From positions 1 through 64,000 of the forward strand of contig JBDREC010000049.1 of NCBI GenBank assembly GCA_043820105.1: a stretch of DNA of 64,000 bases, given 5' to 3'. The stretch is from JBDREC01 sp043820105 [NCBI: Pseudomonadota bacterium]. GTDB lineage: Bacteria > Bdellovibrionota_F > JAHFAK01. The notes beneath the pieces were generated by a model. It was not told the origin of the DNA, did no database searches, and was given only the letters and a program-made list of their open reading frames with translations. Positions 1 through 64,000 of the stretch are shown here, piece by piece (position 1 is the first letter of the stretch; each line of letters starts with the position of its first letter). The position numbers were made by a program, and so were the translations under genes.

Positions 1-91
1 AAATTTATTATAAATTTACTTCCCAAATATCCCTTTTATAAATACTTAATTTTGGCTTCCTTCAATATTTTATTATTTTTACTTTGGTAGG

Positions 92-141
92 TGGACCACT
101 TTTGCGTCCGATTACTGGACCAGTTTATCGTCCGATTTGCA
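92..141. mobile_element. IS21-like insertion sequence end (terminal repeats)
   Basis: Two 24-bp units lie in tandem at 92-115 and 116-139. Both begin TGGACCA and carry CGTCCGATT. The block ends in CA at 140-141, so read from the right it begins TGCAAATCGG. Multiple internal repeats near a 5'-TG terminus are typical of IS21-family ends. The element would extend left, beyond the window; only about 90 bp of AT-rich sequence without a gene is visible. The boundary coincides exactly with the loss of homology in the GIY-YIG gene on its right. Confidence 0.45.
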
Positions 142-313
142 CTTTTTCTTTGTCATCAAAGCAAATAGCAATTCTGATTTTCCATGGGATGAATTTGGAA
201 GTATGCGGGACTTTTCCTGCGTTGTGTACTTTTATTCTTTTTTTTATGTCTTGGGTTATGCCGATGTATTTTTGTTTGGGATTTGAGGTTGATTGGAGGA
301 GGTATACATACAT
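125..313 (-). pseudogene. GIY-YIG endonuclease-like protein, 3' truncated
   Basis: The minus-strand frame opens with MYVYLLQS, followed by YIGIT, an R and an N-A-G segment. This is the start of a small GIY-YIG (UvrC-like) nuclease domain, in which Tyr, Gly-Ile-Thr and Arg mark the active site. Family members are usually about 80-95 residues and continue past the D-D-K-E-K stretch with a Glu-containing helix. Here the match stops after about 57 residues, at position 142, where an IS21-like end begins, and the frame closes five codons later. The catalytic Glu region is missing, so the gene is very probably dead. The function of intact relatives is poorly known. Confidence 0.7.
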
Positions 314-761
314 TCTATGTTCCTTGATAGTTCAATGTCCCTTGCTCTGCTTCGCTATTGCCAATTCAATGTTTATTGAATAAATGGCAGCCATGCGTAG
401 CTCGGAGTGTCTAGATAAGCACAACGAGCAAAGCATGGAGGCAAGTACACGCATATCGAACCTTTCTCCTTCAAAATGAGTTTGTAGAGTTCAATGATAT
501 TAAGAGGTTGATGGCTGCTTGATTTTCAAAGGGGAGGAAGAATATACATTTAGGGAGGAAAAGGGAGGAAAGATTTTTCCTCCCTAATGGTATTATATTT
601 ACCTACCTTGTATTCTACTTCTATACCTCAAGTTTCACCTGTTTTCGTTTATTTTCTTCTAAAATGACATAAAAAAATCTTTGTTTTACTGATTTAGAAT
701 GTTTATTTATAAATTGATATTTTGAATAAGATGATACAAGAAATAAATATTGTTTATTTAA
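314..761. other. Intergenic stretch without a recognisable gene
   Basis: I see no coding sequence here. The region holds purine-rich words (GGGAGGAAA twice) and one strong perfect hairpin at 562-585. Composition is mixed, and the segment around 385-470 is less AT-rich than its surroundings, which fits leftover mobile DNA. Confidence 0.5.
562..585. other. Perfect 10-bp hairpin, AGGGAGGAAA/TTTCCTCCCT
   Basis: The stem AGGGAGGAAA (562-571) pairs with TTTCCTCCCT (576-585) around a GATT loop. No T-run follows on either strand, so it is not a standard Rho-independent terminator. Role unknown. Confidence 0.5.
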
Positions 762-933
762 TGGAAAAAAGCATATAAAGTCGTTAATTTTACAATGATT
801 GAGGCTTACTGGCAGATTGGAAAAAGAATTGTCGAAAAAGAACAGGACGGTAAAGAAAGAGCTGATTATGGTTCTTATCTTATTAAAAATCTTTCAAAAG
901 AGCTTTTATCTGAATTTGGGAAAGGATTTTCAG
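762..933 (+). pseudogene. DUF1016 N-terminal domain (PDDEXK nuclease family), truncated
   Basis: The frame reads VVNFTMIEAYWQIGKRIVEKE, then YGSYLIKNLSKEL and FGKGFS. This is the signature of the DUF1016 N-terminal domain found in YhcG-type putative restriction nucleases. Full proteins are about 330-380 residues and carry a PDDEXK nuclease domain at the C-terminus. Here only about 57 codons survive. An in-frame TAA precedes codon 762, so the usual N-terminus is gone too, and an ATG at 761 in another frame hints at a small frameshift. The right edge is the terminal repeat of an IS66-type element at 934. The gene is dead. Confidence 0.75.
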
Positions 934-964
934 GTAATTACTCAATAAAGTGGGGGAAAACGAA

Positions 965-1288
965 TTACTTAAGGCGGTATTTGACAATATCTCTTTGTAG
1001 ATCAGAGATTTCAATAATAAGACTTTTCAATTTTTTATAATTATCACTCCATAATTTAACATCTGCATGCATTGAAACAGGAACATATATAGATTTTGTT
1101 TTTTTATTTTCTTTCCAGCCTAAAAGCATTGAGGGATGTCGCTTTTCTGGATCTTTTTTACATATACAATATGGTTTACCACATACCCTTTTAACGACCG
1201 AAGTAGATCCAATAATAAAAGGTCCAATCTCTTTTAATTCATCAAGTAATTTTTTTTGTTTTTTTAGAATATTTTTCTTGCATTTCAT
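965..1288 (-). CDS. DUF6788-like small protein carried by the IS remnant
   Basis: This 107-residue protein has a Lys-rich N-terminal helix. A central V-x-K-R-V-C-G-K-P-Y-C-x-C segment looks like a small metal-binding knuckle. It is followed by H-P-S-x-L-L-G-W-K and a Tyr-Val-Pro segment, then a C-terminal helix. This pattern matches the DUF6788 family as I know it, which is commonly encoded next to transposases. No enzymatic function is established. The reading frame is complete and lies inside the 20-bp inverted repeats. Whether it is expressed is unknown; the partner transposase is a fragment. Confidence 0.6.
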   Translation of the reverse strand: MKCKKNILKKQKKLLDELKEIGPFIIGSTSVVKRVCGKPYCICKKDPEKRHPSMLLGWKENKKTKSIYVPVSMHADVKLWSDNYKKLKSLIIEISDLQRDIVKYRLK

Positions 1289-1376
1289 GGTACTTAGCCA
1301 TGTAATCCTGGCTAGGAGTTGTCAAGTAAAAAAAGGTGAAAAGAAAAAGATATGGAGTAAATCAAAAAAGAAAAAT

Positions 1377-1589
1377 AAAATTAAAATAACTCGAAGTGAA
1401 AAAATTGTACAAAGAAAAATAAGGAATTGTTATAGAAGTTTTCATGGAGCAAAATCGTCAGACATTTTTTTAAGTTTAATGGGGATTTGTAGGAAAAATT
1501 CTGTAAGCTTTTTTGAATATTTAAAAGATAGAATTTATAATATTTCCCAAATACCAAGCTTGGATATTATCGTCAAAACATCACCTTAA
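1377..1589 (+). pseudogene. Transposase C-terminal fragment (IS66-like)
   Basis: The last 70 or so codons read as R-K-I-R-N-C-Y-R-S-F-H-G-A-K-S-S, then S-L-M-G-I-C-R-K-N and Y-L-K-D-R-I. IS66-type transposases end this way: a basic R-K segment, an S-x-x-G-A motif, an S-x-x-x-T/C-x-R-K helix and a final leucine-rich helix. The DDE catalytic domain is absent. Upstream sequence in the same frame (from 1278) is low-complexity Lys-rich and probably not part of the original gene. It sits just inside the right inverted repeat, as expected for a transposase 3' end. Confidence 0.6.
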
Positions 1590-1886
1590 TCTATCTTTGT
1601 TTTTCGCCACTTTATTGAGTAATTACGTTTGATTGTAATTTTATTTTTTAAAAAATTAGGATTATGTTTAATTTTTATGCAAATTAGGGGTATGAAGTAT
1701 GCATTTTGATTGTAGGGGCTAGGTATATTAAATTATAGCAAGTTAAAATTTGTCTGACTTGTTTAGTAAAATCCAATTTAAATGTATCAAGAGGTGACAA
1801 TTTTTGACAAATCCTTATTATAATATTGAAAAAGATTAAAAACTTATATATTCATAAATTAAGAAGATCTTTTTGGAGAAATACAT

Positions 1887-3233
1887 ATGGAATATATCAG
1901 CATCTTTATACTGGGAACTATTTTAGGCGGAGTTATTGCCTGGTTTTTAGCAAAATATAAACTGGCCACTTTAAAGAGGTTTTCTCAGGATGAAATAGAT
2001 AAAGACTTTGTATCAAAAGATCTTTTTCTGAGATGCGACGAAGATTTAAGTGCACTAAAAAAAGAAAATAGAATAAAAGATGAAAAAATATTGGAATTCA
2101 ATAAATCCTTATCAGCTAAAGAGCAAATAATTGACAATTTAAATGAAAAACACACAGGGCAAAAAGCTGAAATTGAAAAACTTAATGAAAAAATGACCTT
2201 GGCTTTTGAAAATGTTGCTAATAAGATTTTAACTGAAAAAGCTCAAATATTTATTAAAACTAATGAAACAAGTATTGGTCATATTTTAAATCCATTGAAA
2301 GATGAACTTAAAAATTTCAAAGATAAAGTTGAGCACACTTATGATGTTGAAAACAGAGAAAGGTCTACCTTAAAAGCTGAAATTAAACAGCTGTTGGAGC
2401 TTAACAGGCAGGTGAGTGATGATGCAAATAATCTGGCTAAGGCTTTAAAAGGTGAATCAAAGACACAGGGAAACTGGGGAGAGGTGCAGCTTGAATTGAT
2501 TCTGGAAAAAGTCGGTTTCGAAAAAAAGCTGCATTATGACATGCAGGTATCAGCAGTCAGTGAAGATAATAAGAGAATGCAGCCTGATTGTGTCATCTAT
2601 TTACCTGAAGATAAAAACCTTGTTATTGATTCAAAGGTTTCCTTAAATGCTTATGAAAAATATTTTAACGCTGAAAATGATCAGGAAAAGGCTGGGTTTT
2701 TAAAGCAGCATATTGAGTCGGTTTCCAAGCATATAAAAGAGTTATCTGAAAAAAAATATCAAAACCTTTATCAGATCAATCAGCCGGATTATGTGCTGAT
2801 GTTTGTGCCCATTGAATCTGCTCTTACCTGCGCCTGCAAAGAGGATTTATCTTTATTTGAAAGTGCCCTTAACAAAAATATTATTATTGTAACTGTATCC
2901 ACACTACTAGCAACCTTAAGAACAGTTTCATACATCTGGAAACAGGAAGACCAAAAGAAAAATGTCATTGAAATAGCCAGGCAGTCAGGCGCCCTTTATG
3001 ATAAATTTGTTTCTTTTTGTGAAGACCTGAATAAAATTGGTGCTTCTTTGGAGACAGCCCATGGAAGTTATGAAGAGGCAATGAATAAGCTAATTTCTTC
3101 CAAGAAAAGAGGAGATACAATCGTTGGAAGGATTGAAAATTTGAAAAATTTGGGCGCTAAAACAACAAAAAAATTGCCAAAGGAGTTTCTGGATAAGGCT
3201 GAATTAGAATCAGAGCTTGGTAAAATGTCCTAG
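1887..3233 (+). CDS. rmuC: DNA recombination protein RmuC
   Basis: RmuC proteins have an N-terminal membrane anchor, a long coiled coil and a nuclease-like C-terminal domain. They limit inversions between repeats during replication or recombination. The 448-residue protein starts with one hydrophobic helix (residues 4-20) and has a coiled coil to about residue 190. The conserved domain follows, with G-N-W-G-E-V-Q-L, Q-P-D-C-V-I-Y-L and the V-I-D-S-K-V-S-L-x-A-Y segment whose Asp and Lys resemble a PD-(D/E)XK core. Length is normal. A GGAG ribosome site precedes the ATG. A TATAAT box lies at 1819-1824, but its -35 spacing is poor. The gene appears monocistronic. Confidence 0.93.
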   Translation: MEYISIFILGTILGGVIAWFLAKYKLATLKRFSQDEIDKDFVSKDLFLRCDEDLSALKKENRIKDEKILEFNKSLSAKEQIIDNLNEKHTGQKAEIEKLNEKMTLAFENVANKILTEKAQIFIKTNETSIGHILNPLKDELKNFKDKVEHTYDVENRERSTLKAEIKQLLELNRQVSDDANNLAKALKGESKTQGNWGEVQLELILEKVGFEKKLHYDMQVSAVSEDNKRMQPDCVIYLPEDKNLVIDSKVSLNAYEKYFNAENDQEKAGFLKQHIESVSKHIKELSEKKYQNLYQINQPDYVLMFVPIESALTCACKEDLSLFESALNKNIIIVTVSTLLATLRTVSYIWKQEDQKKNVIEIARQSGALYDKFVSFCEDLNKIGASLETAHGSYEEAMNKLISSKKRGDTIVGRIENLKNLGAKTTKKLPKEFLDKAELESELGKMS

Positions 3234-3329
3234 TTTCATCTTTTATTTGTTGAGAATTGAAAATTGATTGTTGATTGTTCTTGGTTTGCGAGAGTAGTAA
3301 AATAATCAATAATCAATAATTAATAACTA

Positions 3330-3443
3330 ATGGAGAGAGAACAGTGGGATAATATCATGGTCAAAACGAGCCCCACCAAAGATAAAATTTCAAAATTTGA
3401 TGATGTATATGAGAATATTGAATATTATTTTAACCAGGAATAA
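3330..3443 (+). CDS. Possible 37-residue peptide or gene remnant
   Basis: A short frame (MEREQWDNIM..., ending YYFNQE) follows a run of AATCAATA repeats and ends inside the 3' end of the convergent gene on the other strand. There is no convincing ribosome site. Acidic and aromatic content looks protein-like, so it may be the remains of a larger gene. Nothing is recognised, and the call is weak. Confidence 0.2.
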   Translation: MEREQWDNIMVKTSPTKDKISKFDDVYENIEYYFNQE

Positions 3444-3916
3444 TAATCTGTTTCTAATAACTCTCTTCTTATTTCTTCATCTTCTATATAATCATTTACA
3501 AAAATCTTTTCATCAAATGCCTCATAATCACAAGCTGCTTCATCATCTAAAAGTTCTTTTATACTATCAATAATAGCACTTTTGTTTATATGATTAGGAT
3601 CCTTATTTAGTAAATCCGCTAAGTGCCGAAGTAAGACCCATTTTGTGTTTTGTGTTGGAGTATTCTCATCAACAGCTAAAAGGGCTTCAGCATCAATTTT
3701 AAATGGTGGGCTAGGTGAAGCTAGTTCATCAGGATAAGTATTTTGGTATACCTTTAAACTTTTTCTTACAAGAGAATCTAATTCATCTTGCAATATCTCA
3801 ACTGGAACTATTTCAAGTATCTCAAGAAGATCTCTTCCTTCATATTCTTGATTATTAAGTTCCGGATGATCTATCCAAAATTGTTTATAACTCACCAGAA
3901 TATGCCATAATTGCAA
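3425..3916 (-). CDS. Hypothetical acidic protein
   Basis: This 163-residue, soluble, acidic, mostly helical protein is one I do not recognise. The first candidate start is a TTG at 3916 with no clear ribosome site; a GTG seven codons later is an alternative. Visible features are a W-H-I-L-V-S-Y-K-Q-F-W-I-D N-terminus, a Pro-rich middle (S-P-S-P-P-F) and many Asp/Glu near the C-terminus. There is no signal peptide or membrane helix. A TATAAT on the minus strand at 3931-3936 lies too close to the first start (14 bp), which slightly favours the later start. It converges on the short frame at 3330. Confidence 0.55.
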   Translation of the reverse strand: MQLWHILVSYKQFWIDHPELNNQEYEGRDLLEILEIVPVEILQDELDSLVRKSLKVYQNTYPDELASPSPPFKIDAEALLAVDENTPTQNTKWVLLRHLADLLNKDPNHINKSAIIDSIKELLDDEAACDYEAFDEKIFVNDYIEDEEIRRELLETDYYSWLK

Positions 3917-4081
3917 GGCTTGCGCCAGGGATTATAGAGTGTTTTGTGCTATAATATTTAATACTTGTAGACCGGATTGCTTTTTGTGCGACAAAAAATG
4001 GACAAAAAAATGACAATATTGAAAAGAAAAAAGCAGACATAAAATAATTTATAAAATAAATTTTGTGCTTTTTGGATAATG

Positions 4082-4090
4082 TGATATAAT
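4082..4090 (+). promoter_or_regulatory. Extended -10 promoter (TGATATAAT)
   Basis: TG-A-TATAAT lies 37 bp before the ATG at 4128. The -35 region (TTGTGC at 4063-4068, 16-bp spacer) is weak, as is common for extended -10 promoters. The same word recurs upstream of other genes in the window. Confidence 0.6.
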
Positions 4091-4127
4091 TTTATTTATA
4101 GTAAAAAATATTAGAGTTGGAGAAAAA

Positions 4128-4400
4128 ATGGGAAGACGCAGGAGGAGGAAAAAGGATTATAAACAATACTTTTACGTCCTTATTGGCTCAATCGCTATAG
4201 CATCAGTTGTGGCAATTATAGATGCAAAAAAACCGCAAAATGCTTTGTTAAGTTCTTTTTCAGCGAGTTTTATTAGCTCACAATTAGGTGAAGATTTAAA
4301 TGAAGAAGAAAAGCAAGATTTAACAAAACAAGTTGTTTCAGCAATTAAAGGTGATGATAAAAAATTAGATGCATTAATTAAAAAATACACAAACAATTAA
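4128..4400 (+). CDS. Small membrane-anchored protein with Arg-rich N-terminus
   Basis: Ninety residues. The first ten are almost all Arg and Lys. One transmembrane helix spans about residues 15-34 (F-Y-V-L-I-G-S-I-A-I-A-S). An amphipathic, charged C-terminal domain with N-E-E-E-K-Q-D-L-T-K follows. The positive N-terminus predicts N-in topology with the C-terminal domain outside. A GGAG site and an extended -10 promoter precede it, so it is likely expressed alone. I do not recognise a family. It could be a small stress or envelope protein, but no function can be read from the sequence. Confidence 0.7.
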   Translation: MGRRRRRKKDYKQYFYVLIGSIAIASVVAIIDAKKPQNALLSSFSASFISSQLGEDLNEEEKQDLTKQVVSAIKGDDKKLDALIKKYTNN

Positions 4401-4610
4401 TATTCAATTCAATCCTTTCTTTAAAAGCTTTTCTATAGTCTAAATATTAATGATTTTTTAGTTGATATTGATATCTATAATATGCTAAAAATAATGCAGA
4501 CTGTAGTAATATTTTTAACATTTATTTGCTTTCTGTCCTAAAAAATGGGGGGTTATTTTTGTGATAGAGTTTTATCATTAAACAAATTGAATATTGTAAG
4601 GAGGATAATC

Positions 4611-6062
4611 ATGTCAAGACCAGCTAATACTCCCCAAAACCATTCTCAAACCACTTCTCACATAACTATTGATGACAATAGAGAACATTTCGTCAGGCAA
4701 GATCGCTATGAAGTTTTAGAAGAGGAGTATTTCCTCGAAATTGATAAGAATAAATATGAAATTGCAAATTATTCTAGTTTTGGCATTGCTGTGTATTCTT
4801 CTATTGAGCCAGATTCCTTTGGTGATGATCATCAATGTAAATTTTATTTAAATGATCAATTAATTGATGAAATGGTTTTAAAGAAGGTAAGAGATGAGAA
4901 ACTTCAAGAAGGAAATTACAAAATAGCTTTTGAGATAGTTGGAGGATTTTTATCAACAGAAAAAATAAGAGCTGTATCACTTGCGCAAGATTTAATTAAA
5001 AAGCAAAATCTTAAGAACCAGGAATTAAATAATGTACCACTTAATTTTAGAATTAAAGTTTTTGAAATAAAAAATCGCCTTGAGAATTTGAAAAATGAGC
5101 TGGAAGCTTTTCAGACAAATGAATCTTTTATAAATAAAGAACAACAGGGTAGGTTTGAAGATATTGTTATAGATCTAGTGGGCGATTATCTTTATGAATT
5201 TTTCCAAAATTTTTACAAGGAAACTGTAACTGATGTAGAAACCTGGGATGAAAAAACTTTAAAAGAAGGCATGTATTTTTTTAGAGCCCAATTATTTCCA
5301 TTAGTGCAAAAATCTCCATTTGCTTATCAGTGCTATTCAAAGCCAAGGGGTTACGCTGGTGATTATGAGATGATGAATTATCTATATTACAATGATTCTT
5401 TAGGAGATGATCTTTTTGCAAAGGTTATGCATCGATATTACATGAAGCATCCTAACGCTCAAGCTGTTAGAAATAGAGTTGAATATTTGAGCAAAAAGAT
5501 TTTTGAAGTTTTTAAAGAAAAGGAAGGGAAGCCAATTAGGATTTTATCAGTTGCTTCAGGCCCTGCTCAAGAAATTCAAACTTTATTTAGAAATAGCCCT
5601 GAGTTTTATAACTCTAATGTTGAAGTTCATTTAATTGATCAAGATGTGGATTCCCTGAAACATGCTCAACGTGGTATTAAAGAGCTAGCTAGAATAAACA
5701 AGTCAAATGTTACTGTGAAATATTTTAGAAAGGCCATTAGAAATATTATTAGAGATGGTATGGAAGGCTATACATATGATTTAGTCTATTCTTCAGGGCT
5801 TTTTGATTATTTCTCAGATCCAGTTGCTCAGGTGGCAGCCAATAAACTTTTTGATTGTCTAAATGAAAAGGGACGTCTCATTATTGGTAATTTTACATCA
5901 AAACCATATTTAGATATGTCCATGCATTTTTTGCTTGATTGGTATTTATTATATCGCAGTGAAAAAGATCTTGAAAAACTTTATTCTGTTGTTCCTGGAA
6001 AATTATCAATTGAAGCGGAACCAGAAGGAATTAACCTCTTTGTAGTTGTTGATAAGGACTAA
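4611..6062 (+). CDS. PilZ-like domain plus SAM methyltransferase (copy 1)
   Basis: 483 residues from the ATG behind a strong TAAGGAGGA site; upstream in-frame codons lack one. Residues about 25-115 resemble a PilZ (c-di-GMP binding) domain: R-Q-D-R near 29-32 and N-Y-S-S-F-G at 53-58 stand for the RxxxR and (D/N)xSxxG motifs, the first imperfect. A coiled segment follows. The C-terminal half is a class I methyltransferase with the family signature P-R-G-Y-A-G-D-Y-E (245-253), SAM loop L-S-V-A-S-G-P-A (312-319) and acidic I-D-Q-D (342-345). Relatives are often annotated as biosynthesis proteins for a 3-hydroxy fatty acid methyl ester signal; substrate here is inferred only. It heads a four-gene cluster with membrane cyclases. 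Confidence 0.75.
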   Translation: MSRPANTPQNHSQTTSHITIDDNREHFVRQDRYEVLEEEYFLEIDKNKYEIANYSSFGIAVYSSIEPDSFGDDHQCKFYLNDQLIDEMVLKKVRDEKLQEGNYKIAFEIVGGFLSTEKIRAVSLAQDLIKKQNLKNQELNNVPLNFRIKVFEIKNRLENLKNELEAFQTNESFINKEQQGRFEDIVIDLVGDYLYEFFQNFYKETVTDVETWDEKTLKEGMYFFRAQLFPLVQKSPFAYQCYSKPRGYAGDYEMMNYLYYNDSLGDDLFAKVMHRYYMKHPNAQAVRNRVEYLSKKIFEVFKEKEGKPIRILSVASGPAQEIQTLFRNSPEFYNSNVEVHLIDQDVDSLKHAQRGIKELARINKSNVTVKYFRKAIRNIIRDGMEGYTYDLVYSSGLFDYFSDPVAQVAANKLFDCLNEKGRLIIGNFTSKPYLDMSMHFLLDWYLLYRSEKDLEKLYSVVPGKLSIEAEPEGINLFVVVDKD

Positions 6063-6098
6063 GTTTTTTCTAATATTTAATAAAAGTTCAGGATCAGT

Positions 6099-7520
6099 AT
6101 GGCTAATGGTGTTATTTCCATTGAAAGAATAAGGGAAACAGAAAGGCTCAATGAATTTAGGGAATTTACTAGAGTTATAACAGGCTTTATGTCCTTTCCC
6201 TTATATCTTCTTTTTTGGCTTGCTGATCTTTTATATGCACCACACCTTAAATGGGAGTTTTTATTTCTTAGAGTATTAATTATTCCTGTTTGTATTTTTG
6301 TTTATTTTTCAATTAATAAAATAACTAAATTAAATCATGCTCAAATATTAGATACAATCTTATGTTTTGCAAATAGTATTTTAATTACTTTTATGATCTA
6401 TCTAACCGAAGGAGCCATTTCCCCTTATTACGCAGGTTTAAATCTAGTAGCAATACCAATTATAGCTTTTATTCCTTGGACCATGAAATTTTTGATTTTA
6501 AATATATCTTTGATTTATGGCCCCTTGATTTTAGGTATCTTCTTTTTTCCAAATGCAGTTACAGACTATGTTTTATTTATTTTAAATTTGTTTTTTATTT
6601 TTGGAACTATTGCTTTATCTTTAATAATTAGAGTTGATACAGAAAAACTTAGAAAAAAAGAAGTTGCAAGTAAGTTTTTACTAGAAAAGGATGTTAAATA
6701 TCGAGAAAAAATAATTGAAGAAAAAACAAATGAATCTTTAAAACTTAAAACTCTTACAAGGCAGTTTAGTCCTCAGGTTGTTCAGGCAATTTCAAGTGGA
6801 AAACTAGATATTATTAAATCAATTCACAGGGCTCAAATTTGCGCTATTTTTATTGATATTGTTGATTCAACTAAGCACATTGTGCACATTGATAAAGAAT
6901 CTGTTAATAAGGTGCTAACCCTTTTTATTGAAGATACAATGAAAGTTTTACTGAAATATGATATTACTTTAGATAAATTTTTAGGTGATGGAGTTTTAGC
7001 ATTTTCTAATGATCCAATCAAAAGAGTTGATTTTGTTGATAGGGTTATTTTAGCGGCAATGGAAATTAGAACCAGGATAAATAGGAGAAGTGAAGAGTAT
7101 AAAAAATCCTGGAAAGATGTCTTAGAAGTTCGCTTTGGAATTTCTTCTGGTTATGCTGATGTTGGTTTCTATGGCTCAGATAAAAGCTTTAAGTCCTATA
7201 CTGCAATTGGAAGAGTTATTGATTTAACAAAGTCTTTATCAGATGTTGGAGCGCCGGGACAGATAGTTGTGAGTCAAGATGTTACAAAGTTACTTTCAGA
7301 TTCTAAGTTTTTAATTAAAAAAATTGGTCATAAGAAGCTCAAGAGTTTTGAGTCAGATATTATTACTGTCTATGAAGTTGACAGTCTCAAGCTTGATTCA
7401 AGTATAGAAACAGCTGTTGAGAAATGTCCAAATGGTCATGGGATTTTACATTTAGAAATGAACATGAATGGTATATACATATTTAAATGTAGAACTTGCG
7501 GTTATGAATATTCTCTTTAA
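6099..7520 (+). CDS. Membrane class III nucleotide cyclase (copy 1; lacks transition-state residues)
   Basis: 473 residues: about six membrane helices (30-178), a coiled coil (180-215), a cyclase homology domain (240-420) and a C-terminal Cys/His ribbon (C-P-N-G-H ... C-R-T-C). Metal-binding Asp253 (F-I-D-I-V) and Asp297 (G-D-G) are present, as is base-selecting Lys293 with Thr368, pointing to a class IIIb adenylate-type enzyme. However, the usual Asn and Arg of the V-N-L-A-x-R-L motif are Asp375 and Ser379. A homodimer should therefore be poorly active or dead. The neighbour at 9046 has the opposite defect. It follows the methyltransferase by 36 bp and is likely co-transcribed. Confidence 0.85.
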   Translation: MANGVISIERIRETERLNEFREFTRVITGFMSFPLYLLFWLADLLYAPHLKWEFLFLRVLIIPVCIFVYFSINKITKLNHAQILDTILCFANSILITFMIYLTEGAISPYYAGLNLVAIPIIAFIPWTMKFLILNISLIYGPLILGIFFFPNAVTDYVLFILNLFFIFGTIALSLIIRVDTEKLRKKEVASKFLLEKDVKYREKIIEEKTNESLKLKTLTRQFSPQVVQAISSGKLDIIKSIHRAQICAIFIDIVDSTKHIVHIDKESVNKVLTLFIEDTMKVLLKYDITLDKFLGDGVLAFSNDPIKRVDFVDRVILAAMEIRTRINRRSEEYKKSWKDVLEVRFGISSGYADVGFYGSDKSFKSYTAIGRVIDLTKSLSDVGAPGQIVVSQDVTKLLSDSKFLIKKIGHKKLKSFESDIITVYEVDSLKLDSSIETAVEKCPNGHGILHLEMNMNGIYIFKCRTCGYEYSL

Positions 7521-7587
7521 TTTTTTAAAGAATTATTAATATTTTAAATTTATCATTGCATTTTTATTATTAAGGAAATCTTCATTT

Positions 7588-9030
7588 ATGAGTGATAATA
7601 ATCAATCTTTAGATGAACTAAATGATAATGATACTTTGTTAGTTTCTAATTTTATTATAAGACAGGATCGCTTTGAAGTATTAAATGAAAACTACTTTCT
7701 TAAAATAGGCAATGACACATATGAAGTAATCAATTATTCAAGTTTTGGCTTAGCTATACTACATTCTGAAGTTTTTAGCGATAGCTTTGATCAAATTGAA
7801 GCTGAATTTTTAATGAATAATGTGCTTATTAATAAACCTCTAATAAAGTTGATTAGACAAGAAAAGTATAATGATGAGCGATATCTAATTGCCTTTGAGC
7901 TTTTGTCAGAAGCATTGTCAATTGAAAGAATCAGTTTTATGGGTGATGTTGAAAAGTTGATTAAAAAGAACTGCTTTGAAGACAATAAATGGAGGGAGCT
8001 TCCTTTAGAATATAAAATCAAAGTCTTTGAACTTAAGGATTATTTATATAAGCTAAAAAATGAAATTGATTTAGTGGAAGCAGAAAATAATTCGTCCGAT
8101 CGTCAGGAGTGCTTGTCAGAGTTTAATAAGTCCTTTGTTTCAGTTTTTTCAAAGTTATTGTATAATCAGATTTCTTATTTTTGTTCTGGCATTTTTCCAA
8201 TTCTTAATAAACTTGATGAGGAAAAAAATAAAGAGGCCTTTAGCTTTTTTCATGAACACTTGAAATCTTTCATTAATAAATCAAAGTTAGCTTCTAAGAG
8301 TTTTAAAAAATCATCAAATCATGTTGGAGATCATGAATTATTTAGTTTGATCTACTCTAAAGAACTTTTTAGCCAATCATTATTTGATCAATGCATTGAA
8401 AGTTTTTTTATAAATCTACCGGAAGCAGAAGGCTTTAGAGAAAGGATAGAATATTTTAATAATTGGCTCATAGATGTTTTTAATAAAAATGAAAAGCAGG
8501 ATTTAAAAATATTATCTGTTGTCTCTGGATCAGCTATTGAGCTTAATAATTTATTAAGATCTAAGCAATTAAAATTAAAATACCCATTGGAGATTCATTG
8601 TATTGACCAGGATTTAAATGCCCTTAAACAAGCACAAGCAACTTTTAAAGAATTGCAGCTTGGAAAAGAAGCAATGATCAAATTTATATTTATACAAAAA
8701 AACATTTCCTCTATAATTAGCGCGAAATTTACAGATGATAATTATGATTACATTTATTCTGTAGGTCTTTTTGATTATCTTTCAGATCCTGTTGCTTCAT
8801 TAGCTGCTGTTAATCTGCTTAAGTATTTAAAAGAAGATGGAGAATTAGTAATTGGAAACTCTTCCTATGAAGCAAATAGAAAGCTTGAAATGATTTTTTT
8901 GCTCAAGTGGTATATTGTCCATAGGACTGAAAAGGATCTTTTAAAATTATTTAAGAAAATAACAAAAAAACTTCATATAGAACCATCAAAAGATAGTAAA
9001 AATAATTTTGTCTTTTTAAAAAGAAAGTGA
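7588..9030 (+). CDS. PilZ-like domain plus degenerate methyltransferase (copy 2)
   Basis: 480 residues, a paralogue of the protein at 4611 along its whole length. The PilZ-like part keeps R-Q-D-R and N-Y-S-S-F-G (49-54). The methyltransferase is eroded: the R-G-Y-A-G-D-Y-E signature has become S-N-H-V-G-D-H-E, and the SAM loop reads L-S-V-V-S-G-S-A. The acidic I-D-Q-D and the G-L-F-D-Y-L-S-D-P-V-A block are kept. It may still bind SAM, or act as a non-catalytic partner of copy 1. A ribosome site (AAGGAAA) precedes the ATG. The pair (this gene and the next) looks like a tandem duplication of 4611-7520. Confidence 0.7.
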   Translation: MSDNNQSLDELNDNDTLLVSNFIIRQDRFEVLNENYFLKIGNDTYEVINYSSFGLAILHSEVFSDSFDQIEAEFLMNNVLINKPLIKLIRQEKYNDERYLIAFELLSEALSIERISFMGDVEKLIKKNCFEDNKWRELPLEYKIKVFELKDYLYKLKNEIDLVEAENNSSDRQECLSEFNKSFVSVFSKLLYNQISYFCSGIFPILNKLDEEKNKEAFSFFHEHLKSFINKSKLASKSFKKSSNHVGDHELFSLIYSKELFSQSLFDQCIESFFINLPEAEGFRERIEYFNNWLIDVFNKNEKQDLKILSVVSGSAIELNNLLRSKQLKLKYPLEIHCIDQDLNALKQAQATFKELQLGKEAMIKFIFIQKNISSIISAKFTDDNYDYIYSVGLFDYLSDPVASLAAVNLLKYLKEDGELVIGNSSYEANRKLEMIFLLKWYIVHRTEKDLLKLFKKITKKLHIEPSKDSKNNFVFLKRK

Positions 9031-9045
9031 ATTAAAAAACCAAAT

Positions 9046-10470
9046 ATGAGTGCAGAAGTAAGTTCCATAGAAAAGCTAAGAGAAAAGGATCGTTTTGAAG
9101 AAATATTACGATTCATAAAGCTAAGTGTTTTTAAAATTGCACCTGCAATATTTTTAGCCTTTTGGTTTATTGATTGGCTTTTTGTTCCTCAAAAAAAGTG
9201 GGAATTGCTGGTTCTTAGATTTATGCTTATTCCATATTCTTTAATCTTTTCAGTTTTTTTAAATAAAGTTAAAACTATAGTAGAGGCTCAGATTCTTGGA
9301 ACTGCCTTGGTTTTATTCTATTCAATTAATTTAACACTGTGTATTTTTGTGTCTGGGGATGTTAGTTCCCCTTATTACGCCAGTCTTAATTTTATTACCA
9401 TAATTGCAATTGCCTTTGTTCCGTGGAGTAAAAAATTTCTAGTCTTTAATATTCTAATAATTTATGGTCCCTTTTATTTTGTTGCATTGGTTTTTTATAA
9501 TTATTTCTTTGGATACGTTCCCTTAATAATTAATTCATTTTTTATTGTTGGGACTGTTGTTATAAGCACCTTGATTCGATATTTTACTGAGAAGCTCAGG
9601 AAAAGTGAGGTTGTGGCCAAATATGTTTTAGAAAAAGAACTTAAATATAGAGAAAAAATAATTCAGCAAAAAACACAGGAAGCTTTAAAACTTGAAAATT
9701 TGACAAAACAATTTAGTCCACAAGTTGCTCATTACATTCTTAAGGAAGATAAACTTAAAATTGTTAACCAAGTTCACAGAGCCCAAATTTGTGCTATTTT
9801 TATAGACATTGTAGATTTCGCTGAAAGAATAGTTAGAGTTGATAAGGACGATGCAAATAAAGTTATTACAATGTTTTTAGATGAATCAATGGAAATTCTT
9901 TTAAAATATGATATTACTTTAGATAAATTTTTAGGCAGTGGAATTTTAGCATTTTCAAATGATCCCGTTGCTCATGATGATTATGTAGAAAGAGTTTTGC
10001 AGGCAGCAATTGAAATTAAAGAAAAAATAAGGCAAAATGAAGAAACTTATATTGAAAATTGGCTAAATGTTTTGCAGATACGAATTGGTATTTCTAGTGG
10101 CATTGCAGATGTTGGTTTCTATGGAACTGATGAAACATTCCAATCATACACTGCAATTGGTCAGGTTGTAAATTTAGCAGCAAGACTTTGCTATGCAGCA
10201 GAACCCGATCAAATTGTTATAAGTGAAGATATTAAAGAAAACTTACCTGTTAACAAATACGAATTTGAAAGAATTGGAGAAAAACCTCTAAAAGGTTTTG
10301 AAGGAAAATCCATATCCATCTATGGTCTTATTGGATACAAAGAAGAAACTTTTATTGATACTAATGTTAGAGAATGCCCAAATGGACATGGAATTTTACA
10401 TCTTGATTCAAATGAAAAGGGCATCTATGTTTTTAAGTGTCGAACCTGCAACTATCAGCAATCTCTTTGA
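9046..10470 (+). CDS. Membrane class III nucleotide cyclase (copy 2; lacks second metal Asp)
   Basis: 474 residues with the same layout as the cyclase at 6099: six membrane helices, coiled coil, cyclase domain and C-terminal zinc-ribbon-like C-P-N-G-H/C-R-T-C. First metal Asp254, Lys294, Thr369 and the transition-state pair Asn376 and Arg380 (V-V-N-L-A-A-R-L) are intact. The second metal Asp is replaced: G-S-G (Ser298) instead of G-D-G. In class III dimers the metal site comes from one subunit and Asn/Arg from the other, so this protein could complement copy 1 exactly. It starts 15 bp after the preceding stop, with a weak ribosome site. Confidence 0.85.
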   Translation: MSAEVSSIEKLREKDRFEEILRFIKLSVFKIAPAIFLAFWFIDWLFVPQKKWELLVLRFMLIPYSLIFSVFLNKVKTIVEAQILGTALVLFYSINLTLCIFVSGDVSSPYYASLNFITIIAIAFVPWSKKFLVFNILIIYGPFYFVALVFYNYFFGYVPLIINSFFIVGTVVISTLIRYFTEKLRKSEVVAKYVLEKELKYREKIIQQKTQEALKLENLTKQFSPQVAHYILKEDKLKIVNQVHRAQICAIFIDIVDFAERIVRVDKDDANKVITMFLDESMEILLKYDITLDKFLGSGILAFSNDPVAHDDYVERVLQAAIEIKEKIRQNEETYIENWLNVLQIRIGISSGIADVGFYGTDETFQSYTAIGQVVNLAARLCYAAEPDQIVISEDIKENLPVNKYEFERIGEKPLKGFEGKSISIYGLIGYKEETFIDTNVRECPNGHGILHLDSNEKGIYVFKCRTCNYQQSL

Positions 10471-10588
10471 AAATTTAAATTGTTTCCTTTTAATACTTTT
10501 TGAATAATTAAGTGTCATATTGTCACCAACTAAATTAGAAGTCTAAGAGAATATTCTTATAAATACATTGGCTTATCTTTGAAGGTTT

Positions 10589-10605
10589 TTGGCCTGCCTT
10601 TTGCT
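10589..10605 (+). promoter_or_regulatory. Sigma-54 promoter (-24/-12)
   Basis: TTGGC at 10589-10593 and TTGCT at 10601-10605 have the required GG-N10-GC spacing. Predicted transcription starts near 10616, about 50 bp before the next ATG. Match to consensus is good at both boxes. Confidence 0.65.
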
Positions 10606-10646
10606 TATAGAATAATTAATAATTAATAATAAATAATTAATAATTA
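10606..10646. repeat. AATTAATAATT tandem micro-repeats
   Basis: Several degenerate copies of TAATAATTAAT lie between the sigma-54 promoter and the ribosome site. Similar words occur at 3299-3328. They would form the 5' leader of the next gene. Confidence 0.6.
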
Positions 10647-10667
10647 ATTGAAAGATTGGAGGGACGT

Positions 10668-11225
10668 ATGTCTAGAAAAGTATTAATGGTACTATTTGTA
10701 GTAGGTGCACTCATGCTTATCAGCTCAATGTCTTATGCTAGAAACTGCAGGACACTAAAATGTGGACCTAATGCCCATAAGGTTCATTCAAGACCTGGAC
10801 CAAATGGTTGTGAATGTAGAGCTAATAATCCTCTTCCTCCACATCCTCCAGTGCCTGGGCCAGGACCATCACACCCTAGAGACGGCAGACTTGTTTGGTT
10901 GGATTCTGAAATAGTTAGCTATCAGGGGGATTGGGATTCATTTATGGAAGGCTTTAAAAGAGGCTACTTTGAACAAATTCAGGTCTCTGTGTCAAGGTAT
11001 CCGGTTGATATTGATATTATAGAGATATATTTTTGTGCAGACCCCAGGCCACAATTAATTTATCCAAATGGAATTTTTAGGGCTGGTGATGATAGAAGGT
11101 ATGACCTTGAAGGAAGAGGCTTAAATGAAAGATGTATTGAAAAAGTTGATATGAAATATAGAAATGTTAGTGCAAGAAAAGGCGAAGTAACATTATGGGG
11201 TGTTGAATTCAATGATCGTTGGTAA
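10668..11225 (+). CDS. Secreted Cys-rich protein with Pro linker and C-terminal beta domain
   Basis: 185 residues from the ATG after GGAGGGACGT (the TTG four codons earlier overlaps the ribosome site). A signal peptide (M-S-R-K, hydrophobic core, S-Y-A-R cleavage region) is followed by a short module with four Cys. Next comes a Pro-rich linker (P-L-P-P-H-P-P-V-P) and a globular C-terminal domain of about 105 residues. That domain has W-L-D-S-E-I, alternating beta-type segments, two Cys and L-W-G-V-E-F near the end; it vaguely recalls DUF2541-type beta domains. It is probably periplasmic or surface exposed. The sigma-54 promoter implies control by an enhancer-binding protein such as the one at 19581-25466. 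Function unknown. Confidence 0.7.
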   Translation: MSRKVLMVLFVVGALMLISSMSYARNCRTLKCGPNAHKVHSRPGPNGCECRANNPLPPHPPVPGPGPSHPRDGRLVWLDSEIVSYQGDWDSFMEGFKRGYFEQIQVSVSRYPVDIDIIEIYFCADPRPQLIYPNGIFRAGDDRRYDLEGRGLNERCIEKVDMKYRNVSARKGEVTLWGVEFNDRW

Positions 11226-11270
11226 ACAAGGGAACAAGGGGACAAGGGAACAAGGGAACAGGGGAACAAG
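11224..11270. repeat. Tandem GGGAACAA micro-repeat
   Basis: About five degenerate copies of AAGGGAACA/AAGGGGACA begin within the preceding stop codon. A second tract of the same family lies at 47177-47204 before thrS. Confidence 0.8.
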
Positions 11271-11356
11271 AATTTGAATAGACACTAGAATTTGATTTGC
11301 ATTTTTCTTCTAATAATATAAAATTCTATTAATTTTAATAATTATTTGGATATTTT

Positions 11357-12253
11357 TTGAAACCTAAGCTTTATTTCTTTTTATTAATTTCATTATTTAT
11401 ATTTATTTCATCAAATGTTTTTGCTGATTCAAAAAAAGTTGTTAAGCAATCAGCAAGGTCAGATGATGGGACACTTGTGGTTGATCCTGATTTCCCGAAT
11501 TGTCCAACAGGTGAGGATCCATTACCCTTTCCAGAAAAATTAGATTATAATATAATTGTTGACTTAATTAATAGTATTGAATCAGTGCAGGGACAGAAGT
11601 TATATGATCTTAATAAGGACCAGAAAGATGAGCTTGAAAAGATTTTTGATCAAAAATTTACTCAAACTCGCTTAGCTCAGTTTTTTTCTTTATTATATTT
11701 CCTGGTAGCTGTTTATAAATTTGAAAACGAAAACCAGTTTATATCTGTTAAGCTTGAGGAGGTTAGAGATATTTTATCTAAATCAGGTATTGTTGATGAT
11801 GAAATGTTTCTAAATGCAATTTCTTCAGTTAAAGCAAAAAAAGAAAACTCTGGATATTATTATAGGGTTAATTTTAATCAACCTCTTGTTAAGCTTCATG
11901 TCAACAGGGGGCTTGGACATTATATGTTACGTGATGGCAAATGTCAGTATATGAAGCGAATTGAATTTTTAGGTAGCTTTATATTTAAAATTAAAAAAGA
12001 AAGCACTGGTAATATTGTTGTTTATAATATGAAGAATATAGATATTGTTGGGGATTTTGGGCAACGTGGATGGATTGATGTTGATTTAAATTATGTAACT
12101 GTAGAGAAAATTGAGTTTTTTTCAAAATCACAACTTGGAGATGTAACAGGTAGAGTATCAAAAAGAGAATTAAAGTATAATGAACACAATATACTTTTTA
12201 GAACATTTTCAAGAATGGTTTCTGCAACTTCAGAGCAACCAATAGCCTGGTAG
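11357..12253 (+). CDS. Secreted protein of unknown function
   Basis: 298 residues. The start is a TTG (TTG-AAA-CCT) with only a weak GGA nearby. The N-terminus is a clear signal peptide (K-P-K, hydrophobic core to about residue 23, V-F-A-D). The mature part has a P-N-C-P-T-G segment, a helical region (60-150) and a beta-rich C-terminal half with G-L-G-H-Y-M and repeated aromatic strands. There is no lipobox or membrane anchor. I do not recognise a family. It converges on the large secreted protein at 12323-14938 and is preceded by a GGGAACAA repeat tract. Confidence 0.65.
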   Translation: MKPKLYFFLLISLFIFISSNVFADSKKVVKQSARSDDGTLVVDPDFPNCPTGEDPLPFPEKLDYNIIVDLINSIESVQGQKLYDLNKDQKDELEKIFDQKFTQTRLAQFFSLLYFLVAVYKFENENQFISVKLEEVRDILSKSGIVDDEMFLNAISSVKAKKENSGYYYRVNFNQPLVKLHVNRGLGHYMLRDGKCQYMKRIEFLGSFIFKIKKESTGNIVVYNMKNIDIVGDFGQRGWIDVDLNYVTVEKIEFFSKSQLGDVTGRVSKRELKYNEHNILFRTFSRMVSATSEQPIAW

Positions 12254-12322
12254 AAGACTATCATAAAATAATAGTTCTTTGTAATGGTAGAAATGAGATT
12301 ATTGTTAAAAGAATATTTTATA

Positions 12323-14938
12323 TTAAAAACTTATTAGATAGGAAACTGTTTCAGCATCAAATACTTTGCAAATATTTTCTTCCATTGGGTTAAATATTTT
12401 ATCGTAAGTTTCGATTGTGCCATCAAATCTAATATCAGTAGCAACTTCATATCTTGCTTGAAATAGATCTTCATTGTTGCAAAGGGTATTGTATATATCT
12501 GTGCCTGAAGCATATACAAATTGATTTAGTTCAGGCATCCAGAGACGTGGCCTATCATTTGCTATAAGGTTTCCAAAGAGAATACATTCTATCCTCAATT
12601 CTTCTCTTAATTTATTCTTTTCATCTTCATCGTAATAACCATGCTGGGTGCTGGGTACTACAAATACAGCAGATAAGATTTCTGCCCATGCACTAGCATA
12701 ATTGGCGGGTGAAATTAGTAAGTTTGTTTTCCAACTAACCAATTCAATATAGTTTTCAAACAAAGATTTATCTAGTGAAAGATCTGGAAAAATGTGTCCC
12801 CAGTAACGGCTTATGGATTTCCAATAATCAACTTTTCCATAAATGTTCACAAGTGTTTGTACCATAGAAGAAACAAGGGGTTTTAGGATTAGGTTTTGAA
12901 GAGGAGCTTGCAATTTGCCAAGAATATCAAGAGTTGCAGCTGGACTGTAGTTAAGTTCTCTTATTTCAGAATAATAATCATGTTTAATTAAATAGGTTAA
13001 AATTGCTATCTTCTGATCTTTAAACACAGTATCAATATCTTCAATTGAAAGTGAATGTTTGTTTTCAAGGAAATCAAGAGTGGATAGGAAGGTTATTAAA
13101 CCTATATGGATTACAGAGAATTCCTTGTCTTTAAAAAGTTCTAAAAAGTTTAATAATAATGGTTCTATTGTAACATTAAAATAATCTTGTATTATTTGAG
13201 AACTTTCTTGAACAGGTTCATAAAAAACATCATTTATATCTTCCCATGTAATTTCTACTGGCATATGAACATATAATCTTTCTGTTTGAGAAATAAAGTC
13301 ATCTTTATTAGAGCTATCCATATATATTTCAAAAAGAAGGTCAAAAAAGTTTCTTGCATTAAGTTCTGTTTGAATTGAGTTTGGAACCTCTATTGTTTGG
13401 CTACAATCTTCCTGGCCTGTATCTTTATCTTCAACACACCGCATTTCCATATCAGCTGGGTTGGAAACCATTGGATTAGATTCATATTCAATTAAGAGAA
13501 AAATTGCATCATTATCAATTTTAGCTGTGATTTTATCACTAAACTTTTGAGTTCTAATTTGTCGTTCAAAGTTCGCTACCTTATTTTCATTAAAGCTTAG
13601 AATTGTATTAACAAGGTTTAATGCATGCTGAATTAATGAATATTCATAACTATAATTTTCCAGAGCAGGAAATTTGAAGTTTTTTAAATTTTCGTATAAT
13701 TCATTGTAATTTTCAAAATAACTCTTAGCTTCAATAAAGTCTAGTTCTTCTTCTCTTAATAAAAATCCGTTTAAGCTGTTTTGTGATTGGGTTTCAATTC
13801 TTTGAGAAATAAGAGCAACATTTTGCAAAGTTTTTTCCATTAAAGTCCAATATTCAGTCATGTGCTCTTTTATTTCATTCTTGTCATAAATATAATCTGC
13901 CATTCTATAAATAGCGTTATCTTTTAAAAGCTGTTCCTCTTTTCGTAAAGAGCAGTGAATTTGTTCAAAATTCCAGTAAATACATTCAAATGATTTGAAG
14001 GCTATGATTTCCTCTATTTCAGAAATCGCATTATTAGTTATTAAAAAATCTATATTACTAATTAAGTTTGTTACAGCCGTTGAAATTACTTGGGCTATAC
14101 TTGCTACTGCACCAACCTTTCCTGGGATTGTTGACAGAAGCATGGAAGATTGAGAGACAAGATTTCCTATAGATTTTGCTATTGATGTTTGTTTTAAACA
14201 GACTTTAGGTGTTGAATTTACTTTTGTTGATACTACAGATAAATATAGAATGAGTTGAGATAATAGATGGCTTTTTGATTTTCTGGAGTTTTGCGCTTCT
14301 TCTATATCTAAAATTTTGCTAAAATATTCATCTTCAGTGGTTTTTGATAGACTTAATCTTTCGATATCGGAAAAATTTTTATCAACGTAAGTTATGATTG
14401 AACTATTAAAGAAATCAACTAAGTTAGCTATTTCAGATAAATTAGTTCCCTCAGTTTTTAGTTGGGCTATCATTTTCAAAAATTCTGTTTCATAAGTGTT
14501 AATTTCTGATAAACGACTTTCGAAATAAGGGTTACCTCTGCTGACCTCTTCATGTATATTGTTTCCCGGGCTTTCCATTTCAATGATACTATCAATAGTA
14601 GTAATGATCTTATTTTCTTCTTCTGTATTAAAGTTTTTATCAACTTTTTGCCCACAGTTTTCATAATCATTAACTAAGCTTTCTACTGATGCCTTTAGCT
14701 GTTCAGCTAGCTTTACGAAATTTTTCTCAAGTGCAAAAGGACAGACTTCTTTGGATGACATTGTAAAATTTTGATGATTAAGTTCACTAAAGGCCGAATC
14801 TTTGGCTGCAGCTAAAACTGTTCTCTTTGTGTGAATAAGATGTGTAAATGAAGGAATCTCGATAGCTTCTTCAGTTAATGCAAAGCTTGTGGTGAAAAAG
14901 AAGCTTACAAGTAAAAAAATAAATTTAAATTTAGTCAT
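12323..14938 (-). CDS. Large secreted helical protein, unknown function
   Basis: 871 residues from the ATG that follows TTGGGAGGATTT; a TTG start four codons earlier would overlap the ribosome site. The signal peptide is M-T-K-F-K-F plus a hydrophobic core ending S-F-A. The mature protein is almost entirely predicted helical, acidic and Leu/Ile-rich, with scattered Cys (about ten) that could form disulfides. A short strongly hydrophobic segment around V-G-A-V-A-S-I-A may be a membrane-active helix or a buried hairpin. No catalytic motif is seen. It is monocistronic, and its size and export suggest a structural or interaction role, which is inference. Confidence 0.7.
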   Translation of the reverse strand: MTKFKFIFLLVSFFFTTSFALTEEAIEIPSFTHLIHTKRTVLAAAKDSAFSELNHQNFTMSSKEVCPFALEKNFVKLAEQLKASVESLVNDYENCGQKVDKNFNTEEENKIITTIDSIIEMESPGNNIHEEVSRGNPYFESRLSEINTYETEFLKMIAQLKTEGTNLSEIANLVDFFNSSIITYVDKNFSDIERLSLSKTTEDEYFSKILDIEEAQNSRKSKSHLLSQLILYLSVVSTKVNSTPKVCLKQTSIAKSIGNLVSQSSMLLSTIPGKVGAVASIAQVISTAVTNLISNIDFLITNNAISEIEEIIAFKSFECIYWNFEQIHCSLRKEEQLLKDNAIYRMADYIYDKNEIKEHMTEYWTLMEKTLQNVALISQRIETQSQNSLNGFLLREEELDFIEAKSYFENYNELYENLKNFKFPALENYSYEYSLIQHALNLVNTILSFNENKVANFERQIRTQKFSDKITAKIDNDAIFLLIEYESNPMVSNPADMEMRCVEDKDTGQEDCSQTIEVPNSIQTELNARNFFDLLFEIYMDSSNKDDFISQTERLYVHMPVEITWEDINDVFYEPVQESSQIIQDYFNVTIEPLLLNFLELFKDKEFSVIHIGLITFLSTLDFLENKHSLSIEDIDTVFKDQKIAILTYLIKHDYYSEIRELNYSPAATLDILGKLQAPLQNLILKPLVSSMVQTLVNIYGKVDYWKSISRYWGHIFPDLSLDKSLFENYIELVSWKTNLLISPANYASAWAEILSAVFVVPSTQHGYYDEDEKNKLREELRIECILFGNLIANDRPRLWMPELNQFVYASGTDIYNTLCNNEDLFQARYEVATDIRFDGTIETYDKIFNPMEENICKVFDAETVSYLISF

Positions 14939-15306
14939 AAATCCTCCCAAAAGTTAAATTCCCCAAACTAACTCTAAAAACACAAATGTATACAAATGTG
15001 TTAAACCAATAACGAAATTAGTATGTCTCACTTTTTTAAAATCCGTAAGAATTAATGACATTCAAAACTGCGCTAAAATCCTATTTAAGCATGTGCTTGC
15101 TGTTTAGTATCTCCCTAAATTTGGACTTAACCGGCAGCTTAGAAAATATTGACGTGTGTATAAGATTAAGAAAATCTACCATTCTCCCCAAAAAAAAAGC
15201 CCTGTATTGCTTATACAAAACCGGGCAACACTCATATAACACAGATCTTTTGCTATTGCAAGTAAAAAATCATAAGATCATGTAATGAAAACGCAAATAA
15301 GAATGG
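14939..15306. other. Intergenic region between divergent transcripts' ends and starts
   Basis: It contains the upstream region of the secreted protein (minus strand) and, at 15190-15226, the terminator of the peptide-maturation operon. A 76-codon plus-strand frame at 15055 has no ribosome site and runs through the terminator, so I do not call it. A 16-bp palindrome (ATAGCTCAAGAGCTAT, 15309-15324) spans the end of the next gene. Confidence 0.5.
15190..15226 (-). terminator. Rho-independent terminator of the MFS/peptidase/radical SAM operon
   Basis: On the minus strand GCCC...TGTAT pairs with ATACA...GGGC, followed by nine T. It lies about 80 bp beyond the MFS stop codon. Confidence 0.8.
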
Positions 15307-16587
15307 CTATAGCTCAAGAGCTATGTTTAAGGAGCTTTGCGCTAGTGTTGCTGTTTTATGCTTTGTGTGGAAGTAGGTAATAAAGAGCAATGATATAAGA
15401 ACAATTGGATAGTGACATAAAAAGACTGTTGTTGAAATAGGAAGAGCTTTCATGATTATTGGAACAATAATAAAACCAATTCCAAATCCTGTTCTTAATA
15501 CAAGGCTTGTTAAAGCAAACAGCTTGCCTCTAACTGCATCTTCGGATTTTTGAATATAACTGGTATAAAAGGTTTGGTATATACCATCTCCAAAACCTGC
15601 AATTAAAGCGGCTATAATAATTATTGGAATAAAGTTTGTTTGAAAAATTAATATCATGCCTGCTGACATAATTGCAGTAAAGCATAGATATAGGTTTTCT
15701 GCTTTTAGGCTTTTTAAGAATTTAGCCTTATTTAAAAACATAATACCTATAATATTACCTAGTCCCCAAAACATTAAAATTAAGCCATAAAAAAACATAG
15801 GTTTTTGAGGATCAAGATCTTTTGAAAATACTGGGAAACCAATGTTGTGCGATGCAGATGCAATGGCATCAAGAAATAGTATTGAAAGACAAATTATAAT
15901 TATATTAAAATTGTTTAAATTCGGAAGTTTTGAATAGTCATTTTTTAATTTATTAAATAGTGAGCAAGTCTTCTGGTTTTCCAGGACTTGACTACTTTTG
16001 ATTTGTGGTCTGGTGCTGAGTTTAATAAAAAAAAGTATAATTCCACTTATAAAATATGTAATTGAATCAAGAAAGAATATTGGATAATAATTCTTAAATA
16101 AATAATAAGCAAATACAGCTGCTAAGCCACTAAGGGCAAATGTTAAGTTCATGCCTCCCATTAATAAAGAGTTAGCCTTCATAGTATCTTTTTGATTTAA
16201 TATTGATGGAATGGATGCTCTCAAATTAATCTCAAATAAATTTGAAAAAACACCTATAAAAATCATCAAAAATAAAACATAGTATTTTATAACACTCTCA
16301 GGTACTATAAGTAAAAATGCTACTGCTACAGCCAAAACAAGATCTGAAGTTATCATTAGTTTTTTTCTATCAACTTTGTCTGATATATATCCTGAATAGG
16401 GCGCAGCTATAATTCCTGAAATTACTCTTGTTCCCATGGCGTATGCGATCCATAAGGGATCTTTTGTAAGTTCCAAAAGGAAAATATTAATCGCCATCAT
16501 ATTGAGAAATGAACCAAAGGTAGATCCAAGTCTAGAAATTAGTAGGATATAAAAATTTAGTGGCAGTTTATTATCTTTAGCTGTCAT
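15307..16587 (-). CDS. MFS transporter, probable exporter of the modified peptide
   Basis: 426 residues with about 12 membrane helices and the MFS loop motif G-Y-I-S-D-K-V-D-R-K-K between helices 2 and 3. It resembles the MFS_3/EntS-like drug and siderophore exporters in general layout. A GGAG site precedes the ATG. It is the last gene of the chain peptides-radical SAM-peptidase-MFS, starting 21 bp after the peptidase, and is followed by a strong terminator. The context suggests export of the mature peptide or self-protection. Substrate cannot be read from the sequence. Confidence 0.85.
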   Translation of the reverse strand: MTAKDNKLPLNFYILLISRLGSTFGSFLNMMAINIFLLELTKDPLWIAYAMGTRVISGIIAAPYSGYISDKVDRKKLMITSDLVLAVAVAFLLIVPESVIKYYVLFLMIFIGVFSNLFEINLRASIPSILNQKDTMKANSLLMGGMNLTFALSGLAAVFAYYLFKNYYPIFFLDSITYFISGIILFFIKLSTRPQIKSSQVLENQKTCSLFNKLKNDYSKLPNLNNFNIIIICLSILFLDAIASASHNIGFPVFSKDLDPQKPMFFYGLILMFWGLGNIIGIMFLNKAKFLKSLKAENLYLCFTAIMSAGMILIFQTNFIPIIIIAALIAGFGDGIYQTFYTSYIQKSEDAVRGKLFALTSLVLRTGFGIGFIIVPIIMKALPISTTVFLCHYPIVLISLLFITYFHTKHKTATLAQSSLNIALEL

Positions 16588-16608
16588 AGATTCTCCATAA
16601 AAAAATAT

Positions 16609-17775
16609 TCAGTTCGTCAAATGCAATATACTGTCTAATGAATGTTGATAATAAAGATATGGTAAGATATTTAAACCATGTTTTTTAATTAAATTTTCAA
16701 CGTAATAGCTGCCAATAGGATAACTTGGTGTATAAAATTTATCATCTTCTGTAAAGTAGTCAGTTCTTTGCTTTATCAAAGCATCAGAAAATAACATATC
16801 GTTTTTTAATATGTCAAAATATTTTCTGGAAATTTCTTTTTCTTCAATGTTTTTACTGTACCACATATTATAAAATAATTTATGTAAGAATTTTTCAATT
16901 TTTTGTGTTATTAAAACTCTTGATCCAAGCAGGTCTCCAAATATTAAATCTGAATTGACAGCTAAGCCTTCATTAATCATATTTTCTGGAGAATAAAAGG
17001 TATCTATAGAGCCTACTAAATCAATTTGGCTATTATCAATTTGATATTGTTTTATTAAATAGTATAAATGGTGTCCAGGGATAACCTCATGACAAATAAA
17101 AGCCTTAATAAATTCATCTGATAGATTGGACTTTATACAAATGCCAAGTGTTCCCTGATAGTTTCCGTCATAGTGGTAATAACAAGTTGGATCTTCTGGC
17201 CCACTTTCTATGATTTTAATTTTTGAATTAGATAAAATCTTTTCAAGGTCTAATTTGAAAAGAGCTGAATATTTCTGACTTGTTATTTCATAATATTTAC
17301 TTATTACTTTAGAAACATAGTTGCCTAAGTCATTTTTGTTTTTGAATAAAACTATTCGGTTTTCATTTTTAAATTCTTCTAAATTTTTATACCCTAAGTT
17401 ATATAGGTGAGAATTTAATTTATTTAATTCTTGTTCAATATTAAATTTAGGAATTAATTTAATTCCATGTAATTTTTCGACCGTGTCTTTAAAACTCGTG
17501 TTTTTGTAGTCATTAACAAAATAATCCGCTTGAGTTAGAATAGAGGTTAGGAGATCTTTAAAGTATGTTTCTCGGTGCTTTAAGTTAACAACAGTTGTTG
17601 ATTGATTGATTTCATATAGAATAGAGGATAGATTCCTGTAAGCATTTTTAAATGATATTTTGCTGGCATTATGTTCGATGTTTTTTGGGCCTATGTAGCT
17701 ATGAATAAATTCATAGTCTTCAAAAGAGCTTGAAAGTGCCAGAATGTTTTTAGTAATATCTTTGTAAATATCCAT
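16609..17775 (-). CDS. HExxPGHH zinc metallopeptidase (DUF885-like), cytoplasmic
   Basis: 388 residues without signal peptide. H-E-V-I-P-G-H-H at 229-236 and N-E-G-L-A-V with Glu269 give a gluzincin-type site (HExxxxH-like plus distant Glu). The PGHH variant is the hallmark of the DUF885 peptidase family, but this protein is shorter than the usual 550-600 residues. A Tyr/His-rich stretch (C-Y-Y-H-Y-D-G-N-Y) precedes the site. AAGGAAGAG lies before the ATG. It sits between the radical SAM enzyme (16 bp away) and the exporter, so a role in trimming the Lys-rich leader from the peptides is the natural inference. Confidence 0.8.
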   Translation of the reverse strand: MDIYKDITKNILALSSSFEDYEFIHSYIGPKNIEHNASKISFKNAYRNLSSILYEINQSTTVVNLKHRETYFKDLLTSILTQADYFVNDYKNTSFKDTVEKLHGIKLIPKFNIEQELNKLNSHLYNLGYKNLEEFKNENRIVLFKNKNDLGNYVSKVISKYYEITSQKYSALFKLDLEKILSNSKIKIIESGPEDPTCYYHYDGNYQGTLGICIKSNLSDEFIKAFICHEVIPGHHLYYLIKQYQIDNSQIDLVGSIDTFYSPENMINEGLAVNSDLIFGDLLGSRVLITQKIEKFLHKLFYNMWYSKNIEEKEISRKYFDILKNDMLFSDALIKQRTDYFTEDDKFYTPSYPIGSYYVENLIKKHGLNILPYLYYQHSLDSILHLTN

Positions 17776-17791
17776 ATGTCTCTTCCTTTGT

Positions 17792-18856
17792 CTAAAGTGT
17801 AGATTCTACAATGTGCTTGTAGCAATATTCATTTTTATATATTGATTTATGCAAAGAATAGGCCATGGATAGGCATCCGGCTTTACATTCTTCGTGTGAG
17901 CTACAGTTTTGACAGTTGCCTTCCATTTGTTTTGGATCATAATTTCTTGTATATGCAAAGCAATTATCATCATACCAAATATCTTTTAATGATCTATTTC
18001 TAACATTTCCAGCAGAGAACTTATCATCTTGCAGTGAAAGACAACCCTTAACATTTCCATTTGACTCAATTCCTAATACATATTTTCCAGCACTACAGCC
18101 ATCCCAGGTAGCGCCATCTAAGAGCTTGTCAATTTTATCATGGCAATAACCCATCGAGTCTGCTATTGTTATCTTAATTTTATCTCCATACTCTTCTTTC
18201 CATTTTAATATATCATTTGTTAATTCTACTAATTGATTTTTTTCAACAATTAGACTCTCAGCGTTTTTGCCCGCTCTACCAAAGGAGTTAACGATTTGTA
18301 CCTGCCAGATATCAACACCTTTATCCATGAGAATCTTTAATATATCCGCTCTTTGTGCAAAGTTTAATTTATTAAAGGAGGTGACGATACCAACTCTGTA
18401 ATTATTTTCTTGGCACATATCTATAACATTCATGACATTATTATACGCACCTTTATACTGTCTAATATAATCATGAGTATTTTCATTTCCATCAAGGCTG
18501 ATTGCAATATGTGTTGATTTTTTGCTTTTTAAGAATCTGATGTCATCTTCAGTGATTTGAGCTCCATTGCTAATTATGCTGATTTCAGAATAATCATCAT
18601 TTTCTGATTTAATATAATTTACTAATTCTCTCCAATGAGGATACATGAAGGGTTCTCCCCCTGAAAGAGTAAAGTATTTGGCTTTAAGGGATTTTAATTC
18701 ATCTATTACTTTTTTCCATTCATTTAAATTTAAGCTATTTGCACGATTTTGTCCATTAGCATAAGATCCACAATGGATACATCTCATATTACAGGCAAGA
18801 GTTACCTCTAGGGCAACAGCATATGGAAAGAATTTATCATCTACATATAGAGGCAT
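17792..18856 (-). CDS. Radical SAM/SPASM peptide-modifying enzyme
   Basis: 354 residues. C22-x3-C26-x2-C29 (A-C-N-M-R-C-I-H-C) binds the SAM [4Fe-4S] cluster, and G-G-E-P lies at 66-69. The C-terminal SPASM domain has the expected Cys set: D-G-C-S, V-K-G-C-L, G-N-C-Q-N-C, E-E-C-K-A-G-C and Y-C-Y, enough for two auxiliary clusters. This is the architecture of RiPP maturases such as PqqE, MftC and sactipeptide enzymes. No N-terminal peptide-recognition (RRE) domain is seen and no separate one is nearby. It begins 81 bp after peptide 1, behind AAGGAG. Chemistry on the R-P-x-Y core is unknown. Confidence 0.9.
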   Translation of the reverse strand: MPLYVDDKFFPYAVALEVTLACNMRCIHCGSYANGQNRANSLNLNEWKKVIDELKSLKAKYFTLSGGEPFMYPHWRELVNYIKSENDDYSEISIISNGAQITEDDIRFLKSKKSTHIAISLDGNENTHDYIRQYKGAYNNVMNVIDMCQENNYRVGIVTSFNKLNFAQRADILKILMDKGVDIWQVQIVNSFGRAGKNAESLIVEKNQLVELTNDILKWKEEYGDKIKITIADSMGYCHDKIDKLLDGATWDGCSAGKYVLGIESNGNVKGCLSLQDDKFSAGNVRNRSLKDIWYDDNCFAYTRNYDPKQMEGNCQNCSSHEECKAGCLSMAYSLHKSIYKNEYCYKHIVESTL

Positions 18857-18893
18857 GTTAATCTCCTTTGAAGTTTAAATCAAATTTAGCAAG

Positions 18894-18926
18894 AGGCAAA
18901 GCCGCTTTTAAAAAGCAGCTTTGCCT
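18894..18926 (-). promoter_or_regulatory. Intercistronic hairpin between peptide 1 and the radical SAM gene
   Basis: AGGCAAAGC (18894-18902) pairs with GCTTTGCCT (18918-18926), with further inner pairing GCTTTT/AAAAGC. On the minus strand only a weak T content follows. It could be an attenuator or mRNA-stabilising element, so that peptides are made in excess over the enzymes. Confidence 0.6.
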
Positions 18927-18937
18927 TTTGAAAAAAC

Positions 18938-19009
18938 CTAGAAATCAGCAAGAATGACATAAGTTGGTCTTAGTGCCTTTTTCTTACTTTTCTTATTTGA
19001 TTTTTTCAT
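18938..19009 (-). CDS. Putative RiPP precursor peptide 1 (23 residues)
   Basis: Translation: ATG, then a Lys/Ser-rich leader (K-K-S-N-K-K-S-K-K-K), then A-L-R-P-T-Y-V-I-L-A-D-F and stop. A strong GGAGGGAG site precedes the ATG. The last 13 residues match two other peptides within 500 bp: K-(K/R)-A-(L/I)-R-P-x-Y-aliphatic-aliphatic-L-x-D. It lies directly upstream of the radical SAM/SPASM gene on the same strand. Short conserved peptide, variable basic leader and adjacent maturase are what a RiPP precursor gene looks like. The invariant Tyr, Arg, Pro and Asp are candidate modification sites. Confidence 0.75.
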   Translation of the reverse strand: MKKSNKKSKKKALRPTYVILADF

Positions 19010-19037
19010 GTCTCCCTCCAAAATTTCGTTTGGGAAA

Positions 19038-19075
19038 TAAAAAAAGGTGCTTCTTTAATAAATAAAGAAACACCT
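19038..19075 (-). terminator. Rho-independent terminator after peptide 2
   Basis: On the minus strand AGGTGTTTCTTTA pairs with TAAAGAAGCACCT and is followed by a T-run (TTTTTTTATTT). It sits between peptide 2 and peptide 1, so expression of peptide 1 and the enzymes would need read-through. This would favour peptide over enzyme. Confidence 0.75.
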
Positions 19076-19082
19076 AAAAAGC

Positions 19083-19163
19083 TTAATCTGTTAACATCAG
19101 GTAAAAAGGTCTTAAAGCTTTCTTGACTGCTTTTTTCTTGGCCTTTTTTGTCGCTTTTTTCAT
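19083..19163 (-). CDS. Putative RiPP precursor peptide 2 (26 residues)
   Basis: Leader M-K-K-A-T-K-K-A-K-K-K-A-V-K-K, then A-L-R-P-F-Y-L-M-L-T-D and stop. It ends one residue after the shared Asp position lacks the final aromatic seen in the other two. AAGGAG precedes the ATG. About 95 bp upstream is a sigma-54 promoter, and a strong terminator lies just downstream, so this is likely the most abundantly transcribed of the set when the regulator is active. Same motif as peptides 1 and 3. Confidence 0.75.
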   Translation of the reverse strand: MKKATKKAKKKAVKKALRPFYLMLTD

Positions 19164-19269
19164 AATGGACTCCTTTTAATAAAGGGTTACTAAAAACTTG
19201 CTTTTATACGGAAGAACCTTAGCTTGTTTTGACCAAAGTGTTTTCCAAAAGCCTTGAGAATGAGCATTT

Positions 19270-19286
19270 TGCAAGTAATATGCCAT
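19270..19286 (-). promoter_or_regulatory. Sigma-54 promoter of the peptide operon
   Basis: On the minus strand TATGGCAT and CTTGCAA give GG-N10-GC with TGGC at -24 and TTGCA at -12, close to the consensus. Predicted start is near 19259, leaving about 95 nt of leader before peptide 2. A sigma-54 enhancer-binding protein is encoded immediately upstream, ending 81 bp before peptide 3. Confidence 0.75.
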
Positions 19287-19415
19287 AGCAAAAGAGACCA
19301 TTGGTTTTCGTATAAGCGTTTAAATTTAAAGGCAAAACTCTATTGTATTCGTGTTTGGGTTATATTTGATTCGAAAGATAAGGTGTCGTTATGATACTTT
19401 AGGAGCAGAAATTTG

Positions 19416-19499
19416 CTACCAGTCAAGTAAGATATATTCAGGTCTTATTGCTCTTTTTTTTAATGATTTGTTTTTCTTGGATTGCTTATTGTTTTCCAT
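19416..19499 (-). CDS. Putative RiPP precursor peptide 3 (27 residues)
   Basis: Leader M-E-N-N-K-Q-S-K-K-N-K-S-L-K-K-R, then A-I-R-P-E-Y-I-L-L-D-W and stop. The core aligns with peptides 1 and 2 with the gap before Asp shortened by one residue. A perfect GGAGG site lies seven bases before the ATG, and a sigma-70-type promoter (19522-19550) precedes it. It is separated from peptide 2 by about 250 bp holding the sigma-54 promoter. It may therefore be expressed constitutively, unlike the other two. Confidence 0.75.
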   Translation of the reverse strand: MENNKQSKKNKSLKKRAIRPEYILLDW

Positions 19500-19521
19500 T
19501 TGATTCCCTCCGAGTTTATTG

Positions 19522-19550
19522 ATTATAAAAATACGAAAGCTAAATTACAA
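19522..19550 (-). promoter_or_regulatory. Sigma-70-type promoter of peptide 3
   Basis: TTGTAA (-35, 19545-19550) and TATAAT (-10, 19522-19527) on the minus strand are 17 bp apart. Predicted start is just before the GGAGG ribosome site. Confidence 0.6.
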
Positions 19551-19580
19551 AGAAAAAATTAAATTGCAAGAATAAATATT

Positions 19581-22500
19581 TTATTTGTTAACTTTGATAT
19601 CATACTTTATTATTTTTGAACTCAGTGTTTTTTTATCAATTGCCAGTATCTTAGCCGCTTGAGATTTATTCCCATCTGTTTCTTTTAATACATTTTCAAT
19701 TGCTAATTTTTCAACATCACATAATCTTTTTCCCTTAAATACTATTTGATTACTAATGTTATATTTAGTGCTATCAATGAGAGAAGTATCTATGACATTT
19801 GAATTAGAAAGATAGATTAGTTTTTTAATTTCATTTTCAAGTTCTCGAATATTTCCAGGCCAGCTGTAGCTTTTAAAATTATCAATTAATTTTTTATCAA
19901 AAACTTTCGCTTGTTTTAGACTGTGTTTATTTAGAAAATGTTCTATTAATAAAGGAATGTCTTCTGGACGCTCTCTTAATGAAGGGAGCTTTATATGGAT
20001 TACATTCAGTCTAAAATATAAATCTTGCCTAAAGGTTTCTGTTTTTGTCATTTCTAAAAGATCTCTATGTGTAGCTGAAATTATTCTTACATCCACGTTA
20101 TATATTTTATTTCCACCAACACGGCGTATCTTTTTTTCCTGAATCGCTCTTAAAAGCTTTTTTTGCATTGAAATAGGCATATCGCCGACTTCATCTAAAA
20201 ACAAAGACCCCTCATGAGCAAGCTCAAAGAGGCCACGTTTGTCTATATTCGCATCTGTATACGCTCCTTTAACATAACCAAAAAGTTCAGTTTCAAGAAT
20301 TGATTCTGTAAGAGCGGAACAGTTTTCAGCAAAAAAAGGTTTCTCAGTTCTGTTTCCATTATAGTGAATTGCTCTTGCTATTAATTCTTTTCCTGTACCA
20401 CTTTCTCCTGTAATTAAGACTGAAATGTCTGAATCTTTTACTTTATCAATAGTTTCAAATATTTTAAACATGCTTGTGCTTTGAGTAATTATATTTCTAT
20501 AATCATAGTCCTGGATTTCATTTCGTTTACTTAGTTCCAGGGCTTCTTTGGTTTTTTCATAGTTTTCTTCTGTGACTATAAGCCTCTCTTTTACAGCGCT
20601 TGCTTCAGTATTAATTTTAATGTTTTCCTGAGCTAGTTGTTTTAAGTGTTTTGTGTTTGAAATTGCGATTGAAACTTGGCTGGCAAAAGTTAACATAAGT
20701 TCTTTGTCAATATTATCAAAAGCCGCTATTTTTGTAGGGTCATCTAAATAAATTAAACCAGCTACTTTATTATTTTCAACAATCGGTAGAGATAAAACGC
20801 TTTTTAGATTTGAAGCCTGTATGCTGTGAGCTTCTGTAAAATTTTCAATTGCATTTGAAATTTTCAATACGTTTTCTTTTAAAAAGGTATTTTGGATGAT
20901 TGTGTTACTAATTTGATCAGTGTATTGTTTAATATCTTCTTTGTGAATGTTTCTTGCAGCTAAGACTTGAAAGCTTGTAAGGGTAGATAGATCTATTGTT
21001 TCAGTTGGTACAGCTTCTTTGAGTATTATAAATCCACGTTTGGCATCTGAAAATAGGATTGCGTTGTCTAGAATAAGATTTAATAAACGATTTAAATCTT
21101 TTTCCTGTGAGAGGCTTAAATTAATTTCAAAAATCTTGTGTAATTTATTTATGTCAGAAAAGCCATCACGATCAAGTTTTATCATTGATAGAAGTTCTTT
21201 AGCAGAAGAAACTTTCGGTAAGAGATTAAAGTTTGATAAATTTGTAACTAGAATATGTTCTTCTATGCTTGCTATTGTGTTTTGCAAGAGCTTGCTATAT
21301 TCTTCAAGTTTTAAAACATTTTTAGTGAAAAAATACAGTCTTGTAAAAGCTTCGTAATATGATATTTTCATTAATGGATAAAGTTCATCAGCATTTATTG
21401 ATTCAATTTGATCTAAAAAATCTTTAGCTTTTAATGGACTTTCTTTATCAAGCTCTATATTTGCTTTTATTATATTTGTTTCAATGTTGATAATTACATT
21501 CTTGTCTAAAAGCTCAGTTGCTTTTTTTAATAAAGAATATGTTTTATCAATGTTTCCTTGCTTCTTTTCTAATAAGGCTAGGTTTGTGTAGATATCCGCC
21601 ATTCCACTTTTATTGTTTGTTTCCTTAAAAAGTTCAAGGGCTTTATCATAATTTTCCTTACAGCGTTCTATATCATTTTTATTGAATGCGAGGTCAGCCA
21701 GCAAGGAATAGTTGGATGCTAATAATAGTTTGTTATTTCGTTTCTTTGATAAGGCCAATGATTCATTTGCATAATAGCTTGAGTTATCAATATCTCCCAT
21801 CATTGAATAAATTAATGCTATGTTGAAAGTTGCAGTTTCTGTTTCCCTTGGTTTGTCAAGGTTTTCAAGAATATCAAAAGATTCTTTATAAGATTCTAAT
21901 GCTTCTTGTAAAAGCCCCATTCTTAATTGGTTTGAACCAATATTCAAACATTGCTGCGCCTTTTTCCTTATTTGATGAAATTCTTCAGAAATATTGAGCG
22001 CTTCTTTATGCCAATTTATTGCATCTTCTAAGTGGCCAAGCATAGTTGAACTTAAGCCCATGTTGTTTAAAGATGCAATGATGCCACTTTGTTCCTTCAG
22101 TAAACATGCAAAGTCATATGAAAGTTTGAACTCTTCGATACTTTTCTCGAAATTTCCTGAATAATAATTTAGCAGTCCAGAAAGGTTATATAATTTGATT
22201 TTATGAAAATCTTCTAGGATTTCTTTTGCTTTTAATTCATTTAGAATTAATTTGCAGGCTTCGAATTGAGATTGTCCCATTAAAGCTGAAACCTTGAGCA
22301 ATAGAAGCTCTGTTTTTTTGTTATCATTTTGATTTTCACAGGCTTTTAGAATTGCCATATCATAAATTGAAATTCCTTCTGAATATATACCTTTATTTGT
22401 TTTAATTTGTCCCTTGAGTTTCAAAAGATCAAGCTCTTGGTTTGGGTTTAGCTCAAATAAACTCAAACCATTTGCATGTGTTTCTGCGGTATTATAATCA

Positions 22501-25466
22501 CCTGTAAATAATGTAATTTTGACCAATTCAAAAAGAGTGTTGATTTTTAGAGCTTCCTTTTCTTTTGTGTCAATTGCTCCAAGGGAGTTTATGATGATAT
22601 TGTAATAATTAGTTGCTCCTAACAAAAAACCTTTTGAAAAATTGCTCTGGGCCAGTTTGTTATATATTCGCAATGCCTCCATGTTATCTTTTGCAAGTAG
22701 TAGGTGATTCGCTATCTTTTCTTCTTGCTTTTCAGTGCTATAATCAAAGGATTCTAACTCTTGTGCTATTGCTTTATGAATAAGGCTAGCTTCTTTAGAT
22801 GGAATTAAATCACTAATGATTTGCTTTGAAAACTCATCGCTAATGGAGAATAGTTTGTTTGCTTTTGTTAAAATAATTTCATTATCAGATTTTATTTCAT
22901 ATGAAGTGCTTAGAAAGTTTTTTGAATATAAATAATCCAGTTTTAATAAAAGCTCTGGTTTTGATAAAGGATAATTAATTTTAATTAAGATTGTTGAGAT
23001 TGACTCAATTGTTAAGGGTAAATCAAATAGGGTGCTTATAAAAAGAATTTTTTGACCTTCCTTGTCTAATGACTTTACTCTTAAGCTTATAGCTTCTGCA
23101 ATGTCCTTTGGGTAACCTGTTGGAATTCGATGCAATGCAATTGATTCATTTTTAATTAAAATTTGAGCTTTTGAAATTAAATATGGAATTAGTGTTGTAA
23201 TATAAGCAGGGTTTCCGCCTGATGCTTTGAAGACATAATCAAGAAAATCATTTGATATACTTTTATTGAAAATATCCTCAAGCAATGAATTAGTTTCTTT
23301 TCTTGAGAGCCTTTCAAGTTCAAATGATTCCACTTTAATGTGTCTGGAAGCTTTAGATAAAAAAGTATCAAGCAAAATATGCTTTTTAGCTAGATCACTG
23401 TTCAGTGAAAAGAAAAACAAAATATTTGATTTATGTTCTTTAATTGAATCAAATAAGAACCTCAAAAAAATTATTGCAATTTTATTAATGTTTTCACATT
23501 TATCAAAATAAATTAGCGTATCACTATTTCCAATCCTTGATATAAATGTATCAGAGAGCTTTTTAATGAAAGTTGTTGTGTCAGTTAGTTTTACATCGCC
23601 TGATTGCTCATCATTTTCTATTTCTAAGGTTATTGAACATGAACAAAAATCTATAATATCTTGTAAGGAATAGAATTTGATAAAGCTAAAGCTTTTAGAA
23701 TTAATCTCACTTAAATTTGCTTGGTTTATAAATTCATTAATTATTCTGGTTTTGCCAGAACCAGTTTCTCCAACAATAGTTATTATTACCTTGTCAGATT
23801 TGGTTTTTATTTTAGAAAAAACAATATCAAAGTTATTTTGAATTTTTCTTAAAAGCTCATGATTGCCAGTTAAAGATGCCTGTTTTATTGTTAACTTTCC
23901 ACTTAATTCTTGTTTGCTTAAAAGGGAATTCTCAAAAAAATTATTAAGTTCCTTAAGTATTTCACCTTCATTCTGATATCTATCTTTTGAATTATAGGCC
24001 GTCATTTTTGAAATAATGTTACAAAATTCTAGAGGCAAATCCTTTTTTACATAATTTAATTTTATATATTCATTATTTTTTATATCATTTAAATATTCAT
24101 CAAAGGTGCTTGTTGAAAATGGAAAGCTTTTTGTTATTATATGGTAAATGCTCATACCAAAGGAGTAAAGGTCTGATGATGCACTTTCCTTTTTTTGAAG
24201 CAAAATTTCTGGATCAATAAAAAAATTAGTTCCCTTTATTTTAGCTTCTGAGTCCTTGACTAAACCAAAATCTATCAACCTCAGCTCAATAAAACCTTCT
24301 TTGCTTTTTGAAAAGAGAATGTTTGAAGGATTAATGTCGTGATGCTTTATGTTTTTATCTTTCATCACTACAAGTAAAGCTAGGATGTTTGACATAATAG
24401 CATAAATATCCTTTGGTTTTAGTTTGCCAGCATAATGACTTAAGTTTGGAGTTTCAAAATATTCCATTGTAAAGTAATAGCTTTTATTTTCACCATAGAA
24501 AGCAAAATCATAAACCTGAGGAAGCAAGGGATGTTTAAGTTCTTTAAGTAAAATAAATTCATCTTTGAAGGCTTTAATATTTTCTCTAGTATTATTTTCT
24601 TCTTTTAATAGTTTTAGTGCAATAAAAGTTTTCTTGCTTAAATCAAAAGCTAAATAAATATTGCTACTCAGACCTTTTCCTATAAGCTTTTCGATTCTAT
24701 ATCTTTGTCCAATATATTTGATAAGTTTATAATCAACATTGATTTCTTTTTGAAGTTGCAGGTCCTGCGATTTCAGTTTTAGTATAGAATTACATTCAGC
24801 TGGCATGTATTCTTTAAATTTATTAAAAATATATTTAAAATGAGGTCTTGTTAAACCCTTTTTTGAAGAGGTTTCAAATAAAAATCCCCTTTTTGTGCTT
24901 TGCAAAGCCTTTATTCCACGTTTCAGGCTGTTTTCATATTTATTTTCATTGAAAAAGAAATATTCAAATTCTTTTTTAGGAGGGATTTTTATGCCAATTT
25001 TATCATCTGTAATTAATATATCTTGTTTCTTTAGTTTAGAGATCTTATCTGTGTTAAGTCCACAAAGAACATATAATAAAAAAATTGTCTTTCTATTGTC
25101 ATCAACATGCTCAATTTTATCCAAAAATCCTTCAATTTTATCTTTTGGTAGGTAAACAAGAGCTTGCTTTTGCTTGTTTTTAAGACTTTTCCCCAAATCT
25201 TTTAATTCAAAAGCTTGCGACAAGTATTTGAAAAATAATTTTAATGAGGATATATAAAGGTTATATGTATGAGCAGAATACCCTTTTTTTTCAACATCAT
25301 CTAAAAACAATTTAAGATTTTCAAGAGTCAATTCACCAGGATCCTTGAAGCCTGAAAAAAACTTTTCAAGGTCATTGAGTTTCTTTTTATATAGCTCAAT
25401 AGTACCCTTATTGCATTTCTTCCTTTTTTCAAGGCTTAAAATAAACTCAGCAATTACTTTTTTCAT
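19581..25466 (-). CDS. Giant chimeric sigma-54 regulator: recombinase-like/kinase/ATPase/TPR/GAF/AAA+/Fis
   Basis: 1,961 residues from ATG 25466; a TTG 25 codons earlier is also possible. Order: (1) 1-230, tyrosine-recombinase-like, SAM-like core-binding part well formed, but the catalytic Arg position reads G-L-N-T-D-K-I and no Tyr site is seen. (2) 255-515, Ser/Thr kinase: G-K-G-L-S-S, A-L-K-L, H-H-D-I-N-P-S-N, D-F-G. (3) about 535-860, STAND-like ATPase with G-E-T-G-S-G-K-T. (4) long TPR array. (5) GAF. (6) AAA+ sigma-54 domain with G-E-S-G-T-G-K-E and G-A-Y-T-D-A in place of GAFTGA, F-L-D-E-V-G-D and W-P-G-N-I-R-E-L-E. (7) Fis-type helix with N-K-S-Q-A-A-K-I-L. Kinase-ATPase-TPR-GAF-sigma-54 chains are known; the recombinase-like head is unusual. 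It probably switches on the peptide operon. Confidence 0.88.
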   Translation of the reverse strand: MKKVIAEFILSLEKRKKCNKGTIELYKKKLNDLEKFFSGFKDPGELTLENLKLFLDDVEKKGYSAHTYNLYISSLKLFFKYLSQAFELKDLGKSLKNKQKQALVYLPKDKIEGFLDKIEHVDDNRKTIFLLYVLCGLNTDKISKLKKQDILITDDKIGIKIPPKKEFEYFFFNENKYENSLKRGIKALQSTKRGFLFETSSKKGLTRPHFKYIFNKFKEYMPAECNSILKLKSQDLQLQKEINVDYKLIKYIGQRYRIEKLIGKGLSSNIYLAFDLSKKTFIALKLLKEENNTRENIKAFKDEFILLKELKHPLLPQVYDFAFYGENKSYYFTMEYFETPNLSHYAGKLKPKDIYAIMSNILALLVVMKDKNIKHHDINPSNILFSKSKEGFIELRLIDFGLVKDSEAKIKGTNFFIDPEILLQKKESASSDLYSFGMSIYHIITKSFPFSTSTFDEYLNDIKNNEYIKLNYVKKDLPLEFCNIISKMTAYNSKDRYQNEGEILKELNNFFENSLLSKQELSGKLTIKQASLTGNHELLRKIQNNFDIVFSKIKTKSDKVIITIVGETGSGKTRIINEFINQANLSEINSKSFSFIKFYSLQDIIDFCSCSITLEIENDEQSGDVKLTDTTTFIKKLSDTFISRIGNSDTLIYFDKCENINKIAIIFLRFLFDSIKEHKSNILFFFSLNSDLAKKHILLDTFLSKASRHIKVESFELERLSRKETNSLLEDIFNKSISNDFLDYVFKASGGNPAYITTLIPYLISKAQILIKNESIALHRIPTGYPKDIAEAISLRVKSLDKEGQKILFISTLFDLPLTIESISTILIKINYPLSKPELLLKLDYLYSKNFLSTSYEIKSDNEIILTKANKLFSISDEFSKQIISDLIPSKEASLIHKAIAQELESFDYSTEKQEEKIANHLLLAKDNMEALRIYNKLAQSNFSKGFLLGATNYYNIIINSLGAIDTKEKEALKINTLFELVKITLFTGDYNTAETHANGLSLFELNPNQELDLLKLKGQIKTNKGIYSEGISIYDMAILKACENQNDNKKTELLLLKVSALMGQSQFEACKLILNELKAKEILEDFHKIKLYNLSGLLNYYSGNFEKSIEEFKLSYDFACLLKEQSGIIASLNNMGLSSTMLGHLEDAINWHKEALNISEEFHQIRKKAQQCLNIGSNQLRMGLLQEALESYKESFDILENLDKPRETETATFNIALIYSMMGDIDNSSYYANESLALSKKRNNKLLLASNYSLLADLAFNKNDIERCKENYDKALELFKETNNKSGMADIYTNLALLEKKQGNIDKTYSLLKKATELLDKNVIINIETNIIKANIELDKESPLKAKDFLDQIESINADELYPLMKISYYEAFTRLYFFTKNVLKLEEYSKLLQNTIASIEEHILVTNLSNFNLLPKVSSAKELLSMIKLDRDGFSDINKLHKIFEINLSLSQEKDLNRLLNLILDNAILFSDAKRGFIILKEAVPTETIDLSTLTSFQVLAARNIHKEDIKQYTDQISNTIIQNTFLKENVLKISNAIENFTEAHSIQASNLKSVLSLPIVENNKVAGLIYLDDPTKIAAFDNIDKELMLTFASQVSIAISNTKHLKQLAQENIKINTEASAVKERLIVTEENYEKTKEALELSKRNEIQDYDYRNIITQSTSMFKIFETIDKVKDSDISVLITGESGTGKELIARAIHYNGNRTEKPFFAENCSALTESILETELFGYVKGAYTDANIDKRGLFELAHEGSLFLDEVGDMPISMQKKLLRAIQEKKIRRVGGNKIYNVDVRIISATHRDLLEMTKTETFRQDLYFRLNVIHIKLPSLRERPEDIPLLIEHFLNKHSLKQAKVFDKKLIDNFKSYSWPGNIRELENEIKKLIYLSNSNVIDTSLIDSTKYNISNQIVFKGKRLCDVEKLAIENVLKETDGNKSQAAKILAIDKKTLSSKIIKYDIKVNK

Positions 25467-25556
25467 ATATGGAACTTTTGGATAGTTTAACAAAATATAT
25501 CGTATATGATAGTAAAATAATTGATGAAAAGCAAGTGGCAACTTGTTTGGAATCCG

Positions 25557-25729
25557 TTCGGTTTAGGTTACGAGGCCAGTATCGTAGGTGGGTTAAGGTG
25601 ACGAGTCGGTATAGGTATTGAAACGGTGATGGTTTGGGTAACGATCGATAAACCACCAAGCGATGCGATGCCCAAACCGTGACGTCACCTAAACCTTTGG
25701 ACGATACGGGCTTCGTCACCGAAACCGAA
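25557..25729. repeat. 173-bp GC-rich imperfect palindrome in the regulator leader
   Basis: Left arm begins TTCGGTTTAGGTTACGAGGC and pairs, with mismatches, with the right arm that ends TTCGTCACCGAAACCGAA. The centre is near CGATCG at 25642-25647. Each arm is itself built of repeats of GGTTTAGGTGACGA at matching spacings (about 31, 17 and 24 bp), so the element looks like an inverted duplication of a repeat array. GC content is far above its surroundings. It lies immediately downstream of an extended -10 promoter for the regulator, so it would be transcribed as a long hairpin leader. Confidence 0.75.
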
Positions 25730-25738
25730 ATTATAGCA
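25730..25738 (-). promoter_or_regulatory. Extended -10 promoter (TGCTATAAT) of the giant regulator
   Basis: TGC-TATAAT on the minus strand is placed so that transcription would begin at the outer edge of the palindrome, giving a leader of about 255 nt before ATG 25466. The -35 region is weak. Confidence 0.6.
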
Positions 25739-25746
25739 ATAAAAAA

Positions 25747-25772
25747 GGGAAGCCAAACGTCGTTGACTTCCC
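25747..25772 (-). terminator. Orphan Rho-independent terminator
   Basis: GGGAAG/CTTCCC with inner CAA/TTG pairing is followed by TTTTTT on the minus strand. No gene on that strand precedes it for more than 170 bp, so it either insulates the regulator promoter or ends a short unannotated RNA from the 25773-25950 interval. Confidence 0.7.
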
Positions 25773-26007
25773 AGCATCCTAAACTATGGGAACATGAAAC
25801 TTATTTATATGTAATAGCGAAGGGTGTGCCATTTTAGGTGCCCAATACAAAAGACAATAAAAACAAGCATGTATGGCCTTTTATGTGCCTATTATTTTGT
25901 TAAAGTAAATAGGAATAATTACCTTGTTGTAAATTTTGTAAACATATTTGACATTTTTTTTCTTAATACTTACAGCTTACCACCTACCACTTAATATTGT
26001 ACTTGGT
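25773..26007. other. Intergenic region; possible small minus-strand RNA
   Basis: AT-rich, no coding frame supported. Two similar words, GTGCCATTTTAGGTGCCC (25829 region) and GGCCTTTTATGTGCC (25875 region), stand out. Together with the downstream minus-strand terminator they could belong to a small RNA. TTACCACCTACCACTTA repeats follow at 25977. Confidence 0.3.
25976..25996. repeat. TTACCACYTACCACTTA micro-repeat
   Basis: Two tandem copies of CTTACCAC/CTACCAC. The same word occurs at 26239-26263 and 49186-49202, and inverted (GTCGTAAGTGGTAAG) at 29862-29885 and 49129-49158. Confidence 0.7.
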
Positions 26008-26136
26008 TTGGTGGAAAATGCTGCTTGCAAAGAAGCTATGTTTGATGAGTTCCTTAATATGGGAGATGAAGAGGCAAAAACAATTCAGCATCTTGGAGGA
26101 AATAAATTTATTTACCCCTCTGATGAAATAATATAA
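26008..26136 (+). pseudogene. Gene fragment (C-terminal about 42 codons)
   Basis: The frame L-V-E-N-A-A-C-K-E-A-M-F-D-E-F-L-N-M-G-D-E-E-A-K-T then H-L-G-G-N-K-F ends in TAA. It reads like the C-terminal end of a soluble protein. It has no ribosome site and is joined on its left to intergenic micro-repeats, so it is probably a remnant. The parent family is not recognised. Confidence 0.35.
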
Positions 26137-26190
26137 AAACCAAAAAAATTAAAAAAAATCATCTCACCTGTTTTCTTTTTAAAAAAAATC

Positions 26191-26199
26191 TGCTATAAT
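26191..26199 (+). promoter_or_regulatory. Extended -10 promoter (TGCTATAAT)
   Basis: TGC-TATAAT about 90 bp before the ATG at 26292, with TTACCAC repeats inside the leader (26239-26263). Confidence 0.6.
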
Positions 26200-26238
26200 T
26201 AAAAATTAGTAGAGTTGAGTAAGAGTGTATGTAAAGTT

Positions 26239-26263
26239 ATTGCTTACCACTTACCACTTATAA
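26239..26263. repeat. TTACCACTTA micro-repeat in leader
   Basis: Tandem CTTACCACTTACCACTTATA inside the predicted 5' leader of the next gene; same family as at 25976. Confidence 0.7.
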
Positions 26264-26291
26264 CTTATCACATATTTCAAGGAGGGGTGCT

Positions 26292-27899
26292 ATGAGTTCC
26301 AAAAACACCAAACACAAGCTGCCTAAAGAGGCTTTATTAGGCTTGGTTCTAATCGTCGTGCTAATTATCGCTTCATTTGGTATTGTTGGCAAAGGTTGCG
26401 GTGGAGATGATTCAGCTGATACGAAATCTGCTGACTGGCTAGAATCTTCATCTGATATGAGTAGTGTTTCAATAAAAGCTTTTGAGCTTATTGAGGATAT
26501 TATTACTATTAATAGTTCCTCTCTTAGTATTTTTGCCTATGATGCAGATGACGCTACTGCTGCAAGTTGTGAAAATTTGAGCTTTGAAGATGGCTCTGCT
26601 GAATGTCCAATGGAACTTCCAATAAATATAAAATATCGTTTTGTAGCTAACTATCAATATACTGAAAATTTTATTACAAAAGAGGTCTCAGGTGAAGCAA
26701 CTGAAATGATTGATCAACTTGAAGAAACCGTTCAAATTACACTAAATATAGGTGACAATGAAGGATCTTTATCCTTTTCATTTAATTCAGATGTTACAGT
26801 TGAAGTTGGAACAAATCAGTATCCAGAATATGCAGTTGATGAAAGTAAAATAAAGGTTGATATAGCACAGGGTATTTTAAGTATAATGTTAGATGGAGCC
26901 TTTGCTTTTAATGATCCAGATAGTTCACAAGATCTTTGCTATGTGGAAGGAGCAATTGATATAAAAGTTTATAAAAAAGCAACTCTATCAAAAATGGGTG
27001 ACCAGGCTATCTATTCAGAAGTCGAGCTTGATGGAATAGCTGCTCCAAGTAGTGCAGCGGAAATGTCTTGTGCTGATGGTGATTATTGCTGCGCCAGGAT
27101 TGGTGTTTTAACTTCCAACGTGACTTGTGGGGATGAAGTGAAACTTCTTGTTTCAGCAACAGATGATCATGACGCTAAAACTTCTTATTCAGTTTTCTTT
27201 GAAGTTCCAAATGACCCTGATTGTGATGCGGATGCAGGAGACGGTGATGGCGATGGTGACGGTGATGGCGACTTAACTCCAATTCCAGTTCGACTTGATT
27301 CAGATGGTGATGGAGTTATAGATGTTTTTGACAATTGTCCAAATGATGTAAATGCAGATCAGGCTGATGAAGATAATGATGGATTAGGCGATGAATGTGA
27401 TCCTCTGACACTAGGAGAAGGTGACTTAATACTGCCTGATAGAGATAGTGATGGTATTCATGACGACTTTGATAATTGTCCAGATATAGCAAATAACGAT
27501 CAAAAAGATGCTGATGGTGATGGTCTGGGAGATGAGTGTGATCCTGATACACTAACAATACTACCAATAGATCAAGATCCTGATAATGATGGTGTTACAA
27601 CTCTTGGTGGTGATAATTGTCCTTATGTCGCCAATAACAATCAGGCTGATGAAGATGCAGATGGTGTTGGGGATGTTTGTGATAACTGTTTAAGTGTTGC
27701 TAATGCTGATCAAGCAGATAGTGATGAAGATGGAAGAGGAGATGCCTGTGAATTTAATCATGCTATACCAAGAGATCCTGAACTTGGATTAGATGAACCT
27801 GGTGATTTTGAAAAGTATGAGCCTCTTGAAAAATTCGAACCTGAAAGAGCAATAGATCTAGATAGGTTGAACTCTAGAATTAATGTGCCTAAATTATAA
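26292..27899 (+). CDS. Membrane-anchored protein with Gly-Asp linker and thrombospondin type 3 repeats
   Basis: 535 residues. An N-terminal helix (about 16-33) anchors it; G-K-G-C-G-G-D-D follows, but the residues before Cys fit a lipobox poorly. Residues 45-310 form a beta-rich domain with several Cys (C-Y-V-E-G, D-Y-C-C). A (Gly-Asp)n linker encoded by GATGGT-type hexamers (27237-27273) leads to four calcium-binding TSP3-like repeats with D-x-D-x-D-G and D-N-C-P signatures. The C-terminus is acidic. It is likely on the cell surface and Ca-dependent. AAGGAGGGG precedes the ATG. The GD linker ties it to the lipoproteins at 50-57 kb. Confidence 0.8.
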
Positions 27900-27948
27900 T
27901 TGGCTTATATGCAATAATTCTTCACATTTCTTTAATTAATAAATTCCA

Positions 27949-29232
27949 TTAAAATAGATTTAAACAAAATTTAAGATTCCAATTTACTTCTGGCAATAAA
28001 GCATTCCTCAAAATGATTTGTGTTCCAGCTTTGCTTTTTTCTAACAACTGGCTTTTAATAAGATCAATTGTAAGCATTGATTTAGCCAAATTATCATAGT
28101 CTATAAAAGTTTCTAATCGATCTATAATAAATCGAGCATATTGGGCCTGGGTTTCCACTATTTTTATTAACTTGAGAATTGCTTCATCAATTACTTTTTT
28201 ACTTATGTGTGGAAAGGTGGTGGAATTTTCAAAGATTCTTTTTATGATCGTTAAAACGGCAATTTCTTGAAGATATTTTTTTGAAGGCCCAGCTAATTTT
28301 GCATCATTTGCTTTACTAAAGATTAAATATAAAAGCTCGAGTTCAACAAATATCGGTGGATTATCTGAGCTTCTGTACCTATGCAAAAATGCTTCTTGAA
28401 TTAATGCAAAATAATCATTTGATTTAATAGCCAGGTCAGCAAGAGCATTGCCTGCAAACTTTGGCAAATCGGGAATACCTCGTTGCATTTCATTTATTAA
28501 AATTGATACAATTTCATCTTTAAAAAATAGCCTTGATGAAGCTATTAAGCCTTCATGAGCTATCATTATTTTGATTCCCAGTTTCTTATGTCTTATATTT
28601 TCCTCTTCTATTAATGCTTCAATCATTTCTTTTGTATTACCAGCCGGATTAAACTCAAGGAAAAGTGCAAATTTTTCAATGGCTCTTTTTTCAGTATCGA
28701 TTATTAGAGAAGCTGAAAATAAGACATCTATTATTTTTAAATATGAATCTCGAATTGTTTTTATGGTTTCACTGGCTTCCAGGATCTCAATGTCATTTGT
28801 TGTGCTTGAAATATGATGGAAATAGGCAGATAGACTGATTCCAAAGCTTGCCAGAAAATCAATTGCAAAAAAGGATGCTCGTGATCCAGCATATTTTCTA
28901 ATAACGTCATTAAAAGTATTAATGCTATCTTGGCATGACCCTGAATGTTTTAAGTTTAAAATAATCACACTTGCTTTTGGAGAGATGTCTGTAAGATATT
29001 CAGCCAAAAGCATCTCTTCTTCAGAAGAAAGCCTATAAAGTTGCGGAAGTACACTATCTGGATTGAGATGTGCTGCCAGGGTTCCGATATTTTGTGATAT
29101 AAGACCATCATGATCTGTTAATCTATTAAGAATCAAATTATCTAAAGCATTTTTTTCTGTTTCATTGGCAAAAATATTTAAGGAAAGACTAAAAAATATT
29201 ATTATACTATAAGAAAAAGCCAGCAGTTTCAT
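27949..29232 (-). CDS. Exported helical-repeat protein, unknown function
   Basis: 427 residues from ATG 29232, which gives a clean signal peptide (M-K-L-L, hydrophobic core, I-F-A-N); an ATG 16 codons earlier would precede it with a polar tail and is less likely. The mature protein is all-helical, with Leu/Ile-rich stretches of about 35-40 residues resembling HEAT/ARM-type repeats. There is no lipobox, catalytic motif or membrane segment. It converges on the TSP3-repeat gene with a 49-bp gap. Function not recognised. Confidence 0.65.
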   Translation of the reverse strand: MKLLAFSYSIIIFFSLSLNIFANETEKNALDNLILNRLTDHDGLISQNIGTLAAHLNPDSVLPQLYRLSSEEEMLLAEYLTDISPKASVIILNLKHSGSCQDSINTFNDVIRKYAGSRASFFAIDFLASFGISLSAYFHHISSTTNDIEILEASETIKTIRDSYLKIIDVLFSASLIIDTEKRAIEKFALFLEFNPAGNTKEMIEALIEEENIRHKKLGIKIMIAHEGLIASSRLFFKDEIVSILINEMQRGIPDLPKFAGNALADLAIKSNDYFALIQEAFLHRYRSSDNPPIFVELELLYLIFSKANDAKLAGPSKKYLQEIAVLTIIKRIFENSTTFPHISKKVIDEAILKLIKIVETQAQYARFIIDRLETFIDYDNLAKSMLTIDLIKSQLLEKSKAGTQIILRNALLPEVNWNLKFCLNLF

Positions 29233-29337
29233 TGTTGGGTCCCCGCTTTTTGAGTTTAATAATATACTATCTTGTTTCATATAGCATGGGAATAGTATTT
29301 AAGTCAATTAAATATTGCACCGCGGCAATTGCGTTGT

Positions 29338-29841
29338 TTAGGTAATGTTTTTAAGAAACTCAATAGCTTCATCAAAATTTGGTTCATCGGTTACTTCATT
29401 AACAAGCTGAAAATAAATAATAGAATTATCTTTATCTAATATCATTATGGATCTTGCCAAAAGTCCAAGTTCCTTAATCAAGAGGCCATAAGCCTGGCCA
29501 AAATTATTATCCCTGTAATCAGAGCCAGTAATAACACCTTTTATTCCATTTGTTTCACAAAAGCGAGCGTGAGCAAAGGGCAAATCTTTACTAACACCTA
29601 ATACAATAATATTTTCTGACAATTCAGATGCAATTTTATTAAAACGTCTAACTTGAGCATCGCATACCGGTGTATCTAGTGATGGAAAAGTTGTTATAAT
29701 CTTAATTTTATCTGAAAAATCACTTAGCTTGATTTCTTCAAGTGATTGTGAATGCAAAATAAAGTCAGGGGCCTTATCTCCAACGCTTATTTCATTTCCC
29801 TCTAAGTTCATTGTATTTCCTTTAAATTTAACTTCTTTCAT
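29338..29841 (-). CDS. tpx: Thiol peroxidase (atypical 2-Cys peroxiredoxin)
   Basis: Reduces H2O2 and organic peroxides using thioredoxin. 167 residues from the ATG after AAAAGGAGATACAAA; a TTG 18 codons upstream falls in micro-repeat DNA and is rejected. The peroxidatic Cys is in S-L-D-T-P-V-C-D and the resolving Cys in R-F-C-E-T-N-G, both typical of Tpx, followed by G-S-D-Y-R and F-G-x-x-Y-G. Cytoplasmic, no signal. A thioredoxin reductase is encoded at 62019 in the same window. Confidence 0.95.
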   Translation of the reverse strand: MKEVKFKGNTMNLEGNEISVGDKAPDFILHSQSLEEIKLSDFSDKIKIITTFPSLDTPVCDAQVRRFNKIASELSENIIVLGVSKDLPFAHARFCETNGIKGVITGSDYRDNNFGQAYGLLIKELGLLARSIMILDKDNSIIYFQLVNEVTDEPNFDEAIEFLKNIT

Positions 29842-29861
29842 TTTGTATCTCCTTTTTTTAA

Positions 29862-29886
29862 GTCGTAAGTCGTAAGTGGTAAGTTT
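29862..29886. repeat. GTCGTAAGTGGTAAG micro-repeat
   Basis: AAGTCGTAAGTCGTAAGTGGTAAG, three degenerate 8-bp units, just upstream of the tpx ribosome site. It is the inverse complement of the TTACCACTTA family. Confidence 0.75.
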
Positions 29887-30119
29887 AATTTGCAAGCTTT
29901 ATGCCAAATTTATTAACATAGATGTTATGATTGTAAGCTAATGAATATCAAGAGAAATAAATTAGGTTTTATTTGTTGATTGTTTATTCATATAGTTTTT
30001 TTTGTTCCAATACTGTTTCACTTCTGTTTCAAAATTCTGGGTTATAAATTAATCAATTGTTATTTTCCATTATTTTTTTTATCATAATTCAACTTTTATT
30101 CAACAAAAGGAGAATTAAA

Positions 30120-31139
30120 TTGGTAGCTAGTAAAAAGGTGGGGTTTACTATTGAACAGTTTATTATTAATCAACAAAGCTGTCATCCTGGAGCTTCAGGA
30201 ACTTTATCATTAATTCTGTATGATATTGCTTTGGCTGCAAAAATTATTTCACGCGAAGTAAATAAGGCGGGTCTTGTTTCCATTCTGGGTTACACTGGAG
30301 AAGACAATGTGCATGGAGAAGCTGTTAAGAATGTTGATGCTTTTTCAAACAATGTGATGATTAAATCAATGGAAAATACTGGCAGACTTTGTGGAATGGT
30401 TTCAGAAGAAAGCGAAGAGATAATTCCTATTCCCCTGGAATATGATCTCGGTCCTTATGTGATTGTTTTTGATCCGCTTGATGGTTCTTCGAATATGGAT
30501 GTAAATGTTTCCATTGGAACAATTTTTTCAATTTACAGGAAAATTGATTTAGATGGAAAAAAGGCTTGTGAAAAGGACTTTTTGCAGCCTGGTAATAAAT
30601 TGGTTGCAGCTGGTTATGTAATTTATGGATCTTCAACAATGCTTGTTTATTCTACTGGCAATGGAGTGCATGGTTTTACTCTTGATCCTAGCATTGGCGA
30701 ATTTTTACTTTCTCATGAAAAGATTCAAATACCTAAGCATTGTAAATATTATAGTGTAAATGAATCATATTTTGAACTTTTCCCCAAACCTATTAAAGAT
30801 TATATTTCTTGTTTAAAGCCCAAGAATGCTTCTGAGTTGGGAACAAAAGCATCATTAAGATACATTGGTTCCCTGGTTTCAGATTTTCATAGAAATCTGC
30901 TTGATGGCGGAATTTATCTTTATCCACCAACTGACAATAGTCCTCAGGGAAAGCTCCGGCTTTTATATGAATGTATTCCACTTGCTTTTATTGCTAAAAG
31001 TGCAGGTGGTTATGCAAGTAATGGTTATCAGGATTTGCTGACAATAGAAGCAGATAATATTCATCAAAGGTCGCCACTTTATATAGGAAATGAAAAAGAA
31101 GTTAGAGAGCTTGAAAACATATTAAGAGAACATACCTAG
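30120..31139 (+). CDS. fbp: Fructose-1,6-bisphosphatase class I
   Basis: Hydrolyses fructose-1,6-bisphosphate in gluconeogenesis. 339 residues from TTG 30120, placed seven bases after AAAGGAG; the longer frame would add a hydrophobic stretch without ribosome site. Signatures: G-Y-T-G-E-D-N-V-H-G-E, S-E-E-S-E-E, F-D-P-L-D-G-S-S-N (metal and phosphate binding), G-T-I-F-S-I, G-K-L-R-L-L-Y-E, A-G-G-Y-A and H-Q-R-S-P. Length is normal for class I. It is followed closely by tatD and tcdA, possibly in one transcript. Confidence 0.93.
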   Translation: MVASKKVGFTIEQFIINQQSCHPGASGTLSLILYDIALAAKIISREVNKAGLVSILGYTGEDNVHGEAVKNVDAFSNNVMIKSMENTGRLCGMVSEESEEIIPIPLEYDLGPYVIVFDPLDGSSNMDVNVSIGTIFSIYRKIDLDGKKACEKDFLQPGNKLVAAGYVIYGSSTMLVYSTGNGVHGFTLDPSIGEFLLSHEKIQIPKHCKYYSVNESYFELFPKPIKDYISCLKPKNASELGTKASLRYIGSLVSDFHRNLLDGGIYLYPPTDNSPQGKLRLLYECIPLAFIAKSAGGYASNGYQDLLTIEADNIHQRSPLYIGNEKEVRELENILREHT

Positions 31140-31159
31140 TTATTTGGAGTTCTTCATAA

Positions 31160-31948
31160 ATGCAAATATTTGATAGCCATATACATCTACAGGATCAAAG
31201 GATTTATCCACAGATAAATAACTTACTATTAAAAGCAAAAGCAAAAGGAATCATGCGATTTTTATGCTGTGGCACATCAGAAAAAGATTGGAAGAAGGTT
31301 TCATTCTTAGCCAAAAAATATAATGAGCTAATTCCTTCTTATGGTTTGCACCCTTGGTTTATTGAGCAAAGAACTGATAATTGGTTTGCTACTTTATGTA
31401 AATATATTGATGAAAATAATTCCTTGGTATGTATTGGCGAAATTGGTTTAGATCATGGGCTAATCAAAAGAGATGATGCTTTACAAGAAGAAGTTTTTAT
31501 AAAACAACTCTTGCATGCAAAAGAAAATAAGCTGCCAGTATCTATTCATTGTAGACGTGCCTGGGATAGGGTGATTTATTTTCTCCAAAAGTACGGCCCT
31601 TTTGAAAAAGGCTTACTTATTCATTCATATTCTGGATCAGAAGAATTGATTGAGAAACTAGTTTCCTTAAATGTATATTTTAGTTTTTCAGGAACCCTTA
31701 CTTTTTCTGGCAATAAAAGAGCTCATAAAGCTATTGTGAAGGTGCCATCAGATAGACTGTTCCTTGAAACAGATGCTCCTGATATGCTGCCTGTTATTAA
31801 AGGTGTATACAATAAAGATGTTTCTAATATTCCTGAAAATATTATTTATGTTTACGAAAAAGCTGCAATGCTTTTGGGTATTACTGTTTCTGAACTCGCT
31901 AGAATTACTTGGGAAAATTCTGAAAGGCTTTTTACACATGTCAGATAG
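31160..31948 (+). CDS. tatD: TatD-family metal-dependent hydrolase (DNase)
   Basis: 262 residues forming a TIM-barrel amidohydrolase. D-S-H-I-H gives the first metal His pair, G-E-I-G-L-D the Glu, S-I-H-C-R and H-S-Y-S-G further His ligands, and E-T-D-A-P the catalytic Asp. The usual P-x-R after the last motif is altered (D-M-L-P). Family members degrade single-stranded DNA or process tRNA ends. It overlaps the next gene by 11 bp, so translational coupling is likely. Start ATG is weakly preceded by GGAG. Confidence 0.88.
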   Translation: MQIFDSHIHLQDQRIYPQINNLLLKAKAKGIMRFLCCGTSEKDWKKVSFLAKKYNELIPSYGLHPWFIEQRTDNWFATLCKYIDENNSLVCIGEIGLDHGLIKRDDALQEEVFIKQLLHAKENKLPVSIHCRRAWDRVIYFLQKYGPFEKGLLIHSYSGSEELIEKLVSLNVYFSFSGTLTFSGNKRAHKAIVKVPSDRLFLETDAPDMLPVIKGVYNKDVSNIPENIIYVYEKAAMLLGITVSELARITWENSERLFTHVR

Positions 31949-32678
31949 ATTTTTAAGAACAGAAATGCTGCTTGGAAAAAAGAATCTTGATAAATTGAAA
32001 GGGGCGAGCATTACTGTTGTTGGTTTAGGAGCAGTTGGATCCTTCGCCACCGAAGCCCTTGCACGCATGGGAATTGGTTCATTGAATTTAATTGATTTTG
32101 ATATAGTTAATGAAAGTAATATAAACAGGCAGCTTTATGCCCTTGACTCAACTGTTGGAAAAAAGAAAGTAAAGCTTGCAGGAAAAAGAGTTTTAGATAT
32201 TAATCCAAACTGTAATGTTCAAGCGTATGATATCTTTTTAGATGAAGCAAACTGTTATAAAGTTCTAAGTTCTTGCAAAAGTGATTTGATAGTTGATGCA
32301 ATTGATAGCTTATCATCAAAAATTCACTTAATAAAAACCTGTGTTGAGAATTCTTTTCCTTTAATTTCATCAATGGGAGCTGCCAGGAAAACAGACCCAT
32401 CTTTAATTAGAACTGGCGACCTTTCTGAAACTAAAAATTGCAGGCTCGCATTTTACTTAAGAAAAAAACTAAGAAAATATGGTATTGAAAAGGGAGTAAA
32501 ATGTGTTTACTCCCTTGAACTGACACAAGAACATTTTTTTGAGCCTCCTAAAGATTCTTATTATGTAAATGATAAATATAGAAAGGATAATCCAAAGGGA
32601 AGCCTGCCATATATTACAGGGATTTTTGGTTTAATGATCGCTAATGAGGTTGTTAAGAAGATAATTGAAAAATATTAA
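31938..32678 (+). CDS. tcdA: tRNA threonylcarbamoyladenosine dehydratase (ThiF/E1-like)
   Basis: 246 residues from the ATG inside the tatD end; the much longer upstream frame is only a shadow of tatD. F-L-R-T-E-M-L-L-G opens the protein. The ATP-binding G-L-G-A-V-G-S, D-F-D-x-V and N-x-N-R-Q segments of E1-like enzymes follow. D-A-I-D-S and G-A-A-R-K-T-D-P are typical of TcdA/CsdL, which cyclises t6A37 in ANN-decoding tRNAs. Cys residues are scattered near the C-terminus. Downstream it overlaps a convergent gene by 26 bp. Confidence 0.9.
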   Translation: MSDRFLRTEMLLGKKNLDKLKGASITVVGLGAVGSFATEALARMGIGSLNLIDFDIVNESNINRQLYALDSTVGKKKVKLAGKRVLDINPNCNVQAYDIFLDEANCYKVLSSCKSDLIVDAIDSLSSKIHLIKTCVENSFPLISSMGAARKTDPSLIRTGDLSETKNCRLAFYLRKKLRKYGIEKGVKCVYSLELTQEHFFEPPKDSYYVNDKYRKDNPKGSLPYITGIFGLMIANEVVKKIIEKY

Positions 32679-33114
32679 ACTTTATTAAAGTGAATTGAAA
32701 TTTCAATATTTCTGATTTTATATCTAAAAAGGATTTATAATCATTTGCAATTTCAGGACCATATTTCAATGCAAGGGTGTCAATTTTTTCTTTCAGCTCA
32801 TCTTCAATATAATGTTTTATTTTTGAGGCCATATCTAGTTGACAAGCGGTGTCTTGAATAACTTCACTGTGCTTAAAAAAATTATCAAAAGCCTGATTTA
32901 ATTTGTACTTCATTTCAATAATAGTTTTTTGTGCAGGTAAAAATGTGAAAATTTTGTGGAGATTAATCTGCGGCTCATTTAAAAAGAGTTCCTCCCCGCA
33001 TGAGATGGCTTTTAATGCTAATTCAGTATTATCCTTTGGTTCTTGTGCAAAAGATATATTTACAGTATTAAAAAATATTAGAATGATTGATATTATAAAT
33101 GCCTTTGTTTTCAC
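32653..33114 (-). CDS. Small exported helical protein, unknown
   Basis: 153 residues starting at GTG. A signal peptide (K-T-K, hydrophobic core, I-S-F-A-Q) is clear. The mature part is helical and charged, with two Cys (I-S-C-G-E and T-A-C-Q-L) that could form one disulfide. No motif is recognised. The 3' end overlaps tcdA by 26 bp on the opposite strand. The ribosome site is weak. Confidence 0.6.
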   Translation of the reverse strand: MKTKAFIISIILIFFNTVNISFAQEPKDNTELALKAISCGEELFLNEPQINLHKIFTFLPAQKTIIEMKYKLNQAFDNFFKHSEVIQDTACQLDMASKIKHYIEDELKEKIDTLALKYGPEIANDYKSFLDIKSEILKFQFTLIKFNIFQLSS

Positions 33115-33376
33115 TTATAGTCTTTGTTCTTATAAATTTAGAATAAAGAATTCAAATGCAAGGATTGTGCCTGTTTGTTATTATCCAAAGAACCGAATCA
33201 TATTAAATTGTTATTGTTTTGGGGGATTTTTAGTTGTGTTCAAAATTTGCTTAATTTCCTTTTTATTGCTTAAAAAAAGCACATATATTTAATTTAAATA
33301 GCTCATGTTTTTTGTTTGAAATATAGAGTTTCAATTCATACAATAGTTTTTTTTATTAAATAAAAAAGATGGGTAT

Positions 33377-36163
33377 ATGATTTTAATTAAAAAGATTAAT
33401 ATAATATTAATTGTTTTTCTTTTGTTTTTTTATTCAAATTTATTTTCGCTTGATCAGCTTGATATTTTCTATACTGGTGAAACGGGACATAAAATATCAT
33501 TTTCCTTATCTTCATTAGTTGAGTCTTATATAGAAAGTAATGATACAATTCAGGTTGAATCAGTGCATCTTAAGCCAATAATATTTGAAAATAATAGATA
33601 TCTTGCTAAACTCCCAGCAGATATGGATTTAAATTCAGTTTTAGGAAAGGAAATCGCCTGGAAGAAAGTATCAAATGTAAACATTTTACAAACAAATGAT
33701 TCTTTCATTATTCCAATCAATATTAATGGTATTTATTTTCTAGATAAAATTTATGATTATTTCCAAAATAATCGTGGTGAAAGCACAAAATATCCAACCC
33801 TAACACGTATTGAATCATCTTTTGATCGAGCTTCTAACAGTCCAATCACATCTATTAACATCGGACAAAAAGGCCTTGCGTCTAAAACAAAAGCAGGCAT
33901 TTCAAAATGGCAGTTCAGTATGGTATATTTATATAATTTAAAGATAAATAAGGAGCAGGTTACAATAGCTGTAATTGGTAGACCTTATGGTGGAATTGCT
34001 AAAGTCATGAATCGCATGCTACAAGAGCGTTTAATATCATCGTCTTCGTTATACTTTGAGCTTGGTAATAGTTTAAGTTTAAACTCCTATCCAGAATTCA
34101 AACAAAAACTATCATTTTATGAAGATTTAGATCTTGATGCTTATTTTATTGCAAGAGATGAGATGAGAACTTATTATCATTTTTTTACTACTTATAAAAA
34201 GAATAAAGGCAAAATACCCTTTATCGCCTCAAATGTTTTTAAAGATGATACTCCCCTATTTGATCAGTACAAAATCATTAAACGAAGAGGAATCAAAATT
34301 GGATTGCTTGGTCTTGTTTCAGATGTTGGTTTTACTCAAAAAGGTAAAAAAGGTGATGTGGAAATTGATATTAAAGATCCAATTGAAGTGTTAAATGCTT
34401 TAATGCCAGTTGTTGAACCATATTGTGATGCTATTATTGTTTTAACTGATTTGGATGAACCTGAAATTTATGATATTAATCAAAAAATAGAGGGAATAGA
34501 TATTTTCATTGGTACAAGGAAATCAGAGCTTCCACCGTATGAAAATAAGATAATCACAATTAAAAATACAAATCAAAATGTAACTCAAGACTCTTCATTT
34601 TTATCTACTATTTATACTGAGTTTATTGGAAAGCTTGAGTTGATGTTTGAGCAAAAAAGTAAGAAGAAAAATATTCTTACTCAAGTTACAGAGAAAAAAT
34701 ATCCTCTTGATGATGAGATCGAAGCTGAAACAACAATGCAAGTGTCTGAGCTTATTCAGTATTATAAATATTTTTCAAATGAAGAATATATAATGCCTGA
34801 TCCAAGAAAAATATGGCCTGATTCAAAAAAGAAGATGCTTGATAATAATGACTTAACCAACTTAATAGCATCTGTTATTTTGAAAAAAACAAATGCTGAA
34901 GTTGTTGTGATGCCATATCTAAAAGAGCTTGATATGCATATAATGGGAAATGTTTCAAAAAATATTTTTGAAAATTGGATATCTGGAACAGGACAGTTAA
35001 TTAGTTTTTTCATTGATGGTAATACTTTAAGTTCACTTTATGATTCATATAATGGCCATGATGTTAAAATGCTAAACATTGATGATGACTATAGGGTTAA
35101 TGGAACTATCTTAGATAATGATGAAAAGTATCTTGTTTATACTTCATCATTAATATTTGATAATCCTGCCTGGGACGATATTCGTGATAAAGTAGAAGAT
35201 CAGAATAGTGACTTTTTAGAAAAAAATGACAAATATTTTCCAGAAGAAAAAGGTAAAAATATTAATATTTCTGATATAACAACGGAATTTGTTAGTAAAC
35301 ATGATTTTTTTGCTTCAAATGAGGAGTCTTTGGATATTTTGAGAAAATCTTTTAATGGTAGTTATAAAAGAATTACTCCAGTTTGGAGAATAAATATTGA
35401 TGAACTAAGTTTTGATTTTTCTGGAAATCACAACGTAAATAATGAAAATTATACAGATATTAGAAATGCCAGAGTTAATTCCTATACTGAAGCAAGTATA
35501 TCTGCCTTTTTATCTGCGAATTTATCTCATGACTCAGAATATGTTTTGTTTTCAGTAGGACCTGAGCTTGAATATTCCTTTACTGGAACTGATTATGGTG
35601 ATTATAATATTGATAGTACTACATATAATGAATGGCAAGTTGGAGGTGATTTATATTTTAAGGTTTTAGAATTTGAAAGTTTAGATAGAGCTAGTTTTGG
35701 TCCATACATAAGAGGAGCTTATATTTCAGAGTTTGATAGTTATACTGAAGATGAAGATTTGCTTCGTCAAGTAGAAACAGTTTATGGTTTAAGACTTTAT
35801 GATAATTCACTTTTTCCAACAATTGAAGCAGGATATCTTGTAATGTGGGATATTACTTCAGATCTTACTCAATTAAGATATGGTGTTGATTTTTTATTAG
35901 AAGCTGAACATGAATTTGCTTCAGGTCATTATTGGTATGCGTTTTTAGAGGGACAGTATTTTATTCCAAGTGAGCTTGATAGTACAGATGATTTAGCTTT
36001 TACTGTAAATCTAAATAATGAATTTGAATTTGCCTTTATAGATGAGATCGCTTTTTCCTTTTATTTAGATATGTTACTTTATAAAGGGGCGACTATAGAT
36101 GATTTAGGTCTTAATATAATTAGTGGTTTATCCTTGAGTTTCGCTAGAATATTCAAACCATAG
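33377..36163 (+). CDS. Exported nucleotidase-like domain fused to an outer-membrane beta-barrel
   Basis: 928 residues with signal peptide (about 1-24). Residues 190-640 follow the layout of UshA-type 5'-nucleotidases: I-A-V-I-G-R, then F-E-L-G-N-S, D-A-Y-F-I-A-R-D-E, I-G-L-L-G-L-V-S-D, and a C-terminal substrate-like domain (L-T-N-L-I-A, then I-S-F-F-I-D-G-N-T-L). The metal-binding His and Asp motifs of active enzymes (D-x-H and G-N-H-E/D) are absent, so catalysis is doubtful. From about residue 690 alternating aromatic strands build a beta-barrel ending F-A-R-I-F-K-P. This would display the soluble domain at the outer membrane, an unusual fusion. Monocistronic. Confidence 0.65.
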   Translation: MILIKKINIILIVFLLFFYSNLFSLDQLDIFYTGETGHKISFSLSSLVESYIESNDTIQVESVHLKPIIFENNRYLAKLPADMDLNSVLGKEIAWKKVSNVNILQTNDSFIIPININGIYFLDKIYDYFQNNRGESTKYPTLTRIESSFDRASNSPITSINIGQKGLASKTKAGISKWQFSMVYLYNLKINKEQVTIAVIGRPYGGIAKVMNRMLQERLISSSSLYFELGNSLSLNSYPEFKQKLSFYEDLDLDAYFIARDEMRTYYHFFTTYKKNKGKIPFIASNVFKDDTPLFDQYKIIKRRGIKIGLLGLVSDVGFTQKGKKGDVEIDIKDPIEVLNALMPVVEPYCDAIIVLTDLDEPEIYDINQKIEGIDIFIGTRKSELPPYENKIITIKNTNQNVTQDSSFLSTIYTEFIGKLELMFEQKSKKKNILTQVTEKKYPLDDEIEAETTMQVSELIQYYKYFSNEEYIMPDPRKIWPDSKKKMLDNNDLTNLIASVILKKTNAEVVVMPYLKELDMHIMGNVSKNIFENWISGTGQLISFFIDGNTLSSLYDSYNGHDVKMLNIDDDYRVNGTILDNDEKYLVYTSSLIFDNPAWDDIRDKVEDQNSDFLEKNDKYFPEEKGKNINISDITTEFVSKHDFFASNEESLDILRKSFNGSYKRITPVWRINIDELSFDFSGNHNVNNENYTDIRNARVNSYTEASISAFLSANLSHDSEYVLFSVGPELEYSFTGTDYGDYNIDSTTYNEWQVGGDLYFKVLEFESLDRASFGPYIRGAYISEFDSYTEDEDLLRQVETVYGLRLYDNSLFPTIEAGYLVMWDITSDLTQLRYGVDFLLEAEHEFASGHYWYAFLEGQYFIPSELDSTDDLAFTVNLNNEFEFAFIDEIAFSFYLDMLLYKGATIDDLGLNIISGLSLSFARIFKP

Positions 36164-36164
36164 C

Positions 36165-36193
36165 TTGCATAAATCCCAGATTTTTGATATAAT
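36165..36193 (+). promoter_or_regulatory. Promoter with extended -10 (TTGCAT / TGATATAAT)
   Basis: TTGCAT at 36165-36170, 17-bp spacer, TATAAT at 36188-36193 with TGA directly before it. It overlaps the end of the preceding gene and drives the 37-residue peptide gene. Confidence 0.65.
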
Positions 36194-36243
36194 ATATAAA
36201 TAAGATAAAAATAAATAAAATTGATGAGTTATGGGAGGGAGAA

Positions 36244-36357
36244 ATGGCCAAAAAATCAAGAATACCACAAATGAGGTTGCCAGATTTTATCAAAAAAACC
36301 GAGAAACCTAAGTCAAGATTAGCTGCTGCTAATAATTTTCCAATAAAGGCTCAATAA
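36244..36357 (+). CDS. Small Lys-rich peptide (37 residues) next to an exporter
   Basis: Begins M-A-K-K-S-R-I-P-Q-M-R-L-P-D-F and ends N-N-F-P-I-K-A-Q. It has a dedicated promoter and a very strong GGGAGGGAG ribosome site, so it is very likely translated. It has no hydrophobic segment. Four bases after its stop, the convergent membrane protein and ABC exporter genes end. This layout and the M-x-K-K-S start recall the RiPP-type peptides at 19 kb, but the K-A-L-R-P-x-Y motif is absent. It could be an exported signal peptide or a small cytoplasmic protein. Confidence 0.65.
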   Translation: MAKKSRIPQMRLPDFIKKTEKPKSRLAAANNFPIKAQ

Positions 36358-36360
36358 TAA

Positions 36361-36849
36361 TTATAATATAATATCATCAGAACGTCTTGATTCAAAGAAT
36401 AGGTCAATATATTTTTTTTTGATTACCAAAATGCTCAAATTGATTTTTGCTCCTGGCTTAAATTCAAACAGGTTCCCTGTAGACAATTCAAAAATTAAAT
36501 AAAGATCATTATCTTTTCTTTTCATGGAAAGGATTTTAAATTTCCCACAAATTCCTTTTTCTTCAAGGCATATTTCAATTAAATTTTTAGTGTTGAAGTC
36601 AGAAACCCTTGGCTCTTTTATCAATACCTTAATAGCTTCTATTTTTGCTTCACTTATAAGAGGCTCATTAAGTTCCACAATATTGCCTTCATAATTTACA
36701 ACAATCTGGATTTCTCTGGTAATACAATAAGCTGCGATCACTATTACTATGACTAAGATAAAGAGGCTGAAAATTGTGAAAAATTTAACTCTTTTGGGTA
36801 AGGTTTCAAAATTTATTAAATCCTTTGAAGATTTAGTTCTGGGGGTCAT
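36361..36849 (-). CDS. Single-pass membrane protein partnering the ABC exporter
   Basis: 162 residues: a charged N-terminus, one membrane helix (about 25-45), then a beta-rich domain (I-Q-I-V-V-N-Y-E-G-N-I-V-E-L) outside. This start of a barrel-sandwich fold resembles HlyD-type adaptors, but it is far shorter than the usual 400 residues and lacks the coiled coil. Its ATG overlaps the ABC transporter stop (ATGA), so the two are co-translated. A minimal adaptor or a regulator of the exporter is the best guess. Confidence 0.65.
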   Translation of the reverse strand: MTPRTKSSKDLINFETLPKRVKFFTIFSLFILVIVIVIAAYCITREIQIVVNYEGNIVELNEPLISEAKIEAIKVLIKEPRVSDFNTKNLIEICLEEKGICGKFKILSMKRKDNDLYLIFELSTGNLFEFKPGAKINLSILVIKKKYIDLFFESRRSDDIIL

Positions 36850-39032
36850 GTTATAATTTCCTTTATTTTAAATTCCCATGCAGATAGACCTTCTAGGTTT
36901 GTTAGTGCCTGATCCATAAGGTCTTCTGAGACTTTTAAAGATTTAGAATTATAGTGAATGCATGATGTTGCGAATTCTATAGTCTTTTCTCTGTCTTGAA
37001 AATGGAAGGTACAATCTTTAAATGTGGTTTTAAATCTAGCTAAAAACTGCTTTGTTTGATCACTTGATATTTCAGGTAAAGTAACAAAGTAAGTGTTTTT
37101 CTCAAAGTGGGAGCCGAAGTCTGTTAACCTAATAAATCCTTGAATTTTGAAATCTAAATTTCTTATAACTGATTCAGTGAAGTCTTCTCCAAAGTCATTT
37201 ATAAACTCGTCAAAGTTTATTAATGATATTGCGATTAAAGTAATTGGTCTTCCATATCTTCCAACTCTTTCAAACTCAATATCCAGTCTGTTTTTAAAGT
37301 TTTCAAATCCACCAAATTGTCTTAAATAAAATCTGTAAAATTTATCTTTCTTTTTTAGAAGCTCATTAAAGGTTCCATGCTCTGCAATGGTTCCCTTATC
37401 AAGATAAAGAATCTGATCAGCCTTTTTAATGGTCGCTAAATTGTGGGAAATCATGAATATTAATTTGGTTTTTCTGAGTTCATTGATCGTTTGTTGAATA
37501 TGAAAGTCACTTTCTGGGTCTAAGGCACTCGTAGCCTCATCAAAAATGATTATTTTAGGATCTTTGATTATAACTCTGGCAATAGCCACTCTTTGTCTTT
37601 GTCCTCCAGATAAGTTGCAGCCATTGGCACCTATATCATAGTGAATGCCACCAGTAAGCTTCTGAACAAAGTGATAGGCTCCAGCAAGTTTCAACGCCCG
37701 TTCAATATCTTCATCACTTGCATTTTCATTTCCATAAAGAAGATTTTCTTTTATGGAACCTCCAAATAGAGAATATTCCTGCAATACAAGTCCAATTTCT
37801 TCTCTAAGTTCTAAAAGTTTAATCTCTTTAATATTTTGTTTTCCAAAAATGATGCTTCCATCAAAGTCATCATAGAATCTAAATAAGAGATCCATTAATG
37901 TTGATTTTCCTGAGCCAGATTCGCCAACAAGTGCGATCATAGAATTAGAAGGCATGTTAAACATAATATTTTGAATAATCTTTAGATTATCTTCATATCC
38001 AAAAGAAACATTATGAAATTCTATGCCAGATTTGTTATCTATTATTTTATTGCCTTCATCAATTTTTTCATCATCAATTTTAAAAATATCATCAACCCTT
38101 TTAAAAGCAACAAGTGATATTTTAAAAGACGTGTAAAGCCCACTAAGATTTGAAATTGGAATTGATAAACCAAATAGATATGCATTCAGTGCCACAACTT
38201 CTCCAACTGTCAAACCGCCATTTAAGACTAGAAAAGCCATGTACCAATTAATAAAAACAGTCCAAAGTTTTAAGGTAATGGAATTTGCAAAAACGGAAAC
38301 AACTGTAATTAATTTTTCTTTTAAGGATAATGTGAACTTTCTTTTTAAGTGTTTTTGTACTTTTTCTGTTTCTGTTTTCTCTTTAATAAAGGATTTAATT
38401 GTTTTTATGTTTCTAAGCTTTTCCTGGAAATTTTCATAGATAACAGCATTTGTTTCAACAACATCTTGTTCAACTTTTTGTAGTTTTCCTGAAAAAAACT
38501 TGGTTTCAATAATATAAAAAGGAATAGAACAAAGAGCCAAAATGGTAATTTTAGAGTTCATGGAAAAAGTAATTACCAATAAAGCTATAAGCTTAAAAAT
38601 GTTTAAAATAAGTTCTGGGCCCATGGAGGTGATTTTGCTAACCACCTTATCAACATCACTTGTTAAGCGAACAAGCAAATCTCCTGATTTCATTTCTTGG
38701 TGAAATTTTAAGGGAATGTGTTGAATTTTATTAAAAAGATCTGAAACAAGGTTATAATTTAATTTTTGATCGACATAAATATCAGAATAATCAGCTACCA
38801 CAGCAAAATAAAATTCGATAAAATATAATATAATCGTTGTTAAAATTACGACATTTAATAGATACAAATCTCTAAAAGGGTACACGTAATCAAATGTTAT
38901 TTTTGTCAGAAGTGGCAGGAAGAGGTCTTTAACAGCTAAAAATCCATCAATTATAAGGGCAAAAGATAAATAAAAATATAAACCCTTTAGGCGTTTCATA
39001 TATTTCAAATAAAGTTTAATATTATCTATCAT
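36846..39032 (-). CDS. ABC exporter with C-terminal degenerate GGDEF-like domain
   Basis: 728 residues. A type IV exporter membrane domain (about 1-310) with six helices is followed by an ATPase: G-E-S-G-S-G-K-S-T, Q-loop L-Q-E-Y-S-L, L-S-G-G-Q-R-Q-R, I-I-F-D-E-A-T-S-A-L-D. There is no N-terminal peptidase domain. After about residue 580 the protein continues for 145 residues with a GGDEF-type fold: L-D-I-E-F-E-R, R-P-I-T-L-I-A-I-S-L-I-N-F, F-I-R-L-T-D-F-G and Y-F-V-T-L-P. The GGDEF signature itself is replaced by E-K-N-T-Y-F, so no cyclase activity is expected; nucleotide binding is conceivable. I know of no standard ABC exporter with this tail. AAGGAA precedes the ATG. Confidence 0.85.
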   Translation of the reverse strand: MIDNIKLYLKYMKRLKGLYFYLSFALIIDGFLAVKDLFLPLLTKITFDYVYPFRDLYLLNVVILTTIILYFIEFYFAVVADYSDIYVDQKLNYNLVSDLFNKIQHIPLKFHQEMKSGDLLVRLTSDVDKVVSKITSMGPELILNIFKLIALLVITFSMNSKITILALCSIPFYIIETKFFSGKLQKVEQDVVETNAVIYENFQEKLRNIKTIKSFIKEKTETEKVQKHLKRKFTLSLKEKLITVVSVFANSITLKLWTVFINWYMAFLVLNGGLTVGEVVALNAYLFGLSIPISNLSGLYTSFKISLVAFKRVDDIFKIDDEKIDEGNKIIDNKSGIEFHNVSFGYEDNLKIIQNIMFNMPSNSMIALVGESGSGKSTLMDLLFRFYDDFDGSIIFGKQNIKEIKLLELREEIGLVLQEYSLFGGSIKENLLYGNENASDEDIERALKLAGAYHFVQKLTGGIHYDIGANGCNLSGGQRQRVAIARVIIKDPKIIIFDEATSALDPESDFHIQQTINELRKTKLIFMISHNLATIKKADQILYLDKGTIAEHGTFNELLKKKDKFYRFYLRQFGGFENFKNRLDIEFERVGRYGRPITLIAISLINFDEFINDFGEDFTESVIRNLDFKIQGFIRLTDFGSHFEKNTYFVTLPEISSDQTKQFLARFKTTFKDCTFHFQDREKTIEFATSCIHYNSKSLKVSEDLMDQALTNLEGLSAWEFKIKEIIT

Positions 39033-39208
39033 TATTTTCCTTTTATGCTTAATAAATCGAAAATATTATAAAGATATTAATTGAAATATTCAATGTTTTT
39101 TATCGAGCGATTTATTTTTTTTTAATAATTTCAATTTTCTATATTGATTTTGCTAATTTTAATTGATAATTTATGTTCTGTTTTTACACTCAATTTTCAG
39201 GAAGATTT

Positions 39209-40049
39209 GTGATAGGACTGAAAAAGCTTAACATACACTCTGATAAACTCTTTTCCAGGGAACTTGTACCTGAAAATCCTTTGGCATATCTTTTTATTAT
39301 CCATGGCTATGCTGAGCATTCAGGGCGATATATTGAATTAATGAAGGCTATGCATGAAAAGCAGATTGCTTGCTTTGTCTCAGATCAACTCGGACATGGT
39401 CAATCAAGTGGGAAAAAAGGCTTTATAGAGTCTTTTGATGATTATGCTGATACTTTTTTTGAGTATTTTAAAAAAAAAATCAAAGAATATTAAAGACAAA
39501 CCAATTTTTTTCTTAGGTCATAGTATGGGGGGGCTAATTCTTTTTGATTTTATTTTTAGATATTACAAGGACTTTAAAAACAAAGACAATATTAAGGGTT
39601 TTTGTTTTTCATCTCCTTTCCTTGCTTTAAGAAATAATTCCAAGCTTAAAGAATATGCAGCACATTTGGGAGCTCAACTAAATGCATCATTTAATATTCC
39701 TGGACAAATTGATCCATACAGCCTTTCTCATGATAGATTGAAGGTTAAAGAATACATTGAAGATCCCTTGATTTTTAAATATGTAAACATTCGCTGGATT
39801 TCGCAAACTGTATTAAAACAAAAGGAAATATTAAAAAACGAAGCTAAAATTGAAAAGGCCAGCCTTTTTTTATTAGCAGAAGACGACAAACTTTGTGATA
39901 ATGATATTACTGAAGCTATATATTCTTCGATTTCCTTTCGCGATAAAACAAAGAAAGTTTACAAAGCTTTGTATCATGAAATTTTTAATGAAACTTCAAG
40001 GGACGAAATATTTGATGATTTTTCTAATTGGATAATAAAAAGGATATGA
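39209..40049 (+). pseudogene. Alpha/beta hydrolase (monoacylglycerol lipase type) with frameshift in an A10 run
   Basis: The first part runs from GTG 39209 (after AGGAAG) with F-I-I-H-G-Y-A-E-H-S-G-R-Y and D-Q-L-G-H-G-Q-S-S-G to a stop at 39493. The second part continues in the next frame with F-F-L-G-H-S-M-G-G (nucleophile Ser), L-L-A-E-D-D-K-L-C-D (Asp) and A-L-Y-H-E-I-F-N-E (His). The switch falls in ten A at 39470-39479; nine A would give one intact 279-residue protein. All catalytic residues are kept, so this may be transcriptional slippage, a recent mutation or a sequencing error. It is followed closely by a lipoprotein gene. Confidence 0.8.
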
Positions 40050-40056
40050 GAAAAAT

Positions 40057-40695
40057 ATGAAAAAAACATTAATATTCCTTCCGATAATTTTAATAGTAAT
40101 AACAGTCTTATTGAATTCTTGTATGAAAAAAGTTCCAGAGTACGAATTTAAGCTAGACCCTCAATTAGTGAATTCTAGCAACTATTTTAGTGAATTCGAA
40201 AAATGGACAATAGAAAAGAAAATTTATAAAAATTTTAAAGCCTCATTGTTTATCACTGTAACCTATTTATCTTGGCCTTATAGAAAGGCTTATGTTAAAG
40301 AATTAGCTTCAAAAAAACAAATGCCTTTAAATGACCAGGCAAGACTCATAGAAGATGAATTAAGCACAGTTGAAAACTATATGGAATTTTTTATTGTTGT
40401 TTATACTCATGAGTCAAATAAGTCAGATTTCAATAAAAAAGAGTCAATGTGGTCAATATTTTTAGTTAATAGTAGAGGTGAAAGAATTGATCCTATTCAA
40501 ATTGATATGATTTCCTTTAATACTCCTATGGAAAAGTACTTTTATCCTAATATTGATCGATGGAGTAAAGTGTACAAAATTAGATTTGAAAATTTACTAA
40601 ATAATGAAAAGTTTTTCAAACCAACTGATCAAAACTTTAAACTTTATATTACTGGTTTAGAAGCTAAAGCCGAGTTTTTATGGGATCTTCAATAA
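40057..40695 (+). CDS. Lipoprotein, unknown function
   Basis: 212 residues. The signal peptide ends in the lipobox L-L-N-S-C, so the mature protein is lipid-anchored at Cys22. The rest is a mixed alpha/beta domain with many aromatics (K-W-T-I-E, T-Y-L-S-W-P-Y) and the F-F-I-V-V-Y-T-H-E strand. No family recognised. It starts eight bp after the lipase stop and overlaps the next small gene by 16 bp, suggesting one operon. Confidence 0.75.
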   Translation: MKKTLIFLPIILIVITVLLNSCMKKVPEYEFKLDPQLVNSSNYFSEFEKWTIEKKIYKNFKASLFITVTYLSWPYRKAYVKELASKKQMPLNDQARLIEDELSTVENYMEFFIVVYTHESNKSDFNKKESMWSIFLVNSRGERIDPIQIDMISFNTPMEKYFYPNIDRWSKVYKIRFENLLNNEKFFKPTDQNFKLYITGLEAKAEFLWDLQ

Positions 40696-40994
40696 TAATG
40701 AAAATTGTTTTAATTTTATTTTTTAATTTTTTAGGAATATTTTTTTTGGTTATTTTAAAAAAGAGCAAAAAGCAAAAAAACAAACTCGCTTTAGATTTTG
40801 ATTCACAGATGTTTGTTTTAAAGGATATTTTGTCACATATTAGACAAATTTTAGGATTTTTAGCTTTTTGTCTTTCTTTTTTAGGTGCTTTATCATTAAT
40901 TATAAATGATAGTTTGTTTGTAGGGCTTTTATTGTTAATATTGCTTGTTTTTACTGCAGTCATGAGTAAAGTATATCTTATTTTAAATGGCTAG
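40680..40994 (+). CDS. Small three-helix membrane protein
   Basis: 104 residues, or 98 from the ATG at 40698; neither start has a strong ribosome site. Predicted membrane helices cover about 8-25, 58-75 and 80-98, with a Lys-rich loop after the first. It overlaps the lipoprotein gene in another frame and precedes mreB by 61 bp. No family recognised. Confidence 0.55.
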   Translation: MGSSIIMKIVLILFFNFLGIFFLVILKKSKKQKNKLALDFDSQMFVLKDILSHIRQILGFLAFCLSFLGALSLIINDSLFVGLLLLILLVFTAVMSKVYLILNG

Positions 40995-41037
40995 ATGCAA
41001 TATTAGGAAAATAAGAGAATTTAATTTAACAAAATAA

Positions 41038-42093
<1,056 letters not shown>

Positions 42094-42155
42094 CACTTAA
42101 AAAGCGATAGACTAAAAGGATAAATTATCCGGAAGCTTGGATCTGACTATTTATA

Positions 42156-42977
42156 ATGATAAATTTTATAAACAGAAACAAAAAATATATAATCTCTCTT
42201 GTTCTTTTTATTCTATTTTTGCATTTTCTTTCTAATAGAATTTCAAAGAATAACTCAACAGGTATGATTGGCCAGGTAATTGTTTTTTTTGAAGCTCCAA
42301 TCCAGTCTGCTTTCAGTCATTCAAAAAGAAGTTTCTTTGGGGGAATTGATTCCTACGTTTTTTTATTTAATCTTAAAGAAAAAATTAAAGAGCTAAAACA
42401 TAAAAACCAGCTTCTTGAAAAAGACCTTACGATGATGAAAGTATATAAAGATGAAAATGAAATCTTAAAAAATGATTTAAATTATTTAAATGAGTCGGAT
42501 TTCAAACCACTGATGGTTGATGTAATTGGTTTAGGTGGAACTTCTTATAGTAAGGTTGTTCGTATTAATAAGGGCTCAAGGCATGGGATAAAGCAAAACA
42601 TGGGGGTCTATACTCCAATAGGTTGTATTGGCAAAGTTGTTTCGGTTTTTTTTAAAGCAAGTGATGTTCTGTTAATTACTGATTCTAATAGCTCAGTTGA
42701 TGTTAGAAATGCACGTAATAGAGCTAGAGCGATAATGAAGGGCATGGGAGAGGATGATAGACTAAGACTTGACTATGTCGATAAAAAATATGATTTTTCA
42801 ATTGGAGATACGATTGTCACATCTGGCATTGTTGGTATTTGGCCCAAGGATATTATTGTTGGAAGTGTTGAATCAATTGATAAAAATGCAGACTACCTTT
42901 TTCAAACAGTCTATATTAAGCCTACGGAAGATTTCAAACACTTAGACCATTTGCTTATTTATTTGGGTTTGAAATGA
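42156..42977 (+). CDS. mreC: Rod shape-determining protein MreC
   Basis: 273 residues: one N-terminal membrane helix (12-29), a coiled coil (about 70-105) and the periplasmic beta-domain with V-I-G-L-G-G-T-S-Y, N-K-G-S-R-H-G-I-K, M-G-V-Y-T-P-I-G-C-I-G-K-V and G-D-T-I-V-T-S-G. This scaffolds wall enzymes with MreB and MreD. Its stop overlaps the mreD start by 4 bp. The ribosome site is weak. Confidence 0.95.
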   Translation: MINFINRNKKYIISLVLFILFLHFLSNRISKNNSTGMIGQVIVFFEAPIQSAFSHSKRSFFGGIDSYVFLFNLKEKIKELKHKNQLLEKDLTMMKVYKDENEILKNDLNYLNESDFKPLMVDVIGLGGTSYSKVVRINKGSRHGIKQNMGVYTPIGCIGKVVSVFFKASDVLLITDSNSSVDVRNARNRARAIMKGMGEDDRLRLDYVDKKYDFSIGDTIVTSGIVGIWPKDIIVGSVESIDKNADYLFQTVYIKPTEDFKHLDHLLIYLGLK

Positions 42978-43510
42978 AGAACATTATAATTTATATTTTT
43001 ATAATACTTTTTTTAACTGCATTCCAGGCTTCATTTTTAAATGAACTTTTAAGTGACCTATTTTCCCAGCTTGGATATTTTAATTTTGTAGATGTTAAGA
43101 TAAATATATTAATTTTAATAATACTATATTTCGGTGTTGTAACAAGTTTGAATGCTGGTTTTTTATTATCAGTTTTTGCTGGAATCTGCTTTGATTTGCT
43201 TTGTCCTTCTATGTATGGAACTTTTCTTTTCATTTATCCAGCATTATTTCTTTTGCTTTATTGGATTACAGATAAATTTCATTTTACACAGTTGATTCCT
43301 GTAATTATCCTTATGATATTAGTTACTGTTTTTGAAGAAATAATTTTATTTATTCTTAATTATAATGAGGGTTTTAGTTTGCCAGTTTGGCTGAATCTTT
43401 TTTTCACAATTCCTATAAAAATAACATTCAACTTGTTATTTGTTTTAATATTTTTTCCTGTCTTGAAATTTGTTGATTTGAAAACTCTTGAGAAAAAAGG
43501 AGTTTATTAG
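42974..43510 (+). CDS. mreD: Rod shape-determining protein MreD
   Basis: 178 residues with about five to six membrane helices, the poorly conserved third member of mreBCD. Position (ATGA overlap with mreC), length and hydrophobic pattern identify it better than sequence. A segment G-I-C-F-D-L-L-C-P-S-M-Y-G fits the conserved MreD D-x-L/F region. The stop codon lies inside a terminator hairpin. Confidence 0.88.
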   Translation: MKNIIIYIFIILFLTAFQASFLNELLSDLFSQLGYFNFVDVKINILILIILYFGVVTSLNAGFLLSVFAGICFDLLCPSMYGTFLFIYPALFLLLYWITDKFHFTQLIPVIILMILVTVFEEIILFILNYNEGFSLPVWLNLFFTIPIKITFNLLFVLIFFPVLKFVDLKTLEKKGVY

Positions 43511-43527
43511 CTTTAATAAACATTTTT
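43502..43527 (+). terminator. Rho-independent terminator of mreBCD
   Basis: GTTTATTA (43502-43509) pairs with TAATAAAC (43514-43521), followed by ATTTTT. It overlaps the mreD stop and the stop of the convergent gene. Confidence 0.65.
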
Positions 43528-44484
43528 AAATTCTTTTTTAATTTCTTTTATGATTTTATTTACATTTAAATATCTTTTTGAAATATGAAAGGGAATGAGT
43601 TTTTTTGCTCCCAGCATGGTTGCCAGTTGCCCACTTTGCTTTGCTGTTAAATGATAAGCAAACTTTGCTTTTTCCCTATCCTCATCAAGAAAAAAGGACT
43701 CACAATATAAATGATGTACATCTTTAAATATTCTTAAAGCTTCTTTAATATTTTCAGCACTAAATGCAATATCTGTAATATATCCTAATCGAAAACCTTC
43801 TTTTCTTATGAACAATTCTTCAATTAAAGCCTTTGCCTTGTATTTTACTCCTTCAATTTCAATTGATTTGTTTTCATAATTACCCTGTGCTGCCATTTCC
43901 TTAAGCAAGCCAAGCCAGGCCTGTGGCAATATGTTCATTTGTTCAAGCACATCTTTTTTAACGTTAAAATATTGTTTTTCTTCTAAAAGGTACGAAAAGC
44001 AAGTTGTTCTATGGTCCATTCTTGCGAATTTAACTTTTATCATCTTGTCATCAAGCAGAGTTTCACCATCAAAGTCTATTGTCTCTGTCTTGATGATTTT
44101 AAAGCCTGAGTTTGCGTCAAATGTAGTTGTTTTAATTTTCTTTTTTAAAACTTCCCACACCTTAATTTTTAAAAATAGCTTTTCAGTAATATTCCAGCAA
44201 TAGCCATCAAGCTTGCCTCTAACGTTTTTTGTAATTCCTGGCGGGCCATATACATTGACTGTATGTGCTTCAATTATATTGAGTCTTAAATATTTTTCAA
44301 AGCCAATAAAGTGATCAATGTGGGTGTGTGAGATGAATATATCTGTTACTCTTCTTAGTTGAGATGTGGTAAATCGGTTGTTGCCAAGATCAAATAACAG
44401 GGCTCTTTTTCTACCTAATAAATCACAAAACAAAAGAGGGTCGCCTTTTTTATCTGAACCAAGACTTGCTTTTATTCCTAGCAT
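43513..44484 (-). CDS. Metallo-beta-lactamase fold protein, RNase Z-like
   Basis: 323 residues. The zinc motif S-H-T-H-I-D-H lies near residue 55, with later ligands in A-R-M-D-H-R, Y-I-T-D-I-A-F and I-P-F-H-I-S-K-R. C-E-S-F-F-L-D-E-D-R then A-Y-H-L-T-A-K-Q-S-G is the pattern of RNase Z (tRNA 3' processing). The N-terminus is variant: the usual S-G-S-A-x-P is replaced by S-L-G-S-D-K-K-G-D-P. RNase Z itself or a close phosphodiesterase relative are both possible. Convergent with mreD. Confidence 0.82.
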   Translation of the reverse strand: MLGIKASLGSDKKGDPLLFCDLLGRKRALLFDLGNNRFTTSQLRRVTDIFISHTHIDHFIGFEKYLRLNIIEAHTVNVYGPPGITKNVRGKLDGYCWNITEKLFLKIKVWEVLKKKIKTTTFDANSGFKIIKTETIDFDGETLLDDKMIKVKFARMDHRTTCFSYLLEEKQYFNVKKDVLEQMNILPQAWLGLLKEMAAQGNYENKSIEIEGVKYKAKALIEELFIRKEGFRLGYITDIAFSAENIKEALRIFKDVHHLYCESFFLDEDREKAKFAYHLTAKQSGQLATMLGAKKLIPFHISKRYLNVNKIIKEIKKEFKNVY

Positions 44485-44517
44485 ATTTGTACCTGTATTT
44501 TCCTTTTTTTTAAAAAT

Positions 44518-46359
44518 CTAATTAATATCCTTTGGAAGTTTAATAAAAAACTGAGTTCCATCTGTTGGATTACTTTCAAATGATAGTTTGCCATGATGCA
44601 GTTCAATAAAATACTTTGTAAGGTATAGACCAATTCCACTTCCTTTTGCTAGTTTACTTCTTTCATCGTCTATTCTAAAAAACTTTTCAAAAATTTTATT
44701 TTTCATTTCGCCTGGAATTCCATAGCCCTGGTCTTTTATTGAGATAATTAAATAAGCTCCATCTTCAATTACCTTTATTTCAATCTCTGTATTAGGAGGA
44801 GAATATTTTATTCCATTCTCAATTAAATTTGAAACAACTTCTTTTATTAATTCTCTGTCAACACGAATTGGAAAAATTGGTGCTTTAATTAGCTTTATTG
44901 ATATTCCCTTGGTGGAGGAATGATAATCAAGTTGTAATATTGCTTCTTCAATGATTTTTGTAATATCTGCAGATTCCTTGTTTATTTTTACTTTTTCTGA
45001 TTCAATTTTTGTGAGGTTTATTAATTTAGTAACATAATTTGATAAATTTTCTGAGCTTTGAATAATTTTTTTAGCCAGGCTCGAGTATTCCGTGCTATCA
45101 TTAGATTTCTGAATGATTTCATAAGAAATAGATTGTATTCTCGATATTGGAGATTTTAAGTCGTGCGAAATTAAAGATAGAAAATTCTTTCTTAGAACCT
45201 CAATTTCATCATTGCTCTGGATTGTTAATTTTAAATTAAAGCTCTTTTTATATTCCTTATAAAAGCGGCAAAAAAGACCCAGGAAACTTATTGTTATAAA
45301 TGAAATAATAATACTTAAAGGGTCAAAATACATATTAAAATGATAAGAAATAATAAAGAAAATTAAACATAATATAATGAAGAGCGATAATGTTAAAATA
45401 AGGATAAAAAGTGGTGATAGAAAATATGTTATTGTTATTAAAGCCACAGAAGAAAGAATGGAGAGAAGAATTGGCAATTGATAATTACCTAAAAAGAAGA
45501 TTTCTGTTTTACCTAATATTGTATTTACAATATTTGCAACGATTTCAACTCTTGACATCCAGCTTGTACTGTCTTGAATATCATTAAATGGAGTGCAGTA
45601 AAAGTGTTCTACATCCTTTGAGTCAGTTCTTCCAATTATTAATATTTTTCCAGTAACAAGGGTTGAGTCAAACTCTTGACTTAGAATTTCAGTGAAATTT
45701 ATTGATGGGAAACTTCCAGGTGCCAAATAATTAATGTGATAATCACCAGTAAAGCGATTTTCAAAAATAAGGTCTTTGCCTAGAAATACATTGGTTATTT
45801 CCAGGGGCAAAGAAGTGAATTCTCTGTTATTTGTTTCAATTTTTCCAATAATTTTTCTTAAATAATTACATTTGCCTGGGCTAGTATTATCAAAAACAGC
45901 AAACTTATTTACAACTTCATTATCATATGATGAGAGTTGAAGATCGGATTGTTGATAGTAAACACCTCTTAATTCACCAGGTACAATAATATTTGGGAAA
46001 TTGCTTCCTAAATTTTTTATTACAAATAAAGCATCCTTATCATCCTGGGAGTTTGCGAGAATGGGAAAATCAAAAGCAATTATTTTAGGTTTAAATTTCA
46101 AAAGATTTTCCAAAAACATACGAATATAGCGAAGTTCTATGGGCCATTTTTGGTTTTCAGCTTGTTTGAAAAAATTATCTGAAATGCCTACAATTGTGAT
46201 GTCTGGATATAGCTGTTTTTGTGCTACATCTCTAACATATTTATCATAGATTTGAGTTTTAGCTTGGGATAGTTTAATAATTGGTATTAAGCTAGCTATT
46301 ATTATAGCAACAATTAAAATGACCAGGAACTGAATGTGTTTCTTTAATAAGTATTTCAT
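44518..46359 (-). CDS. CHASE2-domain sensor histidine kinase
   Basis: 613 residues. An N-terminal helix (10-30) is followed by an extracytoplasmic CHASE2 domain (about 35-285: K-Y-V-R-D, D-I-T-I-V-G-I-S-D, I-A-F-D-F-P, K-I-L-I-I-G-R-T). Three more helices (290-370) follow. The kinase core has H-box L-I-S-H-D-L-K-S-P-I-S, N-box V-S-N-L-I-E-N-G-I-K-Y-S, G1 K-D-Q-G-Y-G-I and G2 G-S-G-I-G-L-Y. No response regulator gene is adjacent, so the partner is unknown. CHASE2 ligands are unknown in general. Confidence 0.92.
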   Translation of the reverse strand: MKYLLKKHIQFLVILIVAIIIASLIPIIKLSQAKTQIYDKYVRDVAQKQLYPDITIVGISDNFFKQAENQKWPIELRYIRMFLENLLKFKPKIIAFDFPILANSQDDKDALFVIKNLGSNFPNIIVPGELRGVYYQQSDLQLSSYDNEVVNKFAVFDNTSPGKCNYLRKIIGKIETNNREFTSLPLEITNVFLGKDLIFENRFTGDYHINYLAPGSFPSINFTEILSQEFDSTLVTGKILIIGRTDSKDVEHFYCTPFNDIQDSTSWMSRVEIVANIVNTILGKTEIFFLGNYQLPILLSILSSVALITITYFLSPLFILILTLSLFIILCLIFFIISYHFNMYFDPLSIIISFITISFLGLFCRFYKEYKKSFNLKLTIQSNDEIEVLRKNFLSLISHDLKSPISRIQSISYEIIQKSNDSTEYSSLAKKIIQSSENLSNYVTKLINLTKIESEKVKINKESADITKIIEEAILQLDYHSSTKGISIKLIKAPIFPIRVDRELIKEVVSNLIENGIKYSPPNTEIEIKVIEDGAYLIISIKDQGYGIPGEMKNKIFEKFFRIDDERSKLAKGSGIGLYLTKYFIELHHGKLSFESNPTDGTQFFIKLPKDIN

Positions 46360-46472
46360 CAATATGTTTAGGTAGTTAAAAAATAGATATTTGTAAAGAA
46401 CTATTTTGATTTGACCTTTTGAAGCTAAAAAGATTTAAGATCTGATAAAGCAGAAACAAGAGGAAATGATAA

Positions 46473-47072
46473 ATGAACTATAAGGTTAAGGACACATACT
46501 TTAAACAAGCCAAAAAGGATAATTTTGTAGCTAGATCTGTTTATAAACTCCAGGAAATAGATGAAAAATATGATTTAATAAAAAAGGGAACAGTTGTTTT
46601 AGACCTTGGTTATTATCCAGGTTCATGGGCTCAATATGCTAGTCGTAAAGTTGGGTCTTTAGGGCATGTTTATGGAGTAGATATTCAAGGAGTCAATGAA
46701 AAGATAAGGTGTGAAAATTTGACTTTGTTTGAAGGTTCTGTTTTTGAATTAGATTCTATTATGGAATTAAGAAATATTGCCTTTGATTTAGTAATTAGCG
46801 ACATGGCCCCAAAAACAACAGGAATAAAGCACGTTGATCAGGACAGATCCTATGGTCTAACTGAATCAGCTATTTATATTGCCATTGAAAGATTAAAAGA
46901 AAATGGAAATTTTTGTGCAAAGGTATTTGAGTCAGCGGAAGTTCAAGAGCTAGTAAAAAAGCTAAGAGAAAATTTTAATAAAGCATCCCTGATAAGACCA
47001 AAGGGTACCAGGAAGGGGAGTAAAGAGATATTTTTAGTTGGAATAGGATTAAGAATTAAGATTAAGAATTAA
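46473..47072 (+). CDS. rlmE: 23S rRNA 2'-O-methyltransferase RlmE (FtsJ)
   Basis: Methylates U2552 of 23S rRNA. 199 residues: A-R-S-V-Y-K-L (catalytic Lys), L-D-L-G-Y-Y-P-G-S-W-A-Q (SAM loop, with Y-Y-P in place of the usual A-A-P), V-I-S-D-M-A-P (Asp), C-A-K-V-F-E-S (Lys) and S-K-E-I-F-L-V (Glu) make the K-D-K-E tetrad. The last six codons (R-I-K-I-K-N) are encoded by the AAGATTAAGAATT repeat that invades the gene end. Confidence 0.92.
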   Translation: MNYKVKDTYFKQAKKDNFVARSVYKLQEIDEKYDLIKKGTVVLDLGYYPGSWAQYASRKVGSLGHVYGVDIQGVNEKIRCENLTLFEGSVFELDSIMELRNIAFDLVISDMAPKTTGIKHVDQDRSYGLTESAIYIAIERLKENGNFCAKVFESAEVQELVKKLRENFNKASLIRPKGTRKGSKEIFLVGIGLRIKIKN

Positions 47073-47204
47073 GATTAAGAAATATGAATCTAGAAAAATC
47101 CAGAATCTTAATCCTAATCATAATCTTCATCTTAAAGTACAAAACCGTTGACTTTTATGGGCTTTTTTCATTAAAGAGAACAAGGGAACAAGGGAACAAG
47201 AAAA
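47046..47204. repeat. Composite micro-repeat region between rlmE and thrS
   Basis: GAATTAAGATTAAGAATTAA units (47046-47080) face an inverted set, AATCTTAATCCTAATCATAA (47103 onwards), and could form a hairpin. Next comes a GGGAACAA tract at 47177-47204. The repeats lie inside the leader of thrS and overlap the last codons of rlmE. Confidence 0.75.
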
Positions 47205-47213
47205 GGATAATAA

Positions 47214-49136
47214 ATGAGTAATATGAATATTGAAATTAAAGATCTTGGCAAATATGAATTGAATGCTGATGCTAATTTTATTGAGGCATTGAAGAGTATT
47301 GATAAGAATTTGTTAAAAGAAAACGTGGCTGTTAAGAGGGATGAAAAGCTTTTTGATATGACTTCACCTGTTTCTAATTTTTTAAAAGAAAATGACCAGG
47401 TTGAATTAGTTGGAATCGAAAGTGAAGAGGGGCTTGATATCCTCAGGCATTCAACTGCCCATATTATGGCTTGTGCTGTGAAAAGAATTTTTAATGATGT
47501 TGAAATAGCAATTGGTCCAACAATTCAAAATGGATTTTACTATGATTTTGATATTGATACCACTTTTACTCCTGATGATTTGAAAAAAATTGAAAAGGAA
47601 ATGAAAAAGATAATTGGTCAAAATCTAGCTTTTGAAAGACAAGTTATTTCAAAAGATGAGGCAAAAAAGCTTTTTGAAAATGAAAAATATAAACTTGAGC
47701 TAATTGACGATGTAGAAGACGAAGTTGTTAGTATCTATAGACTTGGTGAATTTACTGATCTTTGTAGAGGTCCTCATCTTCCAAGTTCTGGTAAAGTAAA
47801 AGCCTATAAGCTTTTAAATTCAGCAGGAGCTTATTGGCGCGGAGATGAAAAAAACAAGATGCTGCAAAGAATTTATGGGACATCTTTTTCAGCGAAAGAA
47901 GCTTTAGATGAATATTTGCAAATGCTAAAAGAGGCAAAGAAAAGGGACCACAGAAAACTTGGAAAGGAATTAGAACTTTTTAGCATTAATGAAGAAGTTG
48001 GACCAGGTCTTGTGCTTTGGCATCCTAAAGGCGGCTTAGTTAGAACTTTGATCGAGGATTTTTGGAGAAAAGAACATCTTAAAAATGGTTATGATATCGT
48101 TTATACTCCTCATATTGCTCAAAACCATTTGTGGCACACTTCAGGGCACTATGGGTTTTATGCAGAAAACATGTATTCAACAATGGAAGTTGATGAAAGG
48201 CAATATCAGATCAAGCCTATGAACTGCCCTTATCATATGGAAATTTATAATAGTAAAATTCATTCTTATAGAGACCTTCCTTATAGATGGGCAGAGCTTG
48301 GTACAGTTTATCGCTATGAGCGCTCAGGAGTGCTACATGGTTTAATGCGTGTTCGTGGTTTTACTCAGGATGATGCTCATATTATTACTACAGAAGAACA
48401 ATTTCCAGAAGAAGTGGAAAGAACTGTAAGATTTTGCCTTCATATTCTAAATTCTTTTGGTTTTGATAAATTTGTCGTTTATTTAAGTACAAAGCCAGAA
48501 AAGGCTGTGGGAACAGATGAGTCCTGGGAAAGAGCAACTTCTACCTTGAAAAGTGTGCTTGAAAAAGTTGGGCTTGAATATAAGTTAGACCCTGGAGAAG
48601 GCGTTTTCTATGGTCCCAAAATTGATATTAAGATAAAAGATGCCTTAAATAGAGAATGGCAGTGCTCCACAATACAACTAGACTTTAATTTGCCTGAGCG
48701 CTTTGATATGAAATATGTTGATACTAATGGCAATTCTGTTAGACCAACAATGATTCACAGGGCACTGCTTGGTTCAATTGAACGCTTCTTTGGTGTTATG
48801 ATTGAACACTATGCAGGGGCCTTTCCAGTATGGTTGTCTCCAGTGCAAGTTTCCTTGCTCTCCATTACAGATCGAGCTGTACCATTTCTTGAAGAAGTAG
48901 CAAAGAAATTAGAAGAAAATGATATTAGGGTTGAGCGTGATTTTAGAAGCGAAAAATTGGGATTTAAAATTAGAGAAGCAAGGCTTAAAAGAACCCCATT
49001 CATGGTTATTGCAGGCGACCAAGAAGTTGAAGATAGAAATGTTTCACTCAGAACTAGATGGCAAGAGGATATTAAAGGAATGGATGTTGACAAATTAATT
49101 CAAAGAGTTAATAAGGATATTGAAAAAAAGTCGTAA
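47214..49136 (+). CDS. thrS: Threonine-tRNA ligase
   Basis: 640 residues in the standard order: TGS domain (1-60), second additional domain with editing site H-S-T-A-H-I-M and C-R-G-P-H, catalytic class II core (motif 2 R-Y-E-R-S-G-V-L-H-G; motif 3 G-S-I-E-R-F-F-G) and C-terminal anticodon-binding domain (P-V-W-L-S-P-V-Q). The zinc ligands C-P-Y-H and following His are present (M-N-C-P-Y-H-M-E-I-Y). The stop codon TAA lies within a GTCGTAAG repeat. First gene of thrS-infC-rpmI-rplT, a common bacterial order. Confidence 0.98.
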   Translation: MSNMNIEIKDLGKYELNADANFIEALKSIDKNLLKENVAVKRDEKLFDMTSPVSNFLKENDQVELVGIESEEGLDILRHSTAHIMACAVKRIFNDVEIAIGPTIQNGFYYDFDIDTTFTPDDLKKIEKEMKKIIGQNLAFERQVISKDEAKKLFENEKYKLELIDDVEDEVVSIYRLGEFTDLCRGPHLPSSGKVKAYKLLNSAGAYWRGDEKNKMLQRIYGTSFSAKEALDEYLQMLKEAKKRDHRKLGKELELFSINEEVGPGLVLWHPKGGLVRTLIEDFWRKEHLKNGYDIVYTPHIAQNHLWHTSGHYGFYAENMYSTMEVDERQYQIKPMNCPYHMEIYNSKIHSYRDLPYRWAELGTVYRYERSGVLHGLMRVRGFTQDDAHIITTEEQFPEEVERTVRFCLHILNSFGFDKFVVYLSTKPEKAVGTDESWERATSTLKSVLEKVGLEYKLDPGEGVFYGPKIDIKIKDALNREWQCSTIQLDFNLPERFDMKYVDTNGNSVRPTMIHRALLGSIERFFGVMIEHYAGAFPVWLSPVQVSLLSITDRAVPFLEEVAKKLEENDIRVERDFRSEKLGFKIREARLKRTPFMVIAGDQEVEDRNVSLRTRWQEDIKGMDVDKLIQRVNKDIEKKS

Positions 49137-49207
49137 GCTATATGTCGTAAGTCATAAGAAATTTTAATTGAAATAGCTTCTTATAAAACTTACCACTTAC
49201 CACTTTA
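49129..49207. repeat. Inverted pair of GTCGTAAG and TTACCACTTA micro-repeats
   Basis: GTCGTAAGCTATATGTCGTAAGTCATAAG at the left and ACTTACCACTTACCACTTTATAAGG at the right are near-complements, giving a possible hairpin in the thrS-infC gap. The right part ends at the infC ribosome site. Confidence 0.7.
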
Positions 49208-49222
49208 TAAGGAGATACGGTC

Positions 49223-49735
49223 ATAAGTAAAGAAAAGATTAAAGTTAACAGGGATATTAAAGTTCCTAATGTTAGACTGATTGGTGCAACAGGTGAGCAG
49301 CTCGGTATTGTTAGTACTTTGGAAGCTATTAAAATCGCTAAAGATAATGGAATGGATCTCTTAGAGGTTGCTCCAAACGCCGAACCCCCTGTTTGCAGGA
49401 TCATGGATTTTGGAAAATATAAATACGAAAAAAAGAAAAAATCCAAAGAAGCCAAAAAACATCAAAATGTGGTTCAAATTAAGGAAATTCAACTAAGTCC
49501 TACGACTGAAGAGCATGACATTAATTATAAAATAAATCATATTAAAAGATTTTTGGCTGATGGAAATAAAGCAAAAGTGACAATTCGATTTAAAGGACGA
49601 GAAGTTAACCACGCTGGAATTGGTAAAGCCCTTTTAACCAGGGTTATTGACAAAGTAGCAGATATAGCGACAGTTGAACAGGAAGCCAGGCTTGAAGGTA
49701 AAAGAATGTCAATAATTCTTATTGCAAAGCCATAA
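49223..49735 (+). CDS. infC: Translation initiation factor IF-3 (ATA start)
   Basis: 170 residues. The first ATG/TTG-type codon in frame is at 49319, which would remove the N-terminal domain. Coding similarity extends upstream through N-R-D-I-K-V-P-N-V-R-L-I-G and E-Q-L-G-I-V to an in-frame stop at 49208. Within that space the only well-placed codon is ATA at 49223, eight bases after AAGGAG. A rare AUU/AUA start is a known autoregulatory device of infC, since IF-3 itself rejects such starts. The C-terminal domain (K-E-I-Q-L-S-P, I-R-F-K-G-R-E) is complete. Confidence 0.93.
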   Translation: MSKEKIKVNRDIKVPNVRLIGATGEQLGIVSTLEAIKIAKDNGMDLLEVAPNAEPPVCRIMDFGKYKYEKKKKSKEAKKHQNVVQIKEIQLSPTTEEHDINYKINHIKRFLADGNKAKVTIRFKGREVNHAGIGKALLTRVIDKVADIATVEQEARLEGKRMSIILIAKP

Positions 49736-49858
49736 AAAGTTTCAAATAAATGTAAGTTTTTTCTTGAAAATTAAATCCATTGTGATAAAGACACCTGACA
49801 TTCAGCGTGCAGGTATATCATTTTCGTGAAAATAGTATGCCTAAAAAAGGAGAAAAAT

Positions 49859-50059
49859 ATGCCAAAGATTAAAACACATAGAGCGGCAGCAAAGAGATTT
49901 AAGATTACTGGATCCGGGAAAATCAAAAGATCAAAAGCTTATTCTGCCCATATTTTAACTAAAAAGACAACAAAGAGAAAAAGAAATCTTCGTAAAGCAA
50001 CAGAAGTAAGCAAAGAAGATAAGGCAAGAATCAAAAGATTGCTGCCTAATTCATTATAA
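49859..50059 (+). CDS. rpmI: 50S ribosomal protein L35
   Basis: 66 residues from the ATG after AAGGAGAAAAAT (an upstream TTG frame is not needed). [14 protein letters not shown] and H-I-L-T-K-K-T are diagnostic. The 123-bp gap after infC contains a small hairpin, CACCTG(49792)/CAGGTA(49815), that might belong to an L20-type leader; this is weak. Confidence 0.97.
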
Positions 50060-50081
50060 ATAAAGGATTTTGAGGTAAATT

Positions 50082-50441
50082 ATGCCAAGAGCAAAAGGTG
50101 GATTTTCAACACGTAGAAGAAGAAAAAAGATATTAAAATTAGCCAAAGGTAATCAAGGAGCAAGAAGCAAGCTTTTTAAATCAGCCAAGGAGGCTGTCCA
50201 TAGGGCACTGGCTTATGCTTATAGAGATAGAAGAAATAGAAAAAGAGAATTTAGGAACTTATGGGTTATTAGAATTGGTGCAGCTGCAAAAGAATGTGGT
50301 ATTAGCTACTCAAGATTAATTCATGCCCTAAAACTTTCTAATATTACAATGAACAGAAAGAATCTTGCTGCAATCGCTGTTTCAGATAAAGAAGGTTTTG
50401 CAAAGATCGTTGAAACTGCAAGACAAGCCGTTCAAGCTTAA
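50082..50441 (+). CDS. rplT: 50S ribosomal protein L20
   Basis: 119 residues: M-P-R-A-K-G-G-F-S-T-R-R-R-R-K-K, A-Y-R-D-R-R-N-R-K-R-E-F-R-N-L-W and R-K-N-L-A-A-I-A are standard L20 segments. It binds 23S rRNA early in assembly and in many bacteria represses its own operon. It starts 22 bp after rpmI with TGAGG. Last gene of the block; no clear terminator is seen before the convergent lipoprotein gene. Confidence 0.97.
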   Translation: MPRAKGGFSTRRRRKKILKLAKGNQGARSKLFKSAKEAVHRALAYAYRDRRNRKREFRNLWVIRIGAAAKECGISYSRLIHALKLSNITMNRKNLAAIAVSDKEGFAKIVETARQAVQA

Positions 50442-50470
50442 AATATTTGTTCCATAAATTATTAATTAAT

Positions 50471-52645
50471 TTAATCACCAATATCAATATATTGTAAGGC
50501 TTCCATTTCTCCATCTTCATCCCCAATATTTTCGGTATTTCCTTGTCCAAGTTGACCCGATGAATTACCACCCCAACATTTAATAGCATTATTATCTAAA
50601 AGAGCGCAGGTAAATATTGATCCAGCGACTAAATAAACAGCACTTCTTCCTTCTCCAAGATCAACATAATCCTGATCTGCAACTTCGCGAAATGTACTAT
50701 CTCCAATGTCACTTGTATGTCCATATCCTAATTGACCAAAGGTATTTTTTCCCCAACATTTAACCTGATTATTATCTAAAATTGCGCAAGTATGATTATA
50801 TCCTGCTTCAACTTGCAAGGCTGAACGGTTATCACCAAGATCAATAGTCCCAAAACTATCCATTGGATTTGACCAACCTCCGCGTGATGTGGTGTCTCCA
50901 TAACCAAGGCGACCGTCACTTCCATTCCCCCAGCATTTTATCTGGGTATTGTCTAAAAGAGCACATGAATGGGATTCACCAAGACTTAGGTCAATGGCAT
51001 ATCTTCCATCACCCATTGAAGTAGCTGCAACAGCACTTGGATCCGATTCTGCATTTGGTAAACCATCTTGTCCAAGTTGAAGATTAGTATTTTGCCCCCA
51101 GCACCTAACACTGTTATCATTTAGTATTGCACAAGTATGTTCTTTGCCAGTTGCTACTTTTAAAACAGTTTCAGAATTCCCAAAATCAATAGCCAAAAGA
51201 TTATCACCCATTTCATTGGGTTCATCGCCTCTGTCATTGACATCACCATAACCAAGTTCTCCTCGCAAATTATCACCCCAGCATTTCAATGAGTCATCAT
51301 TTAAAATGGCACATGTATGATTATAAAGTGTTGCAAAATCTTTTACAGTTACACCTGAGCCTAAATCAACATAATCCAAAGTTTCCATTTCTGAAATAGA
51401 ATCACCAATTATACTATGTGTAGTCCAATCTCCAATTCCTAGACTTCCTTCTTCATCCAAGCCCCAGCATTTGATTTTTGAATTACTTAATAAAACACAA
51501 GTATGTCCATATCCGCCTTTTACATTCAATACTGTTAGGCCTTCAGCTGGATTTGTTTCAATTAAATACTCTCCCATTTCATCTGCATTATCACCAATAT
51601 TATTTATACTTCCAATTCCAAGCTGAGCATTTGTGTTCGAACCCCACCCTTTCAAGACGCTAGTATCATTTATGATCCAAACATTATTTAACCCTTTGAA
51701 TAAACTTGAGACATTGCCCTCATAAGTGTCATCATCGCCATCGCCGTCACCATCTCCATCACCATCTCCATCACCATCTCCATCACCGTCTCCATCACCA
51801 TCTCCATCACCATCTCCATCACCGTCTCCATCACCATCTCCATCACCGTCTCCATCACCGTCTCCATCGCCATCACCATTACCATCAACTGAAACTTCTT
51901 CCTCCACTTCATCAATATTTTCATAGCTTGTTAATTCTATTTCAGGACTTGCATAAAAGCTGTTATCTTCACTTAACTCAAGCACAAGCTCGCCAATTTC
52001 AATTTCCAGGGATAAACTTGAATTTATTGTGACTGCTATGTTCTGACCTTCTTTAGCATTTACAGGAATTTGCAAATCATCATCAATGATATGGCAGGAA
52101 AACTCAAAAATATCTGTGCATGTTGGAAAGAATATCATTAGTTTAAAATTAACACCATTAATTATTGGCAAAGAAAAACTACCATCTGTCTCAATTAAAG
52201 CATATGCAAAAAGTGTTTCCAATGAATTTGAACTCGTTTCAATATCTTCATAAGCACCTATCATAGCAGCAAAGTTAAGATAAGTAGCAGTGCTTGCTTT
52301 ATTAAAACTTTTATATGTTGGAACAGGTACATTAACAGGACTGGTTATGCCGTAGGCTTCTGTGGAACTTGGAACTGGTATGTTTATTGGGCTTGTAATT
52401 CCTTCTTTTGATACAACATCATTTCTAGTGATAATATCTGTGCGTGTAATAATGTCTGTTCTTGTAATTATGTCTTCAAGATCAACACTACCACTTATTC
52501 TTGAAATAGTCATATCTTCATAAGTTTCATTTGAGCTTGATTTATCATCATTGAGAAGGTCATCAGACTCGGATTTACTGCAGCCCAGGCAATAAAATAT
52601 AAGTAAAAGGAAGAGAAAATAATTTTTAATATTTGCAATGCTCAT
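50471..52645 (-). CDS. Lipoprotein with Gly-Asp linker and RCC1-like propeller (paralogue A)
   Basis: 724 residues from the ATG after GTGGAGAC; a TTG nine codons upstream is rejected. Lipobox Y-C-L-G-C. Then follows an N-terminal module shared with the next two lipoproteins: I-S-R-I-S-G-S-V-D, repeats of D-I-I-T-R-T-D and E-G-I-T-S-P-I-N-I-P-V-P. A beta domain of about 130 residues and a (Gly-Asp) linker of more than 20 units follow. The C-terminal half has about seven RCC1-type repeats (C-A-I-L-D-N, V-K-C-W-G, Q-L-G-x-G). Probably surface exposed, binding role. It starts 17 bp after the preceding gene's stop, so it is co-transcribed with it. Confidence 0.85.
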   Translation of the reverse strand: MSIANIKNYFLFLLLIFYCLGCSKSESDDLLNDDKSSSNETYEDMTISRISGSVDLEDIITRTDIITRTDIITRNDVVSKEGITSPINIPVPSSTEAYGITSPVNVPVPTYKSFNKASTATYLNFAAMIGAYEDIETSSNSLETLFAYALIETDGSFSLPIINGVNFKLMIFFPTCTDIFEFSCHIIDDDLQIPVNAKEGQNIAVTINSSLSLEIEIGELVLELSEDNSFYASPEIELTSYENIDEVEEEVSVDGNGDGDGDGDGDGDGDGDGDGDGDGDGDGDGDGDGDGDGDGDGDGDGDGDDDTYEGNVSSLFKGLNNVWIINDTSVLKGWGSNTNAQLGIGSINNIGDNADEMGEYLIETNPAEGLTVLNVKGGYGHTCVLLSNSKIKCWGLDEEGSLGIGDWTTHSIIGDSISEMETLDYVDLGSGVTVKDFATLYNHTCAILNDDSLKCWGDNLRGELGYGDVNDRGDEPNEMGDNLLAIDFGNSETVLKVATGKEHTCAILNDNSVRCWGQNTNLQLGQDGLPNAESDPSAVAATSMGDGRYAIDLSLGESHSCALLDNTQIKCWGNGSDGRLGYGDTTSRGGWSNPMDSFGTIDLGDNRSALQVEAGYNHTCAILDNNQVKCWGKNTFGQLGYGHTSDIGDSTFREVADQDYVDLGEGRSAVYLVAGSIFTCALLDNNAIKCWGGNSSGQLGQGNTENIGDEDGEMEALQYIDIGD
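51730..51885. repeat. Hexanucleotide microsatellite encoding (Gly-Asp)n, paralogue A
   Basis: About 25 units of CCATCN/CCGTCN on the plus strand (GATGGN on the coding strand). Third-position variation (GGA, GGT, GGC) and blocks of repeated 18-mers suggest recent expansion. Unit length of six keeps the frame. Confidence 0.9.
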
Positions 52646-52661
52646 TAATGAAGTCTCCACA

Positions 52662-54965
52662 TTATTTTTCAAGTGTCATAAAAAATATATCATTTTCCCC
52701 ATTGGATGTTCGTTCTGATGTTGATGGTAAAAAGTCAAAATCAGTAGTACCTTCAAAGGAACCGCTTACATAAAGTGTGTTATTAAGATTTGTTATAGAA
52801 AGATTATAAGCATTTTCCAGGCTTGTGTGCTCGGGTCTTACTGTCCAGCCATAGCTTCTGTCACTATTAATTTTTGTGATAAAATGGCCATATGTTGTTT
52901 CGCTTGTCTGATTGTCCTGGGCTGCATCAGTAAAATCAAAATCAACTTCGTCCTGGAAATAGCCAACAATAAAAACATCTTCATTTGCATCAACAGCTAT
53001 ACTTGTAGGAACATCATCTCCCGTCCCACCAAATGCCTCTGCCCAAGAAAAGAATCCATCACTGTCAAACTTTGAAACAAAAATATCATTTCCACCTTCA
53101 GATGTTTTATTTGTTGAGCCATCCGTTGGATCTAAATCAGTAGTCAGTGTAAATATTCCCGTGACATAAATATAGTCATTATAGAAAATTATATCTTTTC
53201 CTACATCATTTCCTTCACTTAGATTACCAGTTGCTCCAAAGGAGCGAACCCAGGTAAATGCACCAGCATTTGTATATTTTACTATAAAAACATCTGTTGT
53301 CGTTGTGTCTCCAGCTACCGTTTTTTCGGCGTCTTCCAGTTCATCCGGGTAACTGAAATCACAGGTCGCTGTGAAGTGTCCTGTTGCATATACATTTGCA
53401 CCGTCATCAACAGTTATTTCTATTTCAGTCTCATTAAATCCACCTCCAAAAGTTCTGGTCCATTCATAATTTCCACTATTACCATATTTTGAAATAAAAA
53501 GATCGCTTGAGCCAGTAGGATTTTGTAGGTCTTCTCCTGCTCCTGGATCAAAATCTACTTCAGCATCAAAATTGCCAGCCACATAGACAGTAGTACCAAT
53601 AACTTCAATATCTTTTCCAGCATCTGCTGAGCCAGCACCTATTTGTTTTACCCATTGAAAGGTTCCCTCGCTGTCAGCTTTATAGATGAATATATCGGGA
53701 GAATTCGGTGTAAGGATTTCAGGAGTTCCATTTGGGTTGAAATCCATTTCATCCTGAAAAGTTCCCGTTACATAGACATTTCCAGCTGCGTCAAGTGCCA
53801 TGGCAAAAGCTTCATCTGTGCCATCTGATTGAAGCACATTAACCCAGACTGGAAAACCAGCAGGAGAATATTTTGCAATGAATATATCTTTTGTGCCACT
53901 TTCTGAAGTATAGCTTCTTTCATTTTCACCAGGATCAAAATCCACGGTTCCAGTAAAGGAACCACAAATATATATATTTCTATCTGCATCAACGGTACTG
54001 TCATAAACAGTATCGTATGATGATCCTCCAAATGCTTTAACTAAATCAAAATCTGGAGAAACAAGTTCGCCATCGCCATCACCGTCGCCATCACCGTCTC
54101 CATCACCGTCTCCATCCCCATCGCCGTCGCCATCACCGTCGCCATCACCGTCACCATCACCGTCACCGTCACCATCACCATCGCCATCACCATCTGCTAT
54201 TACTTCTTCATATAATAGCACTTCTTCAAAACTACTTGGAAGGTTTTCAGGTATTGCACTAAATGTTCCATCTTCCTTTTCTTTAATAGCTATTTCACCT
54301 AAATCCAATGTTATCGAAGAGTCTTCATTCAAGACAATTATGCCTTCTGAATCTTCATCATTATCACCTTCTAGTGGAATAGAGATTTCTTTTGCTGCAT
54401 TTGCTTTTCGACATTCATCATCAAATAAATCTAAACATTGATTTGTTGGAATAAATAAGACTATTTTAGATGGCAAACCATTAAATATTGGAAGACTAAT
54501 TTCTCCATCTGAGCCCACAAATGAATATGTTACCATATTTTCAATTAAATATTCCTTGTCAATAACATCTGATTCATCTAGAATTTCAACACTAGCTGCA
54601 ATTATAACAATATCACTAGAACTGACATTTTTGATTAATTGAGATTTGAATCCCGCTTGTAATAAGTCAAGAGTTGCTTGTGGGATTGGAACGTTGACAG
54701 GGCTTGTTATTCCTTCAGTATCAATTGCATCAGTTCTTGTAATAATATCAGTTCTTGTTAAAATATCAGTCCTTGTAATAATATCATCAAGGTCAACTGT
54801 ACCTGTAATTCTTGAAAGGATATTTTCTTCATATGTTTCATTTGTTGTAGTGGAAATAGGATCATCTTCATTTGTTTTTACGTTGTTTGATTGACTGCAG
54901 GAGAATGCAAATATAGCTAGAAGTATTATCAAAAAGACGAGCTTTTTAAGATTTGACTTTTGCAT
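52662..54965 (-). CDS. Lipoprotein with Gly-Asp linker and SBBP-type beta-propeller (paralogue B)
   Basis: 767 residues, lipobox F-A-F-S-C after a signal peptide. The N-terminal module (L-S-R-I-T-G-T-V-D, D-I-I-T-R-T-D repeats, S-P-V-N-V-P-I-P) matches paralogues A and C. After a beta domain and a (Gly-Asp) linker of about 20 units comes a propeller of the SBBP kind: A-F-G-G-S-S-Y-D, then V-D-A-D-R-N-I-Y-I-C-G-S-F-T-G-T-V-D-F-D-P, repeated about seven times. Such repeats occur in exported proteins and probably bind ligands. It has its own strong promoter (55038-55067). Confidence 0.85.
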   Translation of the reverse strand: MQKSNLKKLVFLIILLAIFAFSCSQSNNVKTNEDDPISTTTNETYEENILSRITGTVDLDDIITRTDILTRTDIITRTDAIDTEGITSPVNVPIPQATLDLLQAGFKSQLIKNVSSSDIVIIAASVEILDESDVIDKEYLIENMVTYSFVGSDGEISLPIFNGLPSKIVLFIPTNQCLDLFDDECRKANAAKEISIPLEGDNDEDSEGIIVLNEDSSITLDLGEIAIKEKEDGTFSAIPENLPSSFEEVLLYEEVIADGDGDGDGDGDGDGDGDGDGDGDGDGDGDGDGDGDGDGDGDGELVSPDFDLVKAFGGSSYDTVYDSTVDADRNIYICGSFTGTVDFDPGENERSYTSESGTKDIFIAKYSPAGFPVWVNVLQSDGTDEAFAMALDAAGNVYVTGTFQDEMDFNPNGTPEILTPNSPDIFIYKADSEGTFQWVKQIGAGSADAGKDIEVIGTTVYVAGNFDAEVDFDPGAGEDLQNPTGSSDLFISKYGNSGNYEWTRTFGGGFNETEIEITVDDGANVYATGHFTATCDFSYPDELEDAEKTVAGDTTTTDVFIVKYTNAGAFTWVRSFGATGNLSEGNDVGKDIIFYNDYIYVTGIFTLTTDLDPTDGSTNKTSEGGNDIFVSKFDSDGFFSWAEAFGGTGDDVPTSIAVDANEDVFIVGYFQDEVDFDFTDAAQDNQTSETTYGHFITKINSDRSYGWTVRPEHTSLENAYNLSITNLNNTLYVSGSFEGTTDFDFLPSTSERTSNGENDIFFMTLEK
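54068..54194. repeat. Hexanucleotide microsatellite encoding (Gly-Asp)n, paralogue B
   Basis: About 21 GATGGN units on the coding strand, with alternating GGC/GGT/GGA third bases. Confidence 0.9.
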
Positions 54966-54975
54966 ATATCCCCAA

Positions 54976-55013
54976 CATAGCGTACAGTGTACAGCGTACG
55001 GCGTATAGTGTAC
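54976..55013. repeat. GCGTACAGTGTACA micro-repeat
   Basis: TAGCGTACAGTGTACAGCGT followed by ACGGCGTATAGTGTACTG: four degenerate units of GTACAGC/GTATAGT in the leader of paralogue B. Confidence 0.7.
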
Positions 55014-55037
55014 TGTTGTTTTTTACCCTTCTATATT

Positions 55038-55067
55038 ATTATAACATAAATATGTAGAATTTGTCAA
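55038..55067 (-). promoter_or_regulatory. Strong promoter of paralogue B (TTGACA-18-TATAAT, extended -10)
   Basis: TTGACA at 55067-55062 and TATAAT at 55043-55038 on the minus strand, 18 bp apart, with TGT before the -10 box. Confidence 0.8.
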
Positions 55068-55145
55068 AAAAAGTGAGCTAAATTTCATTGGCAATTAGTG
55101 AATGAATACATGGCGTTATTGGTAGGGGTTTGGTTTTTTTTATGT

Positions 55146-57053
55146 TTAATTGATTATTATTGCAAAGTCATGGTCAAGGCTTATTGTTGTATTGTACCAA
55201 CATACTAGATCACTGTTTTCAGTTAATGCGCAGTAATTATTGGCAATTCTGTCTTCAAAGAGATAAATGGAGTCAATTTCTGCTAGTGCATCTGGAGGTC
55301 TCAGATTATCTCCCATTTCTGATGTTAATAGGCTTGAATCTTTTCCTATAAACCCACCTGCTTTTGTAAAGCCAGCTTCTCCATTTCCAACAGCCCCCCA
55401 GCAGCCAATTTCGCCTGTATCAAATAATGCACATGTGCTTGAGGCACTTGTGGCAAGTTTTATTACTGTTCTATTTGAGCCTAGGCTCAGGGCTTGTAAG
55501 TTATTTCCCATTTCAGAGGGCTCATCTCCAATATATCCTGAGCTGACACCAATTCCCAATGTTACTCCAACTCCCCAGCATTTTACTGAATCATTATCAA
55601 GTAAAGCACAGGTGTGATCATCTCCAGCTACAATTTGTTGTGCTGTACGACCATCTCCAAGATCTATTGCACTCATAGTCAAAGCATATGAATCTGTATT
55701 ATTACCTTGTCCGAGTTCTCCCCAGGCATTATCTCCAACGCATAGGGCTTCGCCATTTGTGAAAATAAAACATGCGTTACTCCAAGACAAGGAAATAGAA
55801 CTGACATTTTTAGTTCCAAAGTTTAAAAAGGAAACTGCACTTAAATTTTCATTATCACCTATCGATTCACCATAAAGCCCCAAAATGACATCAGTGCTTC
55901 CCCAGCACTTAACTCTTCCAAGGCTTGTTACCATGCAATTTCCAGCTCCACGGCCTTCTATGTCAGCCACTGTTTCTCCTTCAGATAAACCAAAATCAAT
56001 AATATTGTCGTTACTAGGAATTCTTGAAAAGTTTTGAACAGAAGTGTCTGTTTCAGGACAATCATGTCTAGCAGTATCACCAAGGCCAAGGGCAGCACCA
56101 TAGTTATTTTCATCGCCACAACATTTTACCTGGCCAGCACTTGTCAAACCACATAAGGTTGAAAATTTAGTCATCCCTTCAAAAACATTTCCAGAAGGCA
56201 AGCTGATTGTAATTATATCATCGCCATCGCCATCGCCATCGCCATCACCATCACCATCACCATCACCAGCTACATCACCATCGGTTTCTTCCTCTGCAGA
56301 TTCTTCATCATAGTCAATAACATCATCAAAACTAGTTAGAAAATTATCAGGGATAGCTCTAAATGATCCATCTTCATTTTCTTCAATAGCAATATTGCCA
56401 AGGTCTAAACTTAACGATGAATCATCATTTAAGATTATTGTATTTGATGAATCTTCACTGGTATTTATTTCAATCGAGATTTCCTTTGATGAATTTTCCT
56501 TTCTGCAGCTTTCATCCACAAGATCCTTACACAAATTTGTAGGAATTAAAATAGCTATTTTTGTTGGCAGGCCATTAAAAACCGGAAGTGAAAAATCACC
56601 ATTTTCATCTATTAAAGAATATGTAACCATATTTTCAATTAAATAATCAGCATCTATTATACTGTTTTCATCAAGTATTTCAATGCTTATAAGAAAGATT
56701 GCTGGCTCACTTGAGTCAGAGTTTTTGAAAGACTTAAGCTTGATATGTTTTTTAAGTGTTTCAGATGTTGCTAAAGGGATTGGCACATTAACTGGTAATA
56801 TTATTCCTTCTTTATCTACGACATCTGATCGTTGAATTAAATCTGTTCTTCGGGAAATATCGGCCCTTGAGATAATATCATCAATATTCAAACTTCCAGA
56901 AATTCTTGAAATTACATTGTTTTCATATGTTTCATTTATTATCTCTGGACTTTTATCATCTGCTTTTATTTCATCTGATTTTTGACAAGAAAATAGCAAT
57001 ATACAGTGGAAAATGCTAAGAATGATGATTACTTTTTTTAATAATTGTAGCAT
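55146..57053 (-). CDS. Lipoprotein with Gly-Asp linker and RCC1-like propeller (paralogue C)
   Basis: 635 residues from the second ATG (TTGGGGCTTA before it); an ATG 12 codons earlier is possible. Lipobox L-L-F-S-C. The N-terminal module is a diverged copy (I-S-R-I-S-G-S-L-N, S-R-A-D, R-R-T-D, Q-R-S-D, L-P-V-N-V-P-I-P). The (Gly-Asp) linker is short, about eight units. The C-terminal part has degenerate RCC1-type repeats with V-K-C-W-G and E-L-G-Q-G-N, rich in Cys. Same likely surface role as A. It has its own extended -10 promoter. Confidence 0.82.
   Translation of the reverse strand: MLQLLKKVIIILSIFHCILLFSCQKSDEIKADDKSPEIINETYENNVISRISGSLNIDDIISRADISRRTDLIQRSDVVDKEGIILPVNVPIPLATSETLKKHIKLKSFKNSDSSEPAIFLISIEILDENSIIDADYLIENMVTYSLIDENGDFSLPVFNGLPTKIAILIPTNLCKDLVDESCRKENSSKEISIEINTSEDSSNTIILNDDSSLSLDLGNIAIEENEDGSFRAIPDNFLTSFDDVIDYDEESAEEETDGDVAGDGDGDGDGDGDGDGDDIITISLPSGNVFEGMTKFSTLCGLTSAGQVKCCGDENNYGAALGLGDTARHDCPETDTSVQNFSRIPSNDNIIDFGLSEGETVADIEGRGAGNCMVTSLGRVKCWGSTDVILGLYGESIGDNENLSAVSFLNFGTKNVSSISLSWSNACFIFTNGEALCVGDNAWGELGQGNNTDSYALTMSAIDLGDGRTAQQIVAGDDHTCALLDNDSVKCWGVGVTLGIGVSSGYIGDEPSEMGNNLQALSLGSNRTVIKLATSASSTCALFDTGEIGCWGAVGNGEAGFTKAGGFIGKDSSLLTSEMGDNLRPPDALAEIDSIYLFEDRIANNYCALTENSDLVCWYNTTISLDHDFAIIIN
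56219..56267. repeat. Hexanucleotide microsatellite encoding (Gly-Asp)n, paralogue C
   Basis: About eight GATGGN units, the shortest of the three lipoprotein linkers. Confidence 0.85.
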
Positions 57054-57092
57054 TAAGCCCCAAACTCTTGATAAAAATATGCTTTTCAAACA

Positions 57093-57101
57093 ATTATATC
57101 A
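57093..57101 (-). promoter_or_regulatory. Extended -10 promoter (TGATATAAT) of paralogue C
   Basis: TGA-TATAAT on the minus strand, about 40 bp before the start codon. The -35 (TTGGAT, 57116-57121) is partial. Confidence 0.6.
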
Positions 57102-57210
57102 TAAGAACACCAGATATCCAAAAAAAAATATAGTGGTAAAATATAGATTTTTTTTGTAAATTTAATTAAAAAAAAGTAGAATCTTAATTCATTCCCTAAA
57201 AAAGAGGCTA

Positions 57211-58143
57211 TTGTTGAAGACGAAATTTATAATAAATTCTCTTAAGCATAAAGAAACTAATAAAATAATATCTAAAATTTCCAATTTAAAAGATCAAAAT
57301 ATTTCAAGTTCCTATACAAAACAAGCCGGGGATGCAATTAAACTTACTCAAGAAGCAATAGAAGATGGTTTCAAAAAAATAATATCTTTTGGCGGCGATG
57401 GGACTCACTCTGAAGTTGTTAATGGGTTTTTCAAAAACGAGAAACTAATAGGCAAAGATGTTTGCTTTGGTTTTGTAAGCCTAGGTTCAGGAAATGATTT
57501 CCAAAAAAATTTCAAACCTAAAAGCCTAAAAGAACTTTTAGAAGAAAAAAACTATCAAAATATAGACTTAGGTAAAATCACATTTCGCCAACAGCGCAAG
57601 ACGGACTTAACAAATTTCAAGACGGAGGTTCGTTATTTTTTAAATATTGCTGAGTTTGGATTTATTCCAAGGATCGTGAAAGAATTTAATGAAACTTCAC
57701 AAAAAAAGAGCATTATTAAGGGAAAAGCACGGTATATTAGCTGTTTTTTGAAAAAAATGAAGGAATTTGAGGAATTTGATCTAGAAATCACCCGAGAGGA
57801 TTCAAAAAAACTTAATAATACTGTAACAAATGTAAATATTGCAAATGGATCATTTTATGGTGGGGGATATAAGATTGCACCAAGTGCTAAAATTAATGAT
57901 GGCTTTTTTGATATTGTGGTTTTTGGAAAAATGGGAAGAACAAAATTTTCATCTTTAATGTTAGCTTCACTAAAAGGACTCCATAAATTTAATAAAGCTG
58001 TTGCAATTTTTCAAACAAAATACATTGAGTTTAAACCCTTGTCTGAAAGTTCAAAAGTTTTCATTGAAGCTGATGGAGATTTTATTGGATATTTGCCAGC
58101 CACCTTTGAAGTTTTACCGAAGGCACTTAAAATTATTAACTAA
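57211..58143 (+). CDS. Diacylglycerol/lipid kinase family protein
   Basis: 310 residues starting at TTG behind AGAGG. The catalytic domain signature S-F-G-G-D-G-T-H-S-E-V-V-N-G and L-G-S-G-N-D-F are those of the DAGK/YegS/LCB5 fold, which phosphorylates diacylglycerol, sphingoid bases or related lipids with ATP. The C-terminal beta-sandwich (A-N-G-S-F-Y-G-G-G, A-P-S-A-K-I-N-D-G-F-F-D) is intact. The L-G-S-G-N-D-F-Q segment keeps the catalytic environment. Soluble, membrane-associating. Substrate unknown. Confidence 0.9.
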   Translation: MLKTKFIINSLKHKETNKIISKISNLKDQNISSSYTKQAGDAIKLTQEAIEDGFKKIISFGGDGTHSEVVNGFFKNEKLIGKDVCFGFVSLGSGNDFQKNFKPKSLKELLEEKNYQNIDLGKITFRQQRKTDLTNFKTEVRYFLNIAEFGFIPRIVKEFNETSQKKSIIKGKARYISCFLKKMKEFEEFDLEITREDSKKLNNTVTNVNIANGSFYGGGYKIAPSAKINDGFFDIVVFGKMGRTKFSSLMLASLKGLHKFNKAVAIFQTKYIEFKPLSESSKVFIEADGDFIGYLPATFEVLPKALKIIN

Positions 58144-58211
58144 AGATCATTTGACTATCAAAAATTCTTAATATAGCTTTTTTCCAATTCCTCATAATAA
58201 GGAGAATAGCG

Positions 58212-59273
58212 TTGCAAAGGCAAGGTGTAATTGAAAGATACAAATCCTATCTTCCTGTTTCAGAAGAAACTCCAATTATAAGTCTTTTAGAAGGTTCAAC
58301 ACCTTTAATTTATGCAAAAAACATTTCAGAAATTCTAGGGAATGGAATAAGACTTTATTTAAAATATGAAGGCCTTAATCCTTCTGGATCTTTTAAGGAT
58401 AGAGGAATGACAATGGCCATTTCAAAGGCTTGTGAAGCCGGAAGTGTGGCAACAATTTGTGCTTCAACTGGAAACACATCAGCTTCTGCGGCTGCTTATT
58501 GTGCTTCCGCCAAGATTAAATCTTATGTGATAATTCCTAAAGGCTCCATTGCTATGGGAAAACTTGCTCAGGCTATCATTCATGGGGCAAAGGTTTTTGC
58601 AGTTAAAGGAAATTTTGATGATGCCTTGAATTTGGTTAAAAAAATTGCAGGTGAATATCCAGTCACATTAGTTAATTCATTAAATCCATATAGAATTGAA
58701 GGTCAGAAATCAGGAGCTTTTGAAATTTGTGATGAGCTTGAAGGAAGTCCTGATATTCATGTGATTCCAGTTGGAAACGCTGGAAATATAACTGCTTACT
58801 GGAAGGGCTATAAAGAGTATTTAGAAAAAGGAAAAATTCATAAACTACCCAGGATGTTTGGATTTCAAGCCAAGGGCGCTTCCCCGATTGTTGAAGATAG
58901 AATTTTTGAAAAACCTGAAACCATTGCAACAGCTATAAGAATCGGAAACCCAGCTTCGTGGAAACAGGCAGTTGCAGCCAGAGATGAATCCGGTGGCTTA
59001 ATTGAAGCTTGTAGTGACGAAGAAATCCTTGAAGCTTATAAGCTTTTAACCCAAAAAGAGGGGGTATTTGCAGAACCTGCTTCAGCCATTACAATAGCCG
59101 GGCTTTTAAAATTAAAACGAGAAAACAGGCTTCCCAAGGATGTTACAATATCAGCTACCTTAACTGGTCACGGCTTAAAAGATCCTGATTGTGCTATTAA
59201 TAATTCTTTAAAACCTGAGATTATTGAAAACGATTATGAACAATTAAAAAGGATCATTGATGCAGACATTTAA
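58212..59273 (+). CDS. thrC: Threonine synthase
   Basis: Converts O-phosphohomoserine to threonine with PLP. 353 residues from TTG after AAGGAG. G-S-F-K-D-R-G-M-T holds the PLP Lys, and S-T-G-N-T-S-A-S-A-A and G-N-A-G-N-I-T-A bind substrate and phosphate. Length fits the short bacterial form. It overlaps thrB by about 14 bp, so the two are coupled. Confidence 0.96.
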   Translation: MQRQGVIERYKSYLPVSEETPIISLLEGSTPLIYAKNISEILGNGIRLYLKYEGLNPSGSFKDRGMTMAISKACEAGSVATICASTGNTSASAAAYCASAKIKSYVIIPKGSIAMGKLAQAIIHGAKVFAVKGNFDDALNLVKKIAGEYPVTLVNSLNPYRIEGQKSGAFEICDELEGSPDIHVIPVGNAGNITAYWKGYKEYLEKGKIHKLPRMFGFQAKGASPIVEDRIFEKPETIATAIRIGNPASWKQAVAARDESGGLIEACSDEEILEAYKLLTQKEGVFAEPASAITIAGLLKLKRENRLPKDVTISATLTGHGLKDPDCAINNSLKPEIIENDYEQLKRIIDADI

Positions 59274-60162
59274 AATTAAGGTTCCAGGATCTTCAGCTAA
59301 CATTGGTCCTGGCTTTGATTGTGTGGGTCTTGCTATTTCTGTTTATTTAGAAGTTGAATGCATTCTCAATGACAATCAGGATTTATTTGCTTTTAATCTT
59401 AAAGGTGAGGGCTCAGATATTGTTAAGGATTTAGAATGTAATTTTATTTATAAATCTTTATACCATTCTTTGGCAGACAAGTCTCTGATTAACAAAATAA
59501 CCATAAATGCTAAAAATGAGATTCCCTTACAAGCTGGAATGGGTAGCTCTGGAGCTGCAATCGTAGCTGGTGTTGCTTTAGCCTTTTTACTTGAGTCAAA
59601 GGCATTTGATAAAAATTTTATTTTTAAAAAGGCCCTAGAAATTGAAACCCATCCTGATAATATTATAGCTTCGATTTTTGGTGGTTTTAATATTGTTACA
59701 GACCCTGAAAACATTAAATTTAAAAAATTAGTTTTAGATGATGACCTTTATTTAACATGTATAATTCCACAACTTCAAACATCCACAAAAGCAGCTAGAG
59801 AAGTGCTTCCAAGTCAATTTTCAATGAAGGAAACAGTTCTAAACACAAGTCACATGGCTTATTTGACAGCCTCACTTCTTACGAAAGATTACAATTCAAT
59901 TAAAGAAGGACTGAAATATAATTTTCATGAAGAAGCACGCGCAAAATTAATTCCAAATTATTTTGAGATTTTGCAGGAATTACGACAAAGCAAGGAGGCT
60001 TATGGTGTTTATATTAGTGGCTCAGGTCCTGTTATCGCCGCTTTTTGCAATAAAAAGTCAAGAATAGGTGAGTTAGGAGTTTCCTTGTTTTATGACAAAA
60101 ATATAAATGCAAGGTTTGAATTAATAAGCCCAGATAATGAGGGTTTAATTATAAATAATTAA
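59260..60162 (+). CDS. thrB: Homoserine kinase
   Basis: Phosphorylates homoserine, the step before ThrC. 300 residues, GHMP kinase fold: V-P-G-S-S-A-N-I-G-P-G-F-D near the N-terminus, the phosphate loop P-L-Q-A-G-M-G-S-S-G-A-A, and the C-terminal I-S-G-S-G-P-V-I-A-A. The ATG at 59260 sits inside the thrC end. Twelve bp separate it from the next gene. Confidence 0.96.
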   Translation: MQTFKIKVPGSSANIGPGFDCVGLAISVYLEVECILNDNQDLFAFNLKGEGSDIVKDLECNFIYKSLYHSLADKSLINKITINAKNEIPLQAGMGSSGAAIVAGVALAFLLESKAFDKNFIFKKALEIETHPDNIIASIFGGFNIVTDPENIKFKKLVLDDDLYLTCIIPQLQTSTKAAREVLPSQFSMKETVLNTSHMAYLTASLLTKDYNSIKEGLKYNFHEEARAKLIPNYFEILQELRQSKEAYGVYISGSGPVIAAFCNKKSRIGELGVSLFYDKNINARFELISPDNEGLIINN

Positions 60163-60174
60163 AGGAGTAAAGCA

Positions 60175-61416
60175 ATGGATTCAAAACTATTTATTCCAAC
60201 AAAGAAATTGGATGAAGTAAATCTATTATTTAAAGATGAAAAAAATCCAATTCTTTGCAAATTACAAGCTCTTGTTGATAAATATGGTGGTCCTGAAAAA
60301 ATAAACTCTGATGCACTCAATGCTTCTAAGCTTGAAGTGCGCCTTGAAAAACTTAGAGAAATGAATTCTCCTTATTTAAAAGATCTTGAATGGTTGATTA
60401 ATGAACGTGAAAAATCTTCATTTATTTCTATGAAAGCTTATTTGGAAAAACATAATCAAGGACCCATGATTAATGAAAATCCAGTTACTTTGGAAATTAG
60501 CGCCTTACAGTACTTTCCCTGGATTATCTCTCAGGCAAAAAAAGCTATAGCAAATAATGAATTAATGCCAGGTCGGTTTATCCGTGTTAGAAATATGAAG
60601 GAACAAGAAAATGATCTGGGTGACTTGATAGCAACTCATGCCGCAGTTTCAGTTGTTGGGGCTTCTATTGTCGAAACCTTGGATACAAAAGGTGTGGATG
60701 GATCCAACGTTCATCTCGGAGGACCTGCAACAATTACTGGTTACTTTGGTGGCCCTGGTCAACCAAATCATTATCCTTTAAAGTGGGCTGATGAATTTTT
60801 GTATTATTATACGAATTATGGTGTGCAGCAAGTGCTTAACATTAATCCAGGAACTGTACTTCTTGGGTATATGCTTCATAAGCTTGGTGTTGATATTGAA
60901 TTCAAAATTTCAGTGTTCATGGGAAATGATAATCCTTTTTCAGTTCTTTGGACACTTTTGACAGCTAAGCTTTTTTCAAGAGAAGATGGGACCACACCCT
61001 TAATTGGCTTTAATTTTTCAAACTCTGTTAATAATGAAACTATTGAGCTTAGCTCTTATTTAAGGAAGTTACTTGTCTTTGAAGATAATATACGTTTTGA
61101 ACACCATATTACAGAAACACAAAAAAGCATTGTAAGGCAACCCTATGATAGGACTGCTGAGTTACTTGAGATTGCCAAAATTGTACCAAACATAAGTGCA
61201 AAACATGAGGGTGGAATAGTTGAAATTGATTCAGAAAGAGAACATCCTTCTGATATTCTGGATTATTTTAGAACAAAGGAAGATATTATTTCGTCTAATG
61301 AAATGGGAAAATTAGAACTTAATTACTTAGATAAACATGATGCTTTGAACAGGTCAGCTCGTGAACTTATTAAAAGTGGCACTCCTGTAATAGCAGCATG
61401 GAATTTACATAAGTAA
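60175..61416 (+). CDS. Conserved protein of unknown function in the threonine operon
   Basis: 413 residues, soluble, no signal. AAAGGAG precedes the ATG, 12 bp after thrB, so it is very likely co-transcribed. The protein looks well folded and conserved in style: R-F-I-R-V-R-N-M-K-E-Q, G-A-S-I-V-E-T-L-D-T-K-G, H-L-G-G-P-A-T-I-T-G-Y-F-G-G-P-G-Q-P-N-H-Y-P, then E-H-H-I-T-E-T. The Gly-rich G-G-P-G-Q-P-N-H-Y stretch and acidic/His residues could form an active site. I do not recognise the family. The context suggests threonine or homoserine metabolism, but this is inference only. Confidence 0.8.
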   Translation: MDSKLFIPTKKLDEVNLLFKDEKNPILCKLQALVDKYGGPEKINSDALNASKLEVRLEKLREMNSPYLKDLEWLINEREKSSFISMKAYLEKHNQGPMINENPVTLEISALQYFPWIISQAKKAIANNELMPGRFIRVRNMKEQENDLGDLIATHAAVSVVGASIVETLDTKGVDGSNVHLGGPATITGYFGGPGQPNHYPLKWADEFLYYYTNYGVQQVLNINPGTVLLGYMLHKLGVDIEFKISVFMGNDNPFSVLWTLLTAKLFSREDGTTPLIGFNFSNSVNNETIELSSYLRKLLVFEDNIRFEHHITETQKSIVRQPYDRTAELLEIAKIVPNISAKHEGGIVEIDSEREHPSDILDYFRTKEDIISSNEMGKLELNYLDKHDALNRSARELIKSGTPVIAAWNLHK

Positions 61417-61425
61417 AATCAAAAT

Positions 61426-61599
61426 TTATTCTTCAGAAATTGCGTCATCTGGGCATTCATCAGCACAAACACCACAATCTGTACATAGATCAGCGTCAAT
61501 CAATCTTTTTGCATCTTTTTCTGTAATTGCTTCAACAGGACATGCTGGTTCACAATCACCACAATTATTACATTTTTCTTTATCAATTACATAAGCCAT
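61426..61599 (-). CDS. 2[4Fe-4S] ferredoxin, 57 residues
   Basis: A small electron carrier. The first cluster motif is C10-N-N-C13-G-D-C16-x3-C20-P and the second C39-T-D-C42-G-V-C45-x3-C49-P, giving two [4Fe-4S] clusters as in clostridial ferredoxins. It starts M-A-Y-V-I-D and ends A-I-S-E-E. AAGGAG lies eight bases before the ATG. Convergent with the unknown threonine-operon gene and divergent from the second ferredoxin. Confidence 0.95.
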   Translation of the reverse strand: MAYVIDKEKCNNCGDCEPACPVEAITEKDAKRLIDADLCTDCGVCADECPDDAISEE

Positions 61600-61775
61600 G
61601 ATATTCTCCTTGTTTTAAGGTTTTAATTAATGAAAATATTGAAAACTATATTGAAAAATTAAGCAAATAAGTCAAGAAAGATTAGGTTTTGAAAATTAAA
61701 TAAATATTATTCTTTACAGAACATTTTTTTTTATTTATTAACATTCATAAGTAAAGGTTTTTATGAGGTATTATA

Positions 61776-62009
61776 ATGGCAGACAAAAGTGCTAGAGTAC
61801 CAGACAATGTTGGTGGCAAGTATTACGTTGATGAACATTGCATAGTATGTGATGCTTGTGTAACCGTTGCTCCAAATAACTTTAAACTGGATGAAGATAA
61901 AGGCTATGCCTATGTCATAAAGCAACCTGAAGACAGCGGTGAACAATCCCGCTGCAAAGAAGCTATGGATGGTTGCCCAGTGGAAGCAATAGGAGATGAT
62001 GGTAGTTGA
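61776..62009 (+). CDS. Single-cluster ferredoxin
   Basis: 77 residues: C-I-V-C-D-A-C-V and a distant C-P-V-E-A-I supply four Cys for one [4Fe-4S] cluster. A further Cys (R-C-K-E-A) takes the place where a second cluster would be. Similar ferredoxins serve oxidoreductases. It lies nine bp before trxB, implying co-expression. An upstream region of about 175 bp is shared with the divergent 57-residue ferredoxin. Confidence 0.88.
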   Translation: MADKSARVPDNVGGKYYVDEHCIVCDACVTVAPNNFKLDEDKGYAYVIKQPEDSGEQSRCKEAMDGCPVEAIGDDGS

Positions 62010-62018
62010 GGAGATTAA

Positions 62019-62942
62019 ATGGTTCATAAGGTTATTATTCTTGGTTCAGGTCCAGCGGGTTTAACTGCTTCTATTTATTGCGGAAGAGCAAGATTAGAAC
62101 CCATCTGTATTGCCGGGTCAATGCCTGGTGGACAATTAATGTTTACAACAAAAGTTGAAAATTTTCCTGGTTATCCTGATGGAATAATGGGTCAGGATTT
62201 GATGGAGAATATGGAAAAGCATGCAACCAATTTTGGGACAAAGTTTATCAAGAAAAATGCAACAAAATTAGATTTGTCCAAGCGTCCATATAAGGTTTTT
62301 GTTAGTGATGAAGAATATGAAACTGACAGTATAATTATTGCCACAGGAGCTTTTTCAAAAATGCTAGGTCTTCCCAATGAAAAAGATTTAATTGGAAAGG
62401 GTTTATCAACTTGCGCTGTTTGTGATGGTTTCTTTTTTAGAGGCAAAGACGTTGCAATCGTGGGCGGTGGAGATTCAGCTCTTGAAGAAGCACTATTTTT
62501 ATCTAGATTTGCTAATAAAGTTACCATTATCCATAGAAGAGATGCCTTTAGAGCTTCAAAGGCAATGCAAGAAAGAATAAAAAGAGACTCAAAAATTGAA
62601 GTATTATGGAATAGTACTATTTCTGGGTATTTGGGAGACGAATACCTGGAAGGTCTAAAAATAAAAAATGTAAAAACAAGCGAAGAAAAAGACCATAATT
62701 TTGATGGTGTCTTTTTGGCAATTGGTCATATTCCTAACACTGATGTTTTTAAAGATTCGCTGGAAACTGATGATGAAGGTTATATAAAGGTTAATAATGT
62801 TACAAAAACTAATGTGTTAGGTGTTTTTGTAGCTGGAGATGTTAAAGACAGACATTATAAGCAAGCAATAACTGCAGCCGGCTCAGGTTGCCAAGCGGCC
62901 CTTGATTGCGAGCGTTGGCTTGAAGAAGAATGCCTTTGTTAG
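62019..62942 (+). CDS. trxB: Thioredoxin reductase
   Basis: 307 residues. FAD motif G-S-G-P-A-G-L, redox pair C-A-V-C-D-G, NADPH motif V-G-G-G-D-S-A-L-E-E-A with H-R-R-D-A-F-R-A, and C-terminal F-V-A-G-D-V. The intact NADPH motifs argue for a classical NADPH enzyme despite the neighbouring ferredoxin. It regenerates thioredoxin, which in turn supports Tpx (29338). GAGGAG precedes the ATG. Confidence 0.96.
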   Translation: MVHKVIILGSGPAGLTASIYCGRARLEPICIAGSMPGGQLMFTTKVENFPGYPDGIMGQDLMENMEKHATNFGTKFIKKNATKLDLSKRPYKVFVSDEEYETDSIIIATGAFSKMLGLPNEKDLIGKGLSTCAVCDGFFFRGKDVAIVGGGDSALEEALFLSRFANKVTIIHRRDAFRASKAMQERIKRDSKIEVLWNSTISGYLGDEYLEGLKIKNVKTSEEKDHNFDGVFLAIGHIPNTDVFKDSLETDDEGYIKVNNVTKTNVLGVFVAGDVKDRHYKQAITAAGSGCQAALDCERWLEEECLC

Positions 62943-62970
62943 TTTTGATTTAAAATTTAGTTACTTTTTC

Positions 62971-62998
62971 TTGACACTTTTTGAAAAAAATAGATATT
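62971..62998 (+). promoter_or_regulatory. Promoter of tRNA-His (TTGACA-16-GATATT)
   Basis: Perfect -35 TTGACA at 62971-62976 with GATATT at 62993-62998, 16 bp apart, just upstream of the tRNA. Confidence 0.65.
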
Positions 62999-63013
62999 CA
63001 ACACACAAAATAT

Positions 63014-63088
63014 GGTGGGTGTAGCTCAGCTGGTTAGAGCATCAGATTGTGGTTCTGAGGGCCGGGGGTTCGAATCCCCTCACTCACC
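63014..63088 (+). tRNA. tRNA-His (GTG)
   Basis: A complete cloverleaf with anticodon GTG at 63049-63051 in a T-T-G-T-G-G-T loop. Acceptor stem GTGGGTG pairs with CACTCAC, and an extra 5' G (63014) faces the discriminator C (63088), the identity element of tRNA-His. T loop GGTTCGAATCC is standard. The 3' CCA is not encoded. Confidence 0.98.
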
Positions 63089-63090
63089 TT

Positions 63091-63136
63091 ATAAAACAAA
63101 AGCCCTGAAGTGGAAACTTTAGGGCTTTTGTTTTAT
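63091..63136 (+). terminator. Rho-independent terminator after tRNA-His
   Basis: ATAAAACAAAAGCCCTGAAG pairs with CTTTAGGGCTTTTGTTTTAT, a nearly perfect 19-20-bp stem with T-rich 3' side. It works in both directions. Confidence 0.9.
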
Positions 63137-63284
63137 CGTTCAATACTAAAAACCCAAACTCAATACTTCCCTTTCCTATTGAACTTGATTTATAAACTCG
63201 ATCTAAGATTTTGATTTTTATGTGTATTTTTTGAAAGTTATTATTTAAATTTGATAAATAGGCTGTATTTTAAAAAAATACTAT

Positions 63285-63719
63285 TTGGAAAAAGTCTTTA
63301 CGATTTTCAAATTATTTAGTATAGATTGTATTAGAGATGAAAATATTGCAAAAACAATTGTAAAGCTATTCAAAGAACATAATCGCATTTTAATTGTCTA
63401 TGGGGCAGGGCATTTAATTGAGCTGGATAGACTACTTGTTAAAATGCTTGCTAAACCGGTGCTTGAAGTTGCAAATCAATCTAAATTTAACCCAGTAAGT
63501 GATAAAGATTTTAGAAATAATAAAATACATAATAAGAACTACAAAAACAGTTTAATAATCCAAATAAAACAATCTAGCCTAGATATCTTCATCATAAAAA
63601 ACGAGAATAAATATTTTGTTAGGCACTATAAATACTATGATTTATTGGGAAAGAAACTCAATGAGTTTGAATTTGAATCGCTTCGAGAATTAAATGAGGA
63701 TTTGAAAAAGTGGTATTAA
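63285..63719 (+). pseudogene. TraB/DUF5694-like protein, apparently lacking its N-terminal half
   Basis: 144 codons from a TTG with no ribosome site. R-D-E-N-I-A-K-T-I-V-K then R-I-L-I-V-Y-G-A-G-H-L-I-E-L-D-R-L-L is the C-terminal signature of TraB/GumN-type and DUF5694 proteins (R-x-x-x-I-A-x-x-I plus Y-G-A-G-H). Full members have about 150-250 residues before it, including a conserved G-x-x-H near the N-terminus, which is missing. The rest of the frame is a Lys-rich domain. It is likely a 5'-truncated remnant, though expression cannot be excluded. Confidence 0.55.
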
Positions 63720-63731
63720 TAAGCTAATTAT

Positions 63732-63827
63732 TTAAGCAGCTAACAATTCAAGCACCTTCCCAATTTCATTATAAACCTCATATCTCAAAAAGTTGCGATA
63801 TTCGTCAACAAGGGGACCTTTTTCGTG
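63732..63827 (-). pseudogene. C-terminal gene fragment (about 31 codons)
   Basis: Minus-strand frame G-P-L-V-D-E-Y-R-N-F-L-R-Y-E-V-Y-N-E-I-G-K-V-L-E-L-L, ending A-A and TAA. It looks like a genuine protein end, but it is cut on its upstream side by the CTAGGTCTAG repeat at 63831. Parent family not recognised. Confidence 0.4.
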
Positions 63828-63830
63828 GTT

Positions 63831-63856
63831 CTAGGTCTAGTTGCTAGGTCTAGAGC
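63831..63856. repeat. CTAGGTCTAG direct repeat
   Basis: CTAGGTCTAG twice, separated by TTG, at the breakpoint of the preceding gene fragment. Nothing is recognised in the remaining AT-rich 144 bp to the end of the window. Confidence 0.6.
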
Positions 63857-64000
63857 TTATTTCAAATACTTTTCATTATTATTTTAATTTATCTAGAAAT
63901 TAAAAAGTAATTTTATATTTTGTTTGAGGGCCTATTCCTAATTTTTGAATGAAAGATTGTTCAAGAAGAATGTTGATTGTATGAATTATTGTTCTTCTAG

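What the first reader, a model, noticed from the sequence alone, without database searches (positions are those of the whole stretch)
18938..19499. Three tiny peptides with a shared K-A-(L/I)-R-P-x-Y core beside a radical SAM/SPASM enzyme
Seen directly: three same-strand genes of 23, 26 and 27 codons, each with a strong ribosome site. Their Lys-rich, variable leaders are followed by A-L-R-P-T-Y-V-I-L-A-D-F, A-L-R-P-F-Y-L-M-L-T-D and A-I-R-P-E-Y-I-L-L-D-W. Next come a radical SAM/SPASM maturase, an HExxPGHH peptidase and an MFS exporter. Known radical SAM RiPP classes (PQQ, mycofactocin, sactipeptides, streptide, darobactin, epipeptides) do not have this core as far as I know. Inference: a new RiPP family modified at the conserved Tyr, Arg, Pro or Asp.
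Basis: partly seen in the sequence, partly recalled or inferred. Interest (0 to 1): 0.93.

Follow-up and report, generated by a model that had tools for sequence, protein, structure and literature searches.

The report
Tiny RPxY peptides with splicease-like enzyme
Three real, very small genes make short peptides that a neighbouring iron-sulphur enzyme, related to enzymes that cut a piece of tyrosine out of peptides, probably modifies at one conserved tyrosine; the same gene set, with peptides as short as 14 residues, occurs in some uncultured Elusimicrobiota bacteria.

Summary
Three minus-strand genes (23, 26, 27 codons) share K-[KR]-A-[LI]-R-P-x-Y and precede a radical SAM/SPASM enzyme, an HExxPGHH protein and an MFS transporter. 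Not chance: 0 motif hits in 5,000 shuffles and 47 control loci. Conserved: 7 of 340 Elusimicrobiota genomes carry the enzyme (47-53% identical); an RPxY peptide (14-33 aa) was found upstream in 7 of 7, the HExxPGHx gene in 7 of 7, the MFS gene in 6 of 7.

In trees the window's clade (100/100) lies between PlpX/DUF1843-type enzymes and enzymes whose precursors carry X-Y-G.

Best reading: a divergent splicease-like system making alpha-keto-beta-amino peptides, plausibly exported protease inhibitors. Against strict membership: Tyr is followed by I/L/V/Q, never Gly; no PlpY-like gene or Nif11/nitrile-hydratase leader was seen; the enzyme is far under the named family cut-offs. Chemistry untested. 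New variant of a known kind.

The parts
19416..19499 (-). Precursor peptide 1, MENNKQSKKNKSLKKRAIRPEYILLDW (X = Glu before the Tyr)
   Evidence: ribosome site CGGAGGG
19083..19163 (-). Precursor peptide 2, MKKATKKAKKKAVKKALRPFYLMLTD (X = Phe)
   Evidence: ribosome site AAGGAG
18938..19009 (-). Precursor peptide 3, MKKSNKKSKKKALRPTYVILADF (X = Thr)
   Evidence: ribosome site GGAGGGAG
19045..19075 (-). Terminator-like hairpin with T run between peptide genes 2 and 3
   Evidence: 2 terminator-like sites found in 15200-19700; mean 1.7 in shuffles, so not above background as a count
18857..18937 (-). Hairpin between peptide 3 and the rSAM gene, read as an attenuator that favours peptide over enzyme (inference)
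   Evidence: z -4.7 here; z -3.9 to -6.6 in 6 of 7 relatives, -1.05 in L080
17792..18856 (-). Radical SAM/SPASM maturase, splicease-like (354 aa)
16609..17775 (-). DUF885-like putative metallopeptidase (HEVIPGHH ... NEGLAV); a homologue follows the maturase in 7 of 7 relatives (one cut by a contig end)
   Evidence: 5 of 7 members of the alignment match PF05960 at E up to 1, best 2.8e-4; the window member does not
15307..16587 (-). MFS transporter, probable exporter; homologue found in 6 of 7 relatives
19581..25541 (-). 1986-aa Ser/Thr kinase / ATPase / TPR / GAF / sigma54-activator protein directly upstream; possible regulator, link not tested

Best explanation
A peptide-modifying operon. One to three tiny Lys/Arg-rich peptides (14-33 aa) are made in excess over the enzyme, because a hairpin sits between peptide and enzyme genes (inferred). 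[quoted passage not shown] Tyr, Thr, Val, Ala in relatives). The DUF885-like protein trims the basic leader or otherwise processes the peptide, and the MFS protein exports a product of about 10 residues. An alpha-ketoamide after Arg-Pro-X would be a reversible covalent trap for serine or cysteine proteases, X setting the specificity; three copies would aim at three kinds of protease. Shown here: gene order, conservation, motif, phylogeny. Inferred: chemistry, processing, export, function.
For: Motif: tags used with PlpXY read PIRPGYGLPI or PIRPLYGLPI; the 10 peptides (3 window, 7 relatives) all hold [KR]-A-[ILV]-R-P-X-Y. Phylogeny: the RPxY clade (8 rows, 100/100) lies between the PlpX/DUF1843-type clade and a group whose precursors carry X-Y-G, with MftC and TIGR04053 outside (98/98, 99/98; the fork that joins RPxY to the X-Y-G group is 95/91 and 95/88). 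Precursors in that group include a nitrile-hydratase-like leader (by reading) ending in YLAYGVP (L087), GG leaders with repeated KYG/LYG (L014, L018, L019), MYG (L002, L016) and KYGV/AYGV repeats (L035, L036). Clade signature: G30, Q185, Q187, G236, G262, S274 and N342 are constant in 22 of 22 rows and W251, G271 in 21 of 22, and absent from the 5 outgroup rows. Best named profiles TIGR03913 and TIGR04103. Literature passages: excision at X-Y-G gives an alpha-keto amide; spliceotide products are protease inhibitors.
Against: The residue after Tyr is I, L, V or Q in 10 of 10 peptides; described PlpX sites are X-Y-G. The enzyme is far under the TIGR04103 cut-off (164 against 725 bits). No PlpY-like gene was seen and there is no Nif11 or nitrile-hydratase leader. 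R-P is not general among PlpX tags (AVAAGYGVV), and in the FtsZ table only 2 tagged variants, both with PIRPGYGLPI in a longer frame, were spliced; the PIRPLYG ones there were not. The clade signature is mostly shared by 8 precursor-less Elusimicrobiota enzymes too (N342 and often S274 excepted), so it marks kinship, not activity. Some of my precursor scans asked for Tyr followed by G, A, N or S, which favours X-Y-G. At 5 of 21 non-RPxY loci I found no precursor. No product is known.
Confidence: 0.57

Rival explanations
1. Same enzyme clade, different Tyr chemistry: the enzyme lost or never had tyramine excision and instead makes a cross-link or oxidation at the Tyr (for example with the Arg or the aliphatic residue after it). 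A new radical-SAM RiPP class with unusually small precursors.
For: Gly after Tyr replaced by I/L/V/Q in 10 of 10 peptides; own clade with a long stem (1.17 and 1.37 changes per column); own partner gene (DUF885-like).
Against: Placed between X-Y-G lineages and shares the clade's constant residues; keeps [IL]-R-P-X-Y of the PlpXY tags. Azospirillum DUF1843 proteins beside a PlpX-like enzyme include RPMYM and YPMYM, so the residue after Tyr varies there too (not known to be modified).
Confidence: 0.27
2. A redox-cofactor pathway like PQQ or mycofactocin: the Tyr is decarboxylated or joined to a neighbour, the DUF885-like peptidase frees a small cofactor, the MFS protein moves it.
For: Very small precursors, one conserved Tyr, a peptidase-like gene in the operon; mycofactocin maturase is the third-best named profile (142 bits).
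Against: X varies (E, F, T, Y, V, A) and so does the tail after Tyr; three different copies in one operon; MftC and PqqE fall outside the clade (PqqE on a very long branch) and lack Q185, Q187 and N342.
Confidence: 0.07
3. The tiny ORFs are regulatory leader peptides (transcription attenuation) for the rSAM gene, not substrates.
For: Short ORF followed by a predicted hairpin, 66-110 nt before the first in-frame ATG of the enzyme gene, in 8 of 8 loci; 7 of 8 hairpins beat 200 shuffles.
Against: Amino acids, not codons, are conserved: Ala 4, Arg 5, Pro 4 codons over 10 genes; three copies in the window; leader lengths differ; the core resembles a known substrate of a related enzyme.
Confidence: 0.05
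4. Non-coding or chance ORFs.
For: They are very short, and one of ten (L075) has no clear ribosome site.
Against: 0 of 5,000 shuffles, 0 in 47 control loci, found at 7 of 7 loci with the close enzyme, synonymous changes.
Confidence: 0.01

Closest known systems
Spliceotides, PlpA/PlpX/PlpY of Pleurocapsa sp. PCC 7319
   Same: SPASM radical SAM enzyme of the same wider clade, judged by the Nostoc TIGR04103 enzyme as stand-in for PlpX; [IL]-R-P-X-Y in the tags used with PlpXY
   Different: Residue after Tyr is I/L/V/Q, not Gly; no Nif11 or nitrile-hydratase leader; no PlpY-like gene seen; DUF885-like protein and MFS instead; 28% identity to the Nostoc enzyme
TIGR03913 'GDL motif peptide-associated' maturase with DUF1843 (PF08898) protein copies
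   Same: Best named profile (181 bits); several small genes upstream; some copies carry RPMYM, RPYG, KPYG
   Different: DUF1843 proteins seen here are 54-70 aa with the Tyr near the N-terminus; here 14-33 aa with the Tyr near the C-terminus; score below cut-off (591.75)
Bacillota X-Y-G loci found here (Agathobacter, Blautia, Acetivibrio, Herbivorax and others)
   Same: Enzymes 31-37% identical; rSAM followed by an MFS gene in Agathobacter and, by reading, Blautia and Lachnospiraceae NK3A20
   Different: X-Y-G cores, in some behind GG or nitrile-hydratase-like leaders; C39-like ABC exporter (by reading) in Acetivibrio and Herbivorax
Mycofactocin (MftA/MftC) and PQQ (PqqA/PqqE)
   Same: Small precursor with an essential Tyr (from memory); SPASM-type radical SAM enzyme
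   Different: Outside the clade; lack Q185, Q187 and N342; below cut-off

Membership tests
Spliceotide (PlpX/PlpA type) | Splicease-type rSAM/SPASM enzyme | tested here: inconclusive
   In the wider clade with TIGR04103/TIGR03913 and X-Y-G enzymes, but 164 bits against the TIGR04103 cut-off of 725; PlpX itself was not at hand
Spliceotide (PlpX/PlpA type) | X-Y-G motif at the splice site | tested here: not met
   X-Y present in 10 of 10 peptides, next residue I/L/V/Q, never G
Spliceotide (PlpX/PlpA type) | PlpY (truncated RRE) partner | tested here: not met
   No ORF of that kind between peptide, rSAM, DUF885-like and MFS genes of the window by ORF listing and no PqqD-like domain in the proteins scanned; no PlpY profile was run, and a partner elsewhere in the genome cannot be excluded
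Spliceotide (PlpX/PlpA type) | Nif11 or nitrile-hydratase leader | tested here: not met
   4-23 residues, mostly Lys/Arg-rich, precede the Ala of the core; no Pfam match above cut-off in the 3 window peptides
Spliceotide (PlpX/PlpA type) | Loss of C8H9NO and alpha-keto-beta-amino residue in the product | not testable with these tools
   Needs co-expression and mass spectrometry
TIGR03913 / DUF1843 system | DUF1843 substrate domain and TIGR03913 score above cut-off | tested here: not met
   No DUF1843 match in the 3 window peptides; 181 against 591.75 bits
Mycofactocin | MftC-type maturase | tested here: not met
   142 against 265 bits; MftC outside the clade
PQQ | PqqE-type enzyme with PqqD | tested here: not met
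   113 against 381 bits; no PqqD-like domain in the neighbouring proteins scanned

The most novel reading that the evidence does not exclude
A separate class of radical-SAM peptides with genes as short as 14 codons, whose enzyme does Tyr chemistry other than tyramine excision at an R-P-X-Y-aliphatic site, or excises tyramine next to a bulky residue, made as small sets of exported protease inhibitors with different specificities in uncultured bacteria.
Probability: 0.3. Interest if true: 0.8.

Novelty: new variant of a known kind. Interest (0 to 1): 0.62.

Why it matters
If the enzyme is a splicease, it accepts almost leaderless substrates of 14 residues and a bulky residue after Tyr, which would widen the rules for making backbone ketoamides, used for protein labelling and protease inhibition, and give a very small tag. 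If it is not, it is a new Tyr chemistry from a well-studied enzyme superfamily. Either way it can be tested in one co-expression. I found no report of it in these searches of an open-access library: 'Elusimicrobi' with RiPP and radical SAM (1 paper listed, not opened), DUF885 with radical SAM (none), PlpX, XYG or PlpY (15 of 519 listed, most about xyloglucan), spliceotide (15 listed) and splicease/tyramine (19 of 23 listed). The main genome-mining paper on spliceotides (Chem 2022, 10.1016/j.chempr.2022.09.017) is not held, so it may list some of these enzymes.

Tried and rejected
Single-protein scans of genome contigs and viral contigs found no relative. Alignment scans of viral contigs gave phage locus L006, four distant rSAM loci, the L006 contig again and nothing for the RPxY subfamily. 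Structure of the DUF885-like protein from its sequence alone: mean pLDDT 33.6, unusable; no solved relative by sequence (only a chance match at E 0.37; none). Solved relatives of the rSAM (SkfB and 15 other sequences) are distant. Taxonomy of the window: no genome is held; its threonyl-tRNA synthetase is at most 61% identical to those of 149 Elusimicrobiota genomes searched (141 with a match) and 51 and 53% in two Bacillota genomes, so the phylum stays open. No convincing sigma-54 site upstream of peptide 1; sigma-70-like sites such as 19550-19522 are 31 against 25 expected from shuffles. Chance ORFs rejected; cofactor and attenuator readings kept as weak rivals.

Rows dropped: L083, L006, L012 and L020 were left out of the second tree for long branches or doubt; the first tree has them. 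In one search I labelled L070, L071 and L072 'XYG_other' by place, before looking at wider flanks; only L071 (as L087) then showed a precursor, and L029 has M-Y-N. L015 was left out as a near copy of L002.

Full report
1. What is there. Reading the minus strand, the window has three tiny genes, then a radical SAM/SPASM gene, a gene with an HEVIPGHH motif and an MFS gene. The peptides are MENNKQSKKNKSLKKRAIRPEYILLDW, MKKATKKAKKKAVKKALRPFYLMLTD and MKKSNKKSKKKALRPTYVILADF, each with a GGAG-type ribosome site. In window 18857-19580 no open frame of 80 aa or less with [KR]A[ILV]RPxY turned up in 5,000 dinucleotide shuffles, and none in 47 control loci (321,053 bases) around related enzymes. In the whole window that pattern occurs in these three frames alone; a looser one hits one further ORF at 58355-58477.

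2. Conservation. No genome is held for the window. Relatives of the enzyme in plasmids, a phage contig and bacterial contigs (10 loci) gave a first frame. A profile search of 247 genomes of the phylum of G002 (the genome of L013, titled uncultured Elusimicrobia) found 31 with a related enzyme at E 1e-60; of the loci fetched from it, two were close, at 51%. A second search of 340 genomes of that phylum with the close-subfamily profile found 7 at E 1e-90; 398 Bacillota genomes gave 4 with distant ones at E 1e-60. The 7 enzymes are 47-53% identical to the window's. An RPxY peptide was found upstream of each: MKTKKKRAIRPTYIASM, MKKKRAVRPYYIIEP, MKKRAVRPYYIIEP, MKKRAIRPVYVVIA, MNKIQKTAKKRAVRPAYQKLG and MAKAKAKKKVKKVIKKKKGTKKRAVRPYYLENP, and MKKRAVRPYYIIEY, which my pattern scan missed and I found by reading. 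A homologue of the HExxPGHH gene follows in 7 of 7 (cut by the contig end in L077) and an MFS homologue is present in 6 of 7; the L077 contig ends before it, that of L078 inside it, and in L076 about 1.5 kb separate the two genes. Nine of the 10 peptide genes have a GGAG-type ribosome site; L075 has none.

3. Selection as peptides. Over the ten genes Ala, Arg, Pro and Tyr of the core are invariant while using 4, 5, 4 and 2 codons; among L075, L076 and L079 all differences in nine core codons are synonymous; differences over all pairs by codon position are 166, 79 and 272. A predicted hairpin lies between the (last) peptide and the enzyme gene in 8 of 8 loci; it beats 200 shuffles in 7 of 8 (z -3.9 to -6.6), not in L080 (z -1.05, 24 of 200 as good). 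I read it as an attenuator (inference).

4. What the enzyme is. Best named profiles: TIGR03913 (181 bits) and TIGR04103 (164), then mycofactocin maturase (142), all below their cut-offs. Literature seen as passages: PMC10533398 describes PlpXY, a radical SAM splicease that removes tyramine at X-Y-G, works without the leader on a ten-residue tag, and was used with a 10-residue minimal PlpA2 core carrying GYG; its Table 1 lists tags with PIRPGYGLPI or PIRPLYGLPI and another with AVAAGYGVV. That PIRP tags are the PlpA2 core is my inference. In that FtsZ table two variants, both with PIRPGYGLPI in a longer frame, were spliced; the others were not. PMC11002830 places PlpX in IPR026482 with partner PlpY, a truncated RRE, and names nitrile-hydratase or Nif11 leaders; PMC11117315 and PMC10373908 speak of protease inhibition by the products. 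That IPR026482 corresponds to TIGR04103 is from memory. The tag's I-R-P-[L/G]-Y matches I-R-P-E-Y, L-R-P-T-Y and L-R-P-F-Y.

5. Phylogeny. In a tree of 42 enzymes and one of 38 without long branches, the window and the 7 Elusimicrobiota enzymes form one clade (100/100). The wider clade excludes MftC and TIGR04053 (98/98, 99/98), and PqqE, where PqqE has a very long branch. Inside it a PlpX/DUF1843-type clade lies beside a group that joins RPxY and the other enzymes (95/91, 95/88); the fork that sets the others apart from RPxY is weaker (89/86, 85/81). I looked for precursors at 21 distinct loci of the wider clade outside the RPxY group, leaving aside the Elusimicrobiota loci of paragraph 7: 15 have at least one X-Y-G (L001, L002, L003, L005, L012, L014, L016, L017, L018, L019, L021, L022, L035, L036, L071/L087), one has M-Y-N (L029), five gave none (L004, L006, L020, L070, L072; the last two lie near contig ends). 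The scans were not alike: some asked for Tyr followed by G, A, N or S, which favours X-Y-G (L014, L018, L019, L087), others listed ORFs without that filter or used annotated genes. L087 has a nitrile-hydratase-like leader (by reading) with a GG motif and YLAYGVP. So the RPxY clade is bracketed by X-Y-G systems, given the outgroup root.

6. Constant residues. In 22 enzymes of the RPxY (8), PlpX/DUF1843 (5) and Bacillota (9) groups, G30, Q185, Q187, G236, G262, S274 and N342 (22 of 22) and W251 and G271 (21 of 22) are constant and absent from five outgroup enzymes; Y344 is in 21 of 22 and in one of the five. Most are also present in the eight precursor-less Elusimicrobiota enzymes aligned, so they mark the wider clade, not an activity. 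The cysteines 254, 272, 315, 318, 324, 328 and 345 are constant and fit a SPASM domain with two extra clusters (inference).

7. Relatives without peptides. For 25 Elusimicrobiota loci (L037-L061) with enzymes about 30-35% identical I saw no convincing precursor; that scan asked for a ribosome site and set motifs, and three loci (L040, L046, L053) have under 310 bases upstream. The eight of them that I aligned have Asp at position 342, where the 22 rows above and L035 and L036 have Asn. This is a correlation only.

8. The HExxPGHH protein. Five of seven alignment members match DUF885 (PF05960; best E 2.8e-4), the window's own not. H-E-x-x-P-G-H and NEGLAV are invariant in the six full-length relatives and the window. 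Metallopeptidase is inferred from the motif. Leader removal is a guess; it could also cut inside the core.

9. Mechanism. Inferred product of peptide 3: ALRP-(keto-homo-Thr)-VILADF with or without leader; of peptide 2 the Phe analogue; of peptide 1 the Glu analogue. A ketoamide after Arg-Pro-X suits reversible inhibition of serine or cysteine proteases. The main doubt is the missing Gly. Azospirillum DUF1843 proteins with RPMYM and YPMYM and Aureibacter ones with MYA and LYA show that the residue after Tyr varies in PlpX-like systems, but nothing says those Tyr are processed.

10. Verdict. Real, conserved, not without known kin. A strict spliceotide test fails on Gly, PlpY and leader type, so I do not file it as a spliceotide; it most likely works like one.

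Noticed in passing
L006 (phage contig IMGVR_UViG_3300036983_000059) 5962-8100: A splicease-like rSAM gene (32% identical to the window's) sits among what read as phage structural genes, next to ORFs with a repeated PKWGSG motif and Gly/Ser-rich stretches.
   Followed up: no
L001, L003, L005 (DUF1843 genes) and L022: The DUF1843-associated enzymes are about 48% identical to the Nostoc nif11-class enzyme, so DUF1843 proteins, of unknown function, look like possible splicease substrates with Tyr near the N-terminus.
   Followed up: partly
L035 1155-1421 and L036 997-1476: Elusimicrobiota ORFs with repeated [AK]-Y-G-V right before the rSAM gene: multi-site X-Y-G precursor candidates.
   Followed up: partly
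L037-L061: A separate Elusimicrobiota group of related rSAM enzymes; the eight aligned have Asp at window position 342; no precursor recognised.
   Followed up: partly
L012 5152-10968: Clostridium locus: 48-aa peptide ending LIAYGAGDIADECEE, rSAM, a 665-aa gene, a PDZ-like gene and an MFS-like gene (the last names by reading).
   Followed up: no
window 50471-57089: Three ORFs in tandem with long Gly-Asp runs; two read as having RCC1-like repeats.
   Followed up: no
window 4545-10470: A duplicated gene pair, methyltransferase-like plus adenylate-cyclase-like membrane protein (names from reading the sequence).
   Followed up: no
window 58355-58477: A further small minus-strand ORF with GLRPSY, found with a looser pattern only and overlapping the ORF at 58212-59273 on the other strand.
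   Followed up: no
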